A DNA stretch of 64,000 nucleotides from Anaerolineaceae bacterium (GTDB lineage Bacteria; Chloroflexota; Anaerolineae; Aggregatilineales; Phototrophicaceae). The first letter of the stretch is position 1; every line of letters starts with the position of its first letter. The notes under the pieces are model-generated. The model was given only the letters and a program-made list of their open reading frames with translations, made no database searches and was not told the origin of the DNA. The translations under genes and the position numbers were made by a program. Location of the stretch: assembly GCA_002699585.1 (NCBI GenBank), contig PABP01000024.1, forward strand, positions 1-64,000. Reading direction: 5' to 3'. This document shows positions 1-64,000 of this stretch, piece by piece.

Positions 1-483
1 AGGCATGTGAGGTGATATCCCTGTCGCAATCGCTTTCAGCAAGCTCATAATGATTCCAACTTGACCTTCGCTGGGGTATTCAGCGCTGCTATTGGCCCGA
101 TACACGCGCTAAGCGAGTGGGATACAACGGCCTTCATAGGCTACGCCCACCACCAGCACACCGAAACGCGCCTTCAGTTTGGTCTCATCGACTACCAATA
201 CGAGCGATTTGAGCTTCAAGGAGCGCACCACGCTCGCCGTCCACTGACTGAAAAAGGTTTGCATATCCCAGCTTGTGGCCACAAAGCGCTGCAAACGGCG
301 CCTTTGGCTAGCAGCGTCTCCCGACACACATCCAGCAATACGGCGAATATGACTGCTATGGGACAACGCGACACCGACACTAAATCGACTGACATTCGTC
401 TGAAAATGCCGACTAAATCCGGTCCACTCCTTGCTCACTTTACCCATCCACTGATATAGTTTTCTTTGGTTCATCTCGCGCAC
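1..483 (-). pseudogene. IS4-type DDE transposase, interrupted and cut by window edge
   Basis: Reading leftward from a GTG at 483 (next ATG at 474), the frame encodes an N-terminal region and then the strand carrying the first catalytic Asp, seen as LVLVVDETKLK, followed by VVGVAYEGRCIPLA. A TAG stop sits at 111-109. The same frame continues without another stop to the window edge as RVYRANSSAEYPSEGQ, which is the usual continuation in this transposase family after IPLAW. The simplest reading is that a TGG Trp codon has become TAG. The rest of the gene, including the other catalytic residues, lies outside the window. I cannot fix the insertion sequence ends. Family assignment rests on memory of Roseiflexus-like IS4-type transposases. 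Confidence 0.75.
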
Positions 484-540
484 CTTTTTTGGGTTTCGTC
501 ACCTAAAGTGTGCCTGATGAACCTTTTCTTTTCTACTGTC

Positions 541-583
541 GCCCCCTCAGCCCATGAGGTGGAAGGACTGAAGATGGGGGTCT
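541..583. repeat. Intergenic C-rich/G-rich palindromic repeat, family B copy 1
   Basis: A C-run, a short spacer containing CCCATGAGG, then GGAAGGACTGAAGATGGGGGTC. The right arm resembles 63155-63178 (GGAAGGACCAAGGATAGGGGTC). It lies between the transposase remnant and the first TIR gene. Related units are at 15170-15215, 58134-58185 and 63075-63180. Confidence 0.5.
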
Positions 584-588
584 AGCTG

Positions 589-617
589 TTGCTGTGACCT
601 TAAGGCTGGGCCATAAT
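589..617 (+). promoter_or_regulatory. Promoter of first TIR-TPR gene
   Basis: TTGCTG at 589-594, a 17-nt spacer and CATAAT at 612-617. The block from about 598 to the ATG at 658 is repeated in front of the second TIR gene, with the same -35/-10 arrangement, which supports this call. Confidence 0.6.
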
Positions 618-657
618 ATGCGGACTGTTTGCCGGAAGTCGCAGGACGCGCCCCACA

Positions 658-1767
658 ATGCCTTATCAGGTCGAAAAAACGGTCTTCATTAGCTATCGCC
701 GCACGAATATCTTTCACGCCCGCGCGATTTTCCAGAATCTGCGTGCCAACGGCTACGATGTGTTCATGGACTACGAAAGCATCGATTCCGGCGCGTTTGA
801 CCAGATCATCCTCAATCAGATAAAGGCGCGTGCGCACTTTTTGGTGCTGCTGACGCCCAGTGCCCTGGAACGCTGTTCCGAGCCAGGAGACTGGCTGCGA
901 CGGGAAATCGAAACGGCTATCGAAGAGAAGCGCAATATCGTGCCGCTGTACTTCGAGGGCTTCGACTTCGCTGATGTGCAGAAGTATCTGCCGCCTCATT
1001 TGCATGTATTGGGCACATACAATGCCCTACGCATTCCATCTGATTACTTCGACGAGGCCATGGCGCGCCTGCGTGACCGTTTTTTGAATAAGCCGCTGGA
1101 GATGATCCTGCACCCGACACCTATTGCAGAAGACGCTATTATTGCGCAAAAAATCGCCCAGCAAGCCGCCGAACCCGCTATTGTTGAAGAAGAACTCACG
1201 GCCTCAGAATACTTCGAGCAGGCCTTCTCCGCCCATCAGATGGGGGACTTGCAAACCGCAATCCGGGACTATACACAAGCCATCCATCTGAACCCTAGCG
1301 ATGCCAAAGCCTATAATAATCGTGGTGGCGCATACAATATACTCGGCCAGAACGCGCAAGCTATTGCAGATTTCGACAAGGCCATCGCGCTCGACCCCAA
1401 TTATGCCCATGCCTACAGCAATCGCGGCAAGGCATATCGTGAGTCAGGCGATATTGAACAGGCCCTAACAGATTACAGTGCGGCCATCTCGCTAGACCCT
1501 CACTATCCTCAGGCCCATTACAATCGGGCCATCACCTATTACATACTGGGACAGTACCCGCAATCCCTGGCGGACTACGAAGCCGCCATCCAATACAACC
1601 CACAGGATGCGGATTACCACTACGGGGCAGCCCTGGTCTGCGACAAAATAGGGGATCGCACTCAGGAAATTGCACACTATGAAGCCTGTCTGCAAATCGA
1701 CCCAGATTATGAAAACGCGCGCAACAACCTGGAAATCACGAAACGTCAGCAAGCACGAGGCGAGTAA
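658..1767 (+). CDS. TIR domain protein with C-terminal tetratricopeptide repeats
   Basis: A 369-residue protein. Residues 8-145 form a TIR domain: FISYRR at 10-15 is the first strand and box 1, VFMDYE follows, and the fourth helix region contains CSEPGDWLRREIETA with Glu83 where NAD-cleaving TIR domains keep their catalytic Glu. A linker (150-180) leads to four or five TPRs at about 183-360, with typical AYNNRG and AIADFDKAIALDP signatures. There is no signal peptide, so it should be cytoplasmic. Many bacterial TIR proteins cleave NAD in anti-phage or stress responses and TPRs bind partners; a defence role here is inference. The Shine-Dalgarno sequence is weak. A close paralogue follows at 1932. 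Confidence 0.9.
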   Translation: MPYQVEKTVFISYRRTNIFHARAIFQNLRANGYDVFMDYESIDSGAFDQIILNQIKARAHFLVLLTPSALERCSEPGDWLRREIETAIEEKRNIVPLYFEGFDFADVQKYLPPHLHVLGTYNALRIPSDYFDEAMARLRDRFLNKPLEMILHPTPIAEDAIIAQKIAQQAAEPAIVEEELTASEYFEQAFSAHQMGDLQTAIRDYTQAIHLNPSDAKAYNNRGGAYNILGQNAQAIADFDKAIALDPNYAHAYSNRGKAYRESGDIEQALTDYSAAISLDPHYPQAHYNRAITYYILGQYPQSLADYEAAIQYNPQDADYHYGAALVCDKIGDRTQEIAHYEACLQIDPDYENARNNLEITKRQQARGE

Positions 1768-1819
1768 ATTCCTCTCTGTGCTGCTTTGTATGGAATCCAT
1801 TACCGCAAGAGCAAAAGCA

Positions 1820-1860
1820 AAACACAAAGGCACGAAGGACACAAAGGCATAGAGAAGCTC
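1820..1860. repeat. Intergenic CACAAAG-type repeat, family A copy 1
   Basis: Purine-rich text with CACAAAGGCACGAAGGACAC and a second CACAAAGGCA. Similar text recurs at 32537-32628, 33675-33775 (inverted) and 35420-35465, always between genes. No coding potential is seen. Confidence 0.5.
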
Positions 1861-1862
1861 TA

Positions 1863-1891
1863 TTGCCGTGATTTTAAGGCTGGGTCATAAT
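1863..1891 (+). promoter_or_regulatory. Promoter of second TIR-TPR gene
   Basis: TTGCCG at 1863-1868, a 17-nt spacer and CATAAT at 1886-1891. It matches the promoter at 589-617 and is followed by the same ACTGTTTGCC text, so the duplication that made the gene pair included the promoter. Confidence 0.6.
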
Positions 1892-1931
1892 ATGTAAACT
1901 GTTTGCCAGCACCCGCAGGACGAGCCACACG

Positions 1932-3086
1932 ATGCCCTATCAGGTCGAAAAAACGGTTTTCATCAGCTACCGTCGTACAAACATCTTCTTCGCAAGAGCG
2001 ATTTTCCAGAGCCTGCGTTCAAATGGTTACGATGTTTTTCTAGACTATGAAAGCATTGATGCAGGTGCATTTGGTCAAATCATACTTAACCAGATAAAGG
2101 CCCGTGCGCACTTTTTGGTGCTGCTGACGCCCAGTGCCCTGGAACGCTGTTCCGAGCCTGGAGACTGGCTACGGCGTGAGATCGAGACGGCTATTGAGGA
2201 AAAGCGTAATGTCGTGCCACTGTACTTCGAGGGCTTCGACTTCGCTGAAGTAAAGAAATATCTACCGAATCACTTGCACATCCTGAGTAACTACAATGCG
2301 TTGCGCATTCCCTCAGATTATTTCGATGCTGCCATGGAGCGACTGCGCAACCATTTTTTGAACATACCACTTGAGTTGGTTATTCATCCTACCCCTGCTG
2401 CTGAGAAGCCAATCGTTGAGAAGAAAACTGCTCAACAAGCAGCAGAACCTACCGTTGAAAAAGATAAATTGACCGCTTCAGAGTACTTCGAGCGTGCAAA
2501 TCAAGCAGCAAATAATGGTGATAATAAGTCAGCCATACATGATTACAATGAAGCCATTCAACTAGACGCGAGTAATTACTACTATTTCAACAATCGAGGT
2601 GTGGCTCACCGATATATTGGTAATTACAGTCTAGCAATCTCAGATTATGAGAAAGCTGCAAAGATCAATTCAGAAATTCCGAATGCTTTTAATAATATTG
2701 GGGATGTTGAATTAATCATGGGTAACTATGAGCGAGCGATTGAACATTTCAATAGAGCGATAGAGATTGATTCAAACGAATATGTTTATTTCAAGAATCG
2801 TGCAGAAGCATATTCTGCTATAGCAGAATATGCCATGGCTCTTGAAGACTATGAAAAAGCTATGGAATTATCTTCATCTGACTCTGCCACTATTGCAGGC
2901 TTAGCTACAGTACAGTTCACATTAGGCCATATCGAAAGTGGGGTTTCGATATGGCGAGGTCTAGTTTATGAAAATATCAATCATCTTGATGCTGACTGGG
3001 TTGGTAGAAGATATGATTGGCCTCCAACCTTAATTGAAGAAGCACACACATTAATTAAGACGCTCAAAGATACTGACAACACTTGA
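1932..3086 (+). CDS. TIR domain protein with C-terminal TPRs (paralogue of the gene at 658)
   Basis: A 384-residue protein. Residues 1-145 are nearly identical to the neighbour's TIR domain, including FISYRR, DYESID and the candidate catalytic Glu83 in WLRREIETA. Residues about 183-335 are TPRs that differ strongly from the neighbour's. The C-terminus (about 330-384) is a non-TPR tail with SIWRGLVYENI and DWPPTLIEEA. The DNA also changes: the TIR half is GC-rich and shares a stretch of over 50 identical bases with the first copy (about 2104-2158 versus 834-888), whereas the TPR half from about 2460 is AT-rich. That suggests either module exchange or gene conversion of the TIR part. It is probably cytoplasmic; an NADase or signalling role is inferred from the family. 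Confidence 0.9.
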   Translation: MPYQVEKTVFISYRRTNIFFARAIFQSLRSNGYDVFLDYESIDAGAFGQIILNQIKARAHFLVLLTPSALERCSEPGDWLRREIETAIEEKRNVVPLYFEGFDFAEVKKYLPNHLHILSNYNALRIPSDYFDAAMERLRNHFLNIPLELVIHPTPAAEKPIVEKKTAQQAAEPTVEKDKLTASEYFERANQAANNGDNKSAIHDYNEAIQLDASNYYYFNNRGVAHRYIGNYSLAISDYEKAAKINSEIPNAFNNIGDVELIMGNYERAIEHFNRAIEIDSNEYVYFKNRAEAYSAIAEYAMALEDYEKAMELSSSDSATIAGLATVQFTLGHIESGVSIWRGLVYENINHLDADWVGRRYDWPPTLIEEAHTLIKTLKDTDNT

Positions 3087-3138
3087 TCAATTTCTGTCAG
3101 TTTCTTGCTTTGATATCTATTGACACTACCATCTGCGT

Positions 3139-3144
3139 TATACT
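3139..3144 (+). promoter_or_regulatory. Putative -10 element of the TrpC-like gene
   Basis: TATACT within TTATACTGGGT. The same string occurs in front of the FHA gene at 46382-46392. A TTGACA at 3120-3125 is only 13 nt upstream, too close to act as its -35. If this is the promoter, translation starts at 3183 and not at the upstream TTG. Confidence 0.35.
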
Positions 3145-3182
3145 GGGTGCAGAAGAATCCAGCCCAGCGGACCGAATACCTC

Positions 3183-3911
3183 ATGCTCAAAGATATGCCG
3201 CGCGATGTGGTCATCGCCAGCAAGCAAAAGCATCTCATAGTCCAGCAACAGCACACGCCGGAATCTGCATTACGCGATCTGGCGCATATGCAACCGCGTC
3301 CGCTGTATATCGATTGGGAGCCAGCGCCGGTAGTGATTGCGTATATCACGCGCAGCCAGATTTACGACCCCATCGGCACAGCTATTGCTTGCCTGCATTA
3401 CGGCGCGGATGCCATCGCCTTCTACACGGATCATACGGTGTACAACCAGGCCAATGCCGACCTCGACCTGCTGACCAGTGCCCTGCCTGAGACGCCGATC
3501 ATCACCTGCAATTATCTGCTGGATGCCTATAGCGTGGTCGAAGCACGGGCAGCCGGAGCCAGCGCCATCTGGGCTTACAGCGATCTGCTGCCGCCGGACG
3601 AGGTGCTCACGGTGGTCAGCACAGCCCAACGCTGGAAGATGCCCGTTTATCTGCAAATTGGGCCGGAAACGGACCCGCAGTTTGTCGATGATCTGGCGCC
3701 GCATGTACTGTGCTACGATGGCCCCATCAGCGCCCTGGACGATGTGCGTCAGTCGGTATCGGCAGCCTACCGGGTGATGCCTGCCCAGGTATGTGAGCAT
3801 CGCAGCGAGGTCGAACAGGCCTTTGAGCAGTCCGCAGCGGCGGTGCTGGTCGCAGCCAAGCTGTTTGAAGACATGCGCTTTGTCAATCGGCTGGCGGAAC
3901 TGCGCGGTTAA
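3183..3911 (+). CDS. TrpC-like (indole-3-glycerol phosphate synthase fold) protein, probable pseudoenzyme
   Basis: About 242 residues from ATG 3183. This start is chosen because LKDMPRDVVIASKQKHL matches the TrpC N-terminal helix and a -10 element lies at 3139; an upstream TTG at 3120 is the alternative. The barrel is recognisable: VVIAYITRS, then DPIGTAIACLHYGADAIAFYTD, then PIITCNYLLDAYSVVEARAAGA, as in TrpC. The catalytic residues are absent. The family's AE.KR(K/A)SPS reads AYITRSQIY, losing Glu and Lys. The LRKDF lysine is Cys in ITCNY. The LVEV glutamate is Gln in YLQIG, and the later Asn is not visible. No other trp gene is near. A binding or regulatory role is possible; the function is unknown. 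Confidence 0.75.
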   Translation: MLKDMPRDVVIASKQKHLIVQQQHTPESALRDLAHMQPRPLYIDWEPAPVVIAYITRSQIYDPIGTAIACLHYGADAIAFYTDHTVYNQANADLDLLTSALPETPIITCNYLLDAYSVVEARAAGASAIWAYSDLLPPDEVLTVVSTAQRWKMPVYLQIGPETDPQFVDDLAPHVLCYDGPISALDDVRQSVSAAYRVMPAQVCEHRSEVEQAFEQSAAAVLVAAKLFEDMRFVNRLAELRG

Positions 3912-3982
3912 GATTTCTCGTTACTGCGCTTGCCCTGCGTAACGAATGGGATTACAACAAACCTATCCGTAAAGCGCACGGA

Positions 3983-4369
3983 ATGAATCTCATGACCATT
4001 CGCATTGGTTGGGGGGACGCGGACAAAGCCTATATCTACGTGCAGTTCATCGGCTATTGGACGCTGCAAGAGTATGATGCCGTCTGCAAAAAGTGGAGCG
4101 AGTTGATCCAGCAGGTGGATGCCCCGTTAAGTGTGATCGCCAATTTCGCCGACAGCCAGGGCACGCCGCGCGATGCATGGCGACATGTCGCGCAATCCCT
4201 GCCATCATTCATGGAAAAAGGCGAGATTATTATCATCCTGGGGATGAGCGCTGTACTTGATGCGTATAATCACCTATCGATGTCCATATCACCGGAAACG
4301 GCAGAGCGAATCAAGACCCTACCCACGCTACTCGCAGCCCTCGATTATCTGAAACAACACAAGCATTAA
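3983..4369 (+). CDS. SpoIIAA/STAS-like small protein
   Basis: A 128-residue soluble protein. The pattern YIYVQFIGYWTLQEYD, a helix, then LSVIANFADSQGTPRDAW and a helix before GEIIIILG fits the alternating strand-helix layout of SpoIIAA-like/STAS-type proteins, including the strand ending in Asp after which partner proteins dock. No catalytic motif is seen. It follows the TrpC-like gene by 71 nt on the same strand and may be co-transcribed. A distant relative is encoded at 16610-17023. The family call is by fold pattern only. Confidence 0.6.
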   Translation: MNLMTIRIGWGDADKAYIYVQFIGYWTLQEYDAVCKKWSELIQQVDAPLSVIANFADSQGTPRDAWRHVAQSLPSFMEKGEIIIILGMSAVLDAYNHLSMSISPETAERIKTLPTLLAALDYLKQHKH

Positions 4370-4382
4370 CTACGCTGAGGTA

Positions 4383-4859
4383 CTAGTCCTGGCGGGTTGA
4401 GGCCACCCGGTGTTGATTCTCCAGATAGGCGATCAGGCGCTCGATGTCTTTCTGGGCGATTTTCTCATCAAAGTGGAATTTAGGCGGCGGCGCTTTCATG
4501 GCGCTCAGGTCATGGTAGAGATCATCAAGCTTGCCAGTACTCATCAGCAAACACAGCCGATGCCCACTCTTCACGATCAGTTCGATGCAATTATAACGAT
4601 CACGGGTAGCCATATTCACCTGACCGATGAAGTGGCTCGGCAGAGTAGCAGGCTGGTATTTCTTCTTGTGAGGGCTTAGCACCAGACGATAATTGGTGAC
4701 GATAGCGCTCAGCGGCATTACCGAGGGCATCCAATGACCTTCAAGGGAGCGCTCAAGAACACCAACGGTATACTGGCCCAGGGGTCGTTCGCCATCCAGC
4801 AAATTTGATTCTTCTGACACGAGGCATTTTCCTATCTGTACGCGATCTATACCGCGCAT
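4383..4859 (-). CDS. Hypothetical protein with PH/GRAM-like region
   Basis: A 158-residue cytoplasmic protein of unknown function. Residues about 35-115 show a run of short strands (TVGVLERS, AIVTNYRLVLSP, FIGQVNMAT, CIELIVKSGHRLCLLM) followed by a helix, as in bacterial PH-like or GRAM domains where TNYRLVL is a characteristic strand. The C-terminus (130-158) is a charged helix. It converges on the SpoIIAA-like gene with a 13-nt gap. The start is ATG 4859. Confidence 0.6.
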   Translation of the reverse strand: MRGIDRVQIGKCLVSEESNLLDGERPLGQYTVGVLERSLEGHWMPSVMPLSAIVTNYRLVLSPHKKKYQPATLPSHFIGQVNMATRDRYNCIELIVKSGHRLCLLMSTGKLDDLYHDLSAMKAPPPKFHFDEKIAQKDIERLIAYLENQHRVASTRQD

Positions 4860-5158
4860 GCTTTGGTGATTTGTCTTTCGGCGGACGAGTTGAGTTAATA
4901 CTGCTTCATATTGTATGTCATTCTTATGCTAAATAGCCATAAAGTCCTGCAAAAATTCTGTAATTAGCTAAGAATTTACTCATTTTGAGTGCAACAGTTC
5001 CGTATAGAGGCCCTCTTATGGCCTCTTATGACAGCTTATTCGTTTGTTTTTTGTTATAAAACGACGCTGATTTCCCTACGTTGCTTCTCTAATCCTGCCG
5101 AAAAATAGCAATTCTGTTATAATAATGCTCAGCGTAAACGAGCATAGGAGGTACGACC
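4860..5158. other. AT-rich intergenic region
   Basis: Divergent spacer between the PH-like gene (minus) and the zinc-ribbon gene (plus). Apart from the extended -10 promoter at 5115-5123 and a short direct repeat of CTCTTATGG/CTCTTATGA near 5012-5031, I see no gene, RNA or strong hairpin. Confidence 0.5.
5115..5123 (+). promoter_or_regulatory. Extended -10 promoter of zinc-ribbon gene
   Basis: TGTTATAAT: a TGn extension directly before a consensus TATAAT (5118-5123). No clear -35 is present, which is usual for extended -10 promoters. The start codon is 35 nt downstream. Confidence 0.6.
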
Positions 5159-5395
5159 TTGCCAGAAATGCAACCCTTACGCCCGTGCCCACACTGTGAG
5201 CAAGAACTCCCAGAGGCGGCTTTTCACTCGGACGATGCAATGTTCTGCAAGCGCTGCACTCGTGAAGTCACGGACATCATCCGCAAAAAGTATGGCGTCA
5301 TCGAAGCAGCATTATTCCGCGCCAAACTCCGCAAATCAGCCCGAACGATGAAAACCAAAGGCTTACCAGCCGTCCACGCCGCCGCGGGCGATTGA
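5159..5395 (+). CDS. Small zinc-ribbon protein
   Basis: A 78-residue protein. Two CxxC pairs, CPHCEQ near residue 10 and CKRC near residue 31, form a four-Cys zinc ribbon. They are followed by a basic helix, IIRKKYGVIEAALFRAKLRKSART. The start is TTG 5159, decided by a strong AGGAGG at 5145-5150 with ideal spacing; ATG 5168 lies too far from it. The layout of zinc ribbon plus basic tail suggests nucleic-acid or protein binding, but the function is unknown. It is followed by its own terminator. Confidence 0.75.
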   Translation: MPEMQPLRPCPHCEQELPEAAFHSDDAMFCKRCTREVTDIIRKKYGVIEAALFRAKLRKSARTMKTKGLPAVHAAAGD

Positions 5396-5474
5396 CCTCC
5401 TACTTATTAATTAGAATATCCTGCTTTCACGTTGGTGGACCCACCACGGGATATGCATGTTTTGATAAATTAAG

Positions 5475-5499
5475 CCTCACACCTGGTGTGGGGTTTTTG
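5475..5499 (+). terminator. Rho-independent terminator
   Basis: CCTCACA and TGTGGGG arms with a short loop, followed by TTTTTGCATTT. It closes the zinc-ribbon transcript. Confidence 0.8.
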
Positions 5500-5529
5500 C
5501 ATTTAAACACTCGCCAGCCACAGCAGCCG

Positions 5530-5560
5530 GAACAATCCTGAACAATCCAGCGTCTATACT
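5530..5560 (+). promoter_or_regulatory. Lipoprotein gene promoter with tandem 10-bp repeat
   Basis: GAACAATCC occurs twice with a 10-bp period (5530-5538 and 5540-5548), directly upstream of a -10 TATACT at 5555-5560. There is no good -35. Direct repeats of one helical turn at the -35 position are typical of response-regulator activator sites; the regulator is unknown. Confidence 0.45.
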
Positions 5561-5586
5561 ACATCATCCAAGATGAAGGATAGCTC

Positions 5587-6093
5587 ATGAAAAACGCAAC
5601 AGGTTTGACGTTTCTCAGTTTACTGCTGGCCGTTTTTATGACAACGGGCTGCGGCCTGATTGAGTGGATGCGTCCCGCTACCCAGCAGCCGATCATCACC
5701 GACCAGGCAGGCATGATTATCTTCGATGCTGAGGAAGACAGCACTATGCTGCGTGAATACAATTGGCTGTTTGAAGAAGGCACACAATTCTGGACACCCA
5801 CACGCGACGATGTGCTGACACTCAATGCCAGCGCCCAGGAATTTTTGCGAACTGGCCCCGCCGCTGATTTCCACCCCGATTTATGGGAACGCTACAATGA
5901 CTATTGGCGGCAATATGTGGGATTTTTCCGGGATGGCCAGCGCTTGATCTACGCCAATTATTTCTGCCGAGCGGAAGAAGGCTGGCTGGATATGCTGGTC
6001 GAGGTGATGGACGGGGGCAATTGCTACTTCCAACTGACTTATGATGTAGATAGTGGCGAATTCGTGAGTTGGTATGTGAACGGCGAAGCCTAG
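5587..6093 (+). CDS. Lipoprotein of unknown function
   Basis: A 168-residue protein. It has a lysine at position 2, a hydrophobic stretch (residues 7-18) and a lipobox MTTGC with Cys22 as the lipidated residue, so it is exported and anchored to the membrane. The mature part is acidic and aromatic-rich (YNDYWRQYVGFF, IYANYFC, GGNCYFQLTYDVDSG). Two cysteines in the mature region could form a disulfide. No family is recognised. The start has AAGGA eight bases upstream. Expression may be regulated through the repeat at 5530. Confidence 0.75.
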   Translation: MKNATGLTFLSLLLAVFMTTGCGLIEWMRPATQQPIITDQAGMIIFDAEEDSTMLREYNWLFEEGTQFWTPTRDDVLTLNASAQEFLRTGPAADFHPDLWERYNDYWRQYVGFFRDGQRLIYANYFCRAEEGWLDMLVEVMDGGNCYFQLTYDVDSGEFVSWYVNGEA

Positions 6094-6209
6094 CCCTATC
6101 GTGACATACCTAATATGACATTCAACATGCGCAGGCTGTAGCACGCTGTACTACCCTGATAGATGCTACCTGGGTAACAATAATGACAAGTCATGTTACA
6201 GGGGGCATC

Positions 6210-7196
6210 ATGGCAAATTCCAATGGGCGCAAGGGACGGCGCAAGCGGCGCGACGTCTTCGACGAGCGCATGCTGATCGTGCCGTTTGGCATCATGTTTA
6301 TCCTGTGGATCGTGGCGGCTGTGGCATGGCAGCAAGACGCCAGCCGACTGCTGGTCGCGTTTCTCGTCTATGTGGGCCTGTTTGTTGGCGCAGGCATCGG
6401 CACCTATATCGCCCTTGACCAGAATCGGCGCGACCTGGGACGGCGGCTCATCATGGTCATGATGGGCGGCTTGCTGCTGGTGATCGCCGTGTTTAGCGAC
6501 CACGGCAACATGCAAATCGAGGGCCTGTTCTGGGCGTTCATCGCTGGGATTGGACCGTACATTCTGCTGCATTATGCCCTGGCCAAGCTGGTCGGACCGC
6601 TGATTTTCGGGCGCATCTGGTGTGGCTGGGCCTGCTGGTTCGGCATGATCTTCGACCTGATGCCACACCAACACAGCCGCTTCCGCTTGCCGCCACGCTG
6701 GGGCTGGATTCGTTACCTACATTTTGTGGCCAGTTTTGTGCTGGTAGCCGTTCTGTGGTTGAGCTTCAACTATGATGGCGCGCTGGGACGCAACGGCCTA
6801 ATCTGGTTCATTAGTGGGCTGCTGCTGTACTACGTGATGGGCATCGGGCTGGGCTTGATCGTGCACGACAACCGCGCTTTCTGCAAATACTTGTGCCCGA
6901 TCTCCGTGCCGCTGAAAGCCACCTCGCGCTTTGCGCTGCTTAAAGTGGCGGGAAATAAAGAGGCCGAGTGCGAGAAGTGCAACGTCTGCGTGGAGATGTG
7001 CCCGATGAATATCGACATCCCCAAGTACATCAAGAATGGCCAACGGGTGCTCTCGACCGAGTGTACGCTGTGCCTGACGTGCATCAACCTGTGCCCGGAT
7101 GACGACCTATGGCTGTCGTTCGGCCTGGACATCGGCGGCAAAGAGCACATCGACTATATACCGCCGCGCAGCCGCATGAAGCCAAAATCGACCTGA
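6210..7196 (+). CDS. NapH/CcoG-like membrane protein with two 4Fe-4S clusters
   Basis: 328 residues from ATG 6210, preferred over ATG 6183 because a GGGGG run lies six bases before it. Several membrane segments occupy residues about 20-230. The loop after the fourth carries GRIWCGWACWFG, the CxxxC motif of the NapH/RdxA/CcoG group. A second motif, FCKYLCP, follows. The C-terminus has two ferredoxin cluster motifs, CEKCNVCVEMCP and CTLCLTCINLCP. Such proteins pass electrons across or along the membrane to periplasmic reductases or cofactor-assembly systems. No partner reductase lies nearby, so the substrate is unknown. The gene is monocistronic. Confidence 0.85.
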   Translation: MANSNGRKGRRKRRDVFDERMLIVPFGIMFILWIVAAVAWQQDASRLLVAFLVYVGLFVGAGIGTYIALDQNRRDLGRRLIMVMMGGLLLVIAVFSDHGNMQIEGLFWAFIAGIGPYILLHYALAKLVGPLIFGRIWCGWACWFGMIFDLMPHQHSRFRLPPRWGWIRYLHFVASFVLVAVLWLSFNYDGALGRNGLIWFISGLLLYYVMGIGLGLIVHDNRAFCKYLCPISVPLKATSRFALLKVAGNKEAECEKCNVCVEMCPMNIDIPKYIKNGQRVLSTECTLCLTCINLCPDDDLWLSFGLDIGGKEHIDYIPPRSRMKPKST

Positions 7197-7346
7197 GTAT
7201 TGTCCTCGCTAACCGGAAGAAGGACATTCATCACTGTCCCTTATACGTCATATTACGTATCAATATAGTATCCATCGACGCTCCCATTGTGCATTTCTCA
7301 AAAATAGTTCCAAAAATAAGATTATTTGATTTGAAAGGACCTCTTC

Positions 7347-7742
7347 ATGTCTCTTCGATTAGATGAAATGAAAGAGATCGCTCGGCGCTTTGTGATCGAA
7401 CCGTGGGAGCATGGCCATGTCGATGTGCTCGACGAGGTGTGTGCACCCAATTATAAAGTTGGCCACGATGGCGACATTCAACAACTGAAAGACGCCATCC
7501 TGAAAACCAGAGTTTCCTTTAAGAACTTGAAAGTGACTATTCACGATATGGCTGCTGAAGGGGATCTGGTCGCTTATCGGTGGACGATGACTGGCATTTT
7601 TGAGAAGGCTTTCAACGGCGTAGCACCAACCGGCGAAGAAGCCAGCAACACAGGTATCACCATCCTGCGTTTTGAGAATGGCAAAATTGTCGAAGATCAA
7701 TATGAATCATCTTCTGATGGTGTTGAGACCCCATCTACTTGA
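7347..7742 (+). CDS. SnoaL-like (ester cyclase / ketosteroid-isomerase fold) protein
   Basis: A 131-residue protein with the cone-shaped alpha+beta fold of SnoaL-like proteins: helix MKEIARRFVIEPWEHGHVDVLDEVCAPNY, then strands with VTIHDMAAEGDLVAYRWTMTG, then the conserved ending GITILRFENGKIVEDQYE. His and Asp positions typical of the family are present, but the substrate cannot be told. GAAAGGA precedes ATG 7347. The gene stands alone and ends in a strong terminator. Confidence 0.85.
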   Translation: MSLRLDEMKEIARRFVIEPWEHGHVDVLDEVCAPNYKVGHDGDIQQLKDAILKTRVSFKNLKVTIHDMAAEGDLVAYRWTMTGIFEKAFNGVAPTGEEASNTGITILRFENGKIVEDQYESSSDGVETPST

Positions 7743-7773
7743 CCGAATGCGCTGCTAAGCGCCCAATACAATC

Positions 7774-7807
7774 GAGGCTTCTGACTAGTGGAAGCCTCTT
7801 ATTTTTA
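7774..7807 (+). terminator. Rho-independent terminator
   Basis: GAGGCTTC (7774-7781) pairs with GAAGCCTC (7791-7798), followed by TTATTTTTA. Confidence 0.85.
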
Positions 7808-7886
7808 CCACTGGGCTGATCACACTCTCCACTCTAGGCTGCTCCTGCCTGTAAAATAGGGTTTTTCTGTCTTGAAAGGGCCACTG

Positions 7887-8675
7887 ATGCAGGCAGCCGA
7901 CTACCAAGCATTTACCAACCAATTGACGCAAAACCTCCAGGCTGACCCGCGCGTGGTGGGATTGGTGCTGGTTGGATCAACCGCCAACCAGAGCCACGCC
8001 CCGGATGCGTGGTCGGATCATGATTTTTTCGCTGTCACGGAAAGCGGCGTGCAGGAGCAGTTCCGCACGCAGTTTGATTGGCTGCCGGACCACGAGAATA
8101 TCGTGCTGACGGTGCGCGAAACCGAACACGGGCTGAAAATTCTGTATCAAAGCGGGCATCTGCTGGAATGTGCCATCTTCGATCTGGATGAAATCGGGTT
8201 GGCGAAGGTCAACGACTATAAAGTGGCCTTTGATCGCGGTGACGTAACAGAACGCGTTGAGCGGATCGCTGTGCCCAATGCGATCCTCGCGCCTTCGCCT
8301 GCGAGCATCCAACGTGACCTGGGCATGGTGCCGTGTTTGCTGCTGGTTGGGGCAGGACGGGTGAAACGCGGGGAGGCCATCAGCGGCCAGGTCTTCATTC
8401 GCTCCCATGCGGTCAGCCATCTGCTGACGCTGTTAGCCCATCACCTGCCATCCGACAACAAAGCCACGCTCGACAACCTCGACCCATTCCGGCGCTTTGA
8501 GCAGGTCTTCCCGGAAGTCGGCCAGCAAATCAACGCCGCCCTATCACGGGAACCCATCGCGGCTGCATTGGGCCTGCTGGCTGTCTATGAAGCGTATCTC
8601 AGCGATAGTGACGGCTATCCAGCACAGGCAGTCGAAGCTGTGCGTGACGTCCTAAAAAACATGTTGTCCGACTAA
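7887..8675 (+). CDS. Nucleotidyltransferase-fold protein
   Basis: 262 residues from ATG 7887. An upstream TTG at 7872 overlaps the GAAAGGG ribosome-binding site (7874-7880), so ATG is preferred. The N-terminus has the polymerase-beta nucleotidyltransferase signature, LVLVGSTANQ then WSDHDFFAV, giving the G-S and DxD-like metal-binding residues. The C-terminal half (about 140-260) is helical, as in lincosamide or aminoglycoside nucleotidyltransferases, where it binds substrate. Transfer of a nucleotide to a small molecule is likely, but no specific substrate is supported. Its stop codon overlaps that of the convergent gene at 8672. Confidence 0.8.
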   Translation: MQAADYQAFTNQLTQNLQADPRVVGLVLVGSTANQSHAPDAWSDHDFFAVTESGVQEQFRTQFDWLPDHENIVLTVRETEHGLKILYQSGHLLECAIFDLDEIGLAKVNDYKVAFDRGDVTERVERIAVPNAILAPSPASIQRDLGMVPCLLLVGAGRVKRGEAISGQVFIRSHAVSHLLTLLAHHLPSDNKATLDNLDPFRRFEQVFPEVGQQINAALSREPIAAALGLLAVYEAYLSDSDGYPAQAVEAVRDVLKNMLSD

Positions 8676-10048
8676 CGGCACTCATCAAAGGCGTGCAGGT
8701 CGATCAACCACAGGCCACTATTGCGACCATTGGCCGCCAGTGCCAACGTATTGGATTCCGGCGAGAGGAAAGTCCAGGCGCGTTCGTCATCTGCCAGGGA
8801 AATCGGCAGCGGCGTCAGGGTATGAAGTTCGTCTTCCTCACGGTAGAAGCACTGCAAACTGGGTTGGCCATCGATGTCGCGCACGATGTAGATATAGCGC
8901 GTGTCGTTATCTTTGCGGAAGTAGGCTGGAGCCGGATAATTGTTGCCAGGGATGTCCTCGGCTTCAAACATGAATTCCAGCGAACCATTCACGACCGAGC
9001 GGAAGTAGTAGCCTGTCACATCCTCGCCCGTGGTATTGGAGTATGTCCCGGTGATGATGACGCGCTGGCCATCGTCAGTCAGGCCGGGAACCGTCTGCGA
9101 GGGGTCCTGATTTTGCAACGGACCGCTAATCATGGCACCATCGGCGCGGGCAGTCAGGTAACGGACAGGCTCTCCAAAGGCCCCAAAATAGTAGGCGACG
9201 AAATTGGCAAGCGGCGACCAGACAAAACCCTGCAAGCTGTACTGATACAGGTTGGTATTGACCACGCGCTTGAACGAGCCATCACGCTCCGAGGTAATTA
9301 GCGTGTGCAGGTCGGTCTGGTAGACGATGCGCGGCGTCTGAGTCGGGAAGGTCAGGAAGGAGTTGTAGTAAAGCTGGGGGTCCAGCTCACGGCTTTGCGT
9401 CACCTGCGTGATGCCCGTCTGACGCAGCATGGCATCGGTGACGTACTGCGCGTTGGGGCTGGCATCAAGCGCTTCGGTTTCGCCTGTTTCCAGGTCATAA
9501 CGGAACCAATCATGCTCACTGAAGACATCACCATCACAGCCGACGCCATAACGCAGGCTTGTTTCGCTCTCCCACTCGACCAGCACCACTTCGCGGTCGC
9601 TGGCCTGGGTGATGCCTGTCGTATCGAGGTCCCGTGTGCCTGTGTCGTCGGTTTCCTCGGCTTCTATGAAGAACTCGTATTCATCCGGCTCACCCTCAGC
9701 GAATTGGTCCAGGCTGGCTTCAAAATAGCGCGATGCCCCTGGTGCGATAGCCACATCGGTCAGGGCCACGCCACACTGGTTGGTCAGGTAGCCAAAGGCC
9801 TCACCGATGACCTCGCCCTCATCGTCAAGCACATCCGCGAACAGGGTCAGGCTGCTATAAGCGACCTCGCTTGTGTTTTCGATCATGCCCGTTAGCAGCG
9901 TGGTTTCCTGGCCGAAAGCATCCAGCCGTTCGACCAGGCGCGTTTCGGTCACGACCAGGTCATCAGTCTGGGCATGGGTGGCCAGCGGGGCAGCAATCAA
10001 GGCCATCAGCAAAAGGAGCAGCGTAAGCGATCTAAAGAGCATGAGCAT
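8672..10048 (-). CDS. Secreted protein with FxLYD-like domain and beta-propeller-like repeats
   Basis: A 458-residue protein. Residues 1-26 are a signal peptide with a run of leucines ending ATHAQ. Residues about 50-125 (LLTGMIENTSEVAYSSLTLFADVLD, then APGASRYFEASL) match the FxLYD pattern, a small beta domain of exported proteins. The remainder (about 150-458) contains WSPLANFVAYYF, LTDDGQRVIITG and LSPESNTLALAANG, which are TolB/WD40-like blade motifs. It is probably surface-exposed; the ligand is unknown. It shares the four bases of its stop region with the convergent nucleotidyltransferase gene. Confidence 0.75.
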   Translation of the reverse strand: MLMLFRSLTLLLLLMALIAAPLATHAQTDDLVVTETRLVERLDAFGQETTLLTGMIENTSEVAYSSLTLFADVLDDEGEVIGEAFGYLTNQCGVALTDVAIAPGASRYFEASLDQFAEGEPDEYEFFIEAEETDDTGTRDLDTTGITQASDREVVLVEWESETSLRYGVGCDGDVFSEHDWFRYDLETGETEALDASPNAQYVTDAMLRQTGITQVTQSRELDPQLYYNSFLTFPTQTPRIVYQTDLHTLITSERDGSFKRVVNTNLYQYSLQGFVWSPLANFVAYYFGAFGEPVRYLTARADGAMISGPLQNQDPSQTVPGLTDDGQRVIITGTYSNTTGEDVTGYYFRSVVNGSLEFMFEAEDIPGNNYPAPAYFRKDNDTRYIYIVRDIDGQPSLQCFYREEDELHTLTPLPISLADDERAWTFLSPESNTLALAANGRNSGLWLIDLHAFDECR

Positions 10049-10219
10049 TGTCCGTGGAAATTGGTCTACAGGTCATAGCGTGCGCAATCGCAGGCAGTAT
10101 ACAATGGGGATTCCGGCTTGCCTACACAGACCCACATCGTACCCGGCCATCGTTCTAGCTATTTTTGCACAGGAAGGCCCCGGACAGAGGCCGCCACGCT
10201 ACAGAGAAAGGACGTGCGA

Positions 10220-11428
10220 TTGACCGCACTCGCAGCCGCACCCATGGAACATAAACGTCCACCTATTACCCGCCTCATTCGGTTTACCCTGCTCTTCATC
10301 AGCACGTTAGGCGCCATGCTCGGCTCCTTGATTACGCCCATCTTGCCTGCCATGCAGCGCGCCTTCGCCACGGAAGACCCGGATGGGCTGATGGTCAAGC
10401 TGGTGCTGACCATTCCGGCGCTGTTCATCGTCATTGGTTCACCGATTGCCGGGGCAGTGATTGATCGTTATGGGCGCAAACCGTTGCTGATGGTGGCGAC
10501 ACTCGTCTATGCGCTGTCGGGGGCCTTTGGCTACTTCGCAGCCGATTTGACACTGCTGCTCATCAGCCGCGCCATATTGGGGTTGGCAGTTGGGGCCATC
10601 ATGACCACGGTGACAACCCTCATCGCGGACTATATGGAAGGCACGACGCGCAGCCAATTCCTGGGGTTGCAGGCGGCGGTGATCGGGTTCAGCGGCACGC
10701 TGTATCTGATCGGTGGCGGGATGATGGCTAGCGTCAGTTGGCGGCTGCCCTTCATCGTATATGCAGGCACGCTGATCCTGGTGCCGATGATTATCTGGAT
10801 TCTATTTGAGCCTGATCGCAGCCCAGAAGCAAACGCGAATCAACAAGCCATCGACCCACAGAACATACCCATTCGGCTGATCGTCTTCATCTATTTATTG
10901 GTCATCTTCGTGCAGATCACGTTTAACCTGATGCCCGTACAGTTGCCGTTCCATCTGGACACGCTGTTTGGGGAATCCAGCAGTGATAGTGCGATAGCGG
11001 TGGCGGCCATGACCTTCGCCTTTGCCATTGCATCCTGGGTGTTTGGCATTCTGGATCGTCACTTTACGAACATGACGATTATCATCGCGGGTCTGATACT
11101 GACAGGCGTTGGCTATCTGATCGTCAGCCAGAGCATTACCTGGCCCCCGATCTTGTTGGGGCTAGTGATCGCGGGTTTCGGTAACGGGTTGATTATGCCC
11201 AATGTGGTGGTCTGGTTAGCCAATGAAACACCGACCGCCGTGCGTGGGCGCGTCCTGGGGGGCAATACGCTGGCTATCTTCCTGGGGCAGTTCATCTCCC
11301 CGGTGATCGCCCAACCCTTCATCGTGTCCATCAGCATCCCTGGCCTGATTGCCATTGCGGGTGTCTTGTTGGTCGCGCTGGGCGGCGTGTTTTGGGTCTA
11401 TAACCGCTTGGTGTTCAAAGGAAGCTAG
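10220..11428 (+). CDS. Major facilitator superfamily transporter
   Basis: 402 residues from TTG 10220, which is placed by AAAGGA at 10207-10212; ATG 10244 is the alternative. Twelve membrane segments are visible. Motif A, GAVIDRYGRKPLL, sits between segments 2 and 3, and LISRAILGLAVGAIMTTVTTLIADY is the typical fourth segment. The central loop (about residue 200) is short, and the C-terminal half begins IRLIVFIYLL. It resembles drug/proton antiporters such as the Bcr/CmlA or YfcJ type, but the substrate is not predictable. It is in the plasma membrane and transcribed alone. Confidence 0.85.
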   Translation: MTALAAAPMEHKRPPITRLIRFTLLFISTLGAMLGSLITPILPAMQRAFATEDPDGLMVKLVLTIPALFIVIGSPIAGAVIDRYGRKPLLMVATLVYALSGAFGYFAADLTLLLISRAILGLAVGAIMTTVTTLIADYMEGTTRSQFLGLQAAVIGFSGTLYLIGGGMMASVSWRLPFIVYAGTLILVPMIIWILFEPDRSPEANANQQAIDPQNIPIRLIVFIYLLVIFVQITFNLMPVQLPFHLDTLFGESSSDSAIAVAAMTFAFAIASWVFGILDRHFTNMTIIIAGLILTGVGYLIVSQSITWPPILLGLVIAGFGNGLIMPNVVVWLANETPTAVRGRVLGGNTLAIFLGQFISPVIAQPFIVSISIPGLIAIAGVLLVALGGVFWVYNRLVFKGS

Positions 11429-11585
11429 GTGGCACACGCCGCTATTGCGTAGGTGGCAATCCCCTCCAAAGCGGGTAAAATCGAACAATAACAGGGTGCC
11501 GATTTATCGTGCGCATCTGACTTGATAACACGGTTTTCGCAGTGCTGCGCTTGATACGGCGCAGGCATCACATGGGGAGGGCTTT

Positions 11586-13532
11586 ATGATAGCAAAGCGG
11601 ACGGGATTTGTGTCTCTAGGGTTGATGATTGGCCTGGGCGTGTGTTTATTCGCCCTGGCAGTGCTAATGCCCATGCCGCTAGCGGCGCAGGGCATCGCCA
11701 CCAATACACCGCCACCCGCGCCCCCGACCGCCAACGCCCCCATGTTTGCGACCAATACGCCGCCCTCGGAACCGGCTTTCATCAGCCCGAATACGCCCGT
11801 GCCTACGGCAGTGATTCCGCAGCCGCCATCGGCCCCACTGGATAATTATGCGCTGCGTCTATGGCTGGAAGGTGATGTAGTTGATCTCGCCTTGGAGCAG
11901 ATCGACGCCCTGGACAGCAGCGATATGGACACCCAACGCGCCGTTCAGTTGACGCTGTACGAACTGGGCCGACGCTTCCCCGGTGCGCCTAACAGCGCAG
12001 CGGACCTCGACCGCTTGATTGAGGCAGTGCTGGCAGCACCCATTGGCAGCGTCGATATGCGCCCGCTGGTGCATCCCTATATCGAAGCGGCCCTCAACCA
12101 GAATGGCACCGCAAGCGATTTCTCGGTTGGCAATTTCAACGTCAGCGTGACGGGTGCCAATCTGGATGGGCGCGCTGGCCAGGATGCGGTCCTGCAAATC
12201 ACGGCACTGGCCAATGAAGGTGCAGTCGTGCAGTATGACGAAATCGTGTTGGCGACCCAGAATGAAAGCGGACAGTATCAAATTTTGCCGATTGGCTATG
12301 AGCTGCCTGCGGTTCCGTTTGGCAGCACGCGCCTGGTGCGTTTGCAGCGTGTGGCCGATGTCAACCGTGACGGACTCGACGAAGCGATCATCGAAGTGCA
12401 GGATGATGGCCCCGGCATCCACATGTATATCGTCGCCGCCCGCAACAATCAGGCTACTGATCTGGTCATGCCGGGTGAGGAAATCCGCGTCGGTGAATTC
12501 GTTGATTGGCCTGTGACCAACCCGGAAATCGCCAACCCAGAACTATCGGTCATTGAAGTCGCCACCGTGTCAGAATCCCCAGATTGGCCGTGCTTGGCAC
12601 AAATCCCGGTGACATGGACCTATACCAACAATTTCTACCGCCCCTCGACGGCGCTCAATGCGCAGATGGCCAACCAGGACAGCCTGGGCTGCCATCTGAT
12701 GGCAGAGGAACCTATCCTGGCGAATGAACCCAACGTAGCCATTGACGTGATTAACTCCGCGTTGGAGCAGTATGGCTTCGATGTAGCAGGCGGTCAGCGG
12801 GCGCTGATGGTGCTGGCGATGGCTTATACCATCAACGGCCAGCTAGACGACGCCATGGCCATCGCGCAGTCGGTCGCGCCAGTGGGCGGCGGTGATAGCT
12901 GGATCGCCCAGCAAAGCCAAGCCCTGCTGAATTCAATCGCTGTGCCTAGCAATACCGCCCTCGACATCTGTGAGGCGCTGGTCGCTGCGGGTGAGGCCCC
13001 GGCCTGTGATACGGATGCCGTGCTGGCCTTCTACTTCACACGCGTCACGCTCAGCACAGAGCAAGACCTGGCTGTGCAGTTGAATGCGGTCAACCTACCT
13101 GTGGTGGAAGTCGTGCCTATCACCGAACTGGGCCGCGCCAATAGACTGGCCGTGCAGTTCGACATCATTGGCACAAGTTGGTGGGCCTTCGCGCCGGATG
13201 CCCGCTCCCTGACCTACAGCGCGGAAATCAGCGAACCACCGGCTGGCTTTGAAGTCGTTCAGCCGCGCTCGACCATCCTGGAAGTACCTGATTCGGTATA
13301 CGAAGCGCTGCTGGTCGATAATGATCCGGCCAATGCGCTCAACATTCTGGATACGCTGGTGGCCAATAATCCGAATGCCAGCTTGACGCCGGAAGCGCTG
13401 TTCATCCGGGCGCTGTGCTACGACCTGCTCGGCAGCCGCGCCGATGCCCGTGTCGCCTACTATGACATCTGGTCGCGCTACCCAATGACGCTATGGGGCC
13501 AACTGGCAGGCAAGCACCTGGAATTACGGTAA
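11586..13532 (+). CDS. Large secreted protein with Pro-rich linker and TPR-like C-terminus
   Basis: A 648-residue protein. Residues 1-35 form a signal peptide or anchor ending PLAAQG. Residues about 38-85 are a low-complexity linker rich in Pro, Thr and Asn (NTPPPAPPTANAP). Residues about 150-320 contain strands with NLDGRAGQDAVLQI and VNRDGLDEAIIEVQDDG, which resemble the Asp-rich calcium loops of FG-GAP/VCBS repeats. The C-terminus (about 560-648) has TPR-like helices (ALNILDTLVANNPNA, EALFIRALCYDLLGSRADA). GGGAGGG precedes ATG 11586. It is a surface protein of unknown role. Confidence 0.7.
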   Translation: MIAKRTGFVSLGLMIGLGVCLFALAVLMPMPLAAQGIATNTPPPAPPTANAPMFATNTPPSEPAFISPNTPVPTAVIPQPPSAPLDNYALRLWLEGDVVDLALEQIDALDSSDMDTQRAVQLTLYELGRRFPGAPNSAADLDRLIEAVLAAPIGSVDMRPLVHPYIEAALNQNGTASDFSVGNFNVSVTGANLDGRAGQDAVLQITALANEGAVVQYDEIVLATQNESGQYQILPIGYELPAVPFGSTRLVRLQRVADVNRDGLDEAIIEVQDDGPGIHMYIVAARNNQATDLVMPGEEIRVGEFVDWPVTNPEIANPELSVIEVATVSESPDWPCLAQIPVTWTYTNNFYRPSTALNAQMANQDSLGCHLMAEEPILANEPNVAIDVINSALEQYGFDVAGGQRALMVLAMAYTINGQLDDAMAIAQSVAPVGGGDSWIAQQSQALLNSIAVPSNTALDICEALVAAGEAPACDTDAVLAFYFTRVTLSTEQDLAVQLNAVNLPVVEVVPITELGRANRLAVQFDIIGTSWWAFAPDARSLTYSAEISEPPAGFEVVQPRSTILEVPDSVYEALLVDNDPANALNILDTLVANNPNASLTPEALFIRALCYDLLGSRADARVAYYDIWSRYPMTLWGQLAGKHLELR

Positions 13533-13562
13533 TCTCAAGCAAATTCAGGGGAATTTAGGGGA

Positions 13563-13591
13563 AACGGCTCGAAATGGGCCGTTATCTTCTT
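13563..13591 (+). terminator. Terminator hairpin
   Basis: AACGGC (13563-13568) pairs with GCCGTT (13578-13583), followed by ATCTTCTT. It follows the large secreted protein gene by 30 nt. Confidence 0.6.
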
Positions 13592-13613
13592 AATACTTTC
13601 TGTACAAAAGGGT

Positions 13614-13642
13614 TTGACCCCGAAAATAATTTATGATATATT
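13614..13642 (+). promoter_or_regulatory. rho promoter
   Basis: TTGACC at 13614-13619, a 17-nt spacer and TATATT at 13637-13642. It leaves a leader of about 220 nt before rho, which is long and could carry autoregulation as in other bacteria. The rest of 13533-13870 shows only a CCGGAATTTTACCGG inverted repeat near 13771 and no convincing gene; a 61-codon open frame at 13660 looks like chance. Confidence 0.65.
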
Positions 13643-13870
13643 CTGCTTAGTGGTCAGGCGTGAGCCTTTCTCCCTATTACCCTGCAACGTATGATAAAGT
13701 ATATCACCCGTGCTTAACTGCGTCTCACTCATCGGGACGCCCACAGCCTACCCTAAACAATGCCTATGAACCGGAATTTTACCGGCTAACCAACTATCCT
13801 TTAGTCATGCTGCCCCAAACAGCAATTAAGGTGCGCGCGCCTTAGCGCCAATACCGGAGACCTAATACAT

Positions 13871-15163
13871 ATGGACATAGCCCAACTCGAAGGCAAATCG
13901 CTGACCGAACTGCGTACTATGGCGCGTGAACACGAAGTGCCGCGCTTTAGTCGTTTAAAGAAAGATGATCTGATCATCGGCTTGCTGCGCGTAGAAGCGG
14001 AGCGTCACGGCCATCAACTGCGTGGCGGCGTGCTAGAAGTTGTCGATGACGGCATCGGCTTTTTGCGCAGTGACAATTACCTACCCGGCGTCAATGACAT
14101 TTACGTCAGCCAGTCGCAGATCAAGCGCTTTAACCTGCGCACCGGCGACATGGTTATCGGCCAGGTACGTTCTCCAAAAGACAGCGAGAAGTACTACGGC
14201 CTGCTGCGCGTGAATGCGGTCAATGGCCTCAACCCGGAAGATGTCAAACGGCGGCCCTATTTTGAAACGCTGACCCCCATCTTCCCGGAACGCGGCTTTA
14301 ACCTGGAAACACGCCCCAACATTCTCTCCACCCGTTTACTCAATTTGATCGCTCCTGTCGGCTTTGGCCAGCGTGGCCTCATCGTTTCACCGCCGAAATC
14401 CGGTAAAACGACTGTGCTCAAGGACATCGCCAACGCCATCAGCCAGAATTACCCGCAGGTCCACCTGATGGTTGGCCTGATTGGTGAACGTCCTGAAGAA
14501 GTGACCGACATGGACCGCAGCGTGGATGCCGAAGTCATCGCCTCGACATTTGATGACCCGGTGACACATCATGTGCGCGTAGCGGAAATGGCGCTGGAGC
14601 GGGCCAAGCGGCTGGTCGAACTGAAGCGGGATGTGGTGCTGCTGCTGGATAGCGTCACCCGACTGGCACGCGCTTATAACCTGGTCGTGCCCACCAGCGG
14701 ACGTACCCTGTCCGGTGGTCTGGACCCGGCAGCTATCCATCCGCCGAAGCGCATTTTTGGTGCAGCGCGTAATGTGGAAGAGGGCGGCAGCCTGACCATC
14801 GTCGCCACCTGCCTGGTCAATACGGGCAGCAAGATGGACGATATGATTTATGAAGAGTTCAAGGGTACGGGCAACATGGAACTGCACCTGAGCCGCCGTT
14901 TGCAGGAACGCCGCATTTTCCCGGCGTTCGATGTTGGCCAGAGCAGCACCCGCCGCGAAGAAATGCTCCTCGGTCCGGATGTGCTGCAGCGCGTCTTCAC
15001 CATGCGCCGTATGTGGAACCATCTGGTGGATACCACCGATACGGGCGAAGTTGGCGCGACCGAGCAACTGCTCAACAGCTTCCGTATGTACCAGACCAAC
15101 GAGGACTTCCTCAACAATTTGCCAGGGGCCACCAACGGCGTCGGCGAACGGTCCGTGTACTAG
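13871..15163 (+). CDS. rho: Transcription termination factor Rho
   Basis: A 430-residue protein of normal length. The N-terminal helical domain begins [19 protein letters not shown]. The OB-fold RNA-binding part includes [16 protein letters not shown] and [19 protein letters not shown]. The motor domain has Walker A PPKSGKTT at about 175 (Ser in place of the common Ala), [12 protein letters not shown], Walker [18 protein letters not shown] and the Q-loop/R-loop region [14 protein letters not shown]. The C-terminus has [12 protein letters not shown]. It forms a hexameric RNA helicase that ends transcription. It lacks the long insertions seen in some actinobacterial Rho proteins. It has its own promoter and terminator. 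Confidence 0.98.
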
Positions 15164-15169
15164 GGCTAG

Positions 15170-15215
15170 GCCCTCCTCACCCTCAATTCCTCTCCCACAG
15201 GAGAAGGAATTCAAA
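15170..15215. repeat. Intergenic C-rich repeat, family B copy 2
   Basis: CCCTCCTCACCCTCAATTCC then TCTCCCACAGGAGA: a C-rich left arm followed by a small hairpin. It resembles the units at 58134 and 63075. Confidence 0.45.
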
Positions 15216-15224
15216 GCGAAAGCA

Positions 15225-15254
15225 AAAAGCACGCCCATCAGGACGTGCTTTTTT
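15225..15254 (+). terminator. Bidirectional terminator between rho and a glycine-zipper gene
   Basis: AAAAGCACG (15225-15233) pairs with CGTGCTTTT (15244-15252). It has a T-run on the plus side and, on the minus side, another T-run, so it can end both convergent transcripts. Confidence 0.85.
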
Positions 15255-15280
15255 GATTGCTGTTTTTCGCTAAAAGGGAA

Positions 15281-15463
15281 CTATTCCTCTTTTTTCTTGC
15301 GCTTGTCTTCATCCATTGCGCTCGAGAACGCCACGCCCATCGCCACGCCGAGAGCGATCCCCACAGCGATATTCCCCAGGGCCACGCCGAGGGCAATACC
15401 CACGCCCATGCCCAGAGCTAAGCCCTGAGGATTCATGTCTGCATCTGAATTTTTCTTCTTCAT
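15281..15463 (-). CDS. Small glycine-zipper membrane protein
   Basis: A 60-residue protein. A charged N-terminus (MKKKNSDAD) is followed by one hydrophobic segment of small residues with G-every-four spacing (LALGMGVGIALGVALGNI, then AVGIALGVAMGVAF), and a charged C-terminus (DEDKRKKKEE). Glycine-zipper segments pack tightly in membranes and often oligomerise. A paralogue with the same design lies at 16344-16523. A role as a membrane peptide or channel-like element is speculation. Confidence 0.75.
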   Translation of the reverse strand: MKKKNSDADMNPQGLALGMGVGIALGVALGNIAVGIALGVAMGVAFSSAMDEDKRKKKEE

Positions 15464-15591
15464 GTGATAGTCGCCTTGTTTGATGTCTATGCTATTCAGT
15501 GTATCAAACAGGCGACCGCCCCGGTCCCCGAAAGATTGGGGGTTTGCTACATGAGTTGCAAAGAGCGAAAAACATTGTAATTATCAATTAG

Positions 15592-16068
15592 CTAGAGAGG
15601 TTCACTTCTTAGATAAGACAGGAATTTTCTAGCGTACTTCACTGATGCGAAGCCATGCCCAACAGACCCAAGTACACACAACAATGTCACAGCATAACTG
15701 GAAAGCGGACTTCCCATAGTTCCTTCAATTGAGCTAGAAGGTTTATATTCTAAGTAGGTAATGTCAATTGAGGTTCCTAACTGAACCTCTGAACAATTTT
15801 CGTACGCAAACTGAGCCAGCCATGTATCAAAGTAAATTTCACGATTCACTGTGTAACTATACGTGACAAATGCATGGGGTTTTGAACGCCCAGCTACCAT
15901 CTCACAATTTGTGATCGTTGCTAAGGTGCTAACGCCATACTCACTAAATGAGTATGCAAATTCGGCCATTGAATAGGAAAAAATTCCAAAAACAAGGCTT
16001 CCCAAAAAGAACCCTACAGCCATGATAGCTGTGAACAATAGCTGAAACTTCGCATTGAAAGTGAACAT
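15592..16068 (-). CDS. DUF3592-like membrane protein
   Basis: A 158-residue protein. Residues about 10-35 and 125-142 are membrane segments, with an exposed domain between. That domain begins STLATITNCEMV and contains HAFVTYSYTVNREIYFDTW and ends TSIDITYLEYKPSSS, the pattern of DUF3592 (a short beta domain after one membrane helix, ending in a Y-x-P). The gene is distinctly AT-rich against its neighbours, which suggests a different history. Function unknown. Confidence 0.7.
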   Translation of the reverse strand: MFTFNAKFQLLFTAIMAVGFFLGSLVFGIFSYSMAEFAYSFSEYGVSTLATITNCEMVAGRSKPHAFVTYSYTVNREIYFDTWLAQFAYENCSEVQLGTSIDITYLEYKPSSSIEGTMGSPLSSYAVTLLCVLGSVGHGFASVKYARKFLSYLRSEPL

Positions 16069-16282
16069 AAATAGCTCGCATCGACTAAGTTAAGCAGACT
16101 TGTTTTCTAGATCAGAATTGAAGATAGAGTCCAAATTTGCATTACTTCGTACTTAACAAAGTATGAAAGCTTCACAATAAAGATTACCAAAATCTCAGCT
16201 TTACGAACCCACAATAATTGGGGGATCAGTAACTTCGAGAATCATTAGCCAAGCATGGAACATATTGGAAAAAATGTGCAGC
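16069..16282. other. AT-rich intergenic spacer
   Basis: Upstream of the DUF3592-like gene. I see no gene, tRNA or strong hairpin here until the terminator at 16283. Confidence 0.4.
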
Positions 16283-16306
16283 AAAAAGGCGCGGTATGTC
16301 GCGCCT
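16283..16306 (-). terminator. Rho-independent terminator (minus strand)
   Basis: AGGCGCG (16287-16293 on plus) pairs with CGCGCCT (16300-16306), with a T-run on the minus strand from 16287 to 16283. It ends the gene at 16344-16523. Confidence 0.85.
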
Positions 16307-16343
16307 CTAGCGTTCATCACATGATTAGTTTGCTGGCGAGTGC

Positions 16344-16523
16344 CTAAGCCTGGTCGGATTCCATGTTCTGGCCCATTGCGATACCAAAAGCGACACCCAT
16401 GGCAATGCCCATACTCATGCCGATCCCCATATTGCCAGTGGCAACGCCCACACCAGCGCCAATCGCGAGGCCAATCGCCATACCAGCGGGGTTAAGTTTC
16501 TGTTCGGACTTTTGCTTCTCCAT
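16344..16523 (-). CDS. Second small glycine-zipper membrane protein
   Basis: A 59-residue protein starting at ATG 16523 with AAGGAGG seven bases upstream, and ending in TAG at 16344 before a terminator, so it is a real transcription unit. The sequence is MEKQKSEQKLNP, then a small-residue hydrophobic stretch with repeated Gly-Met and Gly-Ile steps (GMAIGLAIGAGVGVATG, then GMSMGIAMGVAFGIAMG), then a polar tail QNMESDQA. Core and layout match the 15281-15463 protein (both have the string AMGVAF), so the two are paralogues. A short length cut-off would miss it. Function unknown. Confidence 0.8.
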   Translation of the reverse strand: MEKQKSEQKLNPAGMAIGLAIGAGVGVATGNMGIGMSMGIAMGVAFGIAMGQNMESDQA

Positions 16524-16609
16524 TGTGCGCCTCCTTATATACTTGCCCTAGTATGGCAAATTAATATAAGCCAACCTTTAATGGCGTATCGGTATGCCGA
16601 AGGAGCGAC

Positions 16610-17023
16610 CTAAGAAGGAGAGACGATCACCTGGTGCCAGTCGATATTCCGGGTGATGCCCACTTTGAGGCTTTCCAGAAAGCCGAGGGCTTCCTCAATC
16701 GTATCGAAAAACTCGGTCTTGGTGGTGGCTTCCAGCGACATGCGGCGGAAGCTGCTGACCATAATGCGGCTGATGGGATCATTGCTAAAAGCGGTTCCGC
16801 CGCCGTAGTTGGGATGCTTGGTGAGGTCGCTCATTTGCTCCAGGGTATCCGCCGAGATAATGCGTCCCTGGCGCAGGTCGGAGATGTAGTAGAGGGGGTT
16901 TTCGGCTTCATCAAGCTGCTGGCGATGTTCGGCTAAGAAGCGGCGTTCATCGTCTTCTGAGGGGTAGGCGTGCCAAGTCACCAGAATGAGATTCGGAGAC
17001 AGATATTGACATGTGTACGCCAT
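16610..17023 (-). CDS. SpoIIAA/STAS-like small protein
   Basis: A 137-residue soluble protein. Strand LILVTWHAYPSEDDERRFLAEH, helix, then YYISDLRQGRIISADTLEQM, then a strand SRIMVSSF and a helix with IEEALGFL match the layout of the protein at 3983-4369. The position after ISDL corresponds to the docking strand of STAS-like proteins. No catalytic motif is seen. It is probably a partner-binding regulator. It is monocistronic with about 180 nt of upstream AT-rich DNA. Confidence 0.6.
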   Translation of the reverse strand: MAYTCQYLSPNLILVTWHAYPSEDDERRFLAEHRQQLDEAENPLYYISDLRQGRIISADTLEQMSDLTKHPNYGGGTAFSNDPISRIMVSSFRRMSLEATTKTEFFDTIEEALGFLESLKVGITRNIDWHQVIVSPS

Positions 17024-17205
17024 ACGTGTCTTCTCGATGATCAGGCCAGGGCCACAATTGTCGTGTTTGTAATAACTCTATTATGTCACAAATGGCCCCA
17101 CATAGTGTGATTTTTTGCTCACTTTTTGCACAAAAATGGTAAGTGACACGTAGCTATTGTGCACAATTCAAGCCAAAGCCAACCCTCAGAACGATTTTTT
17201 GCATG

Positions 17206-17214
17206 TGCTATAAT
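17206..17214 (+). promoter_or_regulatory. Extended -10 promoter of gatC
   Basis: TGCTATAAT with consensus TATAAT at 17209-17214, placed 38 nt before gatC. No -35 consensus is seen. Confidence 0.7.
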
Positions 17215-17251
17215 GTCGGCGTGATTGAATGATCTGAAATGAGAGTGACCG

Positions 17252-17566
17252 ATGGCCGACAATGCTACCCTGACCCACGATGATGTCCGCGCCATTGCGG
17301 ACCTGGCACGCTTACAACTCAGTGATGAAGAAGTCGCTAAATACGCCGAGCAGCTCTCAGCGATTTTGCATGACTTCCAGAAGTTACAAGCGGTCGATAC
17401 GTCGCACATCGACCCGATTGCCTCAGTGCTGCCCCTAAAATCGGTCATGCGGGAAGATACGCCCCTGCCAGCCCTCAAGCCAGAGGATGCCGTCAGCAAC
17501 GCACCTGACAGCGACGACGACCAGTTCCGGGTAAAAGCCGTTCTCGACGGCGACGGGTCGGCTTAG
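17252..17566 (+). CDS. gatC: Asp-tRNA(Asn)/Glu-tRNA(Gln) amidotransferase subunit C
   Basis: A 104-residue protein. The N-terminal helices have the family pattern DDVRAIADLARLQLSDEEVAKYAEQLSAIL, then LQAVDTSHIDPIASV and the conserved REDTPLP. GatC wraps around GatA and GatB to form the GatCAB complex that converts misacylated Glu-tRNA(Gln) or Asp-tRNA(Asn) to the amide form. gatA and gatB are not adjacent. A PPOX gene follows by 18 nt, so the two are probably co-transcribed. Confidence 0.95.
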   Translation: MADNATLTHDDVRAIADLARLQLSDEEVAKYAEQLSAILHDFQKLQAVDTSHIDPIASVLPLKSVMREDTPLPALKPEDAVSNAPDSDDDQFRVKAVLDGDGSA

Positions 17567-17584
17567 GCCCACCCTGCGCGGCTA

Positions 17585-17974
17585 ATGCCTACCCTGCCCG
17601 ATTCATTCCGCGACCTGCTGCTGCCGGAAACGCGCGCGTTTGTCGTGCTGCATACCCAATCCGAAGATGGCGACCCGCTGCTGACGCCGATGTGGTTCAG
17701 CATGGAGGATGACACGCTGCTGCTCAATTCCACGCCGACCACACGCAAGCACAAAAACATCCTCGCTAACCCCCATATTCGCTGCCTGATCTTCGACCCC
17801 GGCAACATGTACCGCTACCTGGACATCACGGGTACGGTCGTCGACATCACCCAGCAAGGGGCCAACCTGCACAATCAATTATTGGCACAAAAATACGATT
17901 GGGATGATGGCACGTTCGGGGAAAATCGGTTGATTTATCGCGTTCGCATCGACCGCGCAAAAGGGATCGAATAG
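17585..17974 (+). CDS. PPOX-class F420-dependent (pyridoxamine 5'-phosphate oxidase-fold) protein
   Basis: A 129-residue split-barrel protein. LPDSFRDLLLPETRAFVVLHT, then LLTPMWFSMEDDTLLLNSTPTTRKHKNILANPHIRCLIFD, then YLDITGTVVDI is the usual order for PPOX-class F420-dependent enzymes. The R-K-NI segment after the third strand binds the cofactor phosphate. It likely reduces a small molecule with F420H2 or binds FMN/heme; the substrate is unknown. It is second in a probable unit with gatC. Confidence 0.85.
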   Translation: MPTLPDSFRDLLLPETRAFVVLHTQSEDGDPLLTPMWFSMEDDTLLLNSTPTTRKHKNILANPHIRCLIFDPGNMYRYLDITGTVVDITQQGANLHNQLLAQKYDWDDGTFGENRLIYRVRIDRAKGIE

Positions 17975-18067
17975 CTAGCTTTTCACCCTAAGAATACCAT
18001 TTTGACGTACAATAGAGCTAGCTCGTTGGCTGAACAACTGTATCCATATCAGCAGCGAGGCATTGCC

Positions 18068-18739
18068 ATGTATTCGATCAACCTGGAAGCCATCTCTCTC
18101 GACGAATTCGCAGAAATTACATCAACAAAGTATCTCATCCCTGGCCGACGCATCCTACTTGATCACCTGCTAAGCGTCATGCAGCATCTAAAAACTCAGA
18201 ACATCCAACATCTAGCAAGCCTAAAAAAGCTGCTGGGCGACAAAAAGACTTACACACACATGGCAGAAGACCTCGGCGTCAGCGTTGAGTATCTCACTGT
18301 CCTCAATCGGGAAGTTAACAGCTATGAGTCGAAACCGATTGCCTTATCTAAGCTTGACATTTTCACTGTATCAGAACTCGAACAGTTAAAATCCGCTGGA
18401 TTGAGATCCACCAAGCACTTCTATGAACAGGCACTCACTGCTGACGATAGGCGTAACCTGGTTTCCCGATCTCAGTTGAATGCAGACAAAATCTTGCAGG
18501 CACTGGAACTGGCTGACCTGCTCAGGATTAATGGGGTTGGCCCCGTTTTTGCGCGCGTATTACAAGCAATGGGCATTCACAATGTGGCCCAATTTGCTCA
18601 AACGGCCCCGGAGACAATTCTTGAACGCTATATCCAATTTAGAGAAGCGAACGACCCCTCCTTGCCAAACCTCAGCATAAAGGATGTGCAATACAGTCAA
18701 CGATTCTGTGGCAAACTGGATAATGACATCCAGTGGTGA
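18068..18739 (+). CDS. DUF4332 helix-hairpin-helix protein
   Basis: 223 residues from ATG 18068, placed by GCGAGG seven bases upstream; a TTG at 18002 lies in a likely promoter. The C-terminal part has ELADLLRINGVGPVFARVLQAMGIHNVAQFAQT, the helix-hairpin-helix pair of DUF4332, which is related to DNA-binding HhH motifs of ligases and repair nucleases. The N-terminal half repeats a similar pattern (FAEITSTKYLIPGRRILLDHL). No nuclease motif. A nucleic-acid-binding role is plausible but unproven. It converges on the next gene with a 7-nt gap. Confidence 0.75.
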   Translation: MYSINLEAISLDEFAEITSTKYLIPGRRILLDHLLSVMQHLKTQNIQHLASLKKLLGDKKTYTHMAEDLGVSVEYLTVLNREVNSYESKPIALSKLDIFTVSELEQLKSAGLRSTKHFYEQALTADDRRNLVSRSQLNADKILQALELADLLRINGVGPVFARVLQAMGIHNVAQFAQTAPETILERYIQFREANDPSLPNLSIKDVQYSQRFCGKLDNDIQW

Positions 18740-18746
18740 AGCGGGA

Positions 18747-19613
18747 CTAAACCTTGTTGGCTTTGTCCTCGTGGTAGACGTGTTCGACTGGGCAACGCGA
18801 AAGCGCCCCAATTTCGTCGGCAAAATCGCGAAACGGAACCAGCGCAAAGCTAACCGTTTCGTTCATGCTGTAGAGGTGGACGATACCTTCCGGCGTCCCG
18901 GGTTTGAGCACCGAATCCAACATCCCGGATAGACGTTCCACAGCCAGAACACGGCGCACGCTGCTGATGTCCAGTTTGGCCTGGACACGGTCGCCTTTGA
19001 GCATCACCAGCAGATGCGGCAGCACATACAGTTCTACGGGTTGGTTGAGGACGGTATCGCCTTGCAGCGATTGATGTGCACTGTAAGCAGGCAGCGGCCC
19101 AATCGGTTTATAAGCCAAATTGCCCACGTTGATGCGTCCGCTGTGGACCGCCTGACGCAGCACACGGACCAGCAGGCCCATTTCCATCTGCGGTAGGTGC
19201 AATGTCAGCAGATGCCAGCGACGGTCGCGTTCGATGTGCAGTGTGATCGCGGAGACATTACCCGGTTCTAAGCTGATGTCGCTCACCCACTGGATGGCCA
19301 TCAGCGGGAAGTAGAGTACGCGCTGCGAACGGGCATCCTGCAAAACCAGATCGCCGTATTCGAGGTGCAATTGGGCAAACCCGCGTGACTCCCCCGGTTG
19401 GTGTGGCGTACCGAAATGATACACACCCGCCTGAGCAATGACCCCGAAGGGCTTAGGTTTGGTCGAATTGTCGTCGGCAGGGAGCAGGCGGGGGGTGGGT
19501 TTTTGGAAATGGCGCTGCTGCCAATGGGTGCGTGCCAGGGCGATCAAGCCGCCAGTTGCGAGTGTCGCCAGGGCGATCAAGCCAAATTCTAGCATCGAGG
19601 GTCCGTCATACAA
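18747..19613 (-). CDS. Membrane-anchored protein of unknown function
   Basis: A 288-residue protein. One N-terminal membrane helix (FGLIALATLATGGLIALA) is followed by a cytoplasmic or exposed beta-rich region. Two similar stretches, LQLHLEYGDLVLQD-type and VLNQPVELYVLPHLLVMLKGD, each end in a short helix with positions resembling PH-like strands. ATG 19595 is an alternative start just before the membrane helix. No family is recognised. Confidence 0.65.
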   Translation of the reverse strand: MYDGPSMLEFGLIALATLATGGLIALARTHWQQRHFQKPTPRLLPADDNSTKPKPFGVIAQAGVYHFGTPHQPGESRGFAQLHLEYGDLVLQDARSQRVLYFPLMAIQWVSDISLEPGNVSAITLHIERDRRWHLLTLHLPQMEMGLLVRVLRQAVHSGRINVGNLAYKPIGPLPAYSAHQSLQGDTVLNQPVELYVLPHLLVMLKGDRVQAKLDISSVRRVLAVERLSGMLDSVLKPGTPEGIVHLYSMNETVSFALVPFRDFADEIGALSRCPVEHVYHEDKANKV

Positions 19614-19794
19614 CTGCTGAAGTCGCCATCAGTATATCACGGCGTCAACCCAGGTCGTTACGGATAAAGTGACATCTCATATAAACCTTTAACGGTCTTG
19701 TACAGCGTTGATGGGGCTTATTATGAATCGAATCGCCTATAAAATGCCTATTCCATAACACTCTCTTTGCAAGACAAATAACGACGACACAAAA

Positions 19795-20676
19795 TCATGG
19801 AACATTCCCATCGTTACGCGTCGCACGCTGTTGCATCCATGTGTCAAGTTCCGAACTGATTTCGGCGCTCAGTAGCAGAATTGCCAGGCTGATGAACGCC
19901 CAGATCAACAGGGCGATGACCGCACCTAGCGAGCCGTAAACCACACTGTAATTAGCAAGGGTTTCCAGATACAACGCAAACACAGCTCGGCTTACTTCCC
20001 ACCCAATACTGCCAAGTATCGCACCGGGGACGATCGCTCGCCAGCGTGTCCGCGACCTGGGCACGTAGCGAAACAACAGTGACAGGGTGAGGGTATAGAG
20101 CATTAGTGGCACCAGCAACGAAACCGGGCGCATTATCGCGCTGGGATATTCTAAACTCGTCTGCGTGAACGAGCGCAGGCTATAGGTAATGATTAGCGTA
20201 GCAGCCAATAATAGCGCCAGTATGAAGATTGTCGCCACTCCGACAAGACGATTACGCCACATGGGGCGAACAGGGTTGGCTGGCTCGAAGATCGTGTCTA
20301 GCGCGACCGTCAGGTTAGAAAAGAACGAAGACGCTGCCCATAAGAACCCGGCCAATGCGACGATATTAAGCGTGGGTCCCTCACTCAAAGCGCCTTCCAC
20401 ACCTGAAATGATCATCGTCGGAACGTCTCCCGGAAAGAGGCGTTGCGCCAACCGTTCTACTTGCTCCTGCACGACAGTTTCACCCCAAAGCAGATTGGCC
20501 ATTAATAGCAACAACAACAAAGATGGAAATAGCGACAGCAGTGCATAATACGCAAGCGCTGCTGCTCGCAATCCATCTCGCTGGTTAAAGTTCAACCAAA
20601 CCCGCTTGAGAAGCCCCAAGAGGTTCAGGGGCGAGTCATTCAGGTGAGAATCGGCTGTTTCGGGTTGTTCCGGCAC
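19795..20676 (-). CDS. YihY/BrkB family membrane protein
   Basis: A 293-residue protein with six membrane segments. The signature at about residues 35-60, DGLRAAALAYYALLSLFPSLL, and the later GSLGAVIALLIWAFISLAILLLSAEI are hallmarks of YihY/virulence factor BrkB proteins (once misannotated as RNase BN). The C-terminal tail is short and charged. It lies in the plasma membrane; its exact activity is unknown. A 44-nt gap separates it from the upstream deiodinase-like gene, so they may share a transcript. Confidence 0.9.
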   Translation of the reverse strand: MPEQPETADSHLNDSPLNLLGLLKRVWLNFNQRDGLRAAALAYYALLSLFPSLLLLLLMANLLWGETVVQEQVERLAQRLFPGDVPTMIISGVEGALSEGPTLNIVALAGFLWAASSFFSNLTVALDTIFEPANPVRPMWRNRLVGVATIFILALLLAATLIITYSLRSFTQTSLEYPSAIMRPVSLLVPLMLYTLTLSLLFRYVPRSRTRWRAIVPGAILGSIGWEVSRAVFALYLETLANYSVVYGSLGAVIALLIWAFISLAILLLSAEISSELDTWMQQRATRNDGNVP

Positions 20677-20720
20677 CAGATCGATTTCCTCGTATGGTCC
20701 TCATTAACTACGAAATACAA

Positions 20721-21467
20721 TTATTCCCGCGGCCAATCTTTAGGCACTGACTGTGGGAAGGTACGAGCAAAGTCATCAACGGCTTGCTGACCATTGCGTG
20801 CCAACCCATCGTAAAATGCATTGCCATCACTCTCACGATATTCCACGCGCTGAACCTGGAACGGAGAAAGACGAGCGCCTGATTTACGGCGTTCTGGCAG
20901 CTTTTGCAAATATTCCAGCATATCAACCACACTGGCGACATGCGTCCAATCCGACTTGTAAAGCACAGTCCCGGTCCGGCTGAAAATCCAGGTCATGTTG
21001 GGCATGCTGCCATAAGCACGATGACAGGCCCCATCGAGCGAATCTACCAAAATGGGCCTAGCCACGCCGTACACATCCCGCAGGGCGGTGGCGTGGCGGA
21101 ATTTTTGCACCATCGAGGTCAGCGGCGGGTAATTTTCGCCTGGATGCGCTTCGTTAGTATAGAGAAAGTACGATCCTATGCCTTGCGACGCAAAGCGGTC
21201 GGCAGCGGCGTTCATAGCTTCTGACGCCAAGCCGCAGTACGGTCAGGTGAAGCTACCGAACTCGATGACCGTATATTGATGCTCCTTCCAGATTTCGCTC
21301 AGATGTACCTCAGACTGGTCATTCTGGCGCCACAGCGGGAAGTCGGGCCCGGTCTCCATCAGAGGCGGACTCTGGTCGAAGTTCATCCAGGGGCTGTATT
21401 TTTCTTCACTAAATTCATCGTAGTTGTATAAGGCCAACAAATCTTTTTGGTCCATCAGGCTACCCAT
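20721..21467 (-). CDS. Deiodinase-like thioredoxin-fold selenoprotein (in-frame UGA read as Sec75)
   Basis: The frame runs from ATG 21467 to a stop at 20721, with one in-frame TGA at 21245-21243 (codon 75). Reading it as Sec gives a 248-residue protein. Around the codon the text is VIEFGSFT-U-PYCGLA, matching the deiodinase active site NFGSCTU-PPF. Next come FLYTNEAHPGENYPP (deiodinase: IYIEEAHP) and PILVDSLDGACHRAYG, then WIFSRTGTVLYKSDW, all in the order and spacing of iodothyronine deiodinases. Cys78 gives a UxxC pair. A SECIS-like hairpin begins eight bases after the TGA. Without readthrough the protein is 74 residues with no catalytic core. Bacterial relatives are probably peroxiredoxin-like redox enzymes and not thyroid-hormone enzymes. 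The sel genes are not in this window. Confidence 0.85.
21203..21234 (-). promoter_or_regulatory. SECIS-like hairpin after the UGA codon
   Basis: On the minus strand: lower stem CGGC with GCTG (21234-21231 and 21206-21203, one G-U pair), a bulged UU on the 5' side (21230-21229), upper stem GGCGT with ACGCC (21228-21224 and 21211-21207), and a 12-nt loop. The apical loop lies about 20-31 nt after the UGA, the expected zone for a bacterial SECIS bound by SelB. A bulged U is a known feature of the E. coli fdhF element. An alternative pairing of GCGGC with GCCGC also exists. Confidence 0.6.
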
Positions 21468-21603
21468 TTCTCTATTACACTCGGAACATAGACACCTTAT
21501 GATAACGCATGTTTAAGGTCCACCAGATATGGGCCGCAGGCGTCCACCAAATTGTCGGCAGATTGCTTGTATGACTTTGTATGCTCGTAATCCACCAATT
21601 CAA

Positions 21604-22584
21604 TCAGTGAACGTGTTTATCAGGGTGAAGTGAATTGGACATACCCAGCCACTTGAGGACAAAATCTGGCTTCTGGCAAAAGATGGAACTCAGGAGAATG
21701 AGAAGTAGCGCCATTAAAAAGTAGGGTTGCGTCAAATGATCTTCGCCAAACATCAGCGCGATGATGCCTAACGACAAGACGGGCAACACGAACATGATGG
21801 AGGCAATTGAGGAAATATCAATTTGCAGCTCATAAGCCAGACGATTCGCGCGGGTCCAGGTGATGTAACCCAGGCCATTCATAAACAGCCCGGTGGAAGC
21901 AGCAATCAATACATCGGAGAGCGTCAAACTACCGATGACGTCCAGCTCCGACAATGAGACAAGGGACATCAACAACAAGCTAAAAAGAACAGCCCTCAGC
22001 AAGAACAACCCTTGCTCATCTTTAGCCACAGTGCTGGAGAAGGCACTAAACAGGCCATAGGACATGCCCCCCATGAGTCCCCATGCAATGCCGGGGCCGT
22101 TGCTCAGGTCCAAAGACGCAAAATCACCCCGTGTGCCGACAATGATCACCGCAGCAAAGCCCATCAGGATGCCAAACTGCTGAACCAGGCGATAACTCAG
22201 AGGCCGCTTGGCTTTGCGACCAAAGATGGTCATTGTGAAAATAATGGTAAACAGGGGCCATGTATAGTTCAGCAAGACCGTTTCAGATGCCCCATCGAAC
22301 TGGCGATAGCTCTGGGCCAAGGCACCCACATACACAAAATAGCCAAAAATGCCGAAGAAATAGTGACTTAATTTAAACTCGCCCAATAACTTCTTGAACA
22401 GCGCCCCGTGATAAATCGTCGCTTGATACCCCAGGAAGAAAAGCGCGGAAAATCCAAAGGTCATACTCTGTAGCAAAAACTGTGATTTGATTGAAAGCAA
22501 GCGCCCTAAAGCACCCCCAAATGACCACAAAGCGATGGTGATAAGCGCCAGTAAACCAGGCCGATCTAGGATTGTTTTTAGCAT
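21604..22584 (-). CDS. EamA-family (DMT) transporter
   Basis: 326 residues from ATG 22584; a longer frame from 22659 has a non-hydrophobic front and is less likely. Ten membrane segments in two five-helix halves are visible: LLALITIALWSFGGALGRLL near the start and SDVLIAASTGLFMNGLGYITWTRANRLAYE in the second half, the drug/metabolite transporter pattern. The segment GASETVLLNYTWPLFTIIFTMTIFG is the usual end of the first repeat. The substrate is unknown. It sits in the plasma membrane and appears monocistronic. Confidence 0.85.
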   Translation of the reverse strand: MLKTILDRPGLLALITIALWSFGGALGRLLSIKSQFLLQSMTFGFSALFFLGYQATIYHGALFKKLLGEFKLSHYFFGIFGYFVYVGALAQSYRQFDGASETVLLNYTWPLFTIIFTMTIFGRKAKRPLSYRLVQQFGILMGFAAVIIVGTRGDFASLDLSNGPGIAWGLMGGMSYGLFSAFSSTVAKDEQGLFLLRAVLFSLLLMSLVSLSELDVIGSLTLSDVLIAASTGLFMNGLGYITWTRANRLAYELQIDISSIASIMFVLPVLSLGIIALMFGEDHLTQPYFLMALLLILLSSIFCQKPDFVLKWLGMSNSLHPDKHVH

Positions 22585-22806
22585 GCAATGACCTAGCCAG
22601 AATCCATATGCGGGGAGTATACATTCCTGGCTATCGATGCACAAAAGCGATGGTCTCAATTGCTATTCTGTTCGTTAAATCTCCGGTATCGCGCTAGAAT
22701 GAATCGTATTACAATAATCGCGAATATGAGAACGTGTGAATTACGGGTCAGGCGAGGATGCCAGCGGCCCATCAAATTGGACCCACGAAGTAGAGGATAA
22801 CCCCAC

Positions 22807-23643
22807 ATGCGTGAAATCACGGTTGCCATCGTGCAGATGAAGCCGGAGTTGGGTGAGCCAGAAGACAATCTGGTCAAAATGTCGGAGATGATCTCTCGCA
22901 TTGCCTCCCAGCAAAAGGTGGACCTGATCGTCTTCCCGGAACTGATTACCAGCGGTAATGAGTTGGGTGTGCGCTTCACCGACATCGCCCAGCGTGTACC
23001 CGGCCCGACCGTCAACTTGATCGCCCAGCGCGCCAATGACTTCGGCATTTATGTCGCGTTCGGCATGGTGACAAAAGAGCGTGTGGAAAGCGTGCTATAT
23101 AACTCGGCGATTCTGGTTGGCCCGGATGGTGAACTGGTCGAGACGTATAACAAAGTGCATCTACGCGGCGAAGAACGCATGGCGTTCCGCGAGGGATTTA
23201 AGCTGCCCGTCGCCGAAACAGAAATTGGCAATATTGGTCTGATTATCGGCTATGACCTGGCCTTCCCGGAAGTAGTCCGCAGCCATGCGCTGGAAGGCGC
23301 TGATCTGGTGTGCGTGCTGGCCAACTGGGAAACAGCCAATATCGACGAGTGGAAAACCTACATGCGCGCCCGCGCCTATGAAAACAGCCTGTTCCTGGCC
23401 GGGGCCAACCGCGTCGGTGAAGATGTGACGCTGAACTTCGGCGGTGAGAGCATGGTCGTCGGCCCGCGCGGCGAAATTTTCGCCAGCATGGAAGACGAAA
23501 CCGACGAAGAAACGGGCGAACCGCTGGAAGGTTTCGCCGTCGCCCGCATTGACCTGGATCAGGTCCGTAAAAACCGCGAAGAGTTCCAGTTCATCCAGAC
23601 ACGGCAGCCGGCTGTGTATCGGGCACTGGTGCGGAAGTATTAG
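22807..23643 (+). CDS. Carbon-nitrogen hydrolase family protein lacking the catalytic Cys
   Basis: A 278-residue protein aligned throughout with nitrilase-superfamily enzymes: ITVAIVQMKPELG at the start, VFPELI with Glu45, LVETYNKVHL with Lys116, and IGNIGLIIGYDLAFPE. In active members the last motif is ICYDLRFPE, with Cys as nucleophile. Here codon 148 is GGC (Gly), while Glu45, Lys116 and the flanking Tyr-Asp are kept. So the amidase reaction by the standard mechanism should not occur. It may be a pseudoenzyme or a binding subunit. The start is close to the family N-terminus. It ends in a strong terminator and stands alone. Confidence 0.85.
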   Translation: MREITVAIVQMKPELGEPEDNLVKMSEMISRIASQQKVDLIVFPELITSGNELGVRFTDIAQRVPGPTVNLIAQRANDFGIYVAFGMVTKERVESVLYNSAILVGPDGELVETYNKVHLRGEERMAFREGFKLPVAETEIGNIGLIIGYDLAFPEVVRSHALEGADLVCVLANWETANIDEWKTYMRARAYENSLFLAGANRVGEDVTLNFGGESMVVGPRGEIFASMEDETDEETGEPLEGFAVARIDLDQVRKNREEFQFIQTRQPAVYRALVRKY

Positions 23644-23670
23644 CATTTTCTGTAGCAAAAACGGCATGAA

Positions 23671-23705
23671 ACAACCGCCCATCAGGGGGCGGTTGTTTTG
23701 TTGTT
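23671..23705 (+). terminator. Rho-independent terminator
   Basis: ACAACCGCCC (23671-23680) pairs with GGGCGGTTGT (23687-23696), followed by TTTTGTTGTT. Confidence 0.9.
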
Positions 23706-23722
23706 AACTGATGCAATTTCCC

Positions 23723-24439
23723 TCAACGGATGTCAATCATCGGCGGGAGCGTTTCGCGCAGGATAAACCGTTGAACAACATGTTGCACGGTGTGCGACAC
23801 ATACCGCACCCGGCCAATTCTAAGTCGTCGCGGGGACGTATAAGCGACCAAACACGGATCATATTGAATGCTGAACTGCCGATTCATGCGCAGCGACAGA
23901 TCGGTATCTTCCCCAGAGAACATCTCCTCTGAAAAGCCACCCACAGCCATAAAGGCATCACGCTGTACAGCGAAATTGCTGCCCCACCAGAGGCTATGCC
24001 CCAGCCGATTACTAGCTGCAAGGACCCAGGTTGCCGGGTATTGAAGCGCCCAGCGGTCAATCGGCTGTGCCTCTGGCCAATACACCGGACCATACACACC
24101 GCCCAACTGGGGATTTTCATAAAAAGCACTGGCAATATGCGCCAGCCAATGGGGCGAAACGGCTGTGTCGGCATCCGTGCTGGCAATAAGGCTGCCCTGG
24201 GCGGCCATAAAGCCCATTTGCCTGGCCCTGGCAACGCCTTTCCTGGCTTCCGGAATGACGGTTGCGCCCCACTTGCGAGCGATCTTCGCTGTGCAATCGG
24301 TACTGGCGTTATCCACCACCAGAATTTCATAACGCTCCCTTGGATAAACCTGATGGGTGAGGCTGCGCAGGGAATATTCGATATAGTCCTGTTCGTTATA
24401 AGCAGGGATGACGATAGTGATATAAGGGAATTTGTCCAT
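23723..24439 (-). CDS. Family 2 glycosyltransferase
   Basis: A 238-residue protein. ITIVIPAYNEQDYIEYSLRSL and EILVVDNASTDCTAKIA form the nucleotide-sugar-binding Rossmann-like half. STDADTAV carries the DxD metal site, and GGFSEEMFSGEDTDLSLRM is the acceptor-side ED motif. It transfers a sugar from a UDP- or GDP-sugar, probably to a lipid or polysaccharide acceptor at the inner face of the membrane. There is no membrane segment, so it is likely peripheral. A small Cys-rich gene lies 33 nt upstream, perhaps in the same transcript. Confidence 0.9.
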   Translation of the reverse strand: MDKFPYITIVIPAYNEQDYIEYSLRSLTHQVYPRERYEILVVDNASTDCTAKIARKWGATVIPEARKGVARARQMGFMAAQGSLIASTDADTAVSPHWLAHIASAFYENPQLGGVYGPVYWPEAQPIDRWALQYPATWVLAASNRLGHSLWWGSNFAVQRDAFMAVGGFSEEMFSGEDTDLSLRMNRQFSIQYDPCLVAYTSPRRLRIGRVRYVSHTVQHVVQRFILRETLPPMIDIR

Positions 24440-24472
24440 ATCCTGGCTCCTAAGCGCGTCAAAGGCCGGTTG

Positions 24473-24721
24473 TCAGCGGTCAACATCTTTGTAGGGGTTA
24501 TGAGGGCACAACGGGCAGCGTTCATCCCCTGCCTGGGCAAAGCACTGGACATCATATGACACCGTGACCGCATCCTCTCGCTCGATAAAGGTATAGAGAT
24601 CGCTATGCGGGCACCGCAAAAACGCCTCCAGTTCAGCGTGTGGAACCTGGCAGTGTTGGCACAGGGCGGCATCTGGCCCAAGATCAGAGAACATGACCCC
24701 AACCGAACAACTATAAGACAT
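24473..24721 (-). CDS. Small cysteine-rich protein
   Basis: 82 residues from ATG 24721 (a TTG at 24787 would add 22 residues). Cysteine pairs CQHC, RCPH, then CFAQAGDERCPLC suggest one or two zinc-binding ribbons. No family is recognised. It lies directly upstream of a glycosyltransferase on the same strand; a functional link is unproven. Confidence 0.55.
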   Translation of the reverse strand: MSYSCSVGVMFSDLGPDAALCQHCQVPHAELEAFLRCPHSDLYTFIEREDAVTVSYDVQCFAQAGDERCPLCPHNPYKDVDR

Positions 24722-24927
24722 GGCACCATCCGATGGCGACGGACTATCAACGCGCAAGGGGCATGGAGAGTGTTTTGAAGTGGCCAATGCTTCCGATCCT
24801 TGCTACTAATTGCACGAAATTGTTTGCATAAGCGACAAATGACGATAAAATCAGTCTAGGCAGGTCCGCAATCTGTGTCAATCAGCAACTTGCAGCACAT
24901 GTTGATTAAGCAACGAAAGCACACATT

Positions 24928-25554
24928 ATGTCGAAAAAACCCTCAAAAACAGATCCGCGAGTGATGCGTACCCGGCAGCTTTTGCGCGATGCGCTCATCG
25001 CGTTAATCCATGAAAAAGGCTTTGATGCCGTCAAAACGCAAGACATCACTGCGCGTGCGACACTAAATCGGGCAACGTTCTATCTTCACTATCGGGACAA
25101 AAACGACTTGCTGATAAAGAGTCTGCACGAAGTGTTGGAGGAGTTAGATGGTGCGGTCAACGTTCCGCGCATACGCAACAACCGCCTGTCTGCCGATGCC
25201 ATTATCAAGCCACTGGTCACCATATTCGAGCATTTCGCGCAACATGCTGAGTTTTACCGGGTGATGTTGTGCGAAGCTGGCGTCCCATCCATCCTGGACG
25301 AGCTGCAGCAATATATCGAAACCGTTGCGCTGCAATGGATCACCGAATTGCAGCCGCACTCGGATTTGCGCATTGTTGACCCGAATATGGTCATCCGGTT
25401 CGCCAGCACGGCCTATATTGGGGTGGTCAAATGGTGGCTGGAAAATGATTTCCCGCACTCTACAGAGCAAATCACGGAACAATTTCTATGGCTGATCTCG
25501 TTGGGAATTTTCCGGTCCATTGGGCTGGAAGTTCCTTCGAGTGTGGGCAAGTAG
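24928..25554 (+). CDS. TetR/AcrR family transcriptional regulator
   Basis: A 208-residue protein. Residues about 12-60 are the TetR DNA-binding region: TRQLLRDALIALIHEKGFDAVKTQDITARATLNRATFYLHYRDKNDLL, with helix-turn-helix then FYxHYxxKxDL. The C-terminal helical part (about 70-205) resembles TetR_C_7-type ligand domains. No efflux or catabolic gene is adjacent, so the target is unknown. It is related in its HTH to the regulator at 41864-42460. The start is ATG 24928. Confidence 0.9.
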   Translation: MSKKPSKTDPRVMRTRQLLRDALIALIHEKGFDAVKTQDITARATLNRATFYLHYRDKNDLLIKSLHEVLEELDGAVNVPRIRNNRLSADAIIKPLVTIFEHFAQHAEFYRVMLCEAGVPSILDELQQYIETVALQWITELQPHSDLRIVDPNMVIRFASTAYIGVVKWWLENDFPHSTEQITEQFLWLISLGIFRSIGLEVPSSVGK

Positions 25555-25570
25555 CGACACGCACAAAGCA

Positions 25571-25602
25571 AAAACCGCCCGTCAGTGGGCGGTTTTTTTA
25601 TT
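25571..25602 (+). terminator. Rho-independent terminator
   Basis: AAAACCGCCC (25571-25580) pairs with GGGCGGTTTT (25587-25596), then TTTATTT. It closes the TetR transcript and also faces the convergent lipoprotein gene. Confidence 0.9.
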
Positions 25603-25622
25603 TGCGTGATGCCTGAATACGG

Positions 25623-26189
25623 TTATCTTCTGGAGGCGTTGTTGGCGATGATGTTGTTGAAGTGCAGTTGGAACAAACTACAGATATTGTTGCCAACACC
25701 CACGTAGATATAGGTGAAATCTTCGCCATCGACGCTGAATTCGCCTGTATTGGCGCAGGGTTCAATCTGGACCGACTGCGTGGTCAGGCCACCGGCTTGG
25801 CGTGTGTTCGACAAGCACGCGATGACATTCTGGTTGACGCGCGTGCGGTTGACCACAACCGACACACCGGCTTCCGGGATGACATCGGTCCACTGGTCCT
25901 GCGTGTAGACCTTGCCGGCGATGGAACCCGTTTCCTGCAAGCACTGAATGACCGCATCGGCGCGTTCGATGGCAGCAATTGCTGGAATGTTGCCCGTGGT
26001 AAGGGCTGCGCCCGCCCCGGCAGTGGTGATGGCATCGACGAGATTGTCGGCATCGGTGGCCGTGTAGCCGGCGATATTCGGTAGGTAACGCTGAGCGCTG
26101 GTGGCGTCATTGGCCGTGCCGATGGTCTGGCAGGCGCTGGCAACGACGAGCATCAGCACCAGTGCGGGAATCATCAAAATTTTACGCAT
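25623..26189 (-). CDS. Lipoprotein of unknown function
   Basis: A 188-residue protein. A signal segment ILMIPALVLMLVVASAC with Cys20 at the lipobox places it in the membrane as a lipoprotein. The mature part has four more cysteines, VIQCLQE, IACLSN, EPCAN and NICSL, which may form disulfides, and it is Ala/Thr-rich. GGAGG precedes ATG 26189. No family is recognised. Confidence 0.75.
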   Translation of the reverse strand: MRKILMIPALVLMLVVASACQTIGTANDATSAQRYLPNIAGYTATDADNLVDAITTAGAGAALTTGNIPAIAAIERADAVIQCLQETGSIAGKVYTQDQWTDVIPEAGVSVVVNRTRVNQNVIACLSNTRQAGGLTTQSVQIEPCANTGEFSVDGEDFTYIYVGVGNNICSLFQLHFNNIIANNASRR

Positions 26190-26433
26190 TGTTGGTTGCC
26201 TCCACAGTTGGTGACAAGTATGTGTTGATACCAGAGTTTAAATTACACAACATATCCATTACAAAGTCTATAACACCATAGTACGTCAGGCGCATCGTCA
26301 TTGTAGCAGAATTTGTGTTCGGCGTAGGGTGAGCGTGGGGAATCGGGCCTATTCCAGAGAAATTCAACGCCAAGGCGCGAAGATGCTTATCGATAGGCAT
26401 GATGTCAGAGACTGATGAACGGCTTTGTGAGTT

Positions 26434-27339
26434 TTAGGTTTGTAGGAACGCCACGATCTCTTGATTCACCATATCCCTCTGCACAAGTAGAAGATCATGG
26501 CCAGCATCGGGAATGAGCGTTGTTTCAATTTGTGGGGCGACTGTATGAAGCCGTTGCATGGCGTCTTTGGCCGCGTACAAAACATCATTTTCGCCAATGA
26601 GACATAGCGTGGGTGTGGTGATGTGCTGTAATTCCTCATCACTCATGGCTGTCAGGACCGGGACTTCCTGCGGATTAGGCGGCACGAATGATTGCATGGT
26701 GAGCGCGAACTCCCCTACCATCGCATTCAGCATGTCAGGGTGCTTTTTTGCTAAGTCACTAAAACACCACTTAAAGTAGTTGCTAAAAGTATCTGGACCA
26801 GGGGCGATATAGAGTGCCATACTATGCTGTAGATAGGCATCACTAAAGGGTAAAATCGTCCCTGCTGGTGCAATCCAGACCATTTTACGTAACCGATTGG
26901 GATAGCGAAGGGCATACTGGCTGGCTACCCATCCCCCATAGGACGGTCCTATCAAATTCACTTCATCTACCAACCCAAGTCCATCAAACAAGCCATCCAA
27001 CCAGTCACTTGCTTGTTCGGCATTTGAGATTGTGCGTGTATAGACGCTTCGTCCGACGCAGCCGGTATTAATCAGACTATCTATTGCATAGGTTCTATAG
27101 TCCGTTGAAAGAGCCTCTATGCTGAGCGTCCACATTAACGACGTGCTGCCAGCACCCGGCAATAATACGAGGGGTGGCGCATCAACTGGCCCACTGATGC
27201 GCACAAAGGTTTGGCCATATGCCGTTTCCACCATCTTGGTTTCCGACGGGATCGGCCATTGGGTTGCGGCTTCATCATAATATGTGAGGTACGTGGTTCT
27301 GGCATCGTCTGACAGAAAAGGATGATACGGTGTATTCAT
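26434..27339 (-). CDS. Alpha/beta hydrolase
   Basis: A 301-residue protein. The oxyanion region LVLLPGAGSTSLMW, the nucleophile elbow GPSYGGW (Ser133), an acid in IGENDVLYAA and the catalytic His in PDAGHDLLLV form a complete triad. It resembles hydrolases of the haloalkane-dehalogenase/esterase group; the substrate is unknown. It follows the MerR gene on the same strand with 69 nt between, so it is probably the target and partner of that regulator. GGAG precedes ATG 27339. Confidence 0.9.
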   Translation of the reverse strand: MNTPYHPFLSDDARTTYLTYYDEAATQWPIPSETKMVETAYGQTFVRISGPVDAPPLVLLPGAGSTSLMWTLSIEALSTDYRTYAIDSLINTGCVGRSVYTRTISNAEQASDWLDGLFDGLGLVDEVNLIGPSYGGWVASQYALRYPNRLRKMVWIAPAGTILPFSDAYLQHSMALYIAPGPDTFSNYFKWCFSDLAKKHPDMLNAMVGEFALTMQSFVPPNPQEVPVLTAMSDEELQHITTPTLCLIGENDVLYAAKDAMQRLHTVAPQIETTLIPDAGHDLLLVQRDMVNQEIVAFLQT

Positions 27340-27408
27340 GATGGTTCTCCGATCATGGTGATAGGGTTTATCGCATGTTGTTGCAATTGTTATTCAAGGC
27401 TTCATAGT

Positions 27409-28245
27409 TCAGGCCTTCATAACCGGGAATTGGATCTCTGCTGTCAAGTCTCCTGTGGCTGGCGAACCATAGTAGATTTCTCGTGGAGCAGCCGTAATGT
27501 GGTACTGATTATTGGCAATCCACTGCCCAATGGCTTCGTAAGCCGGTTCCAGGCCGCGCACTTTCTGATGAAAATCGGCAACGACAACCGTTGCAGCTTG
27601 GGGGATCGCATCTATTTGTCGGATGACAATCGGATGAGTGGGCGCAGGGACATCTTCGATTTCTACACCACGTAATAAGAAAGCACATTCAGTATCGACA
27701 TGGGTACGGGTGTATCCTTCGTCATGATATAGGGCCATTGGAAAGCCGATCTGCAATCGATTCGCTTGTATCCATTCAGCAATCATTGTGAACAAGGTGT
27801 TCCAGCGCTGCGGGATATCCTCAACTGTGGCTATCGTTTCTCGGATGGCGGCGACGGTAAAGGCATCAACAGCTTTCAAGCTGATGTCAAAAGAAGGAAA
27901 TGTGCCGTCCATTTCGAGATTGTTCAAACGGGTGCTGATGCGTTCTCGGCGGCGTTGGGCTTCATCTATGGTGTTATCAATCAATTTCAACTGCGCTTTA
28001 AGAATGTCACGCACTTCTTCGATAGTCGGATTGTCCTGAAGAAGACGTTTTATCTCCTCCAGAGAAAGCCCAACATCCTTTAGTGCAAGGATTTGATTGA
28101 GTGTTTGCAGTTGACCTGCATTGTAGTAACGATAGCCTGTGAATGGATCCACTTTCGCAGGTTTGAACAAATCAATGGCATCATAATGCCGTAACGTTTC
28201 AATCGTTACGCTTGCTATCCGGGAAAACTCGCCTACTCGGAACAT
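27409..28245 (-). CDS. MerR family regulator with GyrI-like effector domain
   Basis: A 278-residue protein. Residues 1-70 are the MerR winged helix: MFRVGEFSRIASVTIETLRHYDAIDLFKP, then GYRYYNAGQLQTL. A coiled-coil dimerisation helix spans about 75-115 (LKAQLKLIDNTIDEAQRRRERI). The C-terminal domain (about 120-278) has GyrI/AraC-ligand-binding character, as in BmrR-type multidrug sensors. It is the first gene of an operon with the alpha/beta hydrolase. The promoter at 28252-28282 has MerR architecture, and transcription would begin at or next to the ATG, so the mRNA is probably leaderless. Confidence 0.9.
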   Translation of the reverse strand: MFRVGEFSRIASVTIETLRHYDAIDLFKPAKVDPFTGYRYYNAGQLQTLNQILALKDVGLSLEEIKRLLQDNPTIEEVRDILKAQLKLIDNTIDEAQRRRERISTRLNNLEMDGTFPSFDISLKAVDAFTVAAIRETIATVEDIPQRWNTLFTMIAEWIQANRLQIGFPMALYHDEGYTRTHVDTECAFLLRGVEIEDVPAPTHPIVIRQIDAIPQAATVVVADFHQKVRGLEPAYEAIGQWIANNQYHITAAPREIYYGSPATGDLTAEIQFPVMKA

Positions 28246-28251
28246 ATCTAC

Positions 28252-28282
28252 GTTATAACCTCTCGTGTAACCCTAGAGTCAA
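28252..28282 (-). promoter_or_regulatory. MerR-type promoter with operator dyad
   Basis: On the minus strand: -35 TTGACT (28282-28277), a 19-nt spacer, -10 TATAAC (28257-28252). The spacer is the length MerR proteins need to twist. It contains the interrupted palindrome CTCTnGnGTnACnCnAGAG, which fits a MerR dimer site. Only six bases separate the -10 from the MerR ATG. Confidence 0.8.
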
Positions 28283-28441
28283 GGAAGTATTTTTACTTCA
28301 CTAATCATACAAACTCTGTAACCAAAATTTCTCTCTATGATCGCCATACGCTCTATCCCGCAATACTGCTCCCATCTTGCGAAAAAACCCGCGCCCATGT
28401 ATCGTGTGGCACGCGAAGAATGACCAATCAAGGGGTCGCTG

Positions 28442-31400
28442 ATGCGCCTGCTGCGTCGCTTGCTGCCGGATCTCATTTCCATATTGATTTTGTTCGCCTT
28501 GCCACTGGGCTTCTTCAGCCAGCAGACATTGGGCGGTAAAACCCTGCTGCCGACTGAAAACATCTATCAGTACGAACCCTACGCCAGCGAAAGCGCCCAG
28601 GCGGGAGCGCCCGCGTATCCCCAGAATCACCTCATCAGCGACCTGGTTTTGCAAAACTACCAGTGGAAAAACTTCATCATCACCCAACTGGGCGAGGGTG
28701 AAATCCCGCTGTGGAACCCGAACCAGTTCGCGGGGATTCCGTTTTTGGCGGCTGGCCAACACAGCGCCCTCTACCCGTTGAGCGCCATCTACTACGTCAT
28801 GGACCTCCCCAGCGCCTATGGTTGGTTCACGGTCGTTAATTTGTGGCTGGCAGGCGTCTTCATGTACGCTTTTATTGTGCTTGGCCTGGGCCTACGCCGA
28901 GAAGCGGCCATGATGGCTGGCGTCATCTACCAGTTCAACAGCTTTGTGATCGCCAGCGTCGTCTTCCAGATGATGATCGGCGGTATTCCCTGGCTGCCCC
29001 TCATGCTGCTCATGACCGAGTTCATCATCCGCCAGCAGCGCTTGATGGGCCGACCTGCCAGCGTCCCCTGGGTGCTGGTCGGGGCCGGGGCGCTGGGCAT
29101 GAACATCCTGGCAGGCCATGTCGAAATTACGATTTACACGCTGCTGATTACGGGCTTTTATGCGGCGGTGCGTTTGGGGGGCGATGGTTGGCGACGGCGC
29201 ACCTGGGGCCTGATGGTCAAACAGGGCGCATGGCTGCTAGCGATGGTCGCACTGGGCATGGCCCTGGGAGCGGTGCAGTTTTTGCCGTTGTTTGAGTTCG
29301 CCAACAGCAATTGGCGCGCAGCCCGCACCGATTTCTGGCAAGTTCTCAGTTTTGCTCATCCCCCACGCGACATTCTGCAATTCCTGCTGCCGAATTTTTA
29401 CGGCAATCCGTCGCATCACCACTATTTCGATGTGTTTTCCTTGCAGATGGTCCCCGTCAGCGGCGTTAACCAGACGCATACTGACTGGGGCATCAAAAAC
29501 TACGTAGAGTCGGCGCTGTATGTCGGCGTGCTGCCGCTGCTACTGAGCGTATATGCGCTTTATGATCGCTGGATCGGTTGGCGCTTCCGCAGCGATGACC
29601 CACGCACGACGACGACTGCCAATAGGGTCATGGCCAATGAGCCACCCGTCCGCGCGATTTTTGCCGTGCTGGGGTTCTTCAGCCTGCTGTTCATGTTCGG
29701 CGTGCCCGTGTATGCCATCGTCTATGTGTTGCCCGGTATCAACCAATTGAACAGCGCTTTCCGCTGGGTGTTTGGTCTGTCGCTGGCGGTTGCGGTGCTA
29801 TCGGCTTATGGCATGGATGGCCTCATTCGGCGGGCTGCGGAAAAATTTGCCCCGCGTCTGACAGTTGTTGGCCTGCTGATCATGATCGCCAGCTTGCTGC
29901 TGATGGTCGCTTTGCTGGCCAGCCGCCTGCTGTTCCCCCAGCTAGAGCCGATTATCGAGCAGGTGCGCTCGTCTATGCTGAACGCCAGCCGTGCCTTCCC
30001 CGATGCGCGCAGTTTTTACAGCTACGAGTTCGGCAACCTGCTGATTTTCGCCATCGACCTGTTTTTATCCGGTGGCATGTTCTGGCGCGTGGGCCGTATG
30101 CGCGGCTTCGCTGGATTTGGGCGCTGGGCTGTGTTTTCTGTGGCGCTGGTCACCATTGATCTGATGATCGCGTCCTGGGGATTCAACCCGGCCAGTGACC
30201 CGGCTTTACTGGCCTACAAACCGGAGAGCATTGCCTTTTTGCAGTCCCAGCAGCAGGATGGCGACGTCTGGCGCTTTACAACGTATGAAGACCCAAAACG
30301 TAGCCCCATCCTGAACGCCAACCTGGGCTGGATGTACGGCCTCTATGATATTCGCGGCTACGATAGCATCATCCCCAAGCCGACGATGGACCTGATGCAG
30401 GGTCTTGCGCCACAGGTGCAGCGCGATTTTAACCGCATTGCGCCTATCTTCATGACCTATGAGGATGACCAGGGCAATGCCTATTTTAATGCCACCGATG
30501 CCCTGACATCGCCTGTGCTCGATCAACTGGCTGTGCGCTACGTGCTGACCTATGCCGATCAGGACATCAGCGCGCCCGGTTATGAACTGGCCTACAGCGA
30601 TGCCTCGCTGCGTATCTATGAGAATACCGAGGCGCTGCCTTATGCCTATTTGCAGCCGCTCACTGACGAAACGCCCTTGCCACTGACCCTCACTGGCAAT
30701 ACAGGCCGCGAAAAATTCATCGACCTGACTGCCGACCAACTACGCACGCTCATTATCAGCGAAAATTATGCTGAGGGCTGGCGCGCGTTCATTCGCCCAC
30801 AAGGAGCTGCTGAAGATACCGAGCAGCCGCTAGAGGTGGTCGCAACTGCCAACAATCTGCAATCAGTGGAAATTCCCATTGGTACGGAAGACCTCCCCGC
30901 AGGCAGTTACACAGTACGCCTTGTTTACAGCCCGGTGACGTTCCAGGTGGGCGTATTTGGGAGCGTGTTGGGCGTGCTGGTGCTGACCCTGCTGGCTGGC
31001 ATCTGGGTGTGGCGCAGTTTCGTCGGCACCAATACCGAAGAGAGCAGTACGACCGCCCGTGTCGCGCGTAACAGTGTCGCCCCGATTGTACTGCGCCTGT
31101 TCAATCGTGGCATCGACTTCGTGCTGGCGTTCATCATTTACCGTATGCTGGACCCGGAGAGCGTCGGTACCTATAACTTCGCCGTGGTCATCTTCGTCTG
31201 GTTCGATATTTTCATCAACTTCGGCCTGAATCTCTACCTGATCCGTGAAGTGGCCCGCGACAAGCTGCGCAGTGGCTTCTACTTCTTCAACACCAGTTTC
31301 ATGCGCTTTGGCCTGTTCTTGCTGGGCATCCTGCTGCTGATCGGCTTCCTTGACCTGTGGCCGCGTTTGGGGGCCAATGCCATCGAGCAAGAGGGCGTGT

Positions 31401-32536
31401 TGGCGCTGTTTTTGCTCTACATGGGCCTGCTTCCGGCGACGCTCAACACGGGCATGACGGCGCTCTTTTACGCCTATGAACGCGCAGAAGTGCCATCCAC
31501 GATTGAGACCATCACCGCCATTAACAAGGCCGTTTTCGGCGTGATTGTGCTGGTGCTGGGCGGCGGCATCATCGGGCTGGCGGCAGTGAGCATCGTCAAC
31601 AACTTCATTACCTTTGGCATCCTCGTGTGGCAGGGTCGCAGCCTGATCGGGCGTATTCCCTCGTTCAAGCCCGATTTCCGGCTGATGGGTAACATGGCCC
31701 GTGAGAGCTGGCCGCTGATGCTCAATCACTTTCTGGCGACCATCTTCTTTCAGTTCGACATCGTGATTTTGCAGGCCGTACGCGGGGAGCGCACCGTCGC
31801 CGAGTACAGTACATCGTATAAGTGGCTGCTGGCGATTAATATCATTCCGGCGATGTTTACGCAGGCGCTGTTCCCGGTGCTCAGCCGCCAATCCGAAGAG
31901 GACATGGATGCGTTTTATCGCTCGTATACCTTCGGCCTCAAGCTGATGCTGACGCTCTCGCTGCCGCTGGCGGTAGCCTTCATGGCCCTGGCGGAAGTGC
32001 TGACGATCATTCTGGCGGGACCGGGTTATTTGCCCAATGCGGCCATCGCCCTGCAAGTCATGATCTGGAGCATTCCGCTGGGTTGGATGAACAGCCTGAC
32101 GCAATATGCCCTGATCGCGCTCAACCTCCAGCGTTGGATCACGGTGGCGTTTTTCCTGGCAGTGGGCTTTAACATCGTCACCAACCTGATTTTCATCCCG
32201 CAGTATGGGTTTGTCGCCGCTGCCGTAACCACCATCTTTTCTGAAGCGGCGCTGCTGGTCCCCTTCGGCATTCTGATGCAGCGCGGCATGCAGCGACCTG
32301 TGCCCTGGTTGGGCATCACCTGGCGACCGGCGCTGGCGACCCTGGCCATGCTGGCCGTGACTGTCATCACATGGCCGTTGCTGAACGTGCTGGCTGTTGC
32401 TCTTGGGACAGTCGTTTACGCCGTTGTGCTGATCGCGCTACGTCCGCTGTCCGACGAGGAATCCGCCATGCTTAATCGGATGCTGCCCAACCGCCTCACA
32501 GAGTCGCGTATCGGTCGCTTTGTGTTAAATGCGTAA
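28442..32536 (+). CDS. Fusion of YfhO-like membrane protein and Wzx-type polysaccharide flippase
   Basis: A 1364-residue protein. Residues 1-855 match YfhO-like multi-pass proteins: SILILFALPLGFF, LGGKTLLPTENIYQYEPYA, DLVLQNYQWKNFI, ending in an exposed domain and a last membrane helix near 835-855 (GVFGSVLGVLVLTLLAGIWVW). A short polar linker (TNTEESSTTARVARN) leads to residues about 876-1364, a complete oligosaccharide flippase: FNRGIDFVLAFIIYRMLDPE, YNFAVVIFVW, then about 12-14 helices ending in VLNRMLPNRL. The two parts normally occur as separate proteins. YfhO proteins are thought to glycosylate cell-surface lipids, and flippases export lipid-linked sugars, so one protein may combine transfer and export. 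The frame is continuous with no internal start signal seen at the junction. Confidence 0.85.
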   Translation: MRLLRRLLPDLISILILFALPLGFFSQQTLGGKTLLPTENIYQYEPYASESAQAGAPAYPQNHLISDLVLQNYQWKNFIITQLGEGEIPLWNPNQFAGIPFLAAGQHSALYPLSAIYYVMDLPSAYGWFTVVNLWLAGVFMYAFIVLGLGLRREAAMMAGVIYQFNSFVIASVVFQMMIGGIPWLPLMLLMTEFIIRQQRLMGRPASVPWVLVGAGALGMNILAGHVEITIYTLLITGFYAAVRLGGDGWRRRTWGLMVKQGAWLLAMVALGMALGAVQFLPLFEFANSNWRAARTDFWQVLSFAHPPRDILQFLLPNFYGNPSHHHYFDVFSLQMVPVSGVNQTHTDWGIKNYVESALYVGVLPLLLSVYALYDRWIGWRFRSDDPRTTTTANRVMANEPPVRAIFAVLGFFSLLFMFGVPVYAIVYVLPGINQLNSAFRWVFGLSLAVAVLSAYGMDGLIRRAAEKFAPRLTVVGLLIMIASLLLMVALLASRLLFPQLEPIIEQVRSSMLNASRAFPDARSFYSYEFGNLLIFAIDLFLSGGMFWRVGRMRGFAGFGRWAVFSVALVTIDLMIASWGFNPASDPALLAYKPESIAFLQSQQQDGDVWRFTTYEDPKRSPILNANLGWMYGLYDIRGYDSIIPKPTMDLMQGLAPQVQRDFNRIAPIFMTYEDDQGNAYFNATDALTSPVLDQLAVRYVLTYADQDISAPGYELAYSDASLRIYENTEALPYAYLQPLTDETPLPLTLTGNTGREKFIDLTADQLRTLIISENYAEGWRAFIRPQGAAEDTEQPLEVVATANNLQSVEIPIGTEDLPAGSYTVRLVYSPVTFQVGVFGSVLGVLVLTLLAGIWVWRSFVGTNTEESSTTARVARNSVAPIVLRLFNRGIDFVLAFIIYRMLDPESVGTYNFAVVIFVWFDIFINFGLNLYLIREVARDKLRSGFYFFNTSFMRFGLFLLGILLLIGFLDLWPRLGANAIEQEGVLALFLLYMGLLPATLNTGMTALFYAYERAEVPSTIETITAINKAVFGVIVLVLGGGIIGLAAVSIVNNFITFGILVWQGRSLIGRIPSFKPDFRLMGNMARESWPLMLNHFLATIFFQFDIVILQAVRGERTVAEYSTSYKWLLAINIIPAMFTQALFPVLSRQSEEDMDAFYRSYTFGLKLMLTLSLPLAVAFMALAEVLTIILAGPGYLPNAAIALQVMIWSIPLGWMNSLTQYALIALNLQRWITVAFFLAVGFNIVTNLIFIPQYGFVAAAVTTIFSEAALLVPFGILMQRGMQRPVPWLGITWRPALATLAMLAVTVITWPLLNVLAVALGTVVYAVVLIALRPLSDEESAMLNRMLPNRLTESRIGRFVLNA

Positions 32537-32628
32537 CGCAAAGTTGCAAAGATGCAAAGGATTAGAGAAAGAGATAACTCAAAGACCCAGAGGCACAAAG
32601 ACTCAGAGAAAAAAGAAAAGATCACCAC
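32537..32628. repeat. Intergenic CACAAAG-type repeat, family A copy 2
   Basis: Purine-rich runs of AAAG and CAGAG (AGAGGCACAAAGACTCAGAG at about 32589). It resembles 1820-1860 and 35420-35465, and the inverted copy at 33675-33775. Confidence 0.5.
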
Positions 32629-32629
32629 A

Positions 32630-32659
32630 AAGGCACTAAGCTATATCACTTAGTGCCTT
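32630..32659. terminator. Bidirectional terminator hairpin
   Basis: An 11-bp perfect stem, AAGGCACTAAG (32630-32640) with CTTAGTGCCTT (32649-32659), between the convergent flippase fusion and SH3 genes. The T-tract is weak on both sides. Confidence 0.65.
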
Positions 32660-32683
32660 CAATGTTACACAGTGAAGTGACTG

Positions 32684-33586
32684 CTATCTCAGCTTTTCGA
32701 AGCTAATTTCCCAGGGTTCATCCACATTTGAGGTTAGCCAATAGACCACGCAATCCTCATTGGCACGGTATACAGTTGATACTTCTAAAGTATCGGCGTC
32801 AAAATCACCCTCATTGAAGACCGTACCACTATCACAATCGCCTAGTGGCTCCGCATGCAATATGAAGAAATTGTCGTCCACATTTGCATTTACAGTCCAA
32901 ATGCCTTCCGGTATAAAAGTCGGCATCGTCATCTGTGTACCAACACCAGATATTGATGTCCCTGTTTCAACCTGTAACGTAATGTCAGCTATGATGTCCA
33001 GGTCGAGCACATTTCTCAAAGCAAATGACCAATCTCCATCAACATTGTCTGTCTCAAAGATTATCGAACAGCCGTCAGAAATGAAAAGTGTACTTACTTC
33101 AAGGCTCCGAGCATCAAAGACACCTTCATTGAATAGTGTGTCATCCCGACAATCGCCTTCAATTACAATCGACTTAAGTATGAAGAAATTGTCGGCGACC
33201 ACAGCGTCAATGCGATATGCACCTGTGGGAATATCAAATATGTCAGTCACGTCTTTACCACGTCCACTGACTTCAAGAATGGGTTCTTGTGTGATGGGAT
33301 AAAATCGCTGAGGGGCACGTTCTACTAAGAAATCTGCAATATAAGCATCATCTTCACCTTCTCGGTAAATTCGCAACCACCCATCATCAGGCGATTCATC
33401 ATATATTAGAAGCGTATCACCAGCATGAACCACGGCCACAACTGAAGATGAAGTGTTTGCTTCCGCACGAATGTTGGCCGTTTCCGCAGTGACGTTGTAT
33501 TCGATCACATTTTCATCTTGTGCGAGGGTAGGGAAAATCAAGCAAGCAAGAATCGCAACCAAAGCACCAATCTTAAAAGACTTCAT
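32684..33586 (-). CDS. Secreted SH3 protein with a duplicated C-terminal domain
   Basis: 300 residues from ATG 33586, preferred over GTG 33604 because GAAAGG lies before it. A signal peptide ends near LIFPTLAQ. Residues about 28-85 are a bacterial SH3 domain (TANIRAEANTSSSVVAVVHAGD, then GWLRIY). The rest contains one domain twice: ADNFFILKSIVIEGDC, FNEGVFDARSLEVSTLF and, about 105 residues later, DDNFFILHAEPLGDC, FNEGDFDADTLEVSTVY. Each copy has two Cys that may form a disulfide. It is a cell-surface protein of unknown binding partner. The gene is AT-richer than its neighbours. Confidence 0.75.
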   Translation of the reverse strand: MKSFKIGALVAILACLIFPTLAQDENVIEYNVTAETANIRAEANTSSSVVAVVHAGDTLLIYDESPDDGWLRIYREGEDDAYIADFLVERAPQRFYPITQEPILEVSGRGKDVTDIFDIPTGAYRIDAVVADNFFILKSIVIEGDCRDDTLFNEGVFDARSLEVSTLFISDGCSIIFETDNVDGDWSFALRNVLDLDIIADITLQVETGTSISGVGTQMTMPTFIPEGIWTVNANVDDNFFILHAEPLGDCDSGTVFNEGDFDADTLEVSTVYRANEDCVVYWLTSNVDEPWEISFEKLR

Positions 33587-33674
33587 AAGCAAATAGCCTT
33601 TCACAGTAAATATTATTAATTATATTTGATTATTTCTCAAAAATACGTAAAGGTAATAGACATAACATCAATCA

Positions 33675-33775
33675 CTCTCTGTGCCTCTGCGTCTCTGTGT
33701 TATCCCTTTCTTTTCCCTTTTGTACCTTCGCGGCTTCGCGTTAAATCTTTTCTCTGTGCGCTCTGTGTCGTCTAT
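33675..33775. repeat. Intergenic CACAAAG-type repeat, family A copy 3 (inverted)
   Basis: CTCTGTGCCTCTGCGTCTCTGTG and, later, TCTCTGTGCGCTCTGTGTCG: the complement of the CACAGAG text seen at 35420. It lies just upstream of guaA. Confidence 0.5.
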
Positions 33776-33858
33776 GGTGAAACTACTGCTACCAACCCCC
33801 GGCAGATGGCGGTAAACTGTGGGCTGTTCAGCCAGATGCCAGACGAGGAAGCCCCTAT

Positions 33859-35412
33859 ATGATCCAAGACCTGCGCCAGGGCGGTGTCGCCGTCATTGAC
33901 TTCGGCAGCCAGTATACGCAATTGATCGCACGGCGCGTCCGTGAGCAAGGCGTCTATGCGGAAGTCTTCGCCCATGATGCCAGCCCCGACCGCATCAACC
34001 AGCACCAGCCGCAAGCCATCATCCTCAGTGGTGGCCCCAACAGCGTTTATGAAAGTGACGCGCCCCAGGTCGCCAAGCACCTGCTAAAGGGTGGCAGGCC
34101 CATCCTGGGCATTTGCTACGGCATGCAAGCCCTGACCCACGCGCTGGGTGGCCAGGTGGCCTCATCTGCCGAACGCGAATATGGCCCAGCGACCATCACG
34201 CATCAGCCACACAGCCCCCTGCTGGATGGCCTTGAGGGCGAATTGAATGTGTGGATGTCGCACGGCGACCGCATCGAGCAGCCGCCGGAGGGATTCACGC
34301 CGCTCGCATCAAGCGACCACTCGCCGTTTGCCGCCATCGGCGATGTCGAGCGCGGCCTGTATGGCGTGCAGTTCCACCCGGAAGTCAGCCATACGCCGCA
34401 AGGTGGCGCGATGCTGCATAACTTCCTGTTCAAGATCGCCAAATTAGAGGCCAAATGGACACCGCTAGCCTTCATTGAAAGCGCGGTACAAACGATCCAG
34501 GCGCAAGTCGGCGATGAGCGCGTTCTGCTGGCCCTGAGTGGTGGCGTCGATAGTGCCGTTGCTGGCGCATTGATCCACAAAGCCGTCGGCGACCAGTTGA
34601 CGAGCGTCTTCGTCAATACGGGTTTTTTGCGCAAAAACGAACCCGAAGAAGTGCTGGCCGTTTTCCGTGACGAGATGGGCATGAATGTGGTCTACAGCAA
34701 CGCCACCGAGTATTTCCTGGATGCCTTGCAGGGCCGTACCGAGCCAGAAGCCAAGCGCAAGATCATCGGCGGGGCCTTTATCGATGTCTTCAAGGAAGAG
34801 GCCGATAAGCTGGAAGGCATCCGCTTTTTAGCCCAGGGCACAATCTACCCGGATGTCATCGAGAGCGCATCGGATAGCAAGTCAGCGCATGTCATCAAGA
34901 GCCACCATAATGTGGGCGGGTTGCCGGAGCAGCTCGGTTTTGAGTTGGTCGAGCCATTGCGCGACCTGTTCAAAGATGAGGTGCGCAAAGTAGGCAGTGC
35001 ATTAGGTCTGCCCGATCATATCGTGTGGCGGCAGCCCTTCCCTGGGCCAGGTCTGGCCATCCGCTGCCTGGGTGAACTCACATGGGAGCGCCTGGAAACC
35101 CTGCGCGAGGCAGATGCTATTTTTTTAGATGAGCTACGCAGCGCGGGCCTGCTGGTTGGGGATACGGCCCAGTGCTTCGCCGTGCTGCTGCCCGTGAAAG
35201 CCGTTGGCGTCATGGGCGACATCCGCACCTATGAGGAGGTGATCGCCCTGCGTGCCGTCCAGACGCAGGACTTCATGACAGCCGACTGGGCGCGTCTGCC
35301 CTATGACCTGCTGGCTAAGGTCAGCAGCCAGATCGTGAACAAGGTCAAGGGCGTCAACCGCGTGGTATATGACATCACCAGCAAGCCCCCCGGCACCATC
35401 GAGTGGGAATAG
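33859..35412 (+). CDS. guaA: GMP synthase (glutamine-hydrolysing)
   Basis: A 517-residue protein of normal length. The amidotransferase domain has [18 protein letters not shown] with nucleophile Cys86, and QFHPEVSH with His173 and Glu175. The ATP-pyrophosphatase domain has LALSGGVDS (residues 224-232) and GAFIDVF. The dimerisation C-terminus has [31 protein letters not shown]. It converts XMP, ATP and glutamine into GMP. GAGGAAG precedes ATG 33859. No purine riboswitch is visible upstream, where repeat family A lies. It stands alone and ends at a hairpin at 35467. Confidence 0.98.
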
Positions 35413-35419
35413 ATTAAAA

Positions 35420-35465
35420 GATCACCACAGAGCACACAGAGTTCACAGAGAAAAAATTCAAGGCA
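35420..35465. repeat. Intergenic CACAAAG-type repeat, family A copy 4
   Basis: CACAGAGCACACAGAGTTCACAGAG directly after guaA. The complement is seen before guaA at 33675-33775, so guaA is flanked by inverted copies. Confidence 0.5.
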
Positions 35466-35466
35466 A

Positions 35467-35493
35467 AGGGGCACAATAATGTGCCCCTACTTT
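35467..35493. terminator. Terminator-like hairpin between guaA and a convergent gene
   Basis: AGGGGCACA (35467-35475) pairs with TGTGCCCCT (35480-35488) over a four-base loop, followed by ACTTT. Confidence 0.7.
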
Positions 35494-35510
35494 ATGATAT
35501 TCGTCAAAAA

Positions 35511-36644
35511 TCACCAGTTGGTAAATGTGCCATCGGCCCGGTGCAGACGTGGCAGTTCGGTTATTTCAAAAGGATATTTTTTGATGGCCTCGCGGTCGAA
35601 CTCAATGCCCAGGCCAGGGGCTTCCGGCGGCAGCAAATAGCCATCTTCCCATACAGGCTGGTTCACGACGACATCCGGCATACTTTCACCCGGTCGCCGT
35701 GGCAACTCCTGCACAGCGAAGTTGGAACACGCCAGGGCAAGCTGTAAGAACGCTGAGGTCGCCACCGGGCCAATCGGATTATGAACGGCCAGGTCGATAT
35801 AGTGCGTTTCACACCATCCCGCGATTTTCTGCGCTTCGGTAATGCCCCCACAAACACACAGATCAATGCGCGCGTAGTCGGTCAGTTCTTCCTCGATAAT
35901 CTGCCGGAACTCCCATTTGGAATTGTACTGCTCGCCAATGGCCAGCGGCGCGGATGTCCGTGTGCGCAAATGACGATAGCTCTGGGGATTTTCCGCACGC
36001 AGTGGGTCTTCAACGAAGAAGGGGTGCAGGGGTTCAACTTCCTGGCAGAAGGTGGTGGCATCCGCCAGATTGATGCGCGTATGCAGGTCGATGCACAGGT
36101 CGATGTCGTCACCAACGCCCTCGCGTACCGCCTGGAACTCCTTCACCGCGCGCCGAACAGCTGGGCGCGGTTCGAGGACATCATTGCCGTAATGGGCCAA
36201 GCCCCAACGCAGCACTTTCCAACCTTCTTCCACCGACTGCTGGCAGCTTTCGACCAGTTCTTCGACCGTTTCGCCATAATTGTGGTTATAAGTCAGCACC
36301 TTGTCACGAACACGACCGCCTAGCAATTGGTAAATGGGAACACCCAACGCCTTGCCTTTGATGTCCCATAGGGCGATGTCAATCGCAGCGATAGCCGCCG
36401 TCAGGATGCGCTGCGCCGGGAAGAAGCCGCCCCTGAAAAGGGTCTGCCAGATATGCTCCGTACGGAATGGATCCTGGCCGATGAGTTGGGGCGTAAAATG
36501 CTCAATAGCGCCTTTGATGGCCAGCTCGCGCCCGGTGATGCCCGCTTCTCCCAGGCCATAGATGCCCTCATCGGTGTCGATGACAACAAACAGGAACGTC
36601 CGCCATTCTTTGGCCAAATAGACAGTTACATCGGTAATCTTCAT
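35511..36644 (-). CDS. Mandelate racemase/muconate lactonizing enzyme family dehydratase
   Basis: A 377-residue enolase-superfamily protein. The capping domain begins MKITDVTVYLAKEWRTFLFVVIDTDEGIYGLGEA. The barrel's metal ligands are Asp186 in CIDLH, Glu212 in VEDPL and Glu238 in IGEQYNS. The acid/base His288 lies in AVHNPIGPV. The HNPIGPVAT motif is typical of galactonate/mannonate/altronate dehydratase-like members. It likely removes water from a sugar acid. No sugar-acid transporter or regulator lies beside it. The start is ATG 36644. Confidence 0.85.
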   Translation of the reverse strand: MKITDVTVYLAKEWRTFLFVVIDTDEGIYGLGEAGITGRELAIKGAIEHFTPQLIGQDPFRTEHIWQTLFRGGFFPAQRILTAAIAAIDIALWDIKGKALGVPIYQLLGGRVRDKVLTYNHNYGETVEELVESCQQSVEEGWKVLRWGLAHYGNDVLEPRPAVRRAVKEFQAVREGVGDDIDLCIDLHTRINLADATTFCQEVEPLHPFFVEDPLRAENPQSYRHLRTRTSAPLAIGEQYNSKWEFRQIIEEELTDYARIDLCVCGGITEAQKIAGWCETHYIDLAVHNPIGPVATSAFLQLALACSNFAVQELPRRPGESMPDVVVNQPVWEDGYLLPPEAPGLGIEFDREAIKKYPFEITELPRLHRADGTFTNW

Positions 36645-36842
36645 ATCATGGTTCCCTCCGCAGTACGATCTATAGTCGTTTCAAGTGTAGCGAACGAGAC
36701 CGATTCTGGCATCAGGCCAGCGCAAAAGATGGAGAATCCTAATTACCGCCTATCAAACTACCCGTATTCAAAGCGATTATTCGTCACAAATTGGCCAATT
36801 CGCCTAGAATTACCTGTACCTGTGCCCAATCCGTACAAAACT
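36645..36842. other. Intergenic spacer between enolase-superfamily and protease genes
   Basis: About 200 bases with no gene, tRNA or repeat that I can see. The regulatory region of the protease follows at 36843-36907. Confidence 0.4.
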
Positions 36843-36907
36843 TTGACAATTATCGTAACATTAGTACTTATGGCTTGGTAATAAGTACGGTAATTGTGAG
36901 TTATAAT
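36843..36907 (+). promoter_or_regulatory. Protease promoter region with inverted repeat
   Basis: TATAAT at 36902-36907 is a -10. Just upstream an 8-bp inverted repeat, GTACTTAT (36864-36871) and ATAAGTAC (36881-36888), covers the -35 zone and could be an operator. A separate TTGACA (36843-36848) sits 16 nt before TACTTA (36865-36870), which overlaps the repeat and may be a second promoter. Confidence 0.5.
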
Positions 36908-37010
36908 CCTCAACTATACGAGGGTGTTGGTGGGATCTCTGTCGTTTGTCGTCACTTGCCCCCGTGCTTTGCGCAAATCATGAGTACACATCTTAATAAG
37001 GAGTTTTAGA

Positions 37011-37844
37011 ATGCGCAGCTTTGTAAAAGTGTTAGCAGTTGCACTCGCATTGACCCTGAGCGTCATCAGCGTCGGCGCTATTACATGGGGCACGCCGGAT
37101 GGCAACGAGCATCCCAATGTGGGTACGCTGTTGTTCGTGCAGAATGGTATCGGCTTTTATAGCTGCACGGGCACGATGATTGAACCGCGTGTCATGCTAA
37201 CTGCTGGTCACTGTGTTGAAGAAGCAGGCAATATCAACGATGTAACCTATGTCCGCTTTGAAGCAGATGCCCTGTCAGGTATCGGCAACTATGGATCAAC
37301 ATCTGACTGGCTCGCTGCCGAATGGATGGCCGTCGAAACCGTAATTCCGCACCCGCTATACAACGACTATGCTGAATTCCCCAATAACTACGATATTGGC
37401 GTCGTCATTTTAGAAAGCGCCTATTACCCTTCCAATGGCTTCGGCGAGATTCCTGCGCTTGGTTTCCTGGAAACCCTGCGCGGTCAGGATCGTCAGGACT
37501 TCCTGTCGGTGGGTTATGGTCGCCAGGGTACGCTGCCGCCGACTGAAATGAATGACTATGTTCGCTATAAGGGCAATGTGCGCCTGCTGGAAGTCAACAG
37601 CTACCTGAGCGGCCAGGGTTCCCAGAGCGCTCGTTTCTCAAATAACCCGGGCATTGGTGGTGGCACCTGCTACGGCGATAGCGGTGGCCCGACCTTCTTC
37701 CAGGATACGAACATCGTCGTCAGCGTAACATCCTTTGGCTGGGCCAAGAATGGTAACTGCGTCGGTAACGATTTCAACTTCCGCACTGACGTTCCGGCTG
37801 CGCAGGACTTCCTCACTGGGGTGCTTGCACAGTACGGCGACTAG
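37011..37844 (+). CDS. Secreted trypsin-like serine protease (S1)
   Basis: A 277-residue protein. A signal peptide (residues 1-23) ends SVGA. The catalytic triad is complete: His67 in LTAGHC, Asp128 in NNYDIGVVIL and Ser224 in CYGDSGGP. Cys pairs 52/68 and the one flanking Ser224 match conserved S1 disulfides. No pro-peptide cleavage site of the IVGG type is evident after the signal, so maturation may differ. It is exported and degrades proteins outside the cell. AAGGAG precedes ATG 37011. A strong terminator follows. Confidence 0.9.
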   Translation: MRSFVKVLAVALALTLSVISVGAITWGTPDGNEHPNVGTLLFVQNGIGFYSCTGTMIEPRVMLTAGHCVEEAGNINDVTYVRFEADALSGIGNYGSTSDWLAAEWMAVETVIPHPLYNDYAEFPNNYDIGVVILESAYYPSNGFGEIPALGFLETLRGQDRQDFLSVGYGRQGTLPPTEMNDYVRYKGNVRLLEVNSYLSGQGSQSARFSNNPGIGGGTCYGDSGGPTFFQDTNIVVSVTSFGWAKNGNCVGNDFNFRTDVPAAQDFLTGVLAQYGD

Positions 37845-37872
37845 TGAATCGCTCAACAGAAACTAAGTAATA

Positions 37873-37906
37873 AAAAACGGTGCGGGTGGATGCCTGCACC
37901 GTTTTT
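37873..37906. terminator. Rho-independent terminator
   Basis: An 11-bp stem AAAAACGGTGC (37873-37883) with GCACCGTTTTT (37896-37906). It ends the protease transcript and also faces the convergent propeller gene. Confidence 0.9.
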
Positions 37907-37940
37907 CGTTTGTTAGGGTAAATTTTTAGGGCAAACTTCG

Positions 37941-39182
37941 CTAGTTCCAGCGCGCGGTTGCGAGGACATCGCTATAGCCGCTGTCGGTCAGGTAAAGCGT
38001 ACTGAGATCGCCCAGGTTGACGATATGGACTCCTGCGCCGATGATGTCAGCCACCATTGCGCTACCATCATCAGAAAGTGGCCCAGCGATGGCCCCGTTG
38101 ACCAGCGGTGTCGGCTGGCAATTACCACTGGCGATGCAACTGGCATCCAGCGCACGCACATGACGATCAGACGGGTTGTTGGCATCCGACGTGAAGCCCG
38201 TGTAAACCACGTGGTTCCCGGCGACGAAAACGCCCGTGCGCGATGTCACCTGACTATCGATGATGACTGTGCGAGTGCCGCAATCATTGGACTGAGCGCA
38301 GGCAATCGGCACCCCTTTGAGCTGGGTGCCCTCAGTGTAGACGACCGCGTTCCCGGCAATGGCGATATTCTGGGCGGAGGCGGGCAAAATCTGTGCGCCT
38401 GTTTCCAGCGGATTGTTGCTGCATGTACTCTGCAAGCAAGCCACATCGGCAAAACGAATGGTCCCGGTGGTATCGCGATAGAGCAGACTGGCGCTGTTGG
38501 GCACCCAGGCGATGGGTTCCATCGGCAGGCTGCCACCCACCAGCATGGCCACCTGATCGTTATTGACGTTAAAGGCCATCAGGTTAGGCGTCCCATCGCT
38601 GGTCTGGCCACTGAAAGCCACAATCGGCGCGGTATCACTCCACATGGCATTGAGTTCACTGGTGTTCGGCCCCAGAGGATTGACGCTGCCATCAGGCCGC
38701 TGTAGGGCAATATCCCTGCCACCGAATAGCAAAATAGCGTTATTGCCATCGGGCGAGAGGCTGCGAGCCATCTGAGTATAGGGCGAGCCGACTGTACCAT
38801 TTAGGGTAATCGTACCGGGAACGGCGGCATCGGAGCCAAAGACGAGCGTGCCATTATCAGCCCACTGGCCGCCGCTGACATCCCCTGCTGCCTGACCGAT
38901 TTCGGTGACAGCCATTGTCGCAGGATCGCCCATGCGCAGGCTGACCCCACCGCCCAAATCGACAGCGAAGAACAGGCGCGTGCCATCCGGTGACCAGGTA
39001 TAGCCCAGGGTCGGGTCGATGGTTTCGCCAGGGTTGGTCACAATCCAGCGGGTGACGCCATCAGCCCCAGCGACGATCAGTTGGCCGCTGCTGTTGGTAA
39101 AAGCCACGAGAGGCGCGCCCTGCGCCTGGGCCGGAACGACCAGCGCGAGCGCGAGTAATAAAATCCATAATTTGCGGAACAT
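37941..39182 (-). CDS. Secreted beta-propeller-like protein
   Basis: 413 residues from ATG 39182, placed by AAGGA and the signal peptide MFRKLWILLLALALVVPAQAQG that begins there; longer frames lack sense. The mature part has repeated TolB-like blade motifs such as YTWSPDGTRLFFAV, ADNGTLVFG, RSLSPDGNNAILL and WVPNSASLLYRD. Two pairs of Cys (CLQSTC, CIASGNC) lie in inserted loops. It is an exported protein; the partner is unknown. Confidence 0.75.
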   Translation of the reverse strand: MFRKLWILLLALALVVPAQAQGAPLVAFTNSSGQLIVAGADGVTRWIVTNPGETIDPTLGYTWSPDGTRLFFAVDLGGGVSLRMGDPATMAVTEIGQAAGDVSGGQWADNGTLVFGSDAAVPGTITLNGTVGSPYTQMARSLSPDGNNAILLFGGRDIALQRPDGSVNPLGPNTSELNAMWSDTAPIVAFSGQTSDGTPNLMAFNVNNDQVAMLVGGSLPMEPIAWVPNSASLLYRDTTGTIRFADVACLQSTCSNNPLETGAQILPASAQNIAIAGNAVVYTEGTQLKGVPIACAQSNDCGTRTVIIDSQVTSRTGVFVAGNHVVYTGFTSDANNPSDRHVRALDASCIASGNCQPTPLVNGAIAGPLSDDGSAMVADIIGAGVHIVNLGDLSTLYLTDSGYSDVLATARWN

Positions 39183-39240
39183 GGTGCATCCTTGTGCGTT
39201 GGTTAGCGGTATACATATAGCATACGCCCATTCAGAATAC

Positions 39241-39265
39241 AAAAGCCCCCTCAATACTGGGGGGC
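39241..39265 (-). terminator. Rho-independent terminator (minus strand)
   Basis: GCCCCC (39245-39250) pairs with GGGGGC (39260-39265), followed on the minus strand by TTTTG. It closes the TPR gene at 39326-41191. Confidence 0.8.
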
Positions 39266-39325
39266 ATCGTTAGAAAATGGTTGTTTTTGGCCGATGCTAA
39301 GCTGACGCCATGCCTACGGAGAGTA

Positions 39326-41191
39326 TTACTCGTTCACAATCTCTTCGAGTTGTCGGATTCGGTATTCAACAAAATCCCAATCGTCCAATTCTCGATAGGC
39401 CCTGAAATCTGCGAGTGCCAATTCATATTCCCTAAGCCGCTCATAAAGCGTGGCACGGTCATATAACATATGGGGGTCGTTCGGGTCGAGTTGTATAGCG
39501 CGCGTGTAATCTGCTATCGCTGCGTCAAAGTCTTCAATCTCTTCATAAAGATTGCCGCGCCAATGATAGCCATCAAAATACTGTGGATTTAACTCTATGG
39601 CGCGGTTCAAATCCTCAAGGGCTTCTTTGTAATCGCCTACTCTTAGATAAGCCTGTCCTCTTCGGCCTCGTGTTTGATAGGTCTCGCCTATCAAGTCATA
39701 AGCACGCTGGAAATCATGCAGTGCCTGGTCGTAATTTTCCAGCATGATGTGCGATTTACCGCGATTGTAATAGGCATAGGCAAAATAGGGATTCTGCTCC
39801 AAGATATAATCAAAATCGCGGACTGCTTCATCGTAATGCCTCAACTGGTTTTTTGTCTCACCCCGATTAAGATATGCAGGTAAATAGTCTGGCCGTAGGA
39901 AGATGGACACATCGTAGTCATCTATCGCCAAGAAATACTCATCCGTATAAAGATAGATTCTGCCACGTCCGTAGTATGCCCCAGAAAAATATGGGTCAAT
40001 GTCAATTGCACGACTATAGTCTTCTATAGCCTGTTCGTAGCCATCTACATAGAAGTAGGCGTTAGCACGATTCGCATAAGGGTATTCATAGTTGTCAAAT
40101 AGCTCAATAGAGCGCGTATAGTCTGCAATTGCAGACCCATAATTTCCTTGATCGAAAAACAGGATACCGCGGTCGTTATAAGCGAAAGGGTCTTCTGGAT
40201 CCAGTTGCAGGGCCTTATTTTGACTGGTCATGGCCTGCTCGTAATTCCCCATACTTTTATAGGAATTACCTAAGTTGCCATAGGCCGAAGCGTAGGTCAG
40301 GTCCAATTCTATAGCACGTTGATAGTCGGGTATGGATAGGTCGAAAGCATCTTGACGGCGGTAGACATCCGCGCGGGCGTGATAGGCAACAGGGGAATCT
40401 GGTGCAATCTCGATAGCCTGGTTTGCGTCGGCTAAGGCTTGGCCATAAGCCTGGGTATAAGTCAGTGAAATGGCCCGATAAATATAGGCACTTGCCCCAT
40501 CTAGATCATCGACGCGTTCATTGGACAAAGCACTCAGGTAGTTGATAGCCTGGTCAAATGTCGATTGGGCCAGGTCATGGGCTTCATAGAACAGGTAGTA
40601 TTGACCCAAAAGCACATAGGAAAAATAGGTCACATCCAGGCCATCCAGCAAAAGAACCGACCGATCTGGTGTGCGCCCTGCCGCCAATAAACGATCTACA
40701 TAGCGTGTTACTCGGCGATCTCTCTTGGGTGATGCTAGGTAGTGAACCCTTAAACCGACTTCATTGTCTGACGGTATCCCCCATATGATGAGTTCCGTAT
40801 CGTTCAGATGGCTCAGACGTCTGGCTGTGTCGTAATCTTCTGGGATGGGGCCTTGTTCGCCAATAATGACTGTAAACCCAAAGCGCTCCAGGTTGGCTTG
40901 CAAACTCACTTGAAGGCGTTGGGCATCCTCGGAAAGTGCGGCGGCTTCATCTATCAGCAAAAGAACACGAGGGGCATCAGGAACGACTGTTTCCACAGCT
41001 AAACGAGCGGCGAATGCCGGTGGAAGCGATGTCGAAGGGGTCTGTGTGACATCGGGCGTTGTCGTCGATGTCGCCCCGTCACCTTGCCGGGGTGCCACTT
41101 GCGATCTATCCGCATAAACAAAGCCAACTGCTAAAATGAGATAACTTATCAACACCATGCTAAAAATTGAAAAACGGCGTCGTTTGCTCAT
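39326..41191 (-). CDS. Membrane-anchored TPR protein
   Basis: A 621-residue protein. An N-terminal membrane helix (SMVLISYLILAVGFVY) is followed by a Thr/Ser/Pro linker (about 30-60) and an unassigned alpha-beta domain (about 65-185) with VLLLIDEAAALS and GFTVIIGEQGP. Residues about 225-615 hold eleven or more TPRs in series (AYHARADVYRRQDAFD, AYNDRGILFFDQGNY, GYHWRGNLYEEIEDF). The repeats face outside the cell if the helix is a signal anchor. It is likely a protein-interaction scaffold. GAAGG precedes ATG 41191. Confidence 0.8.
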   Translation of the reverse strand: MSKRRRFSIFSMVLISYLILAVGFVYADRSQVAPRQGDGATSTTTPDVTQTPSTSLPPAFAARLAVETVVPDAPRVLLLIDEAAALSEDAQRLQVSLQANLERFGFTVIIGEQGPIPEDYDTARRLSHLNDTELIIWGIPSDNEVGLRVHYLASPKRDRRVTRYVDRLLAAGRTPDRSVLLLDGLDVTYFSYVLLGQYYLFYEAHDLAQSTFDQAINYLSALSNERVDDLDGASAYIYRAISLTYTQAYGQALADANQAIEIAPDSPVAYHARADVYRRQDAFDLSIPDYQRAIELDLTYASAYGNLGNSYKSMGNYEQAMTSQNKALQLDPEDPFAYNDRGILFFDQGNYGSAIADYTRSIELFDNYEYPYANRANAYFYVDGYEQAIEDYSRAIDIDPYFSGAYYGRGRIYLYTDEYFLAIDDYDVSIFLRPDYLPAYLNRGETKNQLRHYDEAVRDFDYILEQNPYFAYAYYNRGKSHIMLENYDQALHDFQRAYDLIGETYQTRGRRGQAYLRVGDYKEALEDLNRAIELNPQYFDGYHWRGNLYEEIEDFDAAIADYTRAIQLDPNDPHMLYDRATLYERLREYELALADFRAYRELDDWDFVEYRIRQLEEIVNE

Positions 41192-41355
41192 CCAAAAACC
41201 TTCTTAGGTAGCTATTTGCTTCTGTTAGATAGAAAAACGTGTAGGCAGGTCGTAAAACTATGGCATATTCGGACTGATATATACTAGTGACCCAACTTAA
41301 CATGATAGGCATAGCCTAACACAACGTGCAGGTGGGATAGCTTAAGGTTCAACGG

Positions 41356-41361
41356 TATAAT
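41356..41361 (+). promoter_or_regulatory. -10 element of the SRPBCC gene
   Basis: Consensus TATAAT, 40 nt before the start codon. No clear -35 at 17 nt. Confidence 0.5.
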
Positions 41362-41401
41362 GGACAGACTGTGACCGCGAAACAAGCAATCGAGGCTCGT
41401 C

Positions 41402-41851
41402 ATGCCGACTGTTGAATACCGTATTGAAATCAATCGCCCACTGATCGAAGTGTTCCGCATGGCGACGGACTACGACAATTTGAGTGACTGGCAACCGGAT
41501 ACCACGGCGGTCAATATGATCTCTGCGGATCCCATCCGCCCAGGGACGATGCTGACCATCGAGCGGCGCTTTATGGGGCGGCGAACCGTTGTGAACGTCG
41601 ATATTGTGGATTTCCAGCGCAATAAGCTGGTGGAATGGCGCGGGGCACATGGCGGGTTCCGGTACCACCGCGTTACCGAATTCAGTTCCGGGGGCGGCAG
41701 TACCGTTATTGTCGACAAGCTCAATGTGAATGTGGGCTGGATTCGCTTCTGGTATGCTCCCTTTGTCAGTGCGGCCCTCAAATCACAGGTCAGCAAAGAA
41801 TGGGAGAACCTCAAGCAACGCCTGGAAAGCGGCGCGGGTATGCGCGGCTAG
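41402..41851 (+). CDS. SRPBCC (START-like) family protein
   Basis: A 149-residue protein. VEYRIEINRPLIEVFRMATDYDNLSDWQPD is the usual first strand and helix pair of polyketide-cyclase/START-like proteins, and a long C-terminal helix (AALKSQVSKEWENLKQRLE) closes the hydrophobic cavity. No catalytic residues stand out. It probably binds a lipid or other hydrophobic ligand. It converges on a TetR gene with a 12-nt gap. Confidence 0.85.
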   Translation: MPTVEYRIEINRPLIEVFRMATDYDNLSDWQPDTTAVNMISADPIRPGTMLTIERRFMGRRTVVNVDIVDFQRNKLVEWRGAHGGFRYHRVTEFSSGGGSTVIVDKLNVNVGWIRFWYAPFVSAALKSQVSKEWENLKQRLESGAGMRG

Positions 41852-41863
41852 CCAACTCCAAAT

Positions 41864-42460
41864 TTAGGCGTCTGCTAGTTCCGGCAAGCCCAGGGCAGCA
41901 ACCACACCGGGCATAATCAAATTCTGAGCCATGGTAGCGATGTCTGCGTAAGATTGACGCATGCCATTTTCCAACCAGTGGAGTGTCACGGCAAAGAGCG
42001 CCCCAGCCGCAGACCGCGCCACGATATCAATCGGTGTGTCGAGGATGACATCCTGCGGGACTGAGGACCGGAGCACATTCTCAAAGATGTTGGAGATATA
42101 GCTCACAGCCCGGTTGTTGACGTAGGTCAGGCTGCGCGACCCCAGGAATAACGAATTGTAGAGGTCGCTGTACTCGGCGACATGCTCGAATAGCTCGGTA
42201 GTGGGTTTGTATCCTGGCTGCTGCCAATTGAAGTCCAACAGCGACGCATCCATAGATGCTGTTAAATCATCAAAGAGCATTTCCAGGCTATCGGCTAGCA
42301 GTTCGTCTTTTTCCTTGTAGTGCAAGTAAAACGTTGCCCGGCTGAGGTCCGCCTTATCGGTGATTTGCTGAATGGTCACGCTCTCATAGCCATGTTCCAT
42401 GACCAAGGCCAGCAGCGCATCGCGCATCTGGCGGCGGGTACGACGTACACGTCGATCCAT
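41864..42460 (-). CDS. TetR/AcrR family transcriptional regulator
   Basis: A 198-residue protein. The DNA-binding domain reads MRDALLALVMEHGYESVTIQQITDKADLSRATFYLHYKEKDELL. The C-terminal helices (about 70-195) carry the ligand pocket of the TetR_C_7 type with LHWLENG near the end, a motif also seen (VKWWLEND) in the regulator at 24928, so the two are related. A perfect inverted repeat upstream (42533-42546) is a candidate operator. The target gene may be the divergent glycosyltransferase. Confidence 0.9.
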   Translation of the reverse strand: MDRRVRRTRRQMRDALLALVMEHGYESVTIQQITDKADLSRATFYLHYKEKDELLADSLEMLFDDLTASMDASLLDFNWQQPGYKPTTELFEHVAEYSDLYNSLFLGSRSLTYVNNRAVSYISNIFENVLRSSVPQDVILDTPIDIVARSAAGALFAVTLHWLENGMRQSYADIATMAQNLIMPGVVAALGLPELADA

Positions 42461-42532
42461 GTTGATTACTCCGTAAATACTCTGGTTTCTAACTGGCTGT
42501 TATAAGCCAATCGGGTGATCAATACCGCAAAA

Positions 42533-42546
42533 GTCCATTATTGGAC
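42533..42546. promoter_or_regulatory. Candidate TetR operator
   Basis: GTCCA-TTAT-TGGAC, a perfect inverted repeat 73 nt upstream of the TetR gene in the divergent spacer. A TATAAT-like -10 lies further right near 42589-42594. Confidence 0.4.
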
Positions 42547-42702
42547 CACTTGTACAATTTTATTCAATCCGTTAAATTATAGTCAATGTATAATAAAACT
42601 ATTATTCGCATTTTATGGTCATCTGGCTAGAGCCAAGCGGTCCACTTTCCCCATGCAATCTGACACTATTTTTCAAATCAAGCGCCCAGCATAATAGCGA
42701 TC

Positions 42703-43845
42703 ATGATGATTAATTTGCTTTTTACGTCGTGGTACAGCGGGGTCGGTGGTGGCGAAACAGACCTGCTGGTCCAGGCCCAGGCGCTTGACCCAACGCGCTA
42801 TCGTCCGCACCTGCTGCTGCCGCGTCCCGGTGAACTTGGGGAGCAATGGGCTGCGCACGGTTGGCCCGTACATTACGAACGCTGGCGCGGGGCATCGACC
42901 TGGTTTGTGCCCGCCATCTGGGCGCGTTTCCCCGTCGTCCAACAGATGCAAACCCTGCTCCAAAGCGAGCACATCGACTTGATCCACGCAGATTACCATA
43001 CCCTGCCGCTGATTTATCCGGCGGCGAAAGCAGCAGGTATTCCGCTGATGTGGACCTGTCATGGCTGGTGGTTCCATCCAAAGCCCTGGCAGCGCGATTT
43101 TTTCCGATCACTGACAGGAGCCGCACGCAGCCATGCCATCCGCGATGGATTCCTGGGACAGCCGCCTTTTATGCCACCTGATAAATTGCCTGTTATCTAC
43201 TCCGGTATTGATACAGAGCGCTTCGCCCCTGGCGATGACCGCAAAGGCACTCTAGATGCCATCAACGTGCCAGTCGATAGTCCGATTGTGGCGATGGTCG
43301 CGCGCTTCCAGGAAGTGAAGGGGCATCATCACTTTTTGGCAATGGCCAAAGAGGTCTTGCAGGCGCACCCGACAACACACTTTTTGATCGCTGGAGAGAA
43401 TGCCTTTGGCGTCGCCCGTGATGAGAGCTACCGTCAGCAGATTCTGGACAGCATCACAAACGATGCCCAACTGAGCCAGCGCGTGCATCTATTGGGGTTT
43501 CGCGCCGATGTGGAGCATGTCCTGCGCGCCGCCGATGTGGTCGTATGCCCATCGACCTTTGAGAGCTACGGCAAAGTTAACTTAGAAGCGATGGCCTGCG
43601 CGGTCCCGGTCGTCAGCACGGATCGCGGTGGCCCAGCGGAGATCGTGCGTGATGGCGAGACGGGTTTTCTGGTTAATCCAGCGGACACAAGCGCGTTATC
43701 AGCAGCCGTTAGCCGCTTGCTAAGCGACGAAGCCCTGCGGCAACAGATCGGACAGCAGGCGCGCGCCCACGTGCAGGAGCATTTCTCGATTGCGATCATG
43801 GCTCAAAAATATGAGCGCATCTTTGCCGAGTTACTAAACGATTAA
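42703..43845 (+). CDS. Family 4 glycosyltransferase
   Basis: A 380-residue GT-B protein. The N-terminal half begins MMINLLFTSWYSGVGGGETDLLVQAQAL, with the glycine loop that binds donor and acceptor. The C-terminal half has IVAMVARFQEVKGHHHFL, and the donor-site motif STFESYGKVNLEAMACAVPVVSTDRGGPAEIV includes the ExxxxxxxE pair. It transfers a sugar from a nucleotide donor with retention of configuration, probably for surface polysaccharide or glycolipid. Divergent to a TetR gene. The start is ATG 42703. Confidence 0.9.
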   Translation: MMINLLFTSWYSGVGGGETDLLVQAQALDPTRYRPHLLLPRPGELGEQWAAHGWPVHYERWRGASTWFVPAIWARFPVVQQMQTLLQSEHIDLIHADYHTLPLIYPAAKAAGIPLMWTCHGWWFHPKPWQRDFFRSLTGAARSHAIRDGFLGQPPFMPPDKLPVIYSGIDTERFAPGDDRKGTLDAINVPVDSPIVAMVARFQEVKGHHHFLAMAKEVLQAHPTTHFLIAGENAFGVARDESYRQQILDSITNDAQLSQRVHLLGFRADVEHVLRAADVVVCPSTFESYGKVNLEAMACAVPVVSTDRGGPAEIVRDGETGFLVNPADTSALSAAVSRLLSDEALRQQIGQQARAHVQEHFSIAIMAQKYERIFAELLND

Positions 43846-43933
43846 GCAAGCGGTCATTGCCCTGGGCTATGCGGGGGCGTTATACTTGCGAGGCCCTTGA
43901 GCAAACTGATCGTAGCATAGAATCAAAATCTGC

Positions 43934-44341
43934 ATGACCAAGACAGACCCCGGTTCCCAGAATATTTTCAACGTCACCCAGCCAGAGCGTTATCGCTGCC
44001 AGGTATTGCATTATCACAGCCGCCTGTCACGGTTGTACTTGCGCGTCTATAAAGATCAGAACCAGCACCCGGCGTTCCACCTGTTATTTGCGGATGTCGC
44101 CTACTTTGATTGTCCCGTCACCTGGCAAGGTGTCGATTTCCACATTGCCGAGCACGATGAATGCTTGCAACTGATGCTGGATACCGGTCTGGTTGGCCCA
44201 GCGATTTTGCGCTTCCCAGGGGCCTATGCCTCGCTGACAGAGTACACGCGCTTATACCAGACGAATAGCAACCAGCGGCCCATTCGCGTGATCGCCGGCA
44301 GCGGTACCATGCTGCGACAATTGCCAGCCGACCTCAGCTAG
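43934..44341 (+). CDS. Hypothetical protein
   Basis: A 135-residue soluble protein. It contains strands CQVLHYHSRLSRLYLRVYKD, then HLLFADVAYFDCPVTWQGVDFHIA and ILRFPGAYASLTEYTRLYQT. The pattern is beta-rich and not membrane-bound. No family is recognised. It lies 88 nt after the glycosyltransferase on the same strand. Confidence 0.6.
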   Translation: MTKTDPGSQNIFNVTQPERYRCQVLHYHSRLSRLYLRVYKDQNQHPAFHLLFADVAYFDCPVTWQGVDFHIAEHDECLQLMLDTGLVGPAILRFPGAYASLTEYTRLYQTNSNQRPIRVIAGSGTMLRQLPADLS

Positions 44342-44656
44342 TCAACATATCGCGCCAGCCATCACCCTGATACAGCATATTCCCACTCACTGGCCCCTAG
44401 AGAGCTGTTACCGGGTCCACATAAGCTGTCATTAGTTAATTTCCGGCCAAAGTTCCCACCTGTTTACCACCCGCTTTAAGGGTTAATTTATGGATAATTT
44501 GCATTACATTCTGCAAACATGGGCCGATATTTGTGCAAGTTGTGTGTATTTATGTGTGCAGGCGTGCAAACGAGACAGTACAATGGTCATGTATGTTCCG
44601 AGTTGAAAGGAGTAGGGTCAGCGCCACCGTCACTGGTTGGCAAAACCTAAACGCTG
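44342..44656. other. Intergenic region with no gene seen
   Basis: Low-complexity AT-rich text with repeated GTGCA words (about 44530-44570). A TACAAT at 44578-44583 is a possible -10 for the following small gene. No tRNA, hairpin terminator or open frame of note. Confidence 0.4.
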
Positions 44657-44887
44657 ATGAATAAAGACCCGAAAATTTCCGAATTAACAGTCAGCCAACT
44701 GAAGCACCTGATTCGTAAGACCGTACAAGAAGCCGTTGCTGAGGTCATTATTGAATTCAGTGTCGCTGCCGAAATGGACGCCCAGATTACGTACGAAGCG
44801 GAAATGGCGGAGTATTTGCGTTCGATTATGCAGACCTCCCAGGAAAAAGCCGCGAAAACCGCTTCCACCGCCCATATCGATGACTAA
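44657..44887 (+). CDS. Small acidic helical protein
   Basis: A 76-residue protein. ISELTVSQLKHLIRKTVQEAVAEVIIEF forms an N-terminal helix of the type found in short antitoxin-like or coiled-coil proteins of Chloroflexota and cyanobacteria; the rest is helical and charged. No toxin gene is adjacent, so a toxin-antitoxin role is not supported. Function unknown. Confidence 0.55.
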   Translation: MNKDPKISELTVSQLKHLIRKTVQEAVAEVIIEFSVAAEMDAQITYEAEMAEYLRSIMQTSQEKAAKTASTAHIDD

Positions 44888-45073
44888 GACGCACTGTCGC
44901 CACTGAGCGCCAGGGCATCACACGCAGCCTACCGTTACTTCCCATAATCGCCATCGCAAACACGCTCATCCCCTAAGCCCTGTTGACTCATCCGGTTTAT
45001 TGGTTTTTATTTCTGTGCACACCTGACGATTCCACGACGCCGACCATCGCCGCCACTGTACGTTAAGAGGCTT

Positions 45074-45931
45074 TTGCGCTACCATGCGGTCAAATCTGCT
45101 AGCAATGCAGGATGGGGTTATTTGATACATCAGCCGTTCTACCCTCATATCAACACCACCAACCCGACACGGACGTTGGTCGCGCTCTTGGCGTTAAACG
45201 AAGAGCATAATATTGGGCGGGTAATCGGCAATATCCAGCGCATTGTGCCCGATGTCGATGTGCTGGTGGTCAATGATGGCTCCGATGATGGCACGGAAAT
45301 GGTCGCGCGCAGGGCAGGGGCAATCGTGCTGACGATGCCGCATAACGTCGGCATTGGCGCGGCTGAACAGGCGGCATTCCGCTTTGCGGCGCGTTATGGC
45401 TACCGAACAATGGTGCGCAACGATGGTGACGGCCAGCATGAACCCGCCGATATTCCACTGCTACTAGACACATTAGAAACACAACCCGTCGATATGGTGA
45501 TTGGGTCGCGTTTTATCGGTGAAGGTGATTATGGTACCCCGGCGACGCGCCGTATGGGCATCCTGATTATCGTGGGCCTGTTGCGGCTGCTGACGCGCCA
45601 ACCCATCACCGACCCCACATCCGGGTTCCGGGCCTTTAATCACCGGGCGATTACCTGCTTCTCCCAAATTTACCCCCAGGATTACCCTGAGCCGGAAACC
45701 ATCGTCATGGCCCATCGGCTTGGCCTGCGCATGATGGAAGTGCCTGCGCGGTTCCATATGCGCCAGCATGGCCGCTCGCAATTCCTGAATGTACGTACGG
45801 TGACCTACTACATGTTCAAGGTGCTGCTGGCCATCGTCATTGACTCCTTGCGCCGTGATACCCTGCCGGAAACCGTCACCATGATTCCCAAAGAGCCACC
45901 CATGCCTTTCAAACAGGGTGCGCCCGAATAA
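45074..45931 (+). CDS. Family 2 glycosyltransferase (dolichol-phosphate mannosyltransferase type)
   Basis: A 285-residue protein. TLVALLALNEEHNIGRVIGNI and DVLVVNDGSDDGTEMVA are the donor-binding motifs. NDGDGQHEP carries the DxD-like metal site. DPTSGFRAFNHRAI and MMEVPARFHMRQHGRSQF are typical of the DPM1/polyprenyl-phosphate sugar transferase group. It probably adds a sugar to polyprenyl phosphate. The start TTG 45074 is uncertain; TTG 45122 also has a G-rich upstream stretch. It lies 36 nt before the next gene. Confidence 0.85.
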   Translation: MRYHAVKSASNAGWGYLIHQPFYPHINTTNPTRTLVALLALNEEHNIGRVIGNIQRIVPDVDVLVVNDGSDDGTEMVARRAGAIVLTMPHNVGIGAAEQAAFRFAARYGYRTMVRNDGDGQHEPADIPLLLDTLETQPVDMVIGSRFIGEGDYGTPATRRMGILIIVGLLRLLTRQPITDPTSGFRAFNHRAITCFSQIYPQDYPEPETIVMAHRLGLRMMEVPARFHMRQHGRSQFLNVRTVTYYMFKVLLAIVIDSLRRDTLPETVTMIPKEPPMPFKQGAPE

Positions 45932-45967
45932 ACCCAGCTTTACCCACGCCACACGAACGGACAATCC

Positions 45968-46303
45968 ATGTCACAACCTGAACGTTTCCTCATCATTACC
46001 GGGGTTCCGCCAGAACACGCCGATGCCGTGCTGGATGCTATTTCGAGTGCAGGTGGTGGTATCGTGGGCGAGTATACGCACTGTGCCTTTATGAACACGG
46101 GCACAGGTCGCTTTAAGCCTAGTACGGCAGCTAACCCCAACGTGGGCCAGCGCGATACGATTAACAGCGTAACGGAAGCCCGCATCGAGACATTCTGCGA
46201 CCGGGCCGTTGCCAAACAGGTGGTAGCCGCTATCCGCGAAGCCCATCCTTATGAGGAAGTCGTTATCTATATCGTGCCGCTGCTATCCGAGGATGATTTA
46301 TAG
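45968..46303 (+). CDS. YqfO/NIF3-insert-like protein (PII/CutA fold)
   Basis: A 111-residue protein. The sequence runs AISSAGGGIVGEYTHCAFMNTGTGRFKPSTAANPNVGQ, then TEARIETFCDRAVAKQVVAAIREAHPYEEVVIYIVPL. The GxxG-Y-x-C-F, G-x-F-P, ANP-x-G and HPYEE words match the PII/CutA-like insert domain of NIF3-family proteins, which also occurs alone. Role unknown; the fold often binds metal or small ligands. It is likely co-transcribed with the glycosyltransferase. Confidence 0.8.
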   Translation: MSQPERFLIITGVPPEHADAVLDAISSAGGGIVGEYTHCAFMNTGTGRFKPSTAANPNVGQRDTINSVTEARIETFCDRAVAKQVVAAIREAHPYEEVVIYIVPLLSEDDL

Positions 46304-46382
46304 ACAAATAGCCCCTCATCTCTCCGTAGCAATACCTAAGGGAAACTCGCAATTTTTATGCAAAAAATGCCTATTCTGTGCT

Positions 46383-46388
46383 TATACT
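46383..46388 (+). promoter_or_regulatory. -10 element of the FHA gene
   Basis: TATACT within TTATACTGGGT, the same string as at 3138-3148. The -35 is unclear. Confidence 0.35.
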
Positions 46389-46433
46389 GGGTAGAAGAGA
46401 AGTGATTCTGCTTGTCCCCAGGAGCACGTCATC

Positions 46434-46937
46434 GTGGACATTTATTGCCCAATCTGTGGGCATCATAACTATGGTACTCGCCAGACCTGCGCTTATTGCG
46501 AAGCCAATATCTATGACAGTCTGATAGAAGTCGTCGCCACCCGCACGCTGACTATTTTGCACACCAACCCGCTGACAACAGGCCCGTTTGAGGTGGATAC
46601 GCCCGATACAGAACAACCCCTCATCATGTACCTGGACCATCAGGAGGTGCCACTGGCCATCGAACGGACCCAGTGCTACATCCTGGGGCGATATGTGGAT
46701 AAAGACAATCCCGAAGTGGACATCGACCTGAGCCATGTGGGTGCCCTGGAAAAAGGTGTTTCTCGGCGGCATCTGGCGCTGGATGCGAGCGTCCATCCGC
46801 CGCTGGTCACCGACCTGGATAGTTGCAATCACAGCTATATCAATGGGGAACAGTTGCAGCCACAGCGGGCCTACACGCTCGAAAGCGGCGATGAACTGCG
46901 CCTGGGTTATCTGACGATGCGCGTTTACTACAAATAA
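46434..46937 (+). CDS. Zinc-ribbon plus FHA domain protein
   Basis: 167 residues from GTG 46434, placed by AGGAG nine bases upstream. An N-terminal zinc ribbon reads CPICGHHNYGTRQTCAYC. Residues about 80-165 form an FHA domain: YILGRYVDKDN, VSRRHLALD and HSYINGEQL, with the Arg, Ser-x-x-His and Asn that bind phosphothreonine. It likely reads a Thr kinase signal; no kinase is in this window. Confidence 0.85.
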   Translation: MDIYCPICGHHNYGTRQTCAYCEANIYDSLIEVVATRTLTILHTNPLTTGPFEVDTPDTEQPLIMYLDHQEVPLAIERTQCYILGRYVDKDNPEVDIDLSHVGALEKGVSRRHLALDASVHPPLVTDLDSCNHSYINGEQLQPQRAYTLESGDELRLGYLTMRVYYK

Positions 46938-47061
46938 GGTCACCGCAACAACACAATCTCAGTGAGCTTCATAGCCAAACCTCATGCGCATTTAAAGCAT
47001 CCGTAAAATAGACCTGATACAGTGCATCCATATTCATGTATTGAAGATGGAGCCTGCACAA

Positions 47062-48021
47062 ATGCGATCCCACATTCTGACAATCTTCATCGCGATGCTG
47101 CTGATACCCATTGGCACGTCGGTTGCGCAGGAAAATACCTGCGCTGGAACCAGCCCCCCCACTGGCGAGAGCCGCGAAACGATCTTAGTTGATGATATAG
47201 AGCGCGATTACCTGCAATTCGTGCCATCCGGCTATGATGGCGAAACACCGCTGCCAGTGGTCATCACGATGCATGGTTTTACGGATACGTCTCAGGGCAT
47301 CCGCGATGACAGCGATTTCAACACCGTTGCAGAAGCCAACGACTTCATGGTGATTTATCCGCAGGGCCTGGGATTCCCACCCAGATGGAACAACGGCCTC
47401 AGCCAGTTCCAGCGTGAGGACGACACACGCGATGTGGATTTCCTGCGAGAACTGGTCCATAAGCTAACCGATACCCTGTGTGTCGATGCCAGCCGCATCT
47501 ATGTTGCTGGGTTCAGCGCCGGGGGTGGCATGGCCCATCGCGCCGCCTGTGAACTCAGCGATCTATTCGCCGCAGCCGGGACCGTTTCAGGAGCCTATAG
47601 CGAAATTCCGGGTGGCTGCCAGCCGGAGCGTCCCATTGCTATCATCACGCTGCACGGTACGGCGGACCCTATTGTTCCCTATACAGGCAATGATTGGCTG
47701 CCGGACATCGGCACCTGGGCCAGGGAATGGGCGCAACGCAATACTTGCGACTTGACGCCAATCGAGCTGGAATCCATCGAGGACATCAGCGGAATTGGCT
47801 ATGAAGGTTGTGCTGATAACGTCGCAGTAAACTTCTATTCCGTCGAAGAGGGTGGCCATATCTGGCCGGGTGATACAGAAGCACCCGCATTATTAGGCAA
47901 GGCGTCAGAAGTCAGCGGCAGTGAACTGCTATGGCATTTCTTCAGCCAGTATGCACTACCATCAGCCAGCGAATCGCATAGGCCTACAGACCCATCAACA
48001 AGTATCATGGCAAACTCATGA
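47062..48021 (+). CDS. Secreted esterase (LpqC/polyhydroxybutyrate depolymerase type)
   Basis: 319 residues from ATG 47062; the upstream TTG 47041 overlaps the GGAG ribosome-binding site. A signal peptide ends TSVAQE. The oxyanion segment VVITMHGFTDTSQG, nucleophile GFSAGGG (Ser152), an acid in LHGTADPIVPY and the His in EEGGHIWPG form an alpha/beta hydrolase triad of the LpqC/feruloyl esterase group. Six Cys suggest disulfides and an extracellular site. The substrate (polyester or plant ester) is not determined. Confidence 0.85.
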   Translation: MRSHILTIFIAMLLIPIGTSVAQENTCAGTSPPTGESRETILVDDIERDYLQFVPSGYDGETPLPVVITMHGFTDTSQGIRDDSDFNTVAEANDFMVIYPQGLGFPPRWNNGLSQFQREDDTRDVDFLRELVHKLTDTLCVDASRIYVAGFSAGGGMAHRAACELSDLFAAAGTVSGAYSEIPGGCQPERPIAIITLHGTADPIVPYTGNDWLPDIGTWAREWAQRNTCDLTPIELESIEDISGIGYEGCADNVAVNFYSVEEGGHIWPGDTEAPALLGKASEVSGSELLWHFFSQYALPSASESHRPTDPSTSIMANS

Positions 48022-48134
48022 CACTCGCCTCTTTTTAGCGAATATAACATTTTCTTACATGACAGTCGTGGGCGACTATGCTATGCTTTCTGTAAATTAC
48101 AACACTTACATCTAAGAGGCATAGCAAGCCCAAC

Positions 48135-49235
48135 ATGGACGAGTTACAACGGGCGCAGCGCTTACTCAACAGCCCGATTGAAGGCGATCATCGTAAGGCG
48201 ATTAAGCTGCTGGCCAAGTCCGGGGATCGGCGGGCCTTAGCGCTGCTGCGTCACGCCTATGACAACGCGCAATCGGCTGAGATCAAGCAGTTGGCGCTCA
48301 AGGGTGGCGCTTATCTGAAGGAAAATCTGCGTGCTGAGGTCCTCACCCCGGCAAATGATCCGATCACGTTTGACCTGCCAGAAGACAATTACGATCTGGA
48401 TGAGCCAGATACACCTGCTATCCAACCTAACATCACCGCCGAATGGATGACAAGTGCTGTCAAAGGCGAGAGCAAAGCCCAGACAAAGGCGCGTAAGCAG
48501 CGTCGTAAGTCTAGAGAACCAGCCGAGTCTGAGCGGTTCCTTGCGACTCTCGTTTTTATATCTGCGCTAGTAATCACCTTTTCCGGCTTTTTACCGTGGG
48601 TCTCTGTTGCCAATTACCCGATGCCCTCAGGCCAGACGCTCGGTCAGGATATCGCTGACGCCAACTTACCTGATTACCCGCGCCCCTCTCTCAGCCTGCT
48701 AGACTTCGGCAGTGTGGTTTTTGGCCGCGCATCCGTCTGGCGCGGATTCTTGTCCCCGGAGCAAATGACCGAGTTTGGCGCTATGGTGCCGTATCCTGTG
48801 GAACCCTATATCATGGCAGGTGCGCCAATGTCTTATGAGCATTTCATCGTGCTCATCTTTGGGATTGGCGGTGCGCTCCTCTCAAATGTTGCATGGGCCA
48901 TATCAAGCGACCCCAGGCAAAATACACTCAGCCTGAGGTATATGCGAATCGGCCGACTGATGTCGTATCTGCTATCTTATTTACCCAATCGTTTGCTATG
49001 GGGCATCGTTTTTATTTTTGGGTTGGTCATGGGTGGAAGCCTGATCTACGTGTTATTTAGCTCGCTACCTCGTTTCCTCGATACATCTTATGAGTTGCTT
49101 GACATAACCAATCAGCCAGTGGCTACCCCATTAACCTACCTGGACCTGGGCGCATGGCTGACGATCTTGGGCATCATCATCGTTCTTGTAGCGAGTATCT
49201 TTGGTTTGACGGACAGTAACGACCGCGCTCGATAA
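48135..49235 (+). CDS. Membrane protein with HEAT-like N-terminus (paralogue 1 of a tandem pair)
   Basis: A 366-residue protein. Residues 1-90 are helical: MDELQRAQRLLNSPIEGDHRKAIKLLAKSGDRRALALLRHAYDNA resembles HEAT/ARM-type repeats. Residues about 130-366 hold four membrane segments (ATLVFISALVITFSGFL, then FIVLIFGIGGALLSNVAW, LLWGIVFIFGLVMGGSLIYV and a C-terminal helix). The exposed loop after the first has PSGQTLGQDIADAN. The next gene is similar. Function unknown. The start is ATG 48135. Confidence 0.7.
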   Translation: MDELQRAQRLLNSPIEGDHRKAIKLLAKSGDRRALALLRHAYDNAQSAEIKQLALKGGAYLKENLRAEVLTPANDPITFDLPEDNYDLDEPDTPAIQPNITAEWMTSAVKGESKAQTKARKQRRKSREPAESERFLATLVFISALVITFSGFLPWVSVANYPMPSGQTLGQDIADANLPDYPRPSLSLLDFGSVVFGRASVWRGFLSPEQMTEFGAMVPYPVEPYIMAGAPMSYEHFIVLIFGIGGALLSNVAWAISSDPRQNTLSLRYMRIGRLMSYLLSYLPNRLLWGIVFIFGLVMGGSLIYVLFSSLPRFLDTSYELLDITNQPVATPLTYLDLGAWLTILGIIIVLVASIFGLTDSNDRAR

Positions 49236-49254
49236 TATTCATATAGGAGCATAT

Positions 49255-50316
49255 ATGGACGATTTACAACGGGCGCAGCGCTTGCTCAACAGCCCGATTG
49301 AAGGCGATCATCGTAAAGCGATTAAGCTGCTGGCCAAGTCTGGGGATCGGCGGGCGCTAGCGCTGCTGCGTCAGGCCTATGACAACGCACAAACGGCAGA
49401 GATCAAGCAGATGGCGCTCAAGGGTGGCGCTTATCTGAAGGAAAATCTACGGGCTGAAGTGTTAGTCCCAGCAGATGAGCCGATCACGTTTGACCTGCCA
49501 GAAGATCATTACGGTTTGGATAAGAAAGACAAGCCGTTAGTCATGCCGCCCCTGGCTTCAACGCAGTTACAGCTCAATGTAAAGCATCAAAAACCTAAAC
49601 CTGAACGTAAGGTGAAGCCACAAAATCTCAACGCGGCCCGTATTTCCTACTATGCCTGCCTCATCATCCTATTAACAGGCGCATTGGTCCCCTGGATGAA
49701 TCTAACGAATATGCCCCTGCCTTCTGGTCATTCCCTGGGACAAGAACTCACCAATGCAAACGTTGACGGTAACCCAAACCCCGCCTTTTCTCTTCTTTCG
49801 ATTGATGCTGTGCTGAATAGTAATCGTCACCCCTGGTATATGTTCATGAACGACAACCAACTGCAACAATTGCGGTTGAACAATACCCAAATGAGCATGG
49901 GTGGCAATCCTAGGGAGATGCACAAGACTGAGATCGTTAATCAGGCTATAGGGGCAACTGTTCTGGCTTGCGTCGTTACGATAGTCATTTCTCTAGCGCT
50001 CCGCGCCCCTCTCCAGTATAAGTCAGGATCTAGAGCCTTAACCCGTCGTCAGAGAGAAATAGCCTTTGTGCAACAAATGCCAAATCGCGTGCTGTGGTCA
50101 TTTATCCTCGTGGCCGGCTTGGCCATCGGAAGCACTCTTATCATCTTTTTGTTTGATGTTGCGCCGCGTTTTATAGCGGTTGTTCATATGACGATGAACC
50201 TCGGCAACCCAACGTACTCAACAATACGACTACTGGACTGGGGTTTCATAATGATTTTGGTATGCTGTCTGGCCATTATCATGAGTGCAATTTTCGCGCT
50301 GACCTCAAGTGATTAA
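49255..50316 (+). CDS. Membrane protein with HEAT-like N-terminus (paralogue 2 of a tandem pair)
   Basis: A 353-residue protein, 19 nt after its paralogue. Residues 1-85 are nearly identical to the neighbour (MDDLQRAQRLLNSPIEGDHRKAIKLLAKSGDRRALALLRQAYDNA) and their DNA is about 90 per cent identical. After about residue 95 the two differ strongly, but the layout is conserved: membrane helices and a loop with PSGHSLGQELTNAN. The pair is probably one transcript. Function unknown. AGGAG precedes ATG 49255. Confidence 0.7.
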   Translation: MDDLQRAQRLLNSPIEGDHRKAIKLLAKSGDRRALALLRQAYDNAQTAEIKQMALKGGAYLKENLRAEVLVPADEPITFDLPEDHYGLDKKDKPLVMPPLASTQLQLNVKHQKPKPERKVKPQNLNAARISYYACLIILLTGALVPWMNLTNMPLPSGHSLGQELTNANVDGNPNPAFSLLSIDAVLNSNRHPWYMFMNDNQLQQLRLNNTQMSMGGNPREMHKTEIVNQAIGATVLACVVTIVISLALRAPLQYKSGSRALTRRQREIAFVQQMPNRVLWSFILVAGLAIGSTLIIFLFDVAPRFIAVVHMTMNLGNPTYSTIRLLDWGFIMILVCCLAIIMSAIFALTSSD

Positions 50317-50569
50317 GAAAAAGAGGTTGATGCGTCTAAATACCCGTTTATGAGGCCATCACAGTCAGAGTACAATATTGCAAGCCAAAGCTGACAACGG
50401 GTATCAACTGAATTTTTACAACATTTTTGAGGATATGATGGCGTTCAGCGGGTATGCTAGTAGCATAATGGACGTCACCCCTTTAGGGACCACATGCGCT
50501 TGTTTCTACTAAGTCTCACCGCCCCACAGGCTGAGCAGAAAAATGGTTAACGGGAAGGATAGTGGCACG

Positions 50570-51154
50570 ATGGCACAGCGCGTCACGATAGATTTGAGCT
50601 ACCCGGATTGGGTCACGCATCTGGCTCCTGTGCAGGATTGGGCCGAAGCGCGTTTTTCCCAGGCCCGTCGTAACTTCGTGTCAGCATTTAAAGTTAGCCC
50701 CTTCCGCAAGATGGACCTTAACTTTCATCTAACGAACACCAGCAGCACCTATCGCTATGCAGGGCGCTACGTCACCTTGATGCTGCGTTTTTCATGGTAC
50801 GTGGGTGGCCCCTATGGCGATGACTGGATCGAGACCATCACCTATGACATGCGCGGCCAGCGTTTCATCGATATTTATGATCTATTCGAGGATGAAAAAG
50901 CCGCCGGAGCAGAGCTAGCTAAGCAGGTGCGCCAACGTGCCAAAGGCGATATTCTGCGACTGATGGGCAAACGCGACGAAGTCGCCGCCAGCAACCTGAC
51001 GAACTTCCGCACCTTCGCCCTGACCGATACCGCCATGCTGCTGTTCTTGCCACCCTATGGCTTCCACACCGTTTTTTCCGGCGATGAGACCATTGGCATC
51101 CCGCTCACTGAGCTATCCGACCTGCTCACACTCACTGTCGAGGCTGAGGGCTAG
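50570..51154 (+). CDS. DUF3298-like protein
   Basis: 194 residues from ATG 50570, preferred for the GGAAGGA upstream; ATG 50543 is an alternative. VTIDLSYPDWV, then YVTLMLRFSWYVGGPYGDDWIETITYDMRGQRFIDIYDLF, then LLFLPPYGFHTVFSGDETIGIPLTEL follows the DUF3298 (RsiV/PdaC-like) pattern of a beta domain, although no signal peptide or membrane anchor is visible. Its stop shares the CTAG bases with the convergent Uma2-type gene. Confidence 0.75.
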   Translation: MAQRVTIDLSYPDWVTHLAPVQDWAEARFSQARRNFVSAFKVSPFRKMDLNFHLTNTSSTYRYAGRYVTLMLRFSWYVGGPYGDDWIETITYDMRGQRFIDIYDLFEDEKAAGAELAKQVRQRAKGDILRLMGKRDEVAASNLTNFRTFALTDTAMLLFLPPYGFHTVFSGDETIGIPLTELSDLLTLTVEAEG

Positions 51155-51726
51155 GCTCCGGCAGCTTCCGAGTCTGTCGGGAAAATGTCCTTGATCGCCA
51201 TCTCAAAGCCAGGGAGCAAATCGCCGCCTTCGAGGGTGTCCTCGACACCGTAGATACGCACGCGCTGCCCCTGAGCATGGACCTCTAATTCACGGGCCAG
51301 CGGATACACCATCCATACGACTGTCCCAGCAGCTAAATAATTGGTGATCTTGATCGACCGCTGGCGCGGCTCGTCACTGGGGGACACCACTTCAACGGCT
51401 AAATCAGGTGGCATCGGTAAATAGCCGATGTTATAGGGAAGCGTGTCAGGATGCTTTTCAATACTAATGAATGCGACATCAGGCGCATAACGGTCGCCAC
51501 CTACCATGTAACCACTATCAGAACCCGTTACGTGACCAAGCCTGTGCTGACGAACAAAGATCGTGAGCATTGCACCAATCAACATAGCAATTTGGGACGC
51601 GAGAGGATTTGAAGGCACTTCGCATATCTCCCCAGCGATATATTCAAAGCGCTTGTCGACATTTTCCGGCAGGGAAATCACCTTTTCAAATGCTTCCAGG
51701 CTGTGGCGTTCGACCGTATGGAACAT
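51151..51726 (-). CDS. Uma2 family (PD-(D/E)XK nuclease-fold) protein
   Basis: A 191-residue protein. FEYIAGEICEVPSNP, then APDVAFISIEK and PPDLAVEVVSPSD are the acidic and E-x-x-x-PD motifs of Uma2, a large family common in cyanobacteria and Chloroflexota. The family is predicted to have the restriction-endonuclease fold; a role in DNA cleavage is not established. It is convergent with the DUF3298-like gene, with overlapping stop codons. Confidence 0.9.
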   Translation of the reverse strand: MFHTVERHSLEAFEKVISLPENVDKRFEYIAGEICEVPSNPLASQIAMLIGAMLTIFVRQHRLGHVTGSDSGYMVGGDRYAPDVAFISIEKHPDTLPYNIGYLPMPPDLAVEVVSPSDEPRQRSIKITNYLAAGTVVWMVYPLARELEVHAQGQRVRIYGVEDTLEGGDLLPGFEMAIKDIFPTDSEAAGA

Positions 51727-51875
51727 CAGCAGAGCCTCCTCTGACAGTTAAGCGCATTATAGCATGGAGAAATAGGCACCGTGTACGATACGGATGTTAG
51801 GCGTTTTGGGTACGCACAGCATGGTTCGTTTATGCTTATCACACAGATCAGATAACGACTCAATCAGGAACCAAA

Positions 51876-52580
51876 ATGAAGTTGAACTTAATCATGTTAG
51901 TTCTATTATCAGCACTCAGTTTTGCGACCACAAAAACTTATGCGCAAGATGAAACCTTGATTGTAGACAACTCATCTCAGACGCTCACGGCTGATAACAT
52001 CTCGCAAATGTCCTTGATTCATCAGTTTGGTGAGCATACAAGAGGGGTTGCCTTCAACCCAGACGGCACCCTATTGGCGATAGCATCCCAAGTATCTGAT
52101 AACGACTATCATATAGAGATAGTCGATGTGCAATCTGGTGAACTTCTCGGTCATATAGGTGGCCGCATGGACTTCATCAGAGACATTATTTGGAGTCCAG
52201 ATAGCCTACGGATTGCGACAATTAGTGGGCGTCGAACAGGCGGCGGCACCGAAGAACGGAGTGTCAAAGTCTACACGCTCGCAAGCGCACGCGATCTCAA
52301 TTACTATCAACTCGGTCATGCAGATGTTTGGTATGCGGACTATGTTGAGCCACAGGATAGTCCAGGCAATCCTGTTCAAATTGCTTGGCATCCAACAAAC
52401 ATAATGCTAGCGGCAACGTTCCACAATCAACTTGTCATTCTCGATCCCAATCAAGACAAAGTGCTTTTCTCCACCGAAATTCCAAGCATCGAAGATGTTT
52501 ACTGGATGAGCGATGGCAATCAGTTGTTAGCACTCAGCAGTGAGTCCCTACCTACTATCTGGGGGGTTCCCCCTGAATGA
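51876..52580 (+). CDS. Secreted WD40-like protein, short
   Basis: A 234-residue protein. A signal peptide ends KTYAQDE. The rest carries WD40-like blades (GVAFNPDGTLLAIAS, DIIWSPDSLRIATIS, QIAWHPTNIMLAATF, DVYWMSDGNQLLALS). Four blades are too few for the usual seven-bladed ring, and the frame ends at TIWGVPPE immediately before a terminator, so the gene may be a truncated remnant of a longer propeller or may assemble as a dimer. It is AT-richer than its neighbours. Confidence 0.7.
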   Translation: MKLNLIMLVLLSALSFATTKTYAQDETLIVDNSSQTLTADNISQMSLIHQFGEHTRGVAFNPDGTLLAIASQVSDNDYHIEIVDVQSGELLGHIGGRMDFIRDIIWSPDSLRIATISGRRTGGGTEERSVKVYTLASARDLNYYQLGHADVWYADYVEPQDSPGNPVQIAWHPTNIMLAATFHNQLVILDPNQDKVLFSTEIPSIEDVYWMSDGNQLLALSSESLPTIWGVPPE

Positions 52581-52584
52581 GGAC

Positions 52585-52612
52585 AAAAAAGGGCAGAGCA
52601 TTTGCCCTGCCC
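52585..52612 (-). terminator. Rho-independent terminator of pepF (minus strand)
   Basis: GGGCAG (52591-52596) pairs with CTGCCC (52607-52612), with six T on the minus strand after the stem. It also lies in front of the end of the WD40-like gene. Confidence 0.85.
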
Positions 52613-52634
52613 TCAAGACGTATGCTAGAGAAAT

Positions 52635-54443
52635 CTACTCGATGAGGCTCTCCAGGCGGTCCACCAGATCGCTGAGGACGCCGAAGGTCTTCTCGACCGC
52701 TTCTGGCGTGGTCATGTCGATGCCTGCCGTTTGCAGGGCCTGCATCGGATACACGCGGCTGCCGAGCGTCAGGAACTCGCGGTAGTTTTCGACGGCGTTG
52801 CCATCCCCAGCCAGGATGTCCTGGGCCAGAGCGTGGGCGGCGCTGATACCTGTCGAGTACTGGAAGGTGTAGAAGGGCACAAACAGGTGACCGAAGGTCG
52901 CCCAGGTCGCGCCAGTGCGTTCGGGGTCATCCGTCATGGTGCTGCCGTAACCCTCCGCGAACAGGTCGGTCATCAGGTCGTTGAGCGTATTGGCTGTCAG
53001 CGGCTTACCGGCTTCCACGCGACCATGCACTTCGTATTCAAAGCGTGCCAGCGTCGGCATGATGAAGAAATAACGGTGGAAGTTGTCCATCGCCTCTTGA
53101 ATCAGCGTGAGTTGGAAATCACGGTCATCAGCATGATCTTCAAACAGACGGGCGCGGGTCATGGCCTGGTTAAAGTTACTGGCGACTTCCGCGACGAACA
53201 GGCTGTAACCACTGTAAGCATAGGGCTGCGTCTTGCGCGAGAAGTAGCTGTGCATACTGTGGCCGAGTTCATGGGCCAGCGTGCTGACACTGCCGAGGTC
53301 GTCGCTATAGGTCATCATGATGAAGGGGAACGTATCATGCGTGCCACCGGAGAACGCGCCCTGGCGTTTGCCTTCATTGACACTGCGATCCACCCAGCGG
53401 TCCTCTAAACAGCCCTGGCGCAGGATGGCCGCATAGTCCTCGCCCAGCGGCGTCATGCCCGCAGAGATCATGTCAACGGCTTGCTCGAATTTGATCTCAG
53501 GCGAATTGTCCGTCAGCGGTGCCCAGATATCCCAGGGATGGATGGTATCGTAACCCAGTGCCCGACGGCGGACATCCCAGTAACGATGCCATGTCGGCAG
53601 GTTCTTCTTGAAGGTATCAATCAGATTGTGGAACACCTCGACCGGGATATTGTGCTGGAACAATTGGCGATGCAGGGTGCTCTCATGCTTACGAACGCGG
53701 GTCGTAAAGGCCGCCTGCTTGACCGAGGTCAGATAGGTGTTGGCGAAGGTGTTTTTATAGGCTAAGTAGCCATCCATGTAATTCTGCCAGACGGTACGGC
53801 GCAGGGTACGGTCGCTGCTACCGACAGCCAGACCGCGCACACTTTGGTTGACGGGCGTGCTCTCGCCGGTTTCATCCTCAGCCGGGGTAAATTGCAAATC
53901 GACGTTGGAGAGTTCACTGGCTGATTGCTGCGTGCCGCTGAATGGCTCAGACAGCATACCCAACACTTCTTCGACTTCCGCTGAACGCACATGCGCCTGC
54001 TGCCGGAACAAGTCGGAAATGTATTTGCTGAGGTGAGCCAACTTTGGCTCGCTGCTGACCCAGCTTTGCAATGTGTCCTCACCTATAGCCAGCATCTCCG
54101 GCTCTGCGAAGGCGATTTTGCTGTTGAGCTTGCTATACAGGCCCATTACCTGGCCCAACTGCTGCTTGGCCGTCATATCATTGCCATCAACCGAGGCCGA
54201 CATCCGCGCGTAAAAACCGAGCTTACTCGCGCGCCGCTCCAATTCTTCGGAAACCGCCTGGTATTCTGCCAAGCGAGCAGGTCCCTGGCTGAGCGTACCG
54301 GGGAAGGATTCTAATTTACTGAGGTCTGCGGAAACCGCTTCAAATTCTTGCTGCCAAGCGTCGGCACTCGCAAAGACGCTCTCTTTATTCCAGGTCGCTG
54401 CCTGGGGTACATCGGCACGCGCCAGAACAGATGCAATAGCCAT
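52635..54443 (-). CDS. pepF: Oligoendopeptidase F
   Basis: A 602-residue M3B metallopeptidase of normal length. The zinc motif HELGH spans residues 391-395 in LAHELGHSMHSYFS; the third ligand Glu lies in SLFVAEVASNFNQAM. The helical N-terminus (about 20-200) and the later FHRYFFIMPTLARFEYEVH match the family. It cuts short peptides in the cytoplasm. AGGAG precedes ATG 54443. It has its own terminator. Confidence 0.95.
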   Translation of the reverse strand: MAIASVLARADVPQAATWNKESVFASADAWQQEFEAVSADLSKLESFPGTLSQGPARLAEYQAVSEELERRASKLGFYARMSASVDGNDMTAKQQLGQVMGLYSKLNSKIAFAEPEMLAIGEDTLQSWVSSEPKLAHLSKYISDLFRQQAHVRSAEVEEVLGMLSEPFSGTQQSASELSNVDLQFTPAEDETGESTPVNQSVRGLAVGSSDRTLRRTVWQNYMDGYLAYKNTFANTYLTSVKQAAFTTRVRKHESTLHRQLFQHNIPVEVFHNLIDTFKKNLPTWHRYWDVRRRALGYDTIHPWDIWAPLTDNSPEIKFEQAVDMISAGMTPLGEDYAAILRQGCLEDRWVDRSVNEGKRQGAFSGGTHDTFPFIMMTYSDDLGSVSTLAHELGHSMHSYFSRKTQPYAYSGYSLFVAEVASNFNQAMTRARLFEDHADDRDFQLTLIQEAMDNFHRYFFIMPTLARFEYEVHGRVEAGKPLTANTLNDLMTDLFAEGYGSTMTDDPERTGATWATFGHLFVPFYTFQYSTGISAAHALAQDILAGDGNAVENYREFLTLGSRVYPMQALQTAGIDMTTPEAVEKTFGVLSDLVDRLESLIE

Positions 54444-54696
54444 TCAAAATCTCCTGACTCTAAGCATGGGCAAATAAACCAAATACAATATTGTTTCTTG
54501 GGGGCGACATGACAAACAGCAACAAGCAGGGTTCGCTACCCAAACCCAGCCCCCATAACCTTATTACAGACTACATCCATGCCCTGCCAGACGATAGGGC
54601 CGCTGGAAATTGGCTTTGCGCCTAGCGCATGTTTTTACGTTTTGGTCGCTGCACACATCAGCAAAAAGCGGACACGCACAAAAGCATTTTGCATAC

Positions 54697-54727
54697 TTGA
54701 CTTGGAGCGTACTCCAAGTTGTAGGAT
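54697..54727 (+). promoter_or_regulatory. MerR-type promoter with perfect operator dyad
   Basis: -35 TTGACT (54697-54702), a 19-nt spacer and -10 TAGGAT (54722-54727). The spacer holds the perfect inverted repeat CTTGGAG-CGTA-CTCCAAG (54701-54718), which is known from the NmlR/AdhR branch of MerR regulators that respond to aldehydes and oxidants. The start ATG 54735 is right at the expected transcription start. Confidence 0.85.
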
Positions 54728-54734
54728 GGGCATG

Positions 54735-55130
54735 ATGGATACGAAATTGACTGTTCAGCAAATGGCCGCAGCCACGGGTTTAAGTGGCGACACGCTGCGT
54801 TACTACGAAAAAATCGGGCTTATCGACCCCGTCGAACGGGCGGCCAATGGCCATCGCCGCTATTCCCAAGCGGATGTCATCTGGGTCGAATTCTTGATGC
54901 GACTGCGAGCAACGGGCATGTCGATCCAGCAGATGCAGCACTATGCCGATTTACGACGCCAGGGCGAGGCTACCGTAACCGAGCGCCGGCAATTGCTAGA
55001 AGCACATTATGCTGAGGTCGAAAAGCACATACGCGAATACGAACAGTTGCGCACATTCATCGCAGACAAAATAGCCACCTACCGTCAAATGGAGGACACA
55101 CCCCATGTCAGAAGAAAAACAGCCAAATGA
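54735..55130 (+). CDS. MerR family regulator (NmlR/AdhR-like)
   Basis: 131 residues from ATG 54735, the first start after the promoter; two upstream ATG codons (54726 and 54732) overlap or touch the -10. LTVQQMAAATGLSGDTLRYYEKIGLIDPVERAANGHRRYSQADV is the DNA-binding winged helix. A long coiled-coil helix follows (VEKHIREYEQLRTFIADKIATYRQM). There is no effector domain. It overlaps the decarboxylase-like gene by 26 nt, so the two form an autoregulated operon. Confidence 0.9.
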   Translation: MDTKLTVQQMAAATGLSGDTLRYYEKIGLIDPVERAANGHRRYSQADVIWVEFLMRLRATGMSIQQMQHYADLRRQGEATVTERRQLLEAHYAEVEKHIREYEQLRTFIADKIATYRQMEDTPHVRRKTAK

Positions 55131-55488
55131 AGCAACGCGCTTTGAACGTGGTTTGCAAAAATTAGCAGAGGTCGATGGTCAGGCCGGGGAAGACGTCGTG
55201 GCCCCATTGGGTGATTTAGGCCGTTACATCGTCGAGTTTGCTTTTGGTGATATTTACAGCCGGGACGGTTTAAGCCTGCGCGAGCGCGAAATCGCCACCA
55301 TTGCCATGTTGACGGTGTTGGGCGCACGCGAGCCGCAACTCAGGGTTCACATTGGCGGTGGGCTGAATGTGGGCCTGACCGCAGCGGAAATTGAGGAAAT
55401 TATCATACAGACTATCCCCTATGCAGGCTTTCCTACGGCAATTAATGCATTGTCCCTTCTGAAAGAAACCCTCAGCAAAAATACGTAA
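55105..55488 (+). CDS. Carboxymuconolactone decarboxylase family protein
   Basis: A 127-residue all-helical protein. LSLREREIATIAMLTVLGAREPQLRVHIGGGLNVGLTAAEIEEIIIQTIPYAGFPTAINAL is the family signature, with the L-R-x-H-x-x-x-G-L-x-x-G-x-T-x-x-E-I core. The CxxC of AhpD-type members is absent. It is probably a carbon-lactone or hydroperoxide-related enzyme whose expression is controlled by the MerR protein it overlaps. GGAGG precedes ATG 55105. Confidence 0.9.
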   Translation: MSEEKQPNEATRFERGLQKLAEVDGQAGEDVVAPLGDLGRYIVEFAFGDIYSRDGLSLREREIATIAMLTVLGAREPQLRVHIGGGLNVGLTAAEIEEIIIQTIPYAGFPTAINALSLLKETLSKNT

Positions 55489-55520
55489 ATGTGCATACGG
55501 TAATTAACTGAAATACCCAG

Positions 55521-55526
55521 TATAAT
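55521..55526 (+). promoter_or_regulatory. -10 element of the histidine kinase gene
   Basis: TATAAT. Transcription would begin near 55533, so the GTG at 55528 cannot be the start; ATG 55558 is used. Confidence 0.55.
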
Positions 55527-55557
55527 TGTGGATGATCGCTTTGATTGTAGGTATTTC

Positions 55558-57282
55558 ATGATGTCGTTCCCTGCATTCGATAATCTGAAGCGAACATTCG
55601 AGCAGATTTATCACAACCTGACACAACCGTCGCCCAGCATCACTGATCCCAAAAAGCAGTCGACAGCCCGTATGCTGAGTACTCTGTATCTCAGCATGCT
55701 CCCGTTGGTCCTCTTAATGGCTATTTTCTACGGGCTAACCGGTACACAACCTATCGTTTACGTGGCCTTCTCCATTGGTTTTCTGATGGTTGTTGTGAGC
55801 TACATTTTGACGCGCTTGGGCCAGCTTGAGCTGGGGTTCATGATTTCCACCGCCATTGGCACGAGTATCATTGTCATACGGTCGGTGTATTCAGAATACC
55901 CCCATGCCGAGATTTTTATGCTGGTGGCCGTGGCGATTGGCGTCGCGATTATCATGCCTATACGCTACACGCTGCTGGTGAGTGCCATCAATCTCATCAT
56001 TGTCGCGGTATTTGGCGTCGTGATGGACGATGTAACCCCGGCACTACACCAGGATTACATCACGCATATTCTGTTTACACACAGCCTGATCATCCTGCTC
56101 ACGTATTATCGTAACCAAATGGAAGACAATCTGTCGCGGCAGCAAGCCGCGACACAGGCGCGCATTGAGCTGATGCTCTCGCACATACCGGGCATCCTGT
56201 GGACGTTCAACAAAGACTTACAGACGACGTCTGTAGCGGGACACGGCGTCTTCATCAGCGAATCATCAGACACGACGATCCCGTATACCATGCTACCCGG
56301 GGTGATTCGCCCGCAATCGCCTGAATCAATGAACGTCCTGGAGCGTGTGTTACAAGGTGAAGCGCTAACCTATGAGCGCGATACCGAAGAAGGACACTAC
56401 CAATATATGTTGCATCCGCTCATCGAAAAAAACATGCTAGTCGGGGGCATCGGCCTGGCGATTGACATCAGCGAACGCCATCAAGCCGAGCGACAAGCCC
56501 AGCAATTGGTCGCTGCCAAAGAGCGCTCCAACGCGCTAGCTAAGTTCATCCATGCGGCCTCCCACGACATCAAAAATCCCTTGTCGACGATCAATACCAG
56601 CCTATACATGATGAAGCGCGACCCCAACGGCGAAAAACAAGATGAGCGCATCGAAGTCATCGAAAGCCAGATAAGCCGCCTCATGGTCATTCTGGACAGT
56701 TTTTCCAAGATGGCAGAGTTGGAACGTAACGATTACCTGCCGACTATCCCAACCGATATCGGCCAGGTTGTGACAGATTTGTACAACCAATTTGAGCAAA
56801 AAATGGACGACAAGCCCGTCGCTATCCAGTTGCACATTGACGATGCCTTGCCCTATGTCCAGATCAACGGAGAGATGATGCATCGCGCCCTATCTAATAT
56901 CTTGAACAATGCCGTCAACTTCACGCCTGTCGATGGCCAGATTGATGTGCGCGTCTTCGAAAACCGGGGCAAGGTTGTCATCGAAATTGAAGATACGGGC
57001 AGCGGCATCGCGGAAGCAGACCTGCCGCTGGTTTTCGAGCCATTCTTCCGCGGGGCAGCCCATCGTCCGATTGAAAAAGGTAGCACCGGGCTGGGCCTGT
57101 CGATTGCCAAGCGTGTCATCGACCAGCATAAGGGACGCATTTCTATCGCCAGTGCGGAAGGCGCTGGAACGACTGTGCGCATTTCGCTGCCGACCATCGT
57201 CAGCCACACAGATGTCGGTGAAGTCACCAAACTGCCTGATACATCGACAACGGGCATCCCCAGCCGAGTACCCGCCATCTAG
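55558..57282 (+). CDS. Membrane sensor histidine kinase with PAS-like domain
   Basis: 574 residues from ATG 55558. Five or six membrane segments occupy residues about 40-190. A PAS-like region (about 205-310) includes LMLSHIPGILWTFNKDL and ends GIGLAIDISERH. The dimerisation and phosphoacceptor helix has FIHAASHDIKNPLSTI with His at about residue 335. The ATPase domain has the N box LSNILNNAVNF, G1 IEDTGSGIAEADLP and G2 GSTGLGLSIAKRVID. No response regulator is adjacent. It senses an unknown signal. Confidence 0.9.
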   Translation: MMSFPAFDNLKRTFEQIYHNLTQPSPSITDPKKQSTARMLSTLYLSMLPLVLLMAIFYGLTGTQPIVYVAFSIGFLMVVVSYILTRLGQLELGFMISTAIGTSIIVIRSVYSEYPHAEIFMLVAVAIGVAIIMPIRYTLLVSAINLIIVAVFGVVMDDVTPALHQDYITHILFTHSLIILLTYYRNQMEDNLSRQQAATQARIELMLSHIPGILWTFNKDLQTTSVAGHGVFISESSDTTIPYTMLPGVIRPQSPESMNVLERVLQGEALTYERDTEEGHYQYMLHPLIEKNMLVGGIGLAIDISERHQAERQAQQLVAAKERSNALAKFIHAASHDIKNPLSTINTSLYMMKRDPNGEKQDERIEVIESQISRLMVILDSFSKMAELERNDYLPTIPTDIGQVVTDLYNQFEQKMDDKPVAIQLHIDDALPYVQINGEMMHRALSNILNNAVNFTPVDGQIDVRVFENRGKVVIEIEDTGSGIAEADLPLVFEPFFRGAAHRPIEKGSTGLGLSIAKRVIDQHKGRISIASAEGAGTTVRISLPTIVSHTDVGEVTKLPDTSTTGIPSRVPAI

Positions 57283-57353
57283 GCAACAAGGGTGTGGCAT
57301 CGTTGTATGGCATAATTGAGTAGATATTCAGGTTAGAGACACGGACGACACCT

Positions 57354-58133
57354 ATGCAGCTCACCTGCCCAAACTGCCAAACTGAGATCCCCGCAGAAAA
57401 TATCAATATTCAAAAGACACTGGCCCTGTGCCCAGAGTGTGGGGCTGTCTTTGATTTTGGCGAAGATCGCGGCAACGTTGCCCCGAAGGTCAAGCGGCGC
57501 AAAGCCAAAAAGCCGGACGCTGTCACGCTACATGATGAAGCCGACAGCCTGCACCTCAGCTACCCGCTCGTCAATGACCGCGCCAGTAAGATAGCGATAG
57601 GCTTTCTGTCCATCGTTTTGATTGGCTTCATTGTGATGATAGGTAGCCAGCTTATATCTGAAGGCAAAACAACTGCTTTAATCTTCCTGTCCCTGATATT
57701 TGGCGGGTTGGGTGCCATGTTTGCGGGGATGTTGTTCATGCGTTCTCATCTCACATTCTCTAATGAGCAGTTTGCCAACTACTGGTCACCGTTTGCGCTG
57801 AATAGATCCGAGCTTTATAGTGAGGAAATCATCGAGTTCAAATACGAAGAAATAACCGCTACGCTGGAATCATCCATGAGCGCGGCCAAATTCAATGTTT
57901 ATGCCATACTGGTTGGCGACCGCAAACGTCTGGTGACAGGCAGCATCGCTGATGAAAATCTAGCAGCTTACATCGCCCAGGAACTCAACCAGCGCCTGAA
58001 CGAAGGCCGCATAAGTGAATCAGCGGTCGGCAATCTGCGCGATGATGTGGCAGATGAGGCTATCAGCGAAGAACCGGATTGGGTTGAAGAAACAGTCTAT
58101 ATGGAAGATGGGACATCCAAGCAGCAGCAATAG
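57354..58133 (+). CDS. Zinc-ribbon membrane protein
   Basis: A 259-residue protein. Two CxxC pairs (CPNCQ at 5-9 and CPEC near 27) form a zinc ribbon. Two membrane helices (IAIGFLSIVLIGFIVMIG and TALIFLSLIFGGLGAMFAGMLF) lie at about 80-130. The C-terminal part is a PH-like region (SHLTFSNEQFANYW, IIEFKYEEITATLES, RKRLVTGSIADE) and an acidic tail. Function unknown. Confidence 0.7.
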   Translation: MQLTCPNCQTEIPAENINIQKTLALCPECGAVFDFGEDRGNVAPKVKRRKAKKPDAVTLHDEADSLHLSYPLVNDRASKIAIGFLSIVLIGFIVMIGSQLISEGKTTALIFLSLIFGGLGAMFAGMLFMRSHLTFSNEQFANYWSPFALNRSELYSEEIIEFKYEEITATLESSMSAAKFNVYAILVGDRKRLVTGSIADENLAAYIAQELNQRLNEGRISESAVGNLRDDVADEAISEEPDWVEETVYMEDGTSKQQQ

Positions 58134-58185
58134 CCCTGTTAACCCCTATCCCCAGCCCTTTCCCCGAAGGAGAAAGGGTGCCTTT
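58134..58185. repeat. Intergenic C-rich repeat, family B copy 3
   Basis: CCCCTATCCCCAGCCCTTTCCCC followed by GAAGGAGAAAGGG: a C-rich left arm with a hairpin, resembling 63075-63120. It lies in the convergent gap. Confidence 0.45.
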
Positions 58186-58208
58186 GTCATGATTGGAATC
58201 AAACAATA

Positions 58209-58877
58209 TTATTCGCCTAGCGACCGCCTCAGCCCATCCGAGCTATATGTAACGACACATTCAGCAAACGGATTCTCGATAGCATAAACAGAACAGCTAG
58301 CTTCGGTATCAATGATCGTTTGACTGCGGATGACCAATGTAGCGCTGTCCACTGTTCGTAAGGCATTGAGTTCATGCGAGATTTGTACTAATGGATCGCC
58401 ATCAGGGCTGTATATGATCCGCTGATTTACATACACTGTGCCAACTTCTGGGTCGACCAAGTCATCTATCAGACAGACCTCATAGGGTTCACCATTCGCT
58501 AGGTTCAACACGTCGCAACTACGAAGATTGCCACACAGCGTAACGCTCGCGCGTTCTGAATTCTCTTGGTGTATGATTTCTGCGACCGACTGCCTGCCAA
58601 AAGTCGAGCAGATAATTCGGTGTTGTAGGTTGGAATCTGAATAAAAGAGCACCTGAATAACAACGAGCATCACAATAAACGCAGATAGAAATGCTCGATA
58701 CCGAGGCGATTTCGTCAGAATAAGGACGAAAGCCAGCAACAATGCCGTCGAAATAAAAAGTGAGATGGTGATAAGTTTTGAGAAGGGAATGACCAAGTAG
58801 ACGAGAAAAGGCCCCATAGTCAGCACAACGACTAGCGCAGCAAAAAGAAATGCTTTTACCTTTACGACTAGCGTCAT
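58209..58877 (-). CDS. Membrane protein of unknown function
   Basis: A 222-residue protein. Three membrane helices lie in residues 5-105 (AFLFAALVVVLTMGPFLVYL, ITISLFISTALLLAFVLIL, FLSAFIVMLVVIQVLFY). A C-terminal exposed domain (about 85-222) has five cysteines (IICST, VTLCGNLRSCDVL, YEVCLID) that could form disulfides. No family is recognised. It is AT-rich like the DUF3592 gene. It lies downstream of the FtsX gene on the same strand, but a hairpin separates them. Confidence 0.65.
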   Translation of the reverse strand: MTLVVKVKAFLFAALVVVLTMGPFLVYLVIPFSKLITISLFISTALLLAFVLILTKSPRYRAFLSAFIVMLVVIQVLFYSDSNLQHRIICSTFGRQSVAEIIHQENSERASVTLCGNLRSCDVLNLANGEPYEVCLIDDLVDPEVGTVYVNQRIIYSPDGDPLVQISHELNALRTVDSATLVIRSQTIIDTEASCSVYAIENPFAECVVTYSSDGLRRSLGE

Positions 58878-58897
58878 AGCTATCTCAAATGAAAAGT

Positions 58898-58924
58898 AGG
58901 CCCATCATATGATGGGCCTGTTTT
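58898..58924. terminator. Hairpin between FtsX permease and membrane protein genes
   Basis: A perfect 22-bp palindrome at 58898-58919 (AGGCCCATCAT and its complement), with TTTT at 58921-58924 on plus and CTTTTC on minus. It is likely the terminator of the FtsX permease gene (minus strand). Confidence 0.75.
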
Positions 58925-58929
58925 ACTAG

Positions 58930-61728
58930 CTACTCGTAGCGCAGGACGTTCATGACGCGCTCGCGGATGGCGACATTGGCGCTGAGGAAAGTCGATACCA
59001 GGCCAATGAGTACGGCGGCGGCGACCAGGGCCGCTGCGGCCAAACGGCTGTCAGTGGGCAGCGGAATGGGCGTACCACTCAGGCCAGTGAACAGCGACAC
59101 GAACAGCGAGCTAAGGCCAATGCCCAGCAGCGCGCTCAGCAAGGCGATGATGGTCGTTTCGATCAGCATGACCAGCAGCACGCGATTGCTGCGCAGACCA
59201 AGCGCCTTCAGAATGCCGATCTGGCGGCGGCGCTCCAGGGTGGCCAACGCGACGGTGTTGGCCATGATGACAGCGGCGGCAGCCAGCGAGAGCAGCCCGA
59301 CCACGGTCGGCAAAGCGGCGAACTGGTTAATCAGCCGCGAGATAAGCGTATCGATGAAGCTGATATCGAGCGAGAAAGTCGGCGGAATGCGAATAGCGCT
59401 CAGGTTGACCAGTGCTTCGTTTACCGATTCTTCGGCGACATCAAAGGTATAGAAGCGGAACTCCGGCACGGTGCTGACAACACCCGGGGCAACAATTACG
59501 GAGCCACCCGCGCCCATCATCGATTGCGCAGATGAACCCGTCAGGCCGATGACTTCCAGGTCATAGCGGTTGCCATGCACCGTGTACGTCACCGTCGAGC
59601 CGACTTCAATACCCAGTAGACTAGCTGTATCCGCCGGACCGATCAAATAGGGCTGTCCGGCATCGGCGGTGGTCAGGTTGCGGCCCACTGCAATCGTACT
59701 CAGACGCTCATAAAGGGCGTCGTTGTCCGTCTCCCAGACGATAAAGTTATCCCACTGGAAAAAGGCCTGCACCTCTGGATTGAGAAAATCGACATCGCCA
59801 TTCATGAAGCGATCGGCATCGCGCGTATCTGTCCGCAAACCCTCGATTTCAATCGGCTGGCCGTTGATGGCGATCAGATTGGCTCCATAGGGATTGAAGC
59901 TGTTACGGGAACGGATACCTTCGACATTGGCCAGTGCGCCATTGATAGCTATCGAGCCGACCGACCCCAAAGCACCGGGGGAAATCGGGAAGGCCAGCAC
60001 ATTGCCGCCCAACTGCGAAGTCAACTGCAAGTTGAGCAATTCGCGCGTGCCCTCGCCAACAAAGGTAATGCTGCTGAGGGCGAACATGCCAGCACTGAGC
60101 GCCAGCAATGTAGTCGCGGTGCGCAGGCGGTTGGTGCTGAGGTTACGCAGTGCCAGTCGCAGCTCGACAATGCCGAAGCTAGGCAGCTTGCCCACGATCC
60201 AGACGATGACCCACAGCACCATGATGAGCACACCCAGGAAAGCCAACGTCGCGGCCACGCCGATAACGCCCACAATGTAAGGAAAATACGGGTTGGTATC
60301 GACGAAGTTATCCGGCCCCAGCAAGAACGAAGGCCGAATGATCTGGCCAACAATCAGCCCGATTAAGAGCGTCACCAGCAACATCAGGCCGATGGTCTGG
60401 AAGACGCCCAGGCTGGGCACATGCGTTTCGTTGGGTCGCAGGATGATGCCGGGACGGACCTGCAAGGCAGTCAAAATCGGAGCGAGGCCGAAGATAGCCG
60501 TAATCACCATGCCGAGCGTCATACCGTAAAGCAGCGCTTCCGGGTAGATGCGCCAGGGCAATGCTTGCTGCAAGAAGGCTTCACCATACTGGTTGACGAC
60601 ACCGCCCAGCAGCACGCCAATCACACAACCGATGACACTGCCGAAAAGGCCCAGCAGCAGCCCTTCCGTCAGGAACAAGGCAGCCACCTGCCTCCCCTTG
60701 AGGCCGAAGGTCTTGACGGCGGCAATTTCGGTGGTGCGGCGGCGAACCATAACAATCATGGTGTTCATGATGCCCACGCCACCAATCAACAGCGCACCCA
60801 GGCCCATCACCACGATGAAATCACCCAGTAACTGGCTGATGACCGTGTACCCTTCCAGCAGGTCAAAGACATCCTGCGAACGGGTCCATTCGCCATCACG
60901 CGACAGGTTACGCAGTTCTTCAATTGATTCATTGACGAGATTTTCCGTCAGTACAGTCGAATCGGAGAAATCAATGGCGATTTTATTGGGCCGGATTTCC
61001 GGGTCGATGGCCGCGCGCACATCATCGAGTTCCAGATACATGAAGCCGAAAAACGAACTGAACAAATTGCGCAGGCCGGATTCATGCGAGGCAGCGACGA
61101 TACCGCGCACGATAAATTCGTCTTCTGTACCACTTATGCGGATATGGTCGCCCACAGCGATATTTTGCTGGTCCGCCAAATTTTCGCTGATGACGGCATC
61201 TAGCTCATCGGTATAGAGATCGCCCAGTGGGACGCCTTCCGGCTCCAGGGCGGTAATGGTGTAGTTTGACGGATAATTCCCAGGTTCAATGTACGTCGTC
61301 GAGATGAAGGCGACATCGCCAAATGGCGTTGAAATGCCACTCGATTGGGTCGCTTCTTCTTCGCTGCCATCATTGACGCGCGACACCTGCACGCCACTAC
61401 CGCTAACGAACACGCTGGCAGTCGCGTTGTTGTCGTCAGCCCAGCGCAGGATATTCTGCACGCTGGCGTCATTGAAGTAGGCCGCATCTTCGGTACCGAA
61501 GGCCGCGCCAAAGCCATCGTCAAAGCTGCCCTTGGACAGCAGAATATCGCCTTTGTTTTCAACCGCGATATTTTCGATCAAAGAGTCACTAATCGCCAAG
61601 CCCAGGCCACGCAGGGCGACCACTGTCGCCACACCCGCAGCAATCGAAAAAATAGCGAGCGTGGTCCAGCGACCCCCGCGCGTGATATTGCGGAGTGCAT
61701 AGCGCAGATAAAATGCCAGTCGTCTCAT
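58930..61728 (-). CDS. ABC transporter permease with two FtsX domains
   Basis: A 932-residue protein. Both halves carry an FtsX unit: an N-terminal membrane helix (WTTLAIFSIAAGVATVVALRGLG) with a large exposed domain, then GGVGIMNTMIVMVRRRTTEIAAVKTFGLKGRQV and, near the C-terminus, AAAAVIMANTVALATLERRRQIGILKALGLRSNRV. The order anchor-exposed-three helices, twice over, is that of MacB/LolCE-like double permeases. The partner ATPase is not in this window; it may be upstream on the minus strand beyond another gene or elsewhere. It likely exports or releases lipoprotein or peptide. The start is ATG 61728. Confidence 0.85.
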   Translation of the reverse strand: MRRLAFYLRYALRNITRGGRWTTLAIFSIAAGVATVVALRGLGLAISDSLIENIAVENKGDILLSKGSFDDGFGAAFGTEDAAYFNDASVQNILRWADDNNATASVFVSGSGVQVSRVNDGSEEEATQSSGISTPFGDVAFISTTYIEPGNYPSNYTITALEPEGVPLGDLYTDELDAVISENLADQQNIAVGDHIRISGTEDEFIVRGIVAASHESGLRNLFSSFFGFMYLELDDVRAAIDPEIRPNKIAIDFSDSTVLTENLVNESIEELRNLSRDGEWTRSQDVFDLLEGYTVISQLLGDFIVVMGLGALLIGGVGIMNTMIVMVRRRTTEIAAVKTFGLKGRQVAALFLTEGLLLGLFGSVIGCVIGVLLGGVVNQYGEAFLQQALPWRIYPEALLYGMTLGMVITAIFGLAPILTALQVRPGIILRPNETHVPSLGVFQTIGLMLLVTLLIGLIVGQIIRPSFLLGPDNFVDTNPYFPYIVGVIGVAATLAFLGVLIMVLWVIVWIVGKLPSFGIVELRLALRNLSTNRLRTATTLLALSAGMFALSSITFVGEGTRELLNLQLTSQLGGNVLAFPISPGALGSVGSIAINGALANVEGIRSRNSFNPYGANLIAINGQPIEIEGLRTDTRDADRFMNGDVDFLNPEVQAFFQWDNFIVWETDNDALYERLSTIAVGRNLTTADAGQPYLIGPADTASLLGIEVGSTVTYTVHGNRYDLEVIGLTGSSAQSMMGAGGSVIVAPGVVSTVPEFRFYTFDVAEESVNEALVNLSAIRIPPTFSLDISFIDTLISRLINQFAALPTVVGLLSLAAAAVIMANTVALATLERRRQIGILKALGLRSNRVLLVMLIETTIIALLSALLGIGLSSLFVSLFTGLSGTPIPLPTDSRLAAAALVAAAVLIGLVSTFLSANVAIRERVMNVLRYE

Positions 61729-61862
61729 GATGCCTCGTGAAAAGTCAAAGGAGAATACAATCTCGGTCGGTCATGGGTGTACGCAATATCGATCTACGTC
61801 AGCCACACAAACCCTATACGCAGATACAGGCGCAGTGTAGCACAGCAAGGACCTGCGTGTGG

Positions 61863-62441
61863 TCAAGAAACGGATCGATCTGCTTCCGGCTGGGTCCAGA
61901 TTGACGCGGGTAGCGACTGCTCCAGGCGCGCCATCAGGACATCATAATCCGTGTGGCTGCGGCTGGTGAAGGCGATCACCGGGCGGCCATTGGCCCCGGC
62001 GAACAGCCCTGTCGCCCGGTAACGCCAACCCAGGCCGGGAATAATCAACATGATGCCGCGCGGCGCGCGATACTGTTTGCGACCTTCAATGACAAATTTG
62101 CGCAGCGTTTCGTGGTTTTCAGTCGGCAGCAGTGGATAGTCGCGGATTTCGGCGATGGCATCCCAGGGAACGTGACGCTCCGGGGAGAAAGCAGGCCGCA
62201 GCCGTAAGCCCTCATCATCCACGCTGACTGCCGGGGTCGCGCTCAGGTTGTGCAGCAGCGGCAGCAGGAAAAACCCCAACAAGGGCAGGGCCATCAGCAA
62301 GAAAGGGCCATTGAAAGCAATGGCGATCAAAACGAGCAGCGGCAAACTGGCCAACAGCAGTATCAAACCGATCTGCACGATGATGTACTGGAGGCGCATC
62401 TGCCAGGGAGATGGATAGTCGTGGTGTGTGATTTTGCCCAT
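61863..62441 (-). CDS. Membrane protein with bacterial PH-like domain
   Basis: A 192-residue protein. Two adjacent hydrophobic helices (about 22-60, IIVQIGLILLLASLPLLVLIAIAF and LLMALPLLGFFLLPLL) are followed by a beta region (about 70-180) with VSVDDEGLRLRPAFSPERHVPWDAIAEIRDY, typical of membrane-attached bPH-type domains, and a C-terminal helix DYDVLMARLEQSL. Function unknown. Confidence 0.7.
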   Translation of the reverse strand: MGKITHHDYPSPWQMRLQYIIVQIGLILLLASLPLLVLIAIAFNGPFLLMALPLLGFFLLPLLHNLSATPAVSVDDEGLRLRPAFSPERHVPWDAIAEIRDYPLLPTENHETLRKFVIEGRKQYRAPRGIMLIIPGLGWRYRATGLFAGANGRPVIAFTSRSHTDYDVLMARLEQSLPASIWTQPEADRSVS

Positions 62442-62504
62442 AGTCCCGATTATAAAGCCTGTGCTAACGCTGACCTATGGTCCGTTGGCAAGTTTTAACA
62501 GACG

Positions 62505-62966
62505 CTAATCGTCGAGCCGATAAGCTGTGAAGCCGGTCTTGGTCGTCTTGCTAAAACCCGCTTTTTCGTAAAACCGATGCACAGCCTCGTCATGACGGCC
62601 TGTCAACAGCATGACTTTATAGCAGCGGCGTTCCCAGCAAAAATCGAGGACGTATTGCAACAAGCGCGTGCCGATACCTCGCTGGCGATAGTCGCTGTGG
62701 GTAACAACATTTTCGATAAAGGCATAAGGACGCCCGCCGCGTGTCAGGTTGGGCACCAGGATCAGGGTGCAGGTGGCGACGAGTTGGCTATCCAGCTCGG
62801 CAACGAATACGTACAGGGCGGGATTGGTCAACAATTGCGCCCAGATGTCATCAAGCGCGGGCTGCCCTGGCGGTGGGGCATCGTCAGGATTCATCTGGCG
62901 GAATAGCGCCAGCAGTTCGTCACGTTCATCTGCACGAATCGTCCGAAAAATCAGGTCATCCAGCAT
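62505..62966 (-). CDS. GNAT family N-acetyltransferase
   Basis: A 153-residue protein. IFRTIRADERDELLALFRQM begins the fold; YAFIENVVTHSDYRQRGIGTRLLQYVLDFCWERRC carries the acetyl-CoA-binding motif RQRGIG, and HRFYEKAGFSKT is the final strand-helix. It moves an acetyl group to an amine; the substrate is unknown. AGGAAAAACC precedes ATG 62966. Confidence 0.9.
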   Translation of the reverse strand: MLDDLIFRTIRADERDELLALFRQMNPDDAPPPGQPALDDIWAQLLTNPALYVFVAELDSQLVATCTLILVPNLTRGGRPYAFIENVVTHSDYRQRGIGTRLLQYVLDFCWERRCYKVMLLTGRHDEAVHRFYEKAGFSKTTKTGFTAYRLDD

Positions 62967-63074
62967 GGTTTTTCCTAAATATTTATCCGTAAAACAGCTA
63001 ATGAAAGCCTGTAAATCAATTGGCTAAATGTCTTCAAAAATAGACCTACATCCACCAAAAATTTGGCTCGGAAC

Positions 63075-63180
63075 CCCACCCCTAAATCCCCTCCCCATGA
63101 TGTGAGGGGACTTTTTCTCGCTGCCAAGTGGCTTATGAAAGGCATCCTTCCACCTCACGGAGGAAGGACCAAGGATAGGG
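63075..63180. repeat. MITE-like imperfect inverted repeat, family B copy 4
   Basis: Left arm ACCCCTAAATCCCCTCCCC near 63078, right arm GGAAGGACCAAGGATAGGGG near 63155, about 100 bp end to end, with an internal hairpin CCCCTcccc...GAGGGG. It resembles the units at 541, 15170 and 58134. The rest of 62967-63336 shows nothing else of note. Confidence 0.55.
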
Positions 63181-63336
63181 GTCCGGTCAGCAAAAGACGC
63201 ATCACCCCATTTTACGCATAGCTACTTCATAGTAAGCATATTGGATGCCATTATACGCCCATTTTTAAGCGCTGGATGGCCCATCAGTCACCTATCATCG
63301 CCACCCACCGTCTACCCGCCGGACTGTCTGCCCATG

Positions 63337-63364
63337 TTGACACCCCTAGTGGTCATGATATAAT
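63337..63364 (+). promoter_or_regulatory. Strong sigma-70-type promoter of the last gene
   Basis: TTGACA (63337-63342), a 16-nt spacer and consensus TATAAT (63359-63364). The start codon is 38 nt downstream. Confidence 0.85.
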
Positions 63365-63401
63365 CGCGCCCGCATAAGGCACAGATGGAGAGACGCGCGC
63401 T

Positions 63402-64000
63402 ATGACGCGATTAAAGGCACTTTTGGCCGTTTTTCTGATGCTAATTGGCGTCAGCGCAACCCAGGCCCAGACAAATCTACTCGTGAACCCCAGCTTTGAG
63501 CGCGGCGGCGAATACCGCCAGATCAGCTCATCGGAAGAAGATGGCACGATTTTTAACGTGGCCCCCGGCTGGACAGGTTGGATCGCCCTGACCCCCAAAA
63601 CCGAAAGTTGGATGAACGAACCGCCCAATGGCTACCCACACAGCGGCAGCTATAAGCGCTCCGGCAATTTTTCCCAGGATATTTCCCGCGGGTTTAGTAC
63701 CTTCACCGCCTCAGTCATACAGACGGTGGGCAACATCCCGGAAGGCACGACCCTGCGCTTTAGAACCTGGGTTTTCCAGGATAATGACAGCGGCAGCGGC
63801 GCGCGCACGCGCGTTGGCATCGGCGTGAACAGCAGCAGCCCGGTTACAGGTGACATCACCTGGTCGCCGTGGATGCGCTCCGTTAAGTCCTGGCAGGAAG
63901 TCACCGTCGAGGCGACAGTCCCGGCAGGCGCGGTGACGGTCTTCATTTATAGTACGCAAAGCACGCCCAACAACCCCAACGCCGTTTATTATGACGATGC
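63402..64000 (+). CDS. Secreted carbohydrate-binding-like protein, partial (cut by window edge)
   Basis: At least 199 residues from ATG 63402, with GGAGAG nine bases upstream. The frame is open to the window edge. A signal peptide ends SATQAQT. The mature part begins NLLVNPSFERGG, has SGSYKRSGNF, RFRTWVFQDNDS and ends TPNNPNAVYYDDA, which follows the CBM_4_9-like beta-sandwich pattern of exported carbohydrate-binding or adhesive proteins. The rest of the protein, which may add other domains, lies beyond the window. Confidence 0.75.
   Translation, partial: MTRLKALLAVFLMLIGVSATQAQTNLLVNPSFERGGEYRQISSSEEDGTIFNVAPGWTGWIALTPKTESWMNEPPNGYPHSGSYKRSGNFSQDISRGFSTFTASVIQTVGNIPEGTTLRFRTWVFQDNDSGSGARTRVGIGVNSSSPVTGDITWSPWMRSVKSWQEVTVEATVPAGAVTVFIYSTQSTPNNPNAVYYDD

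Follow-up and report, generated by a model that had tools for sequence, protein, structure and literature searches.

The window, as we call the whole 64,000-nucleotide stretch of DNA analysed here, very likely contains a real gene for a selenium enzyme related to the thyroid-hormone deiodinases of animals. That the arrangement is beyond chance follows from the retention of an in-frame TGA in relatives, from the selenocysteine (Sec) machinery of the genome and from selection on the sequence that follows the TGA. The gene product most likely belongs to the selenoproteins of the deiodinase branch and has Sec-Pro-Tyr-Cys as its centre. As a fuller explanation we favour, as the probable one, that the UGA is read by SelB and that the protein acts as a seleno-thiol reductase through a Sec75/Cys78 centre.

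The gene and its reading frame

The original observation of a 248-codon frame on the minus strand (21467-20721), with the TGA at codon 75 (21245-21243) as its sole interruption, was confirmed. The relevant parts of the sequence are as follows.

20721-21467, minus strand: predicted selenoprotein gene; 248 codons plus a TAA stop (20723-20721), 249 codons including the TAA
21243-21245, minus strand: in-frame TGA, codon 75, presumably read as Sec; TGA in 102/109 loci, 78/85 distinct
21234-21236, minus strand: codon of Cys78, the putative resolving Cys of U-P-Y-C; TGC or TGT in 72/72 distinct stretches of at least 40% identity
21216-21232, minus strand: site of the family's conserved SECIS-like hairpin; nt 14-30 from the U of the UGA, three of six pairs possible in the window
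21200-21234, minus strand: longer minimum-energy hairpin, candidate alternative SECIS; nt 12-46, apical loop 25-31, unconserved in relatives
21135-21152, minus strand: EAHPGE motif, residues 106-111, counterpart of the deiodinase Glu/His relay; E106, H108, P109 and E111 in 57/57 rows

Most of the sequence landmarks proposed for the protein were found (EFGSFT-U-PYC, EAHP, ILVDS and AYG), but the one given as SGT-x-LY actually reads RTGTVLY. Beyond the TGA, a listing of ORFs of at least 80 codons yields just a 169-codon piece starting from a TTG. The alignment puts the start of many relatives near Met5 (ATG at 21455), and the true start of the window gene may thus be 21455. The gene for a BrkB/YihY-type membrane protein (PF03631; window 19795-20676, minus strand) begins 44 bases past the selenoprotein stop on the same strand, and the two genes possibly form one transcript. 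Within the window, Rfam gave no match at gathering scores and ARAGORN no tRNA.

Conservation of the TGA among relatives

Relatives were sought by whole-genome searches reading through stops, in which the source genome was counted, and by screening a single genome of each species (59 loci), for which the peptides used exclude codon 75. Carriers amounted to 16/400 genomes of the phylum (E 1e-15), 29/396 of the class (E 1e-30) and 13/98 of the family (E 1e-10). The site of codon 75 is covered in 109 of 110 loci and reads TGA in 102, AGT in two, and GTA, GCG, GGT, GAT and TGC in one each; for this count L029 was moved by one codon by hand. When the loci were collapsed to distinct ones, TGA was found in 78/85. 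In the frameshifted GTA copy a TGA can be seen in another frame, and the other six non-TGA copies have at most 36.5% identity to the window. In the distant loci L030, L031, L033, L034, L035 and L036, Sec is replaced by Gly, Ala, Ser, Asp, Cys and Ser, respectively, Cys occurring solely in L035.

Codon 75 of close homologues had been named as the place to look for Cys or Sec. Among the distinct readable relatives of at least 40% identity it is the Sec codon TGA in 73/73, with no sense codon and hence no Cys form; codon 78 is TGC or TGT in all 72 distinct downstream stretches of the same identity range. In two distant loci (L029 and L032, 31-33% identity) the TGA precedes PPF, which gives the animal-type U-P-P-F order without Cys at +3. 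L091, L092 and L095 are frameshifted or N-terminally truncated copies, representing assembly errors or decaying genes. Their rows were dropped, L092 being without coverage of the site and L091 and L095 frameshifted near it. L107 (27% identity, TGA) was excluded from the alignments and L034 from alignment A1, which comprises 57 of the 82 usable distinct sequences.

The phylum of the window is probably Chloroflexota, since some copies in genomes of its own family and class are identical, over the stretch compared, to loci labelled Anaerolineae or Chloroflexi. The 73 distinct relatives mostly carry Chloroflexi or Anaerolineae labels or come from genomes of the window's phylum; five of the relatives are labelled Acidobacteriota (two), Gemmatimonadota, Latescibacterota and Fimbriimonadia. 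Plasmids contributed one distant relative, from Mycolicibacterium (26% identity). Changes from the window per site were determined by codon position (1/2/3) in 49 relatives. Upstream of codon 75 they amounted to 0.38/0.34/0.59, and downstream of codon 93 to 0.32/0.24/0.62; both halves of the gene are thus under protein-level selection.

Selenocysteine machinery of the genome

The presence of selA, selB, selC and selD had been predicted, and a search of the source genome (6.7 Mb in 42 contigs, 96% complete) found all four. Scores were 565.5 bits for selA, 344 for selB, 380.3 for selD and 72.8 for tRNA-Sec, each above the cut-off of its family. These cut-offs are reached by one, two, two and five of 14 control genomes, respectively; because of the five, the tRNA-Sec cut-off alone is loose. 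ARAGORN labels the tRNA as tRNA-SeC with anticodon TCA. The genome's own selD (L017:1450-2480, C35) has an in-frame TGA at the ASCAGU position, which makes SelD a second likely selenoprotein of the same genome. Formate dehydrogenase was considered as a further one, and the genome gave no match above cut-off and no internal TGA.

Co-occurrence with tRNA-Sec was assessed in 43 carriers whose codon at the site is TGA, including two of the UPPF form but excluding G405 (27% identity), and in 37 non-carriers, each at least 91% complete. The non-carriers were hand-picked, ahead of the result, from 85 in the window's family, and no matching by family to the carriers was applied. At a threshold of 59 bits, set after the scores had been seen, tRNA-Sec was present in 41/43 carriers and 27/37 non-carriers (Fisher p 0.0096); at the family's own cut-off the counts were 42/43 and 28/37 (p 0.0046). 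Within the window's family the link was non-significant (10/11 vs 27/37, p 0.42), a result that weighs against the favoured explanation. The single genome of the same genus has neither the gene nor tRNA-Sec.

These data bear on two other accounts of the TGA. The codon could be a genuine stop in a pseudogene, or a wrong base. The sole point for such an account is the weakness of the hairpin in the window copy (see below), and against it stand the same TGA in 78/85 distinct homologues from many assemblies, the selection downstream and the Sec machinery; we regard it as very improbable. Alternatively, TGA might be reassigned to a sense codon other than Sec throughout the genome, and the frame would indeed be open under any code that reads TGA. 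Yet the genome holds tRNA-Sec, selA, selB and selD, and the TGA lies at the catalytic position here and, in SelD, at the site described as UxxK. With the search for other TGA-reading tRNAs covering the window and four loci, the probability left to reassignment appears negligible.

RNA hairpins downstream of the UGA

The 72 downstream stretches align without gaps, and positions were counted from the U of the UGA. RNAalifold predicted a 6-bp stem pairing nt 14-19 with 25-30, approximately the position that we take to be that of the apical stem of E. coli fdhF. In this stem 96.7% of the cells are paired and 15 cells are changed on both sides, with none of 500 shuffles as high; slid versions of the stem are 31-51% paired. 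All six pairs are kept in 58/65 loci, the mean being 5.8 pairs vs 4.05 in recodings that keep the protein and apply local codon usage. Against such recodings the mean folding z of the family loci is -2.24. Codon 81 is GCG in 71/72 stretches and codon 83 CCA in 56/72; the nearby Ala89 is encoded by all four codons.

Along with L060 and L080, the window is one of the sequences in which three of the six family pairs are possible. In the tree, whose bootstrap had not settled, the window groups with L060 (88/96) and not with L080. A hairpin starting eight bases after the UGA had been proposed for the window. It is present (nt 12-46, -16.8 kcal/mol) but unconserved, 64.3% of the family cells being paired. 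By itself, this hairpin does not clearly exceed chance: z values were -0.61, -1.27 and -1.55 against shuffles of three stretches and -0.96 against synonymous recodings (p 0.18), and the hairpin ranks 11 among 235 stretches of the same gene. A register-shifted short hairpin (13-17 with 26-30) in the window, at -4.8 kcal/mol, was rejected, its pair probability being 0.0 in a 51-base and 0.036 in a 33-base fold.

The stretch nt 10-48, one of five tried and picked post hoc, folds better than recodings (p 0.022 in the window, 0.072 in L060, 0.005 in L080); nt 4-33 does not (p 0.60, 0.85 and 0.99, in the same order), and the other three stretches gave p 0.09, 0.26 and 0.14 in the window. Use of the longer hairpin in place of the family stem by the window, L060 and L080 thus has modest post hoc support and is a lead, not a result. 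The R1 covariance model scores the window at 43.9 bits; because the window is a training row of the model and departs from standard pairing at three of the six pairs, the score lends no independent support. Weaker R1 matches are present elsewhere in the genome. Loss of the family's conserved hairpin in the window copy, with an alternative reaching p 0.022 in one stretch of five, speaks against the favoured explanation.

Protein family and fold

Placement by Pfam alone is ambiguous. The window protein passes the cut-off of AhpC-TSA (PF00578; 28.9 vs 26) and falls below those of Redoxin (25.8 vs 26.6) and of T4_deiodinase (PF00837; 22.1 vs a gathering cut-off of 27). The last is the family against which the joined translation was to be aligned; that assignment fails at the cut-off, but the deiodinases are nearest by profile and fold. 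Among 57 members, E 0.001 is reached by 56 for T4_deiodinase, 55 for Redoxin and 53 for AhpC-TSA. The NCBIfam model NF038285 (deiodinase_rel) matches residues 32-172 with 48.6 bits, far under its curated cut-off of 250, which is a further point against the favoured explanation.

The placement in the deiodinase branch comes from profile and fold comparison, not from Pfam cut-offs. Compared with PDB chains, the family profile found Dio3 (E 1.5e-18) and Dio2 (2.3e-15) first, followed by thioredoxin-like proteins (1.2e-9) and ResA (4e-9). The predicted structure (pLDDT 96.6, pTM 0.92) matches Dio2 with Z 18.8 (1.9 A over 158 residues) and Dio3 with Z 17.9 (3.5 A over 167). Thiol-disulfide enzymes rank next (Z 15.0; ResA 14.2), and peroxiredoxins and thiol peroxidases score 13.3-14.6. 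The thioredoxin-like domain is followed by conserved C-terminal helices (residues 190-248), which the structural matches (27-200) mostly leave uncovered. Together with the Sec machinery and the kept TGA, the profile and fold results support the idea of a Sec-type deiodinase-like protein.

A strict selenium-dependent peroxiredoxin, with hydroperoxide as its main substrate, is a reading that overlaps the favoured one, which leaves the substrate open. Its arguments are the AhpC-TSA score and the presence of peroxiredoxins and thiol peroxidases among the structural matches. Deiodinases are clearly better by both fold and profile, ResA-type thiol-disulfide oxidoreductases come next by profile, and the T-U-P-Y-C order resembles that of CxxC enzymes; we regard the strict peroxiredoxin as possible but rather unlikely.

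At the residue level, E106, H108, P109 and E111 are invariant, S72, Y103 and C78 occur in 50/50 UPYC-type rows and T74 in 49/50. The relay proposed for Dio2 consists, in the available text of PMC11592359, of Ser127, Thr129, Tyr157, Glu160, His162 and His182. Five of these align with S72, T74, Y103, E106 and H108, and His182 falls on Leu116. Position 116 is His in 11/50 UPYC-type rows and its neighbour 115 in 40/50; the window has Pro and Leu there. In profile alignments the loop after EAHP is 9 residues shorter than in Dio3 and 12 shorter than in Dio2. As the deiodinase-specific insertion reportedly contributes to thyronine recognition (PMC11592359, same text), the short loop makes a seleno-thiol redox enzyme more likely than a thyroid-type deiodinase.

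The protein could nevertheless be a true dehalogenase that, in the manner of the animal enzymes, uses Sec to take iodine or bromine off a small aromatic compound, Cys78 serving as an internal reductant. Deiodinases 2 and 3 are its nearest solved relatives, five of the six Dio2 relay residues align, and Cys replaces Sec in 0/73 distinct readable relatives of at least 40% identity. The shortened loop, the missing sixth relay residue and the lack of any pointer to halogen chemistry among the ten proteins scanned with Pfam (next section) argue in the opposite direction and leave this alternative improbable.

Proposed mechanism and gene neighbourhood

In the favoured explanation, that of a seleno-thiol reductase, a hairpin immediately downstream would direct SelB with Sec-tRNA to decode the UGA at codon 75 as Sec. 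Within the thioredoxin/peroxiredoxin fold the product would fall into the deiodinase branch, and it would probably be soluble and cytoplasmic, a putative location. The selenolate of Sec75, assisted by Ser72, Thr74, Tyr103, Glu106 and His108, may attack a peroxide, a disulfide or another reducible small molecule. Cys78 would then resolve the oxidised Sec by forming a selenenyl-sulfide, in the manner of CxxC enzymes, and a thioredoxin or flavin disulfide reductase could restore the enzyme.

For the neighbourhood, ORFs of at least 110 codons were clustered from 41 relatives with loci exceeding 6.5 kb. One member of each cluster named below was scanned with Pfam, in a scan that covered ten proteins. 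This clustering found no neighbour shared between the window (13,000-29,000) and the 41 relatives, again a point against the favoured explanation. Glucose-6-phosphate dehydrogenase (G6PD) occurs in 6/41 loci; four of these (L042, L069, L079 and L083) belong to one tree group of seven (93/90), and L049 and L082 are outside the tree. A VTT-domain protein recurs in eight loci and lies within about 1 kb in six; seven loci have a pyridine nucleotide-disulfide oxidoreductase and six a GrdB-like protein. Ldh_2 and NAGPA proteins are in the same seven loci, and the largest cluster spans 13. In L042, L069, L079, L082 and L083 the deiodinase-like gene comes after G6PD and has the GrdB-like gene (PF07355; the L083 copy scores 35.5 bits) downstream; in L073 the GrdB-like gene lies upstream. 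Since just one member per named cluster was scanned, what the neighbours say about the electron donor is suggestive only.

A bolder reading is that the relatives form a clade whose reaction, perhaps the reductive dehalogenation of some compound in the environment, depends on selenium, so that Cys cannot take the place of Sec. In the window's branch, moreover, the conserved hairpin would have given way to a longer one whose loop lies at a greater distance from the UGA, and Sec insertion would have persisted. We hold this combination to be improbable. Whatever the reaction, the 73 distinct bacterial deiodinase relatives found besides the window include no Cys form, and a clade of this kind could escape methods that require Cys homologues. 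At least two such homologues were required by the 2005 pipeline, according to the available text of PMC1088965, and deep-Sep, by its own account, may not identify selenoproteins without them. The family's covarying hairpin, lost in the window, offers a natural test of how far the RNA signal for SelB can change, and through these proteins one could explore the roles of the deiodinase fold beyond thyroid-hormone biology.

Comparison with known systems

The bacterial family is already on record. Its first report (PMC1088965; 2005, Sargasso Sea), in the text available, counts four Sec and six Cys forms of deiodinase-like proteins, places bacterial SECIS elements in their genes and suggests a redox role; the corresponding text of PMC2398784 has 22 Sec forms beside 21 with Cys, and gives no motif. 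UxxC, originally thought to be an unusual active site for the family, is in fact the motif given for bacterial deiodinase-like proteins in the accessible parts of two reviews (PMC9312934, PMC13188914). The covarying hairpin, its loss in the window's branch and the absence of Cys forms from the clade are added here; they were not met in the portions of the literature that our searches returned.

With this bacterial PF00837 family the window protein shares a deiodinase-like sequence, predicted Sec at the deiodinase site and UxxC; the SECIS-like hairpin of the family has a candidate counterpart in the window copy. Going by published descriptions, the two differ in that the surveys had Cys forms whereas the 73 close relatives include none. 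The Prx-like thiol:disulfide oxidoreductase selenoproteins (PF00578, described with UxxC or UxxU in the text available) are the window protein's Pfam family by cut-off and have the UxxC motif in common with it; set apart likewise by descriptions, the window family has profiles and folds that favour deiodinases first. The match to deiodinase_rel noted above confers likeness over residues 32-172 at a score well short of membership.

Animal Dio2 and Dio3 (PDB 9h48 and 4tr3) resemble the window protein in fold, in FGSxT-U-P, in EAHP and in five of the six relay residues. They differ from it in having Phe instead of Cys at +3, a loop after EAHP that is 9-12 residues longer and the sixth relay His; the window protein in turn has conserved C-terminal helices beyond the Dio2-aligned stretch (31-190). 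ResA-type thiol-disulfide oxidoreductases share a CxxC-like centre and the thioredoxin-like fold, but in the window family Sec replaces the first Cys, and the ResA profile matches end at about profile position 101, before the EAHPGE motif.
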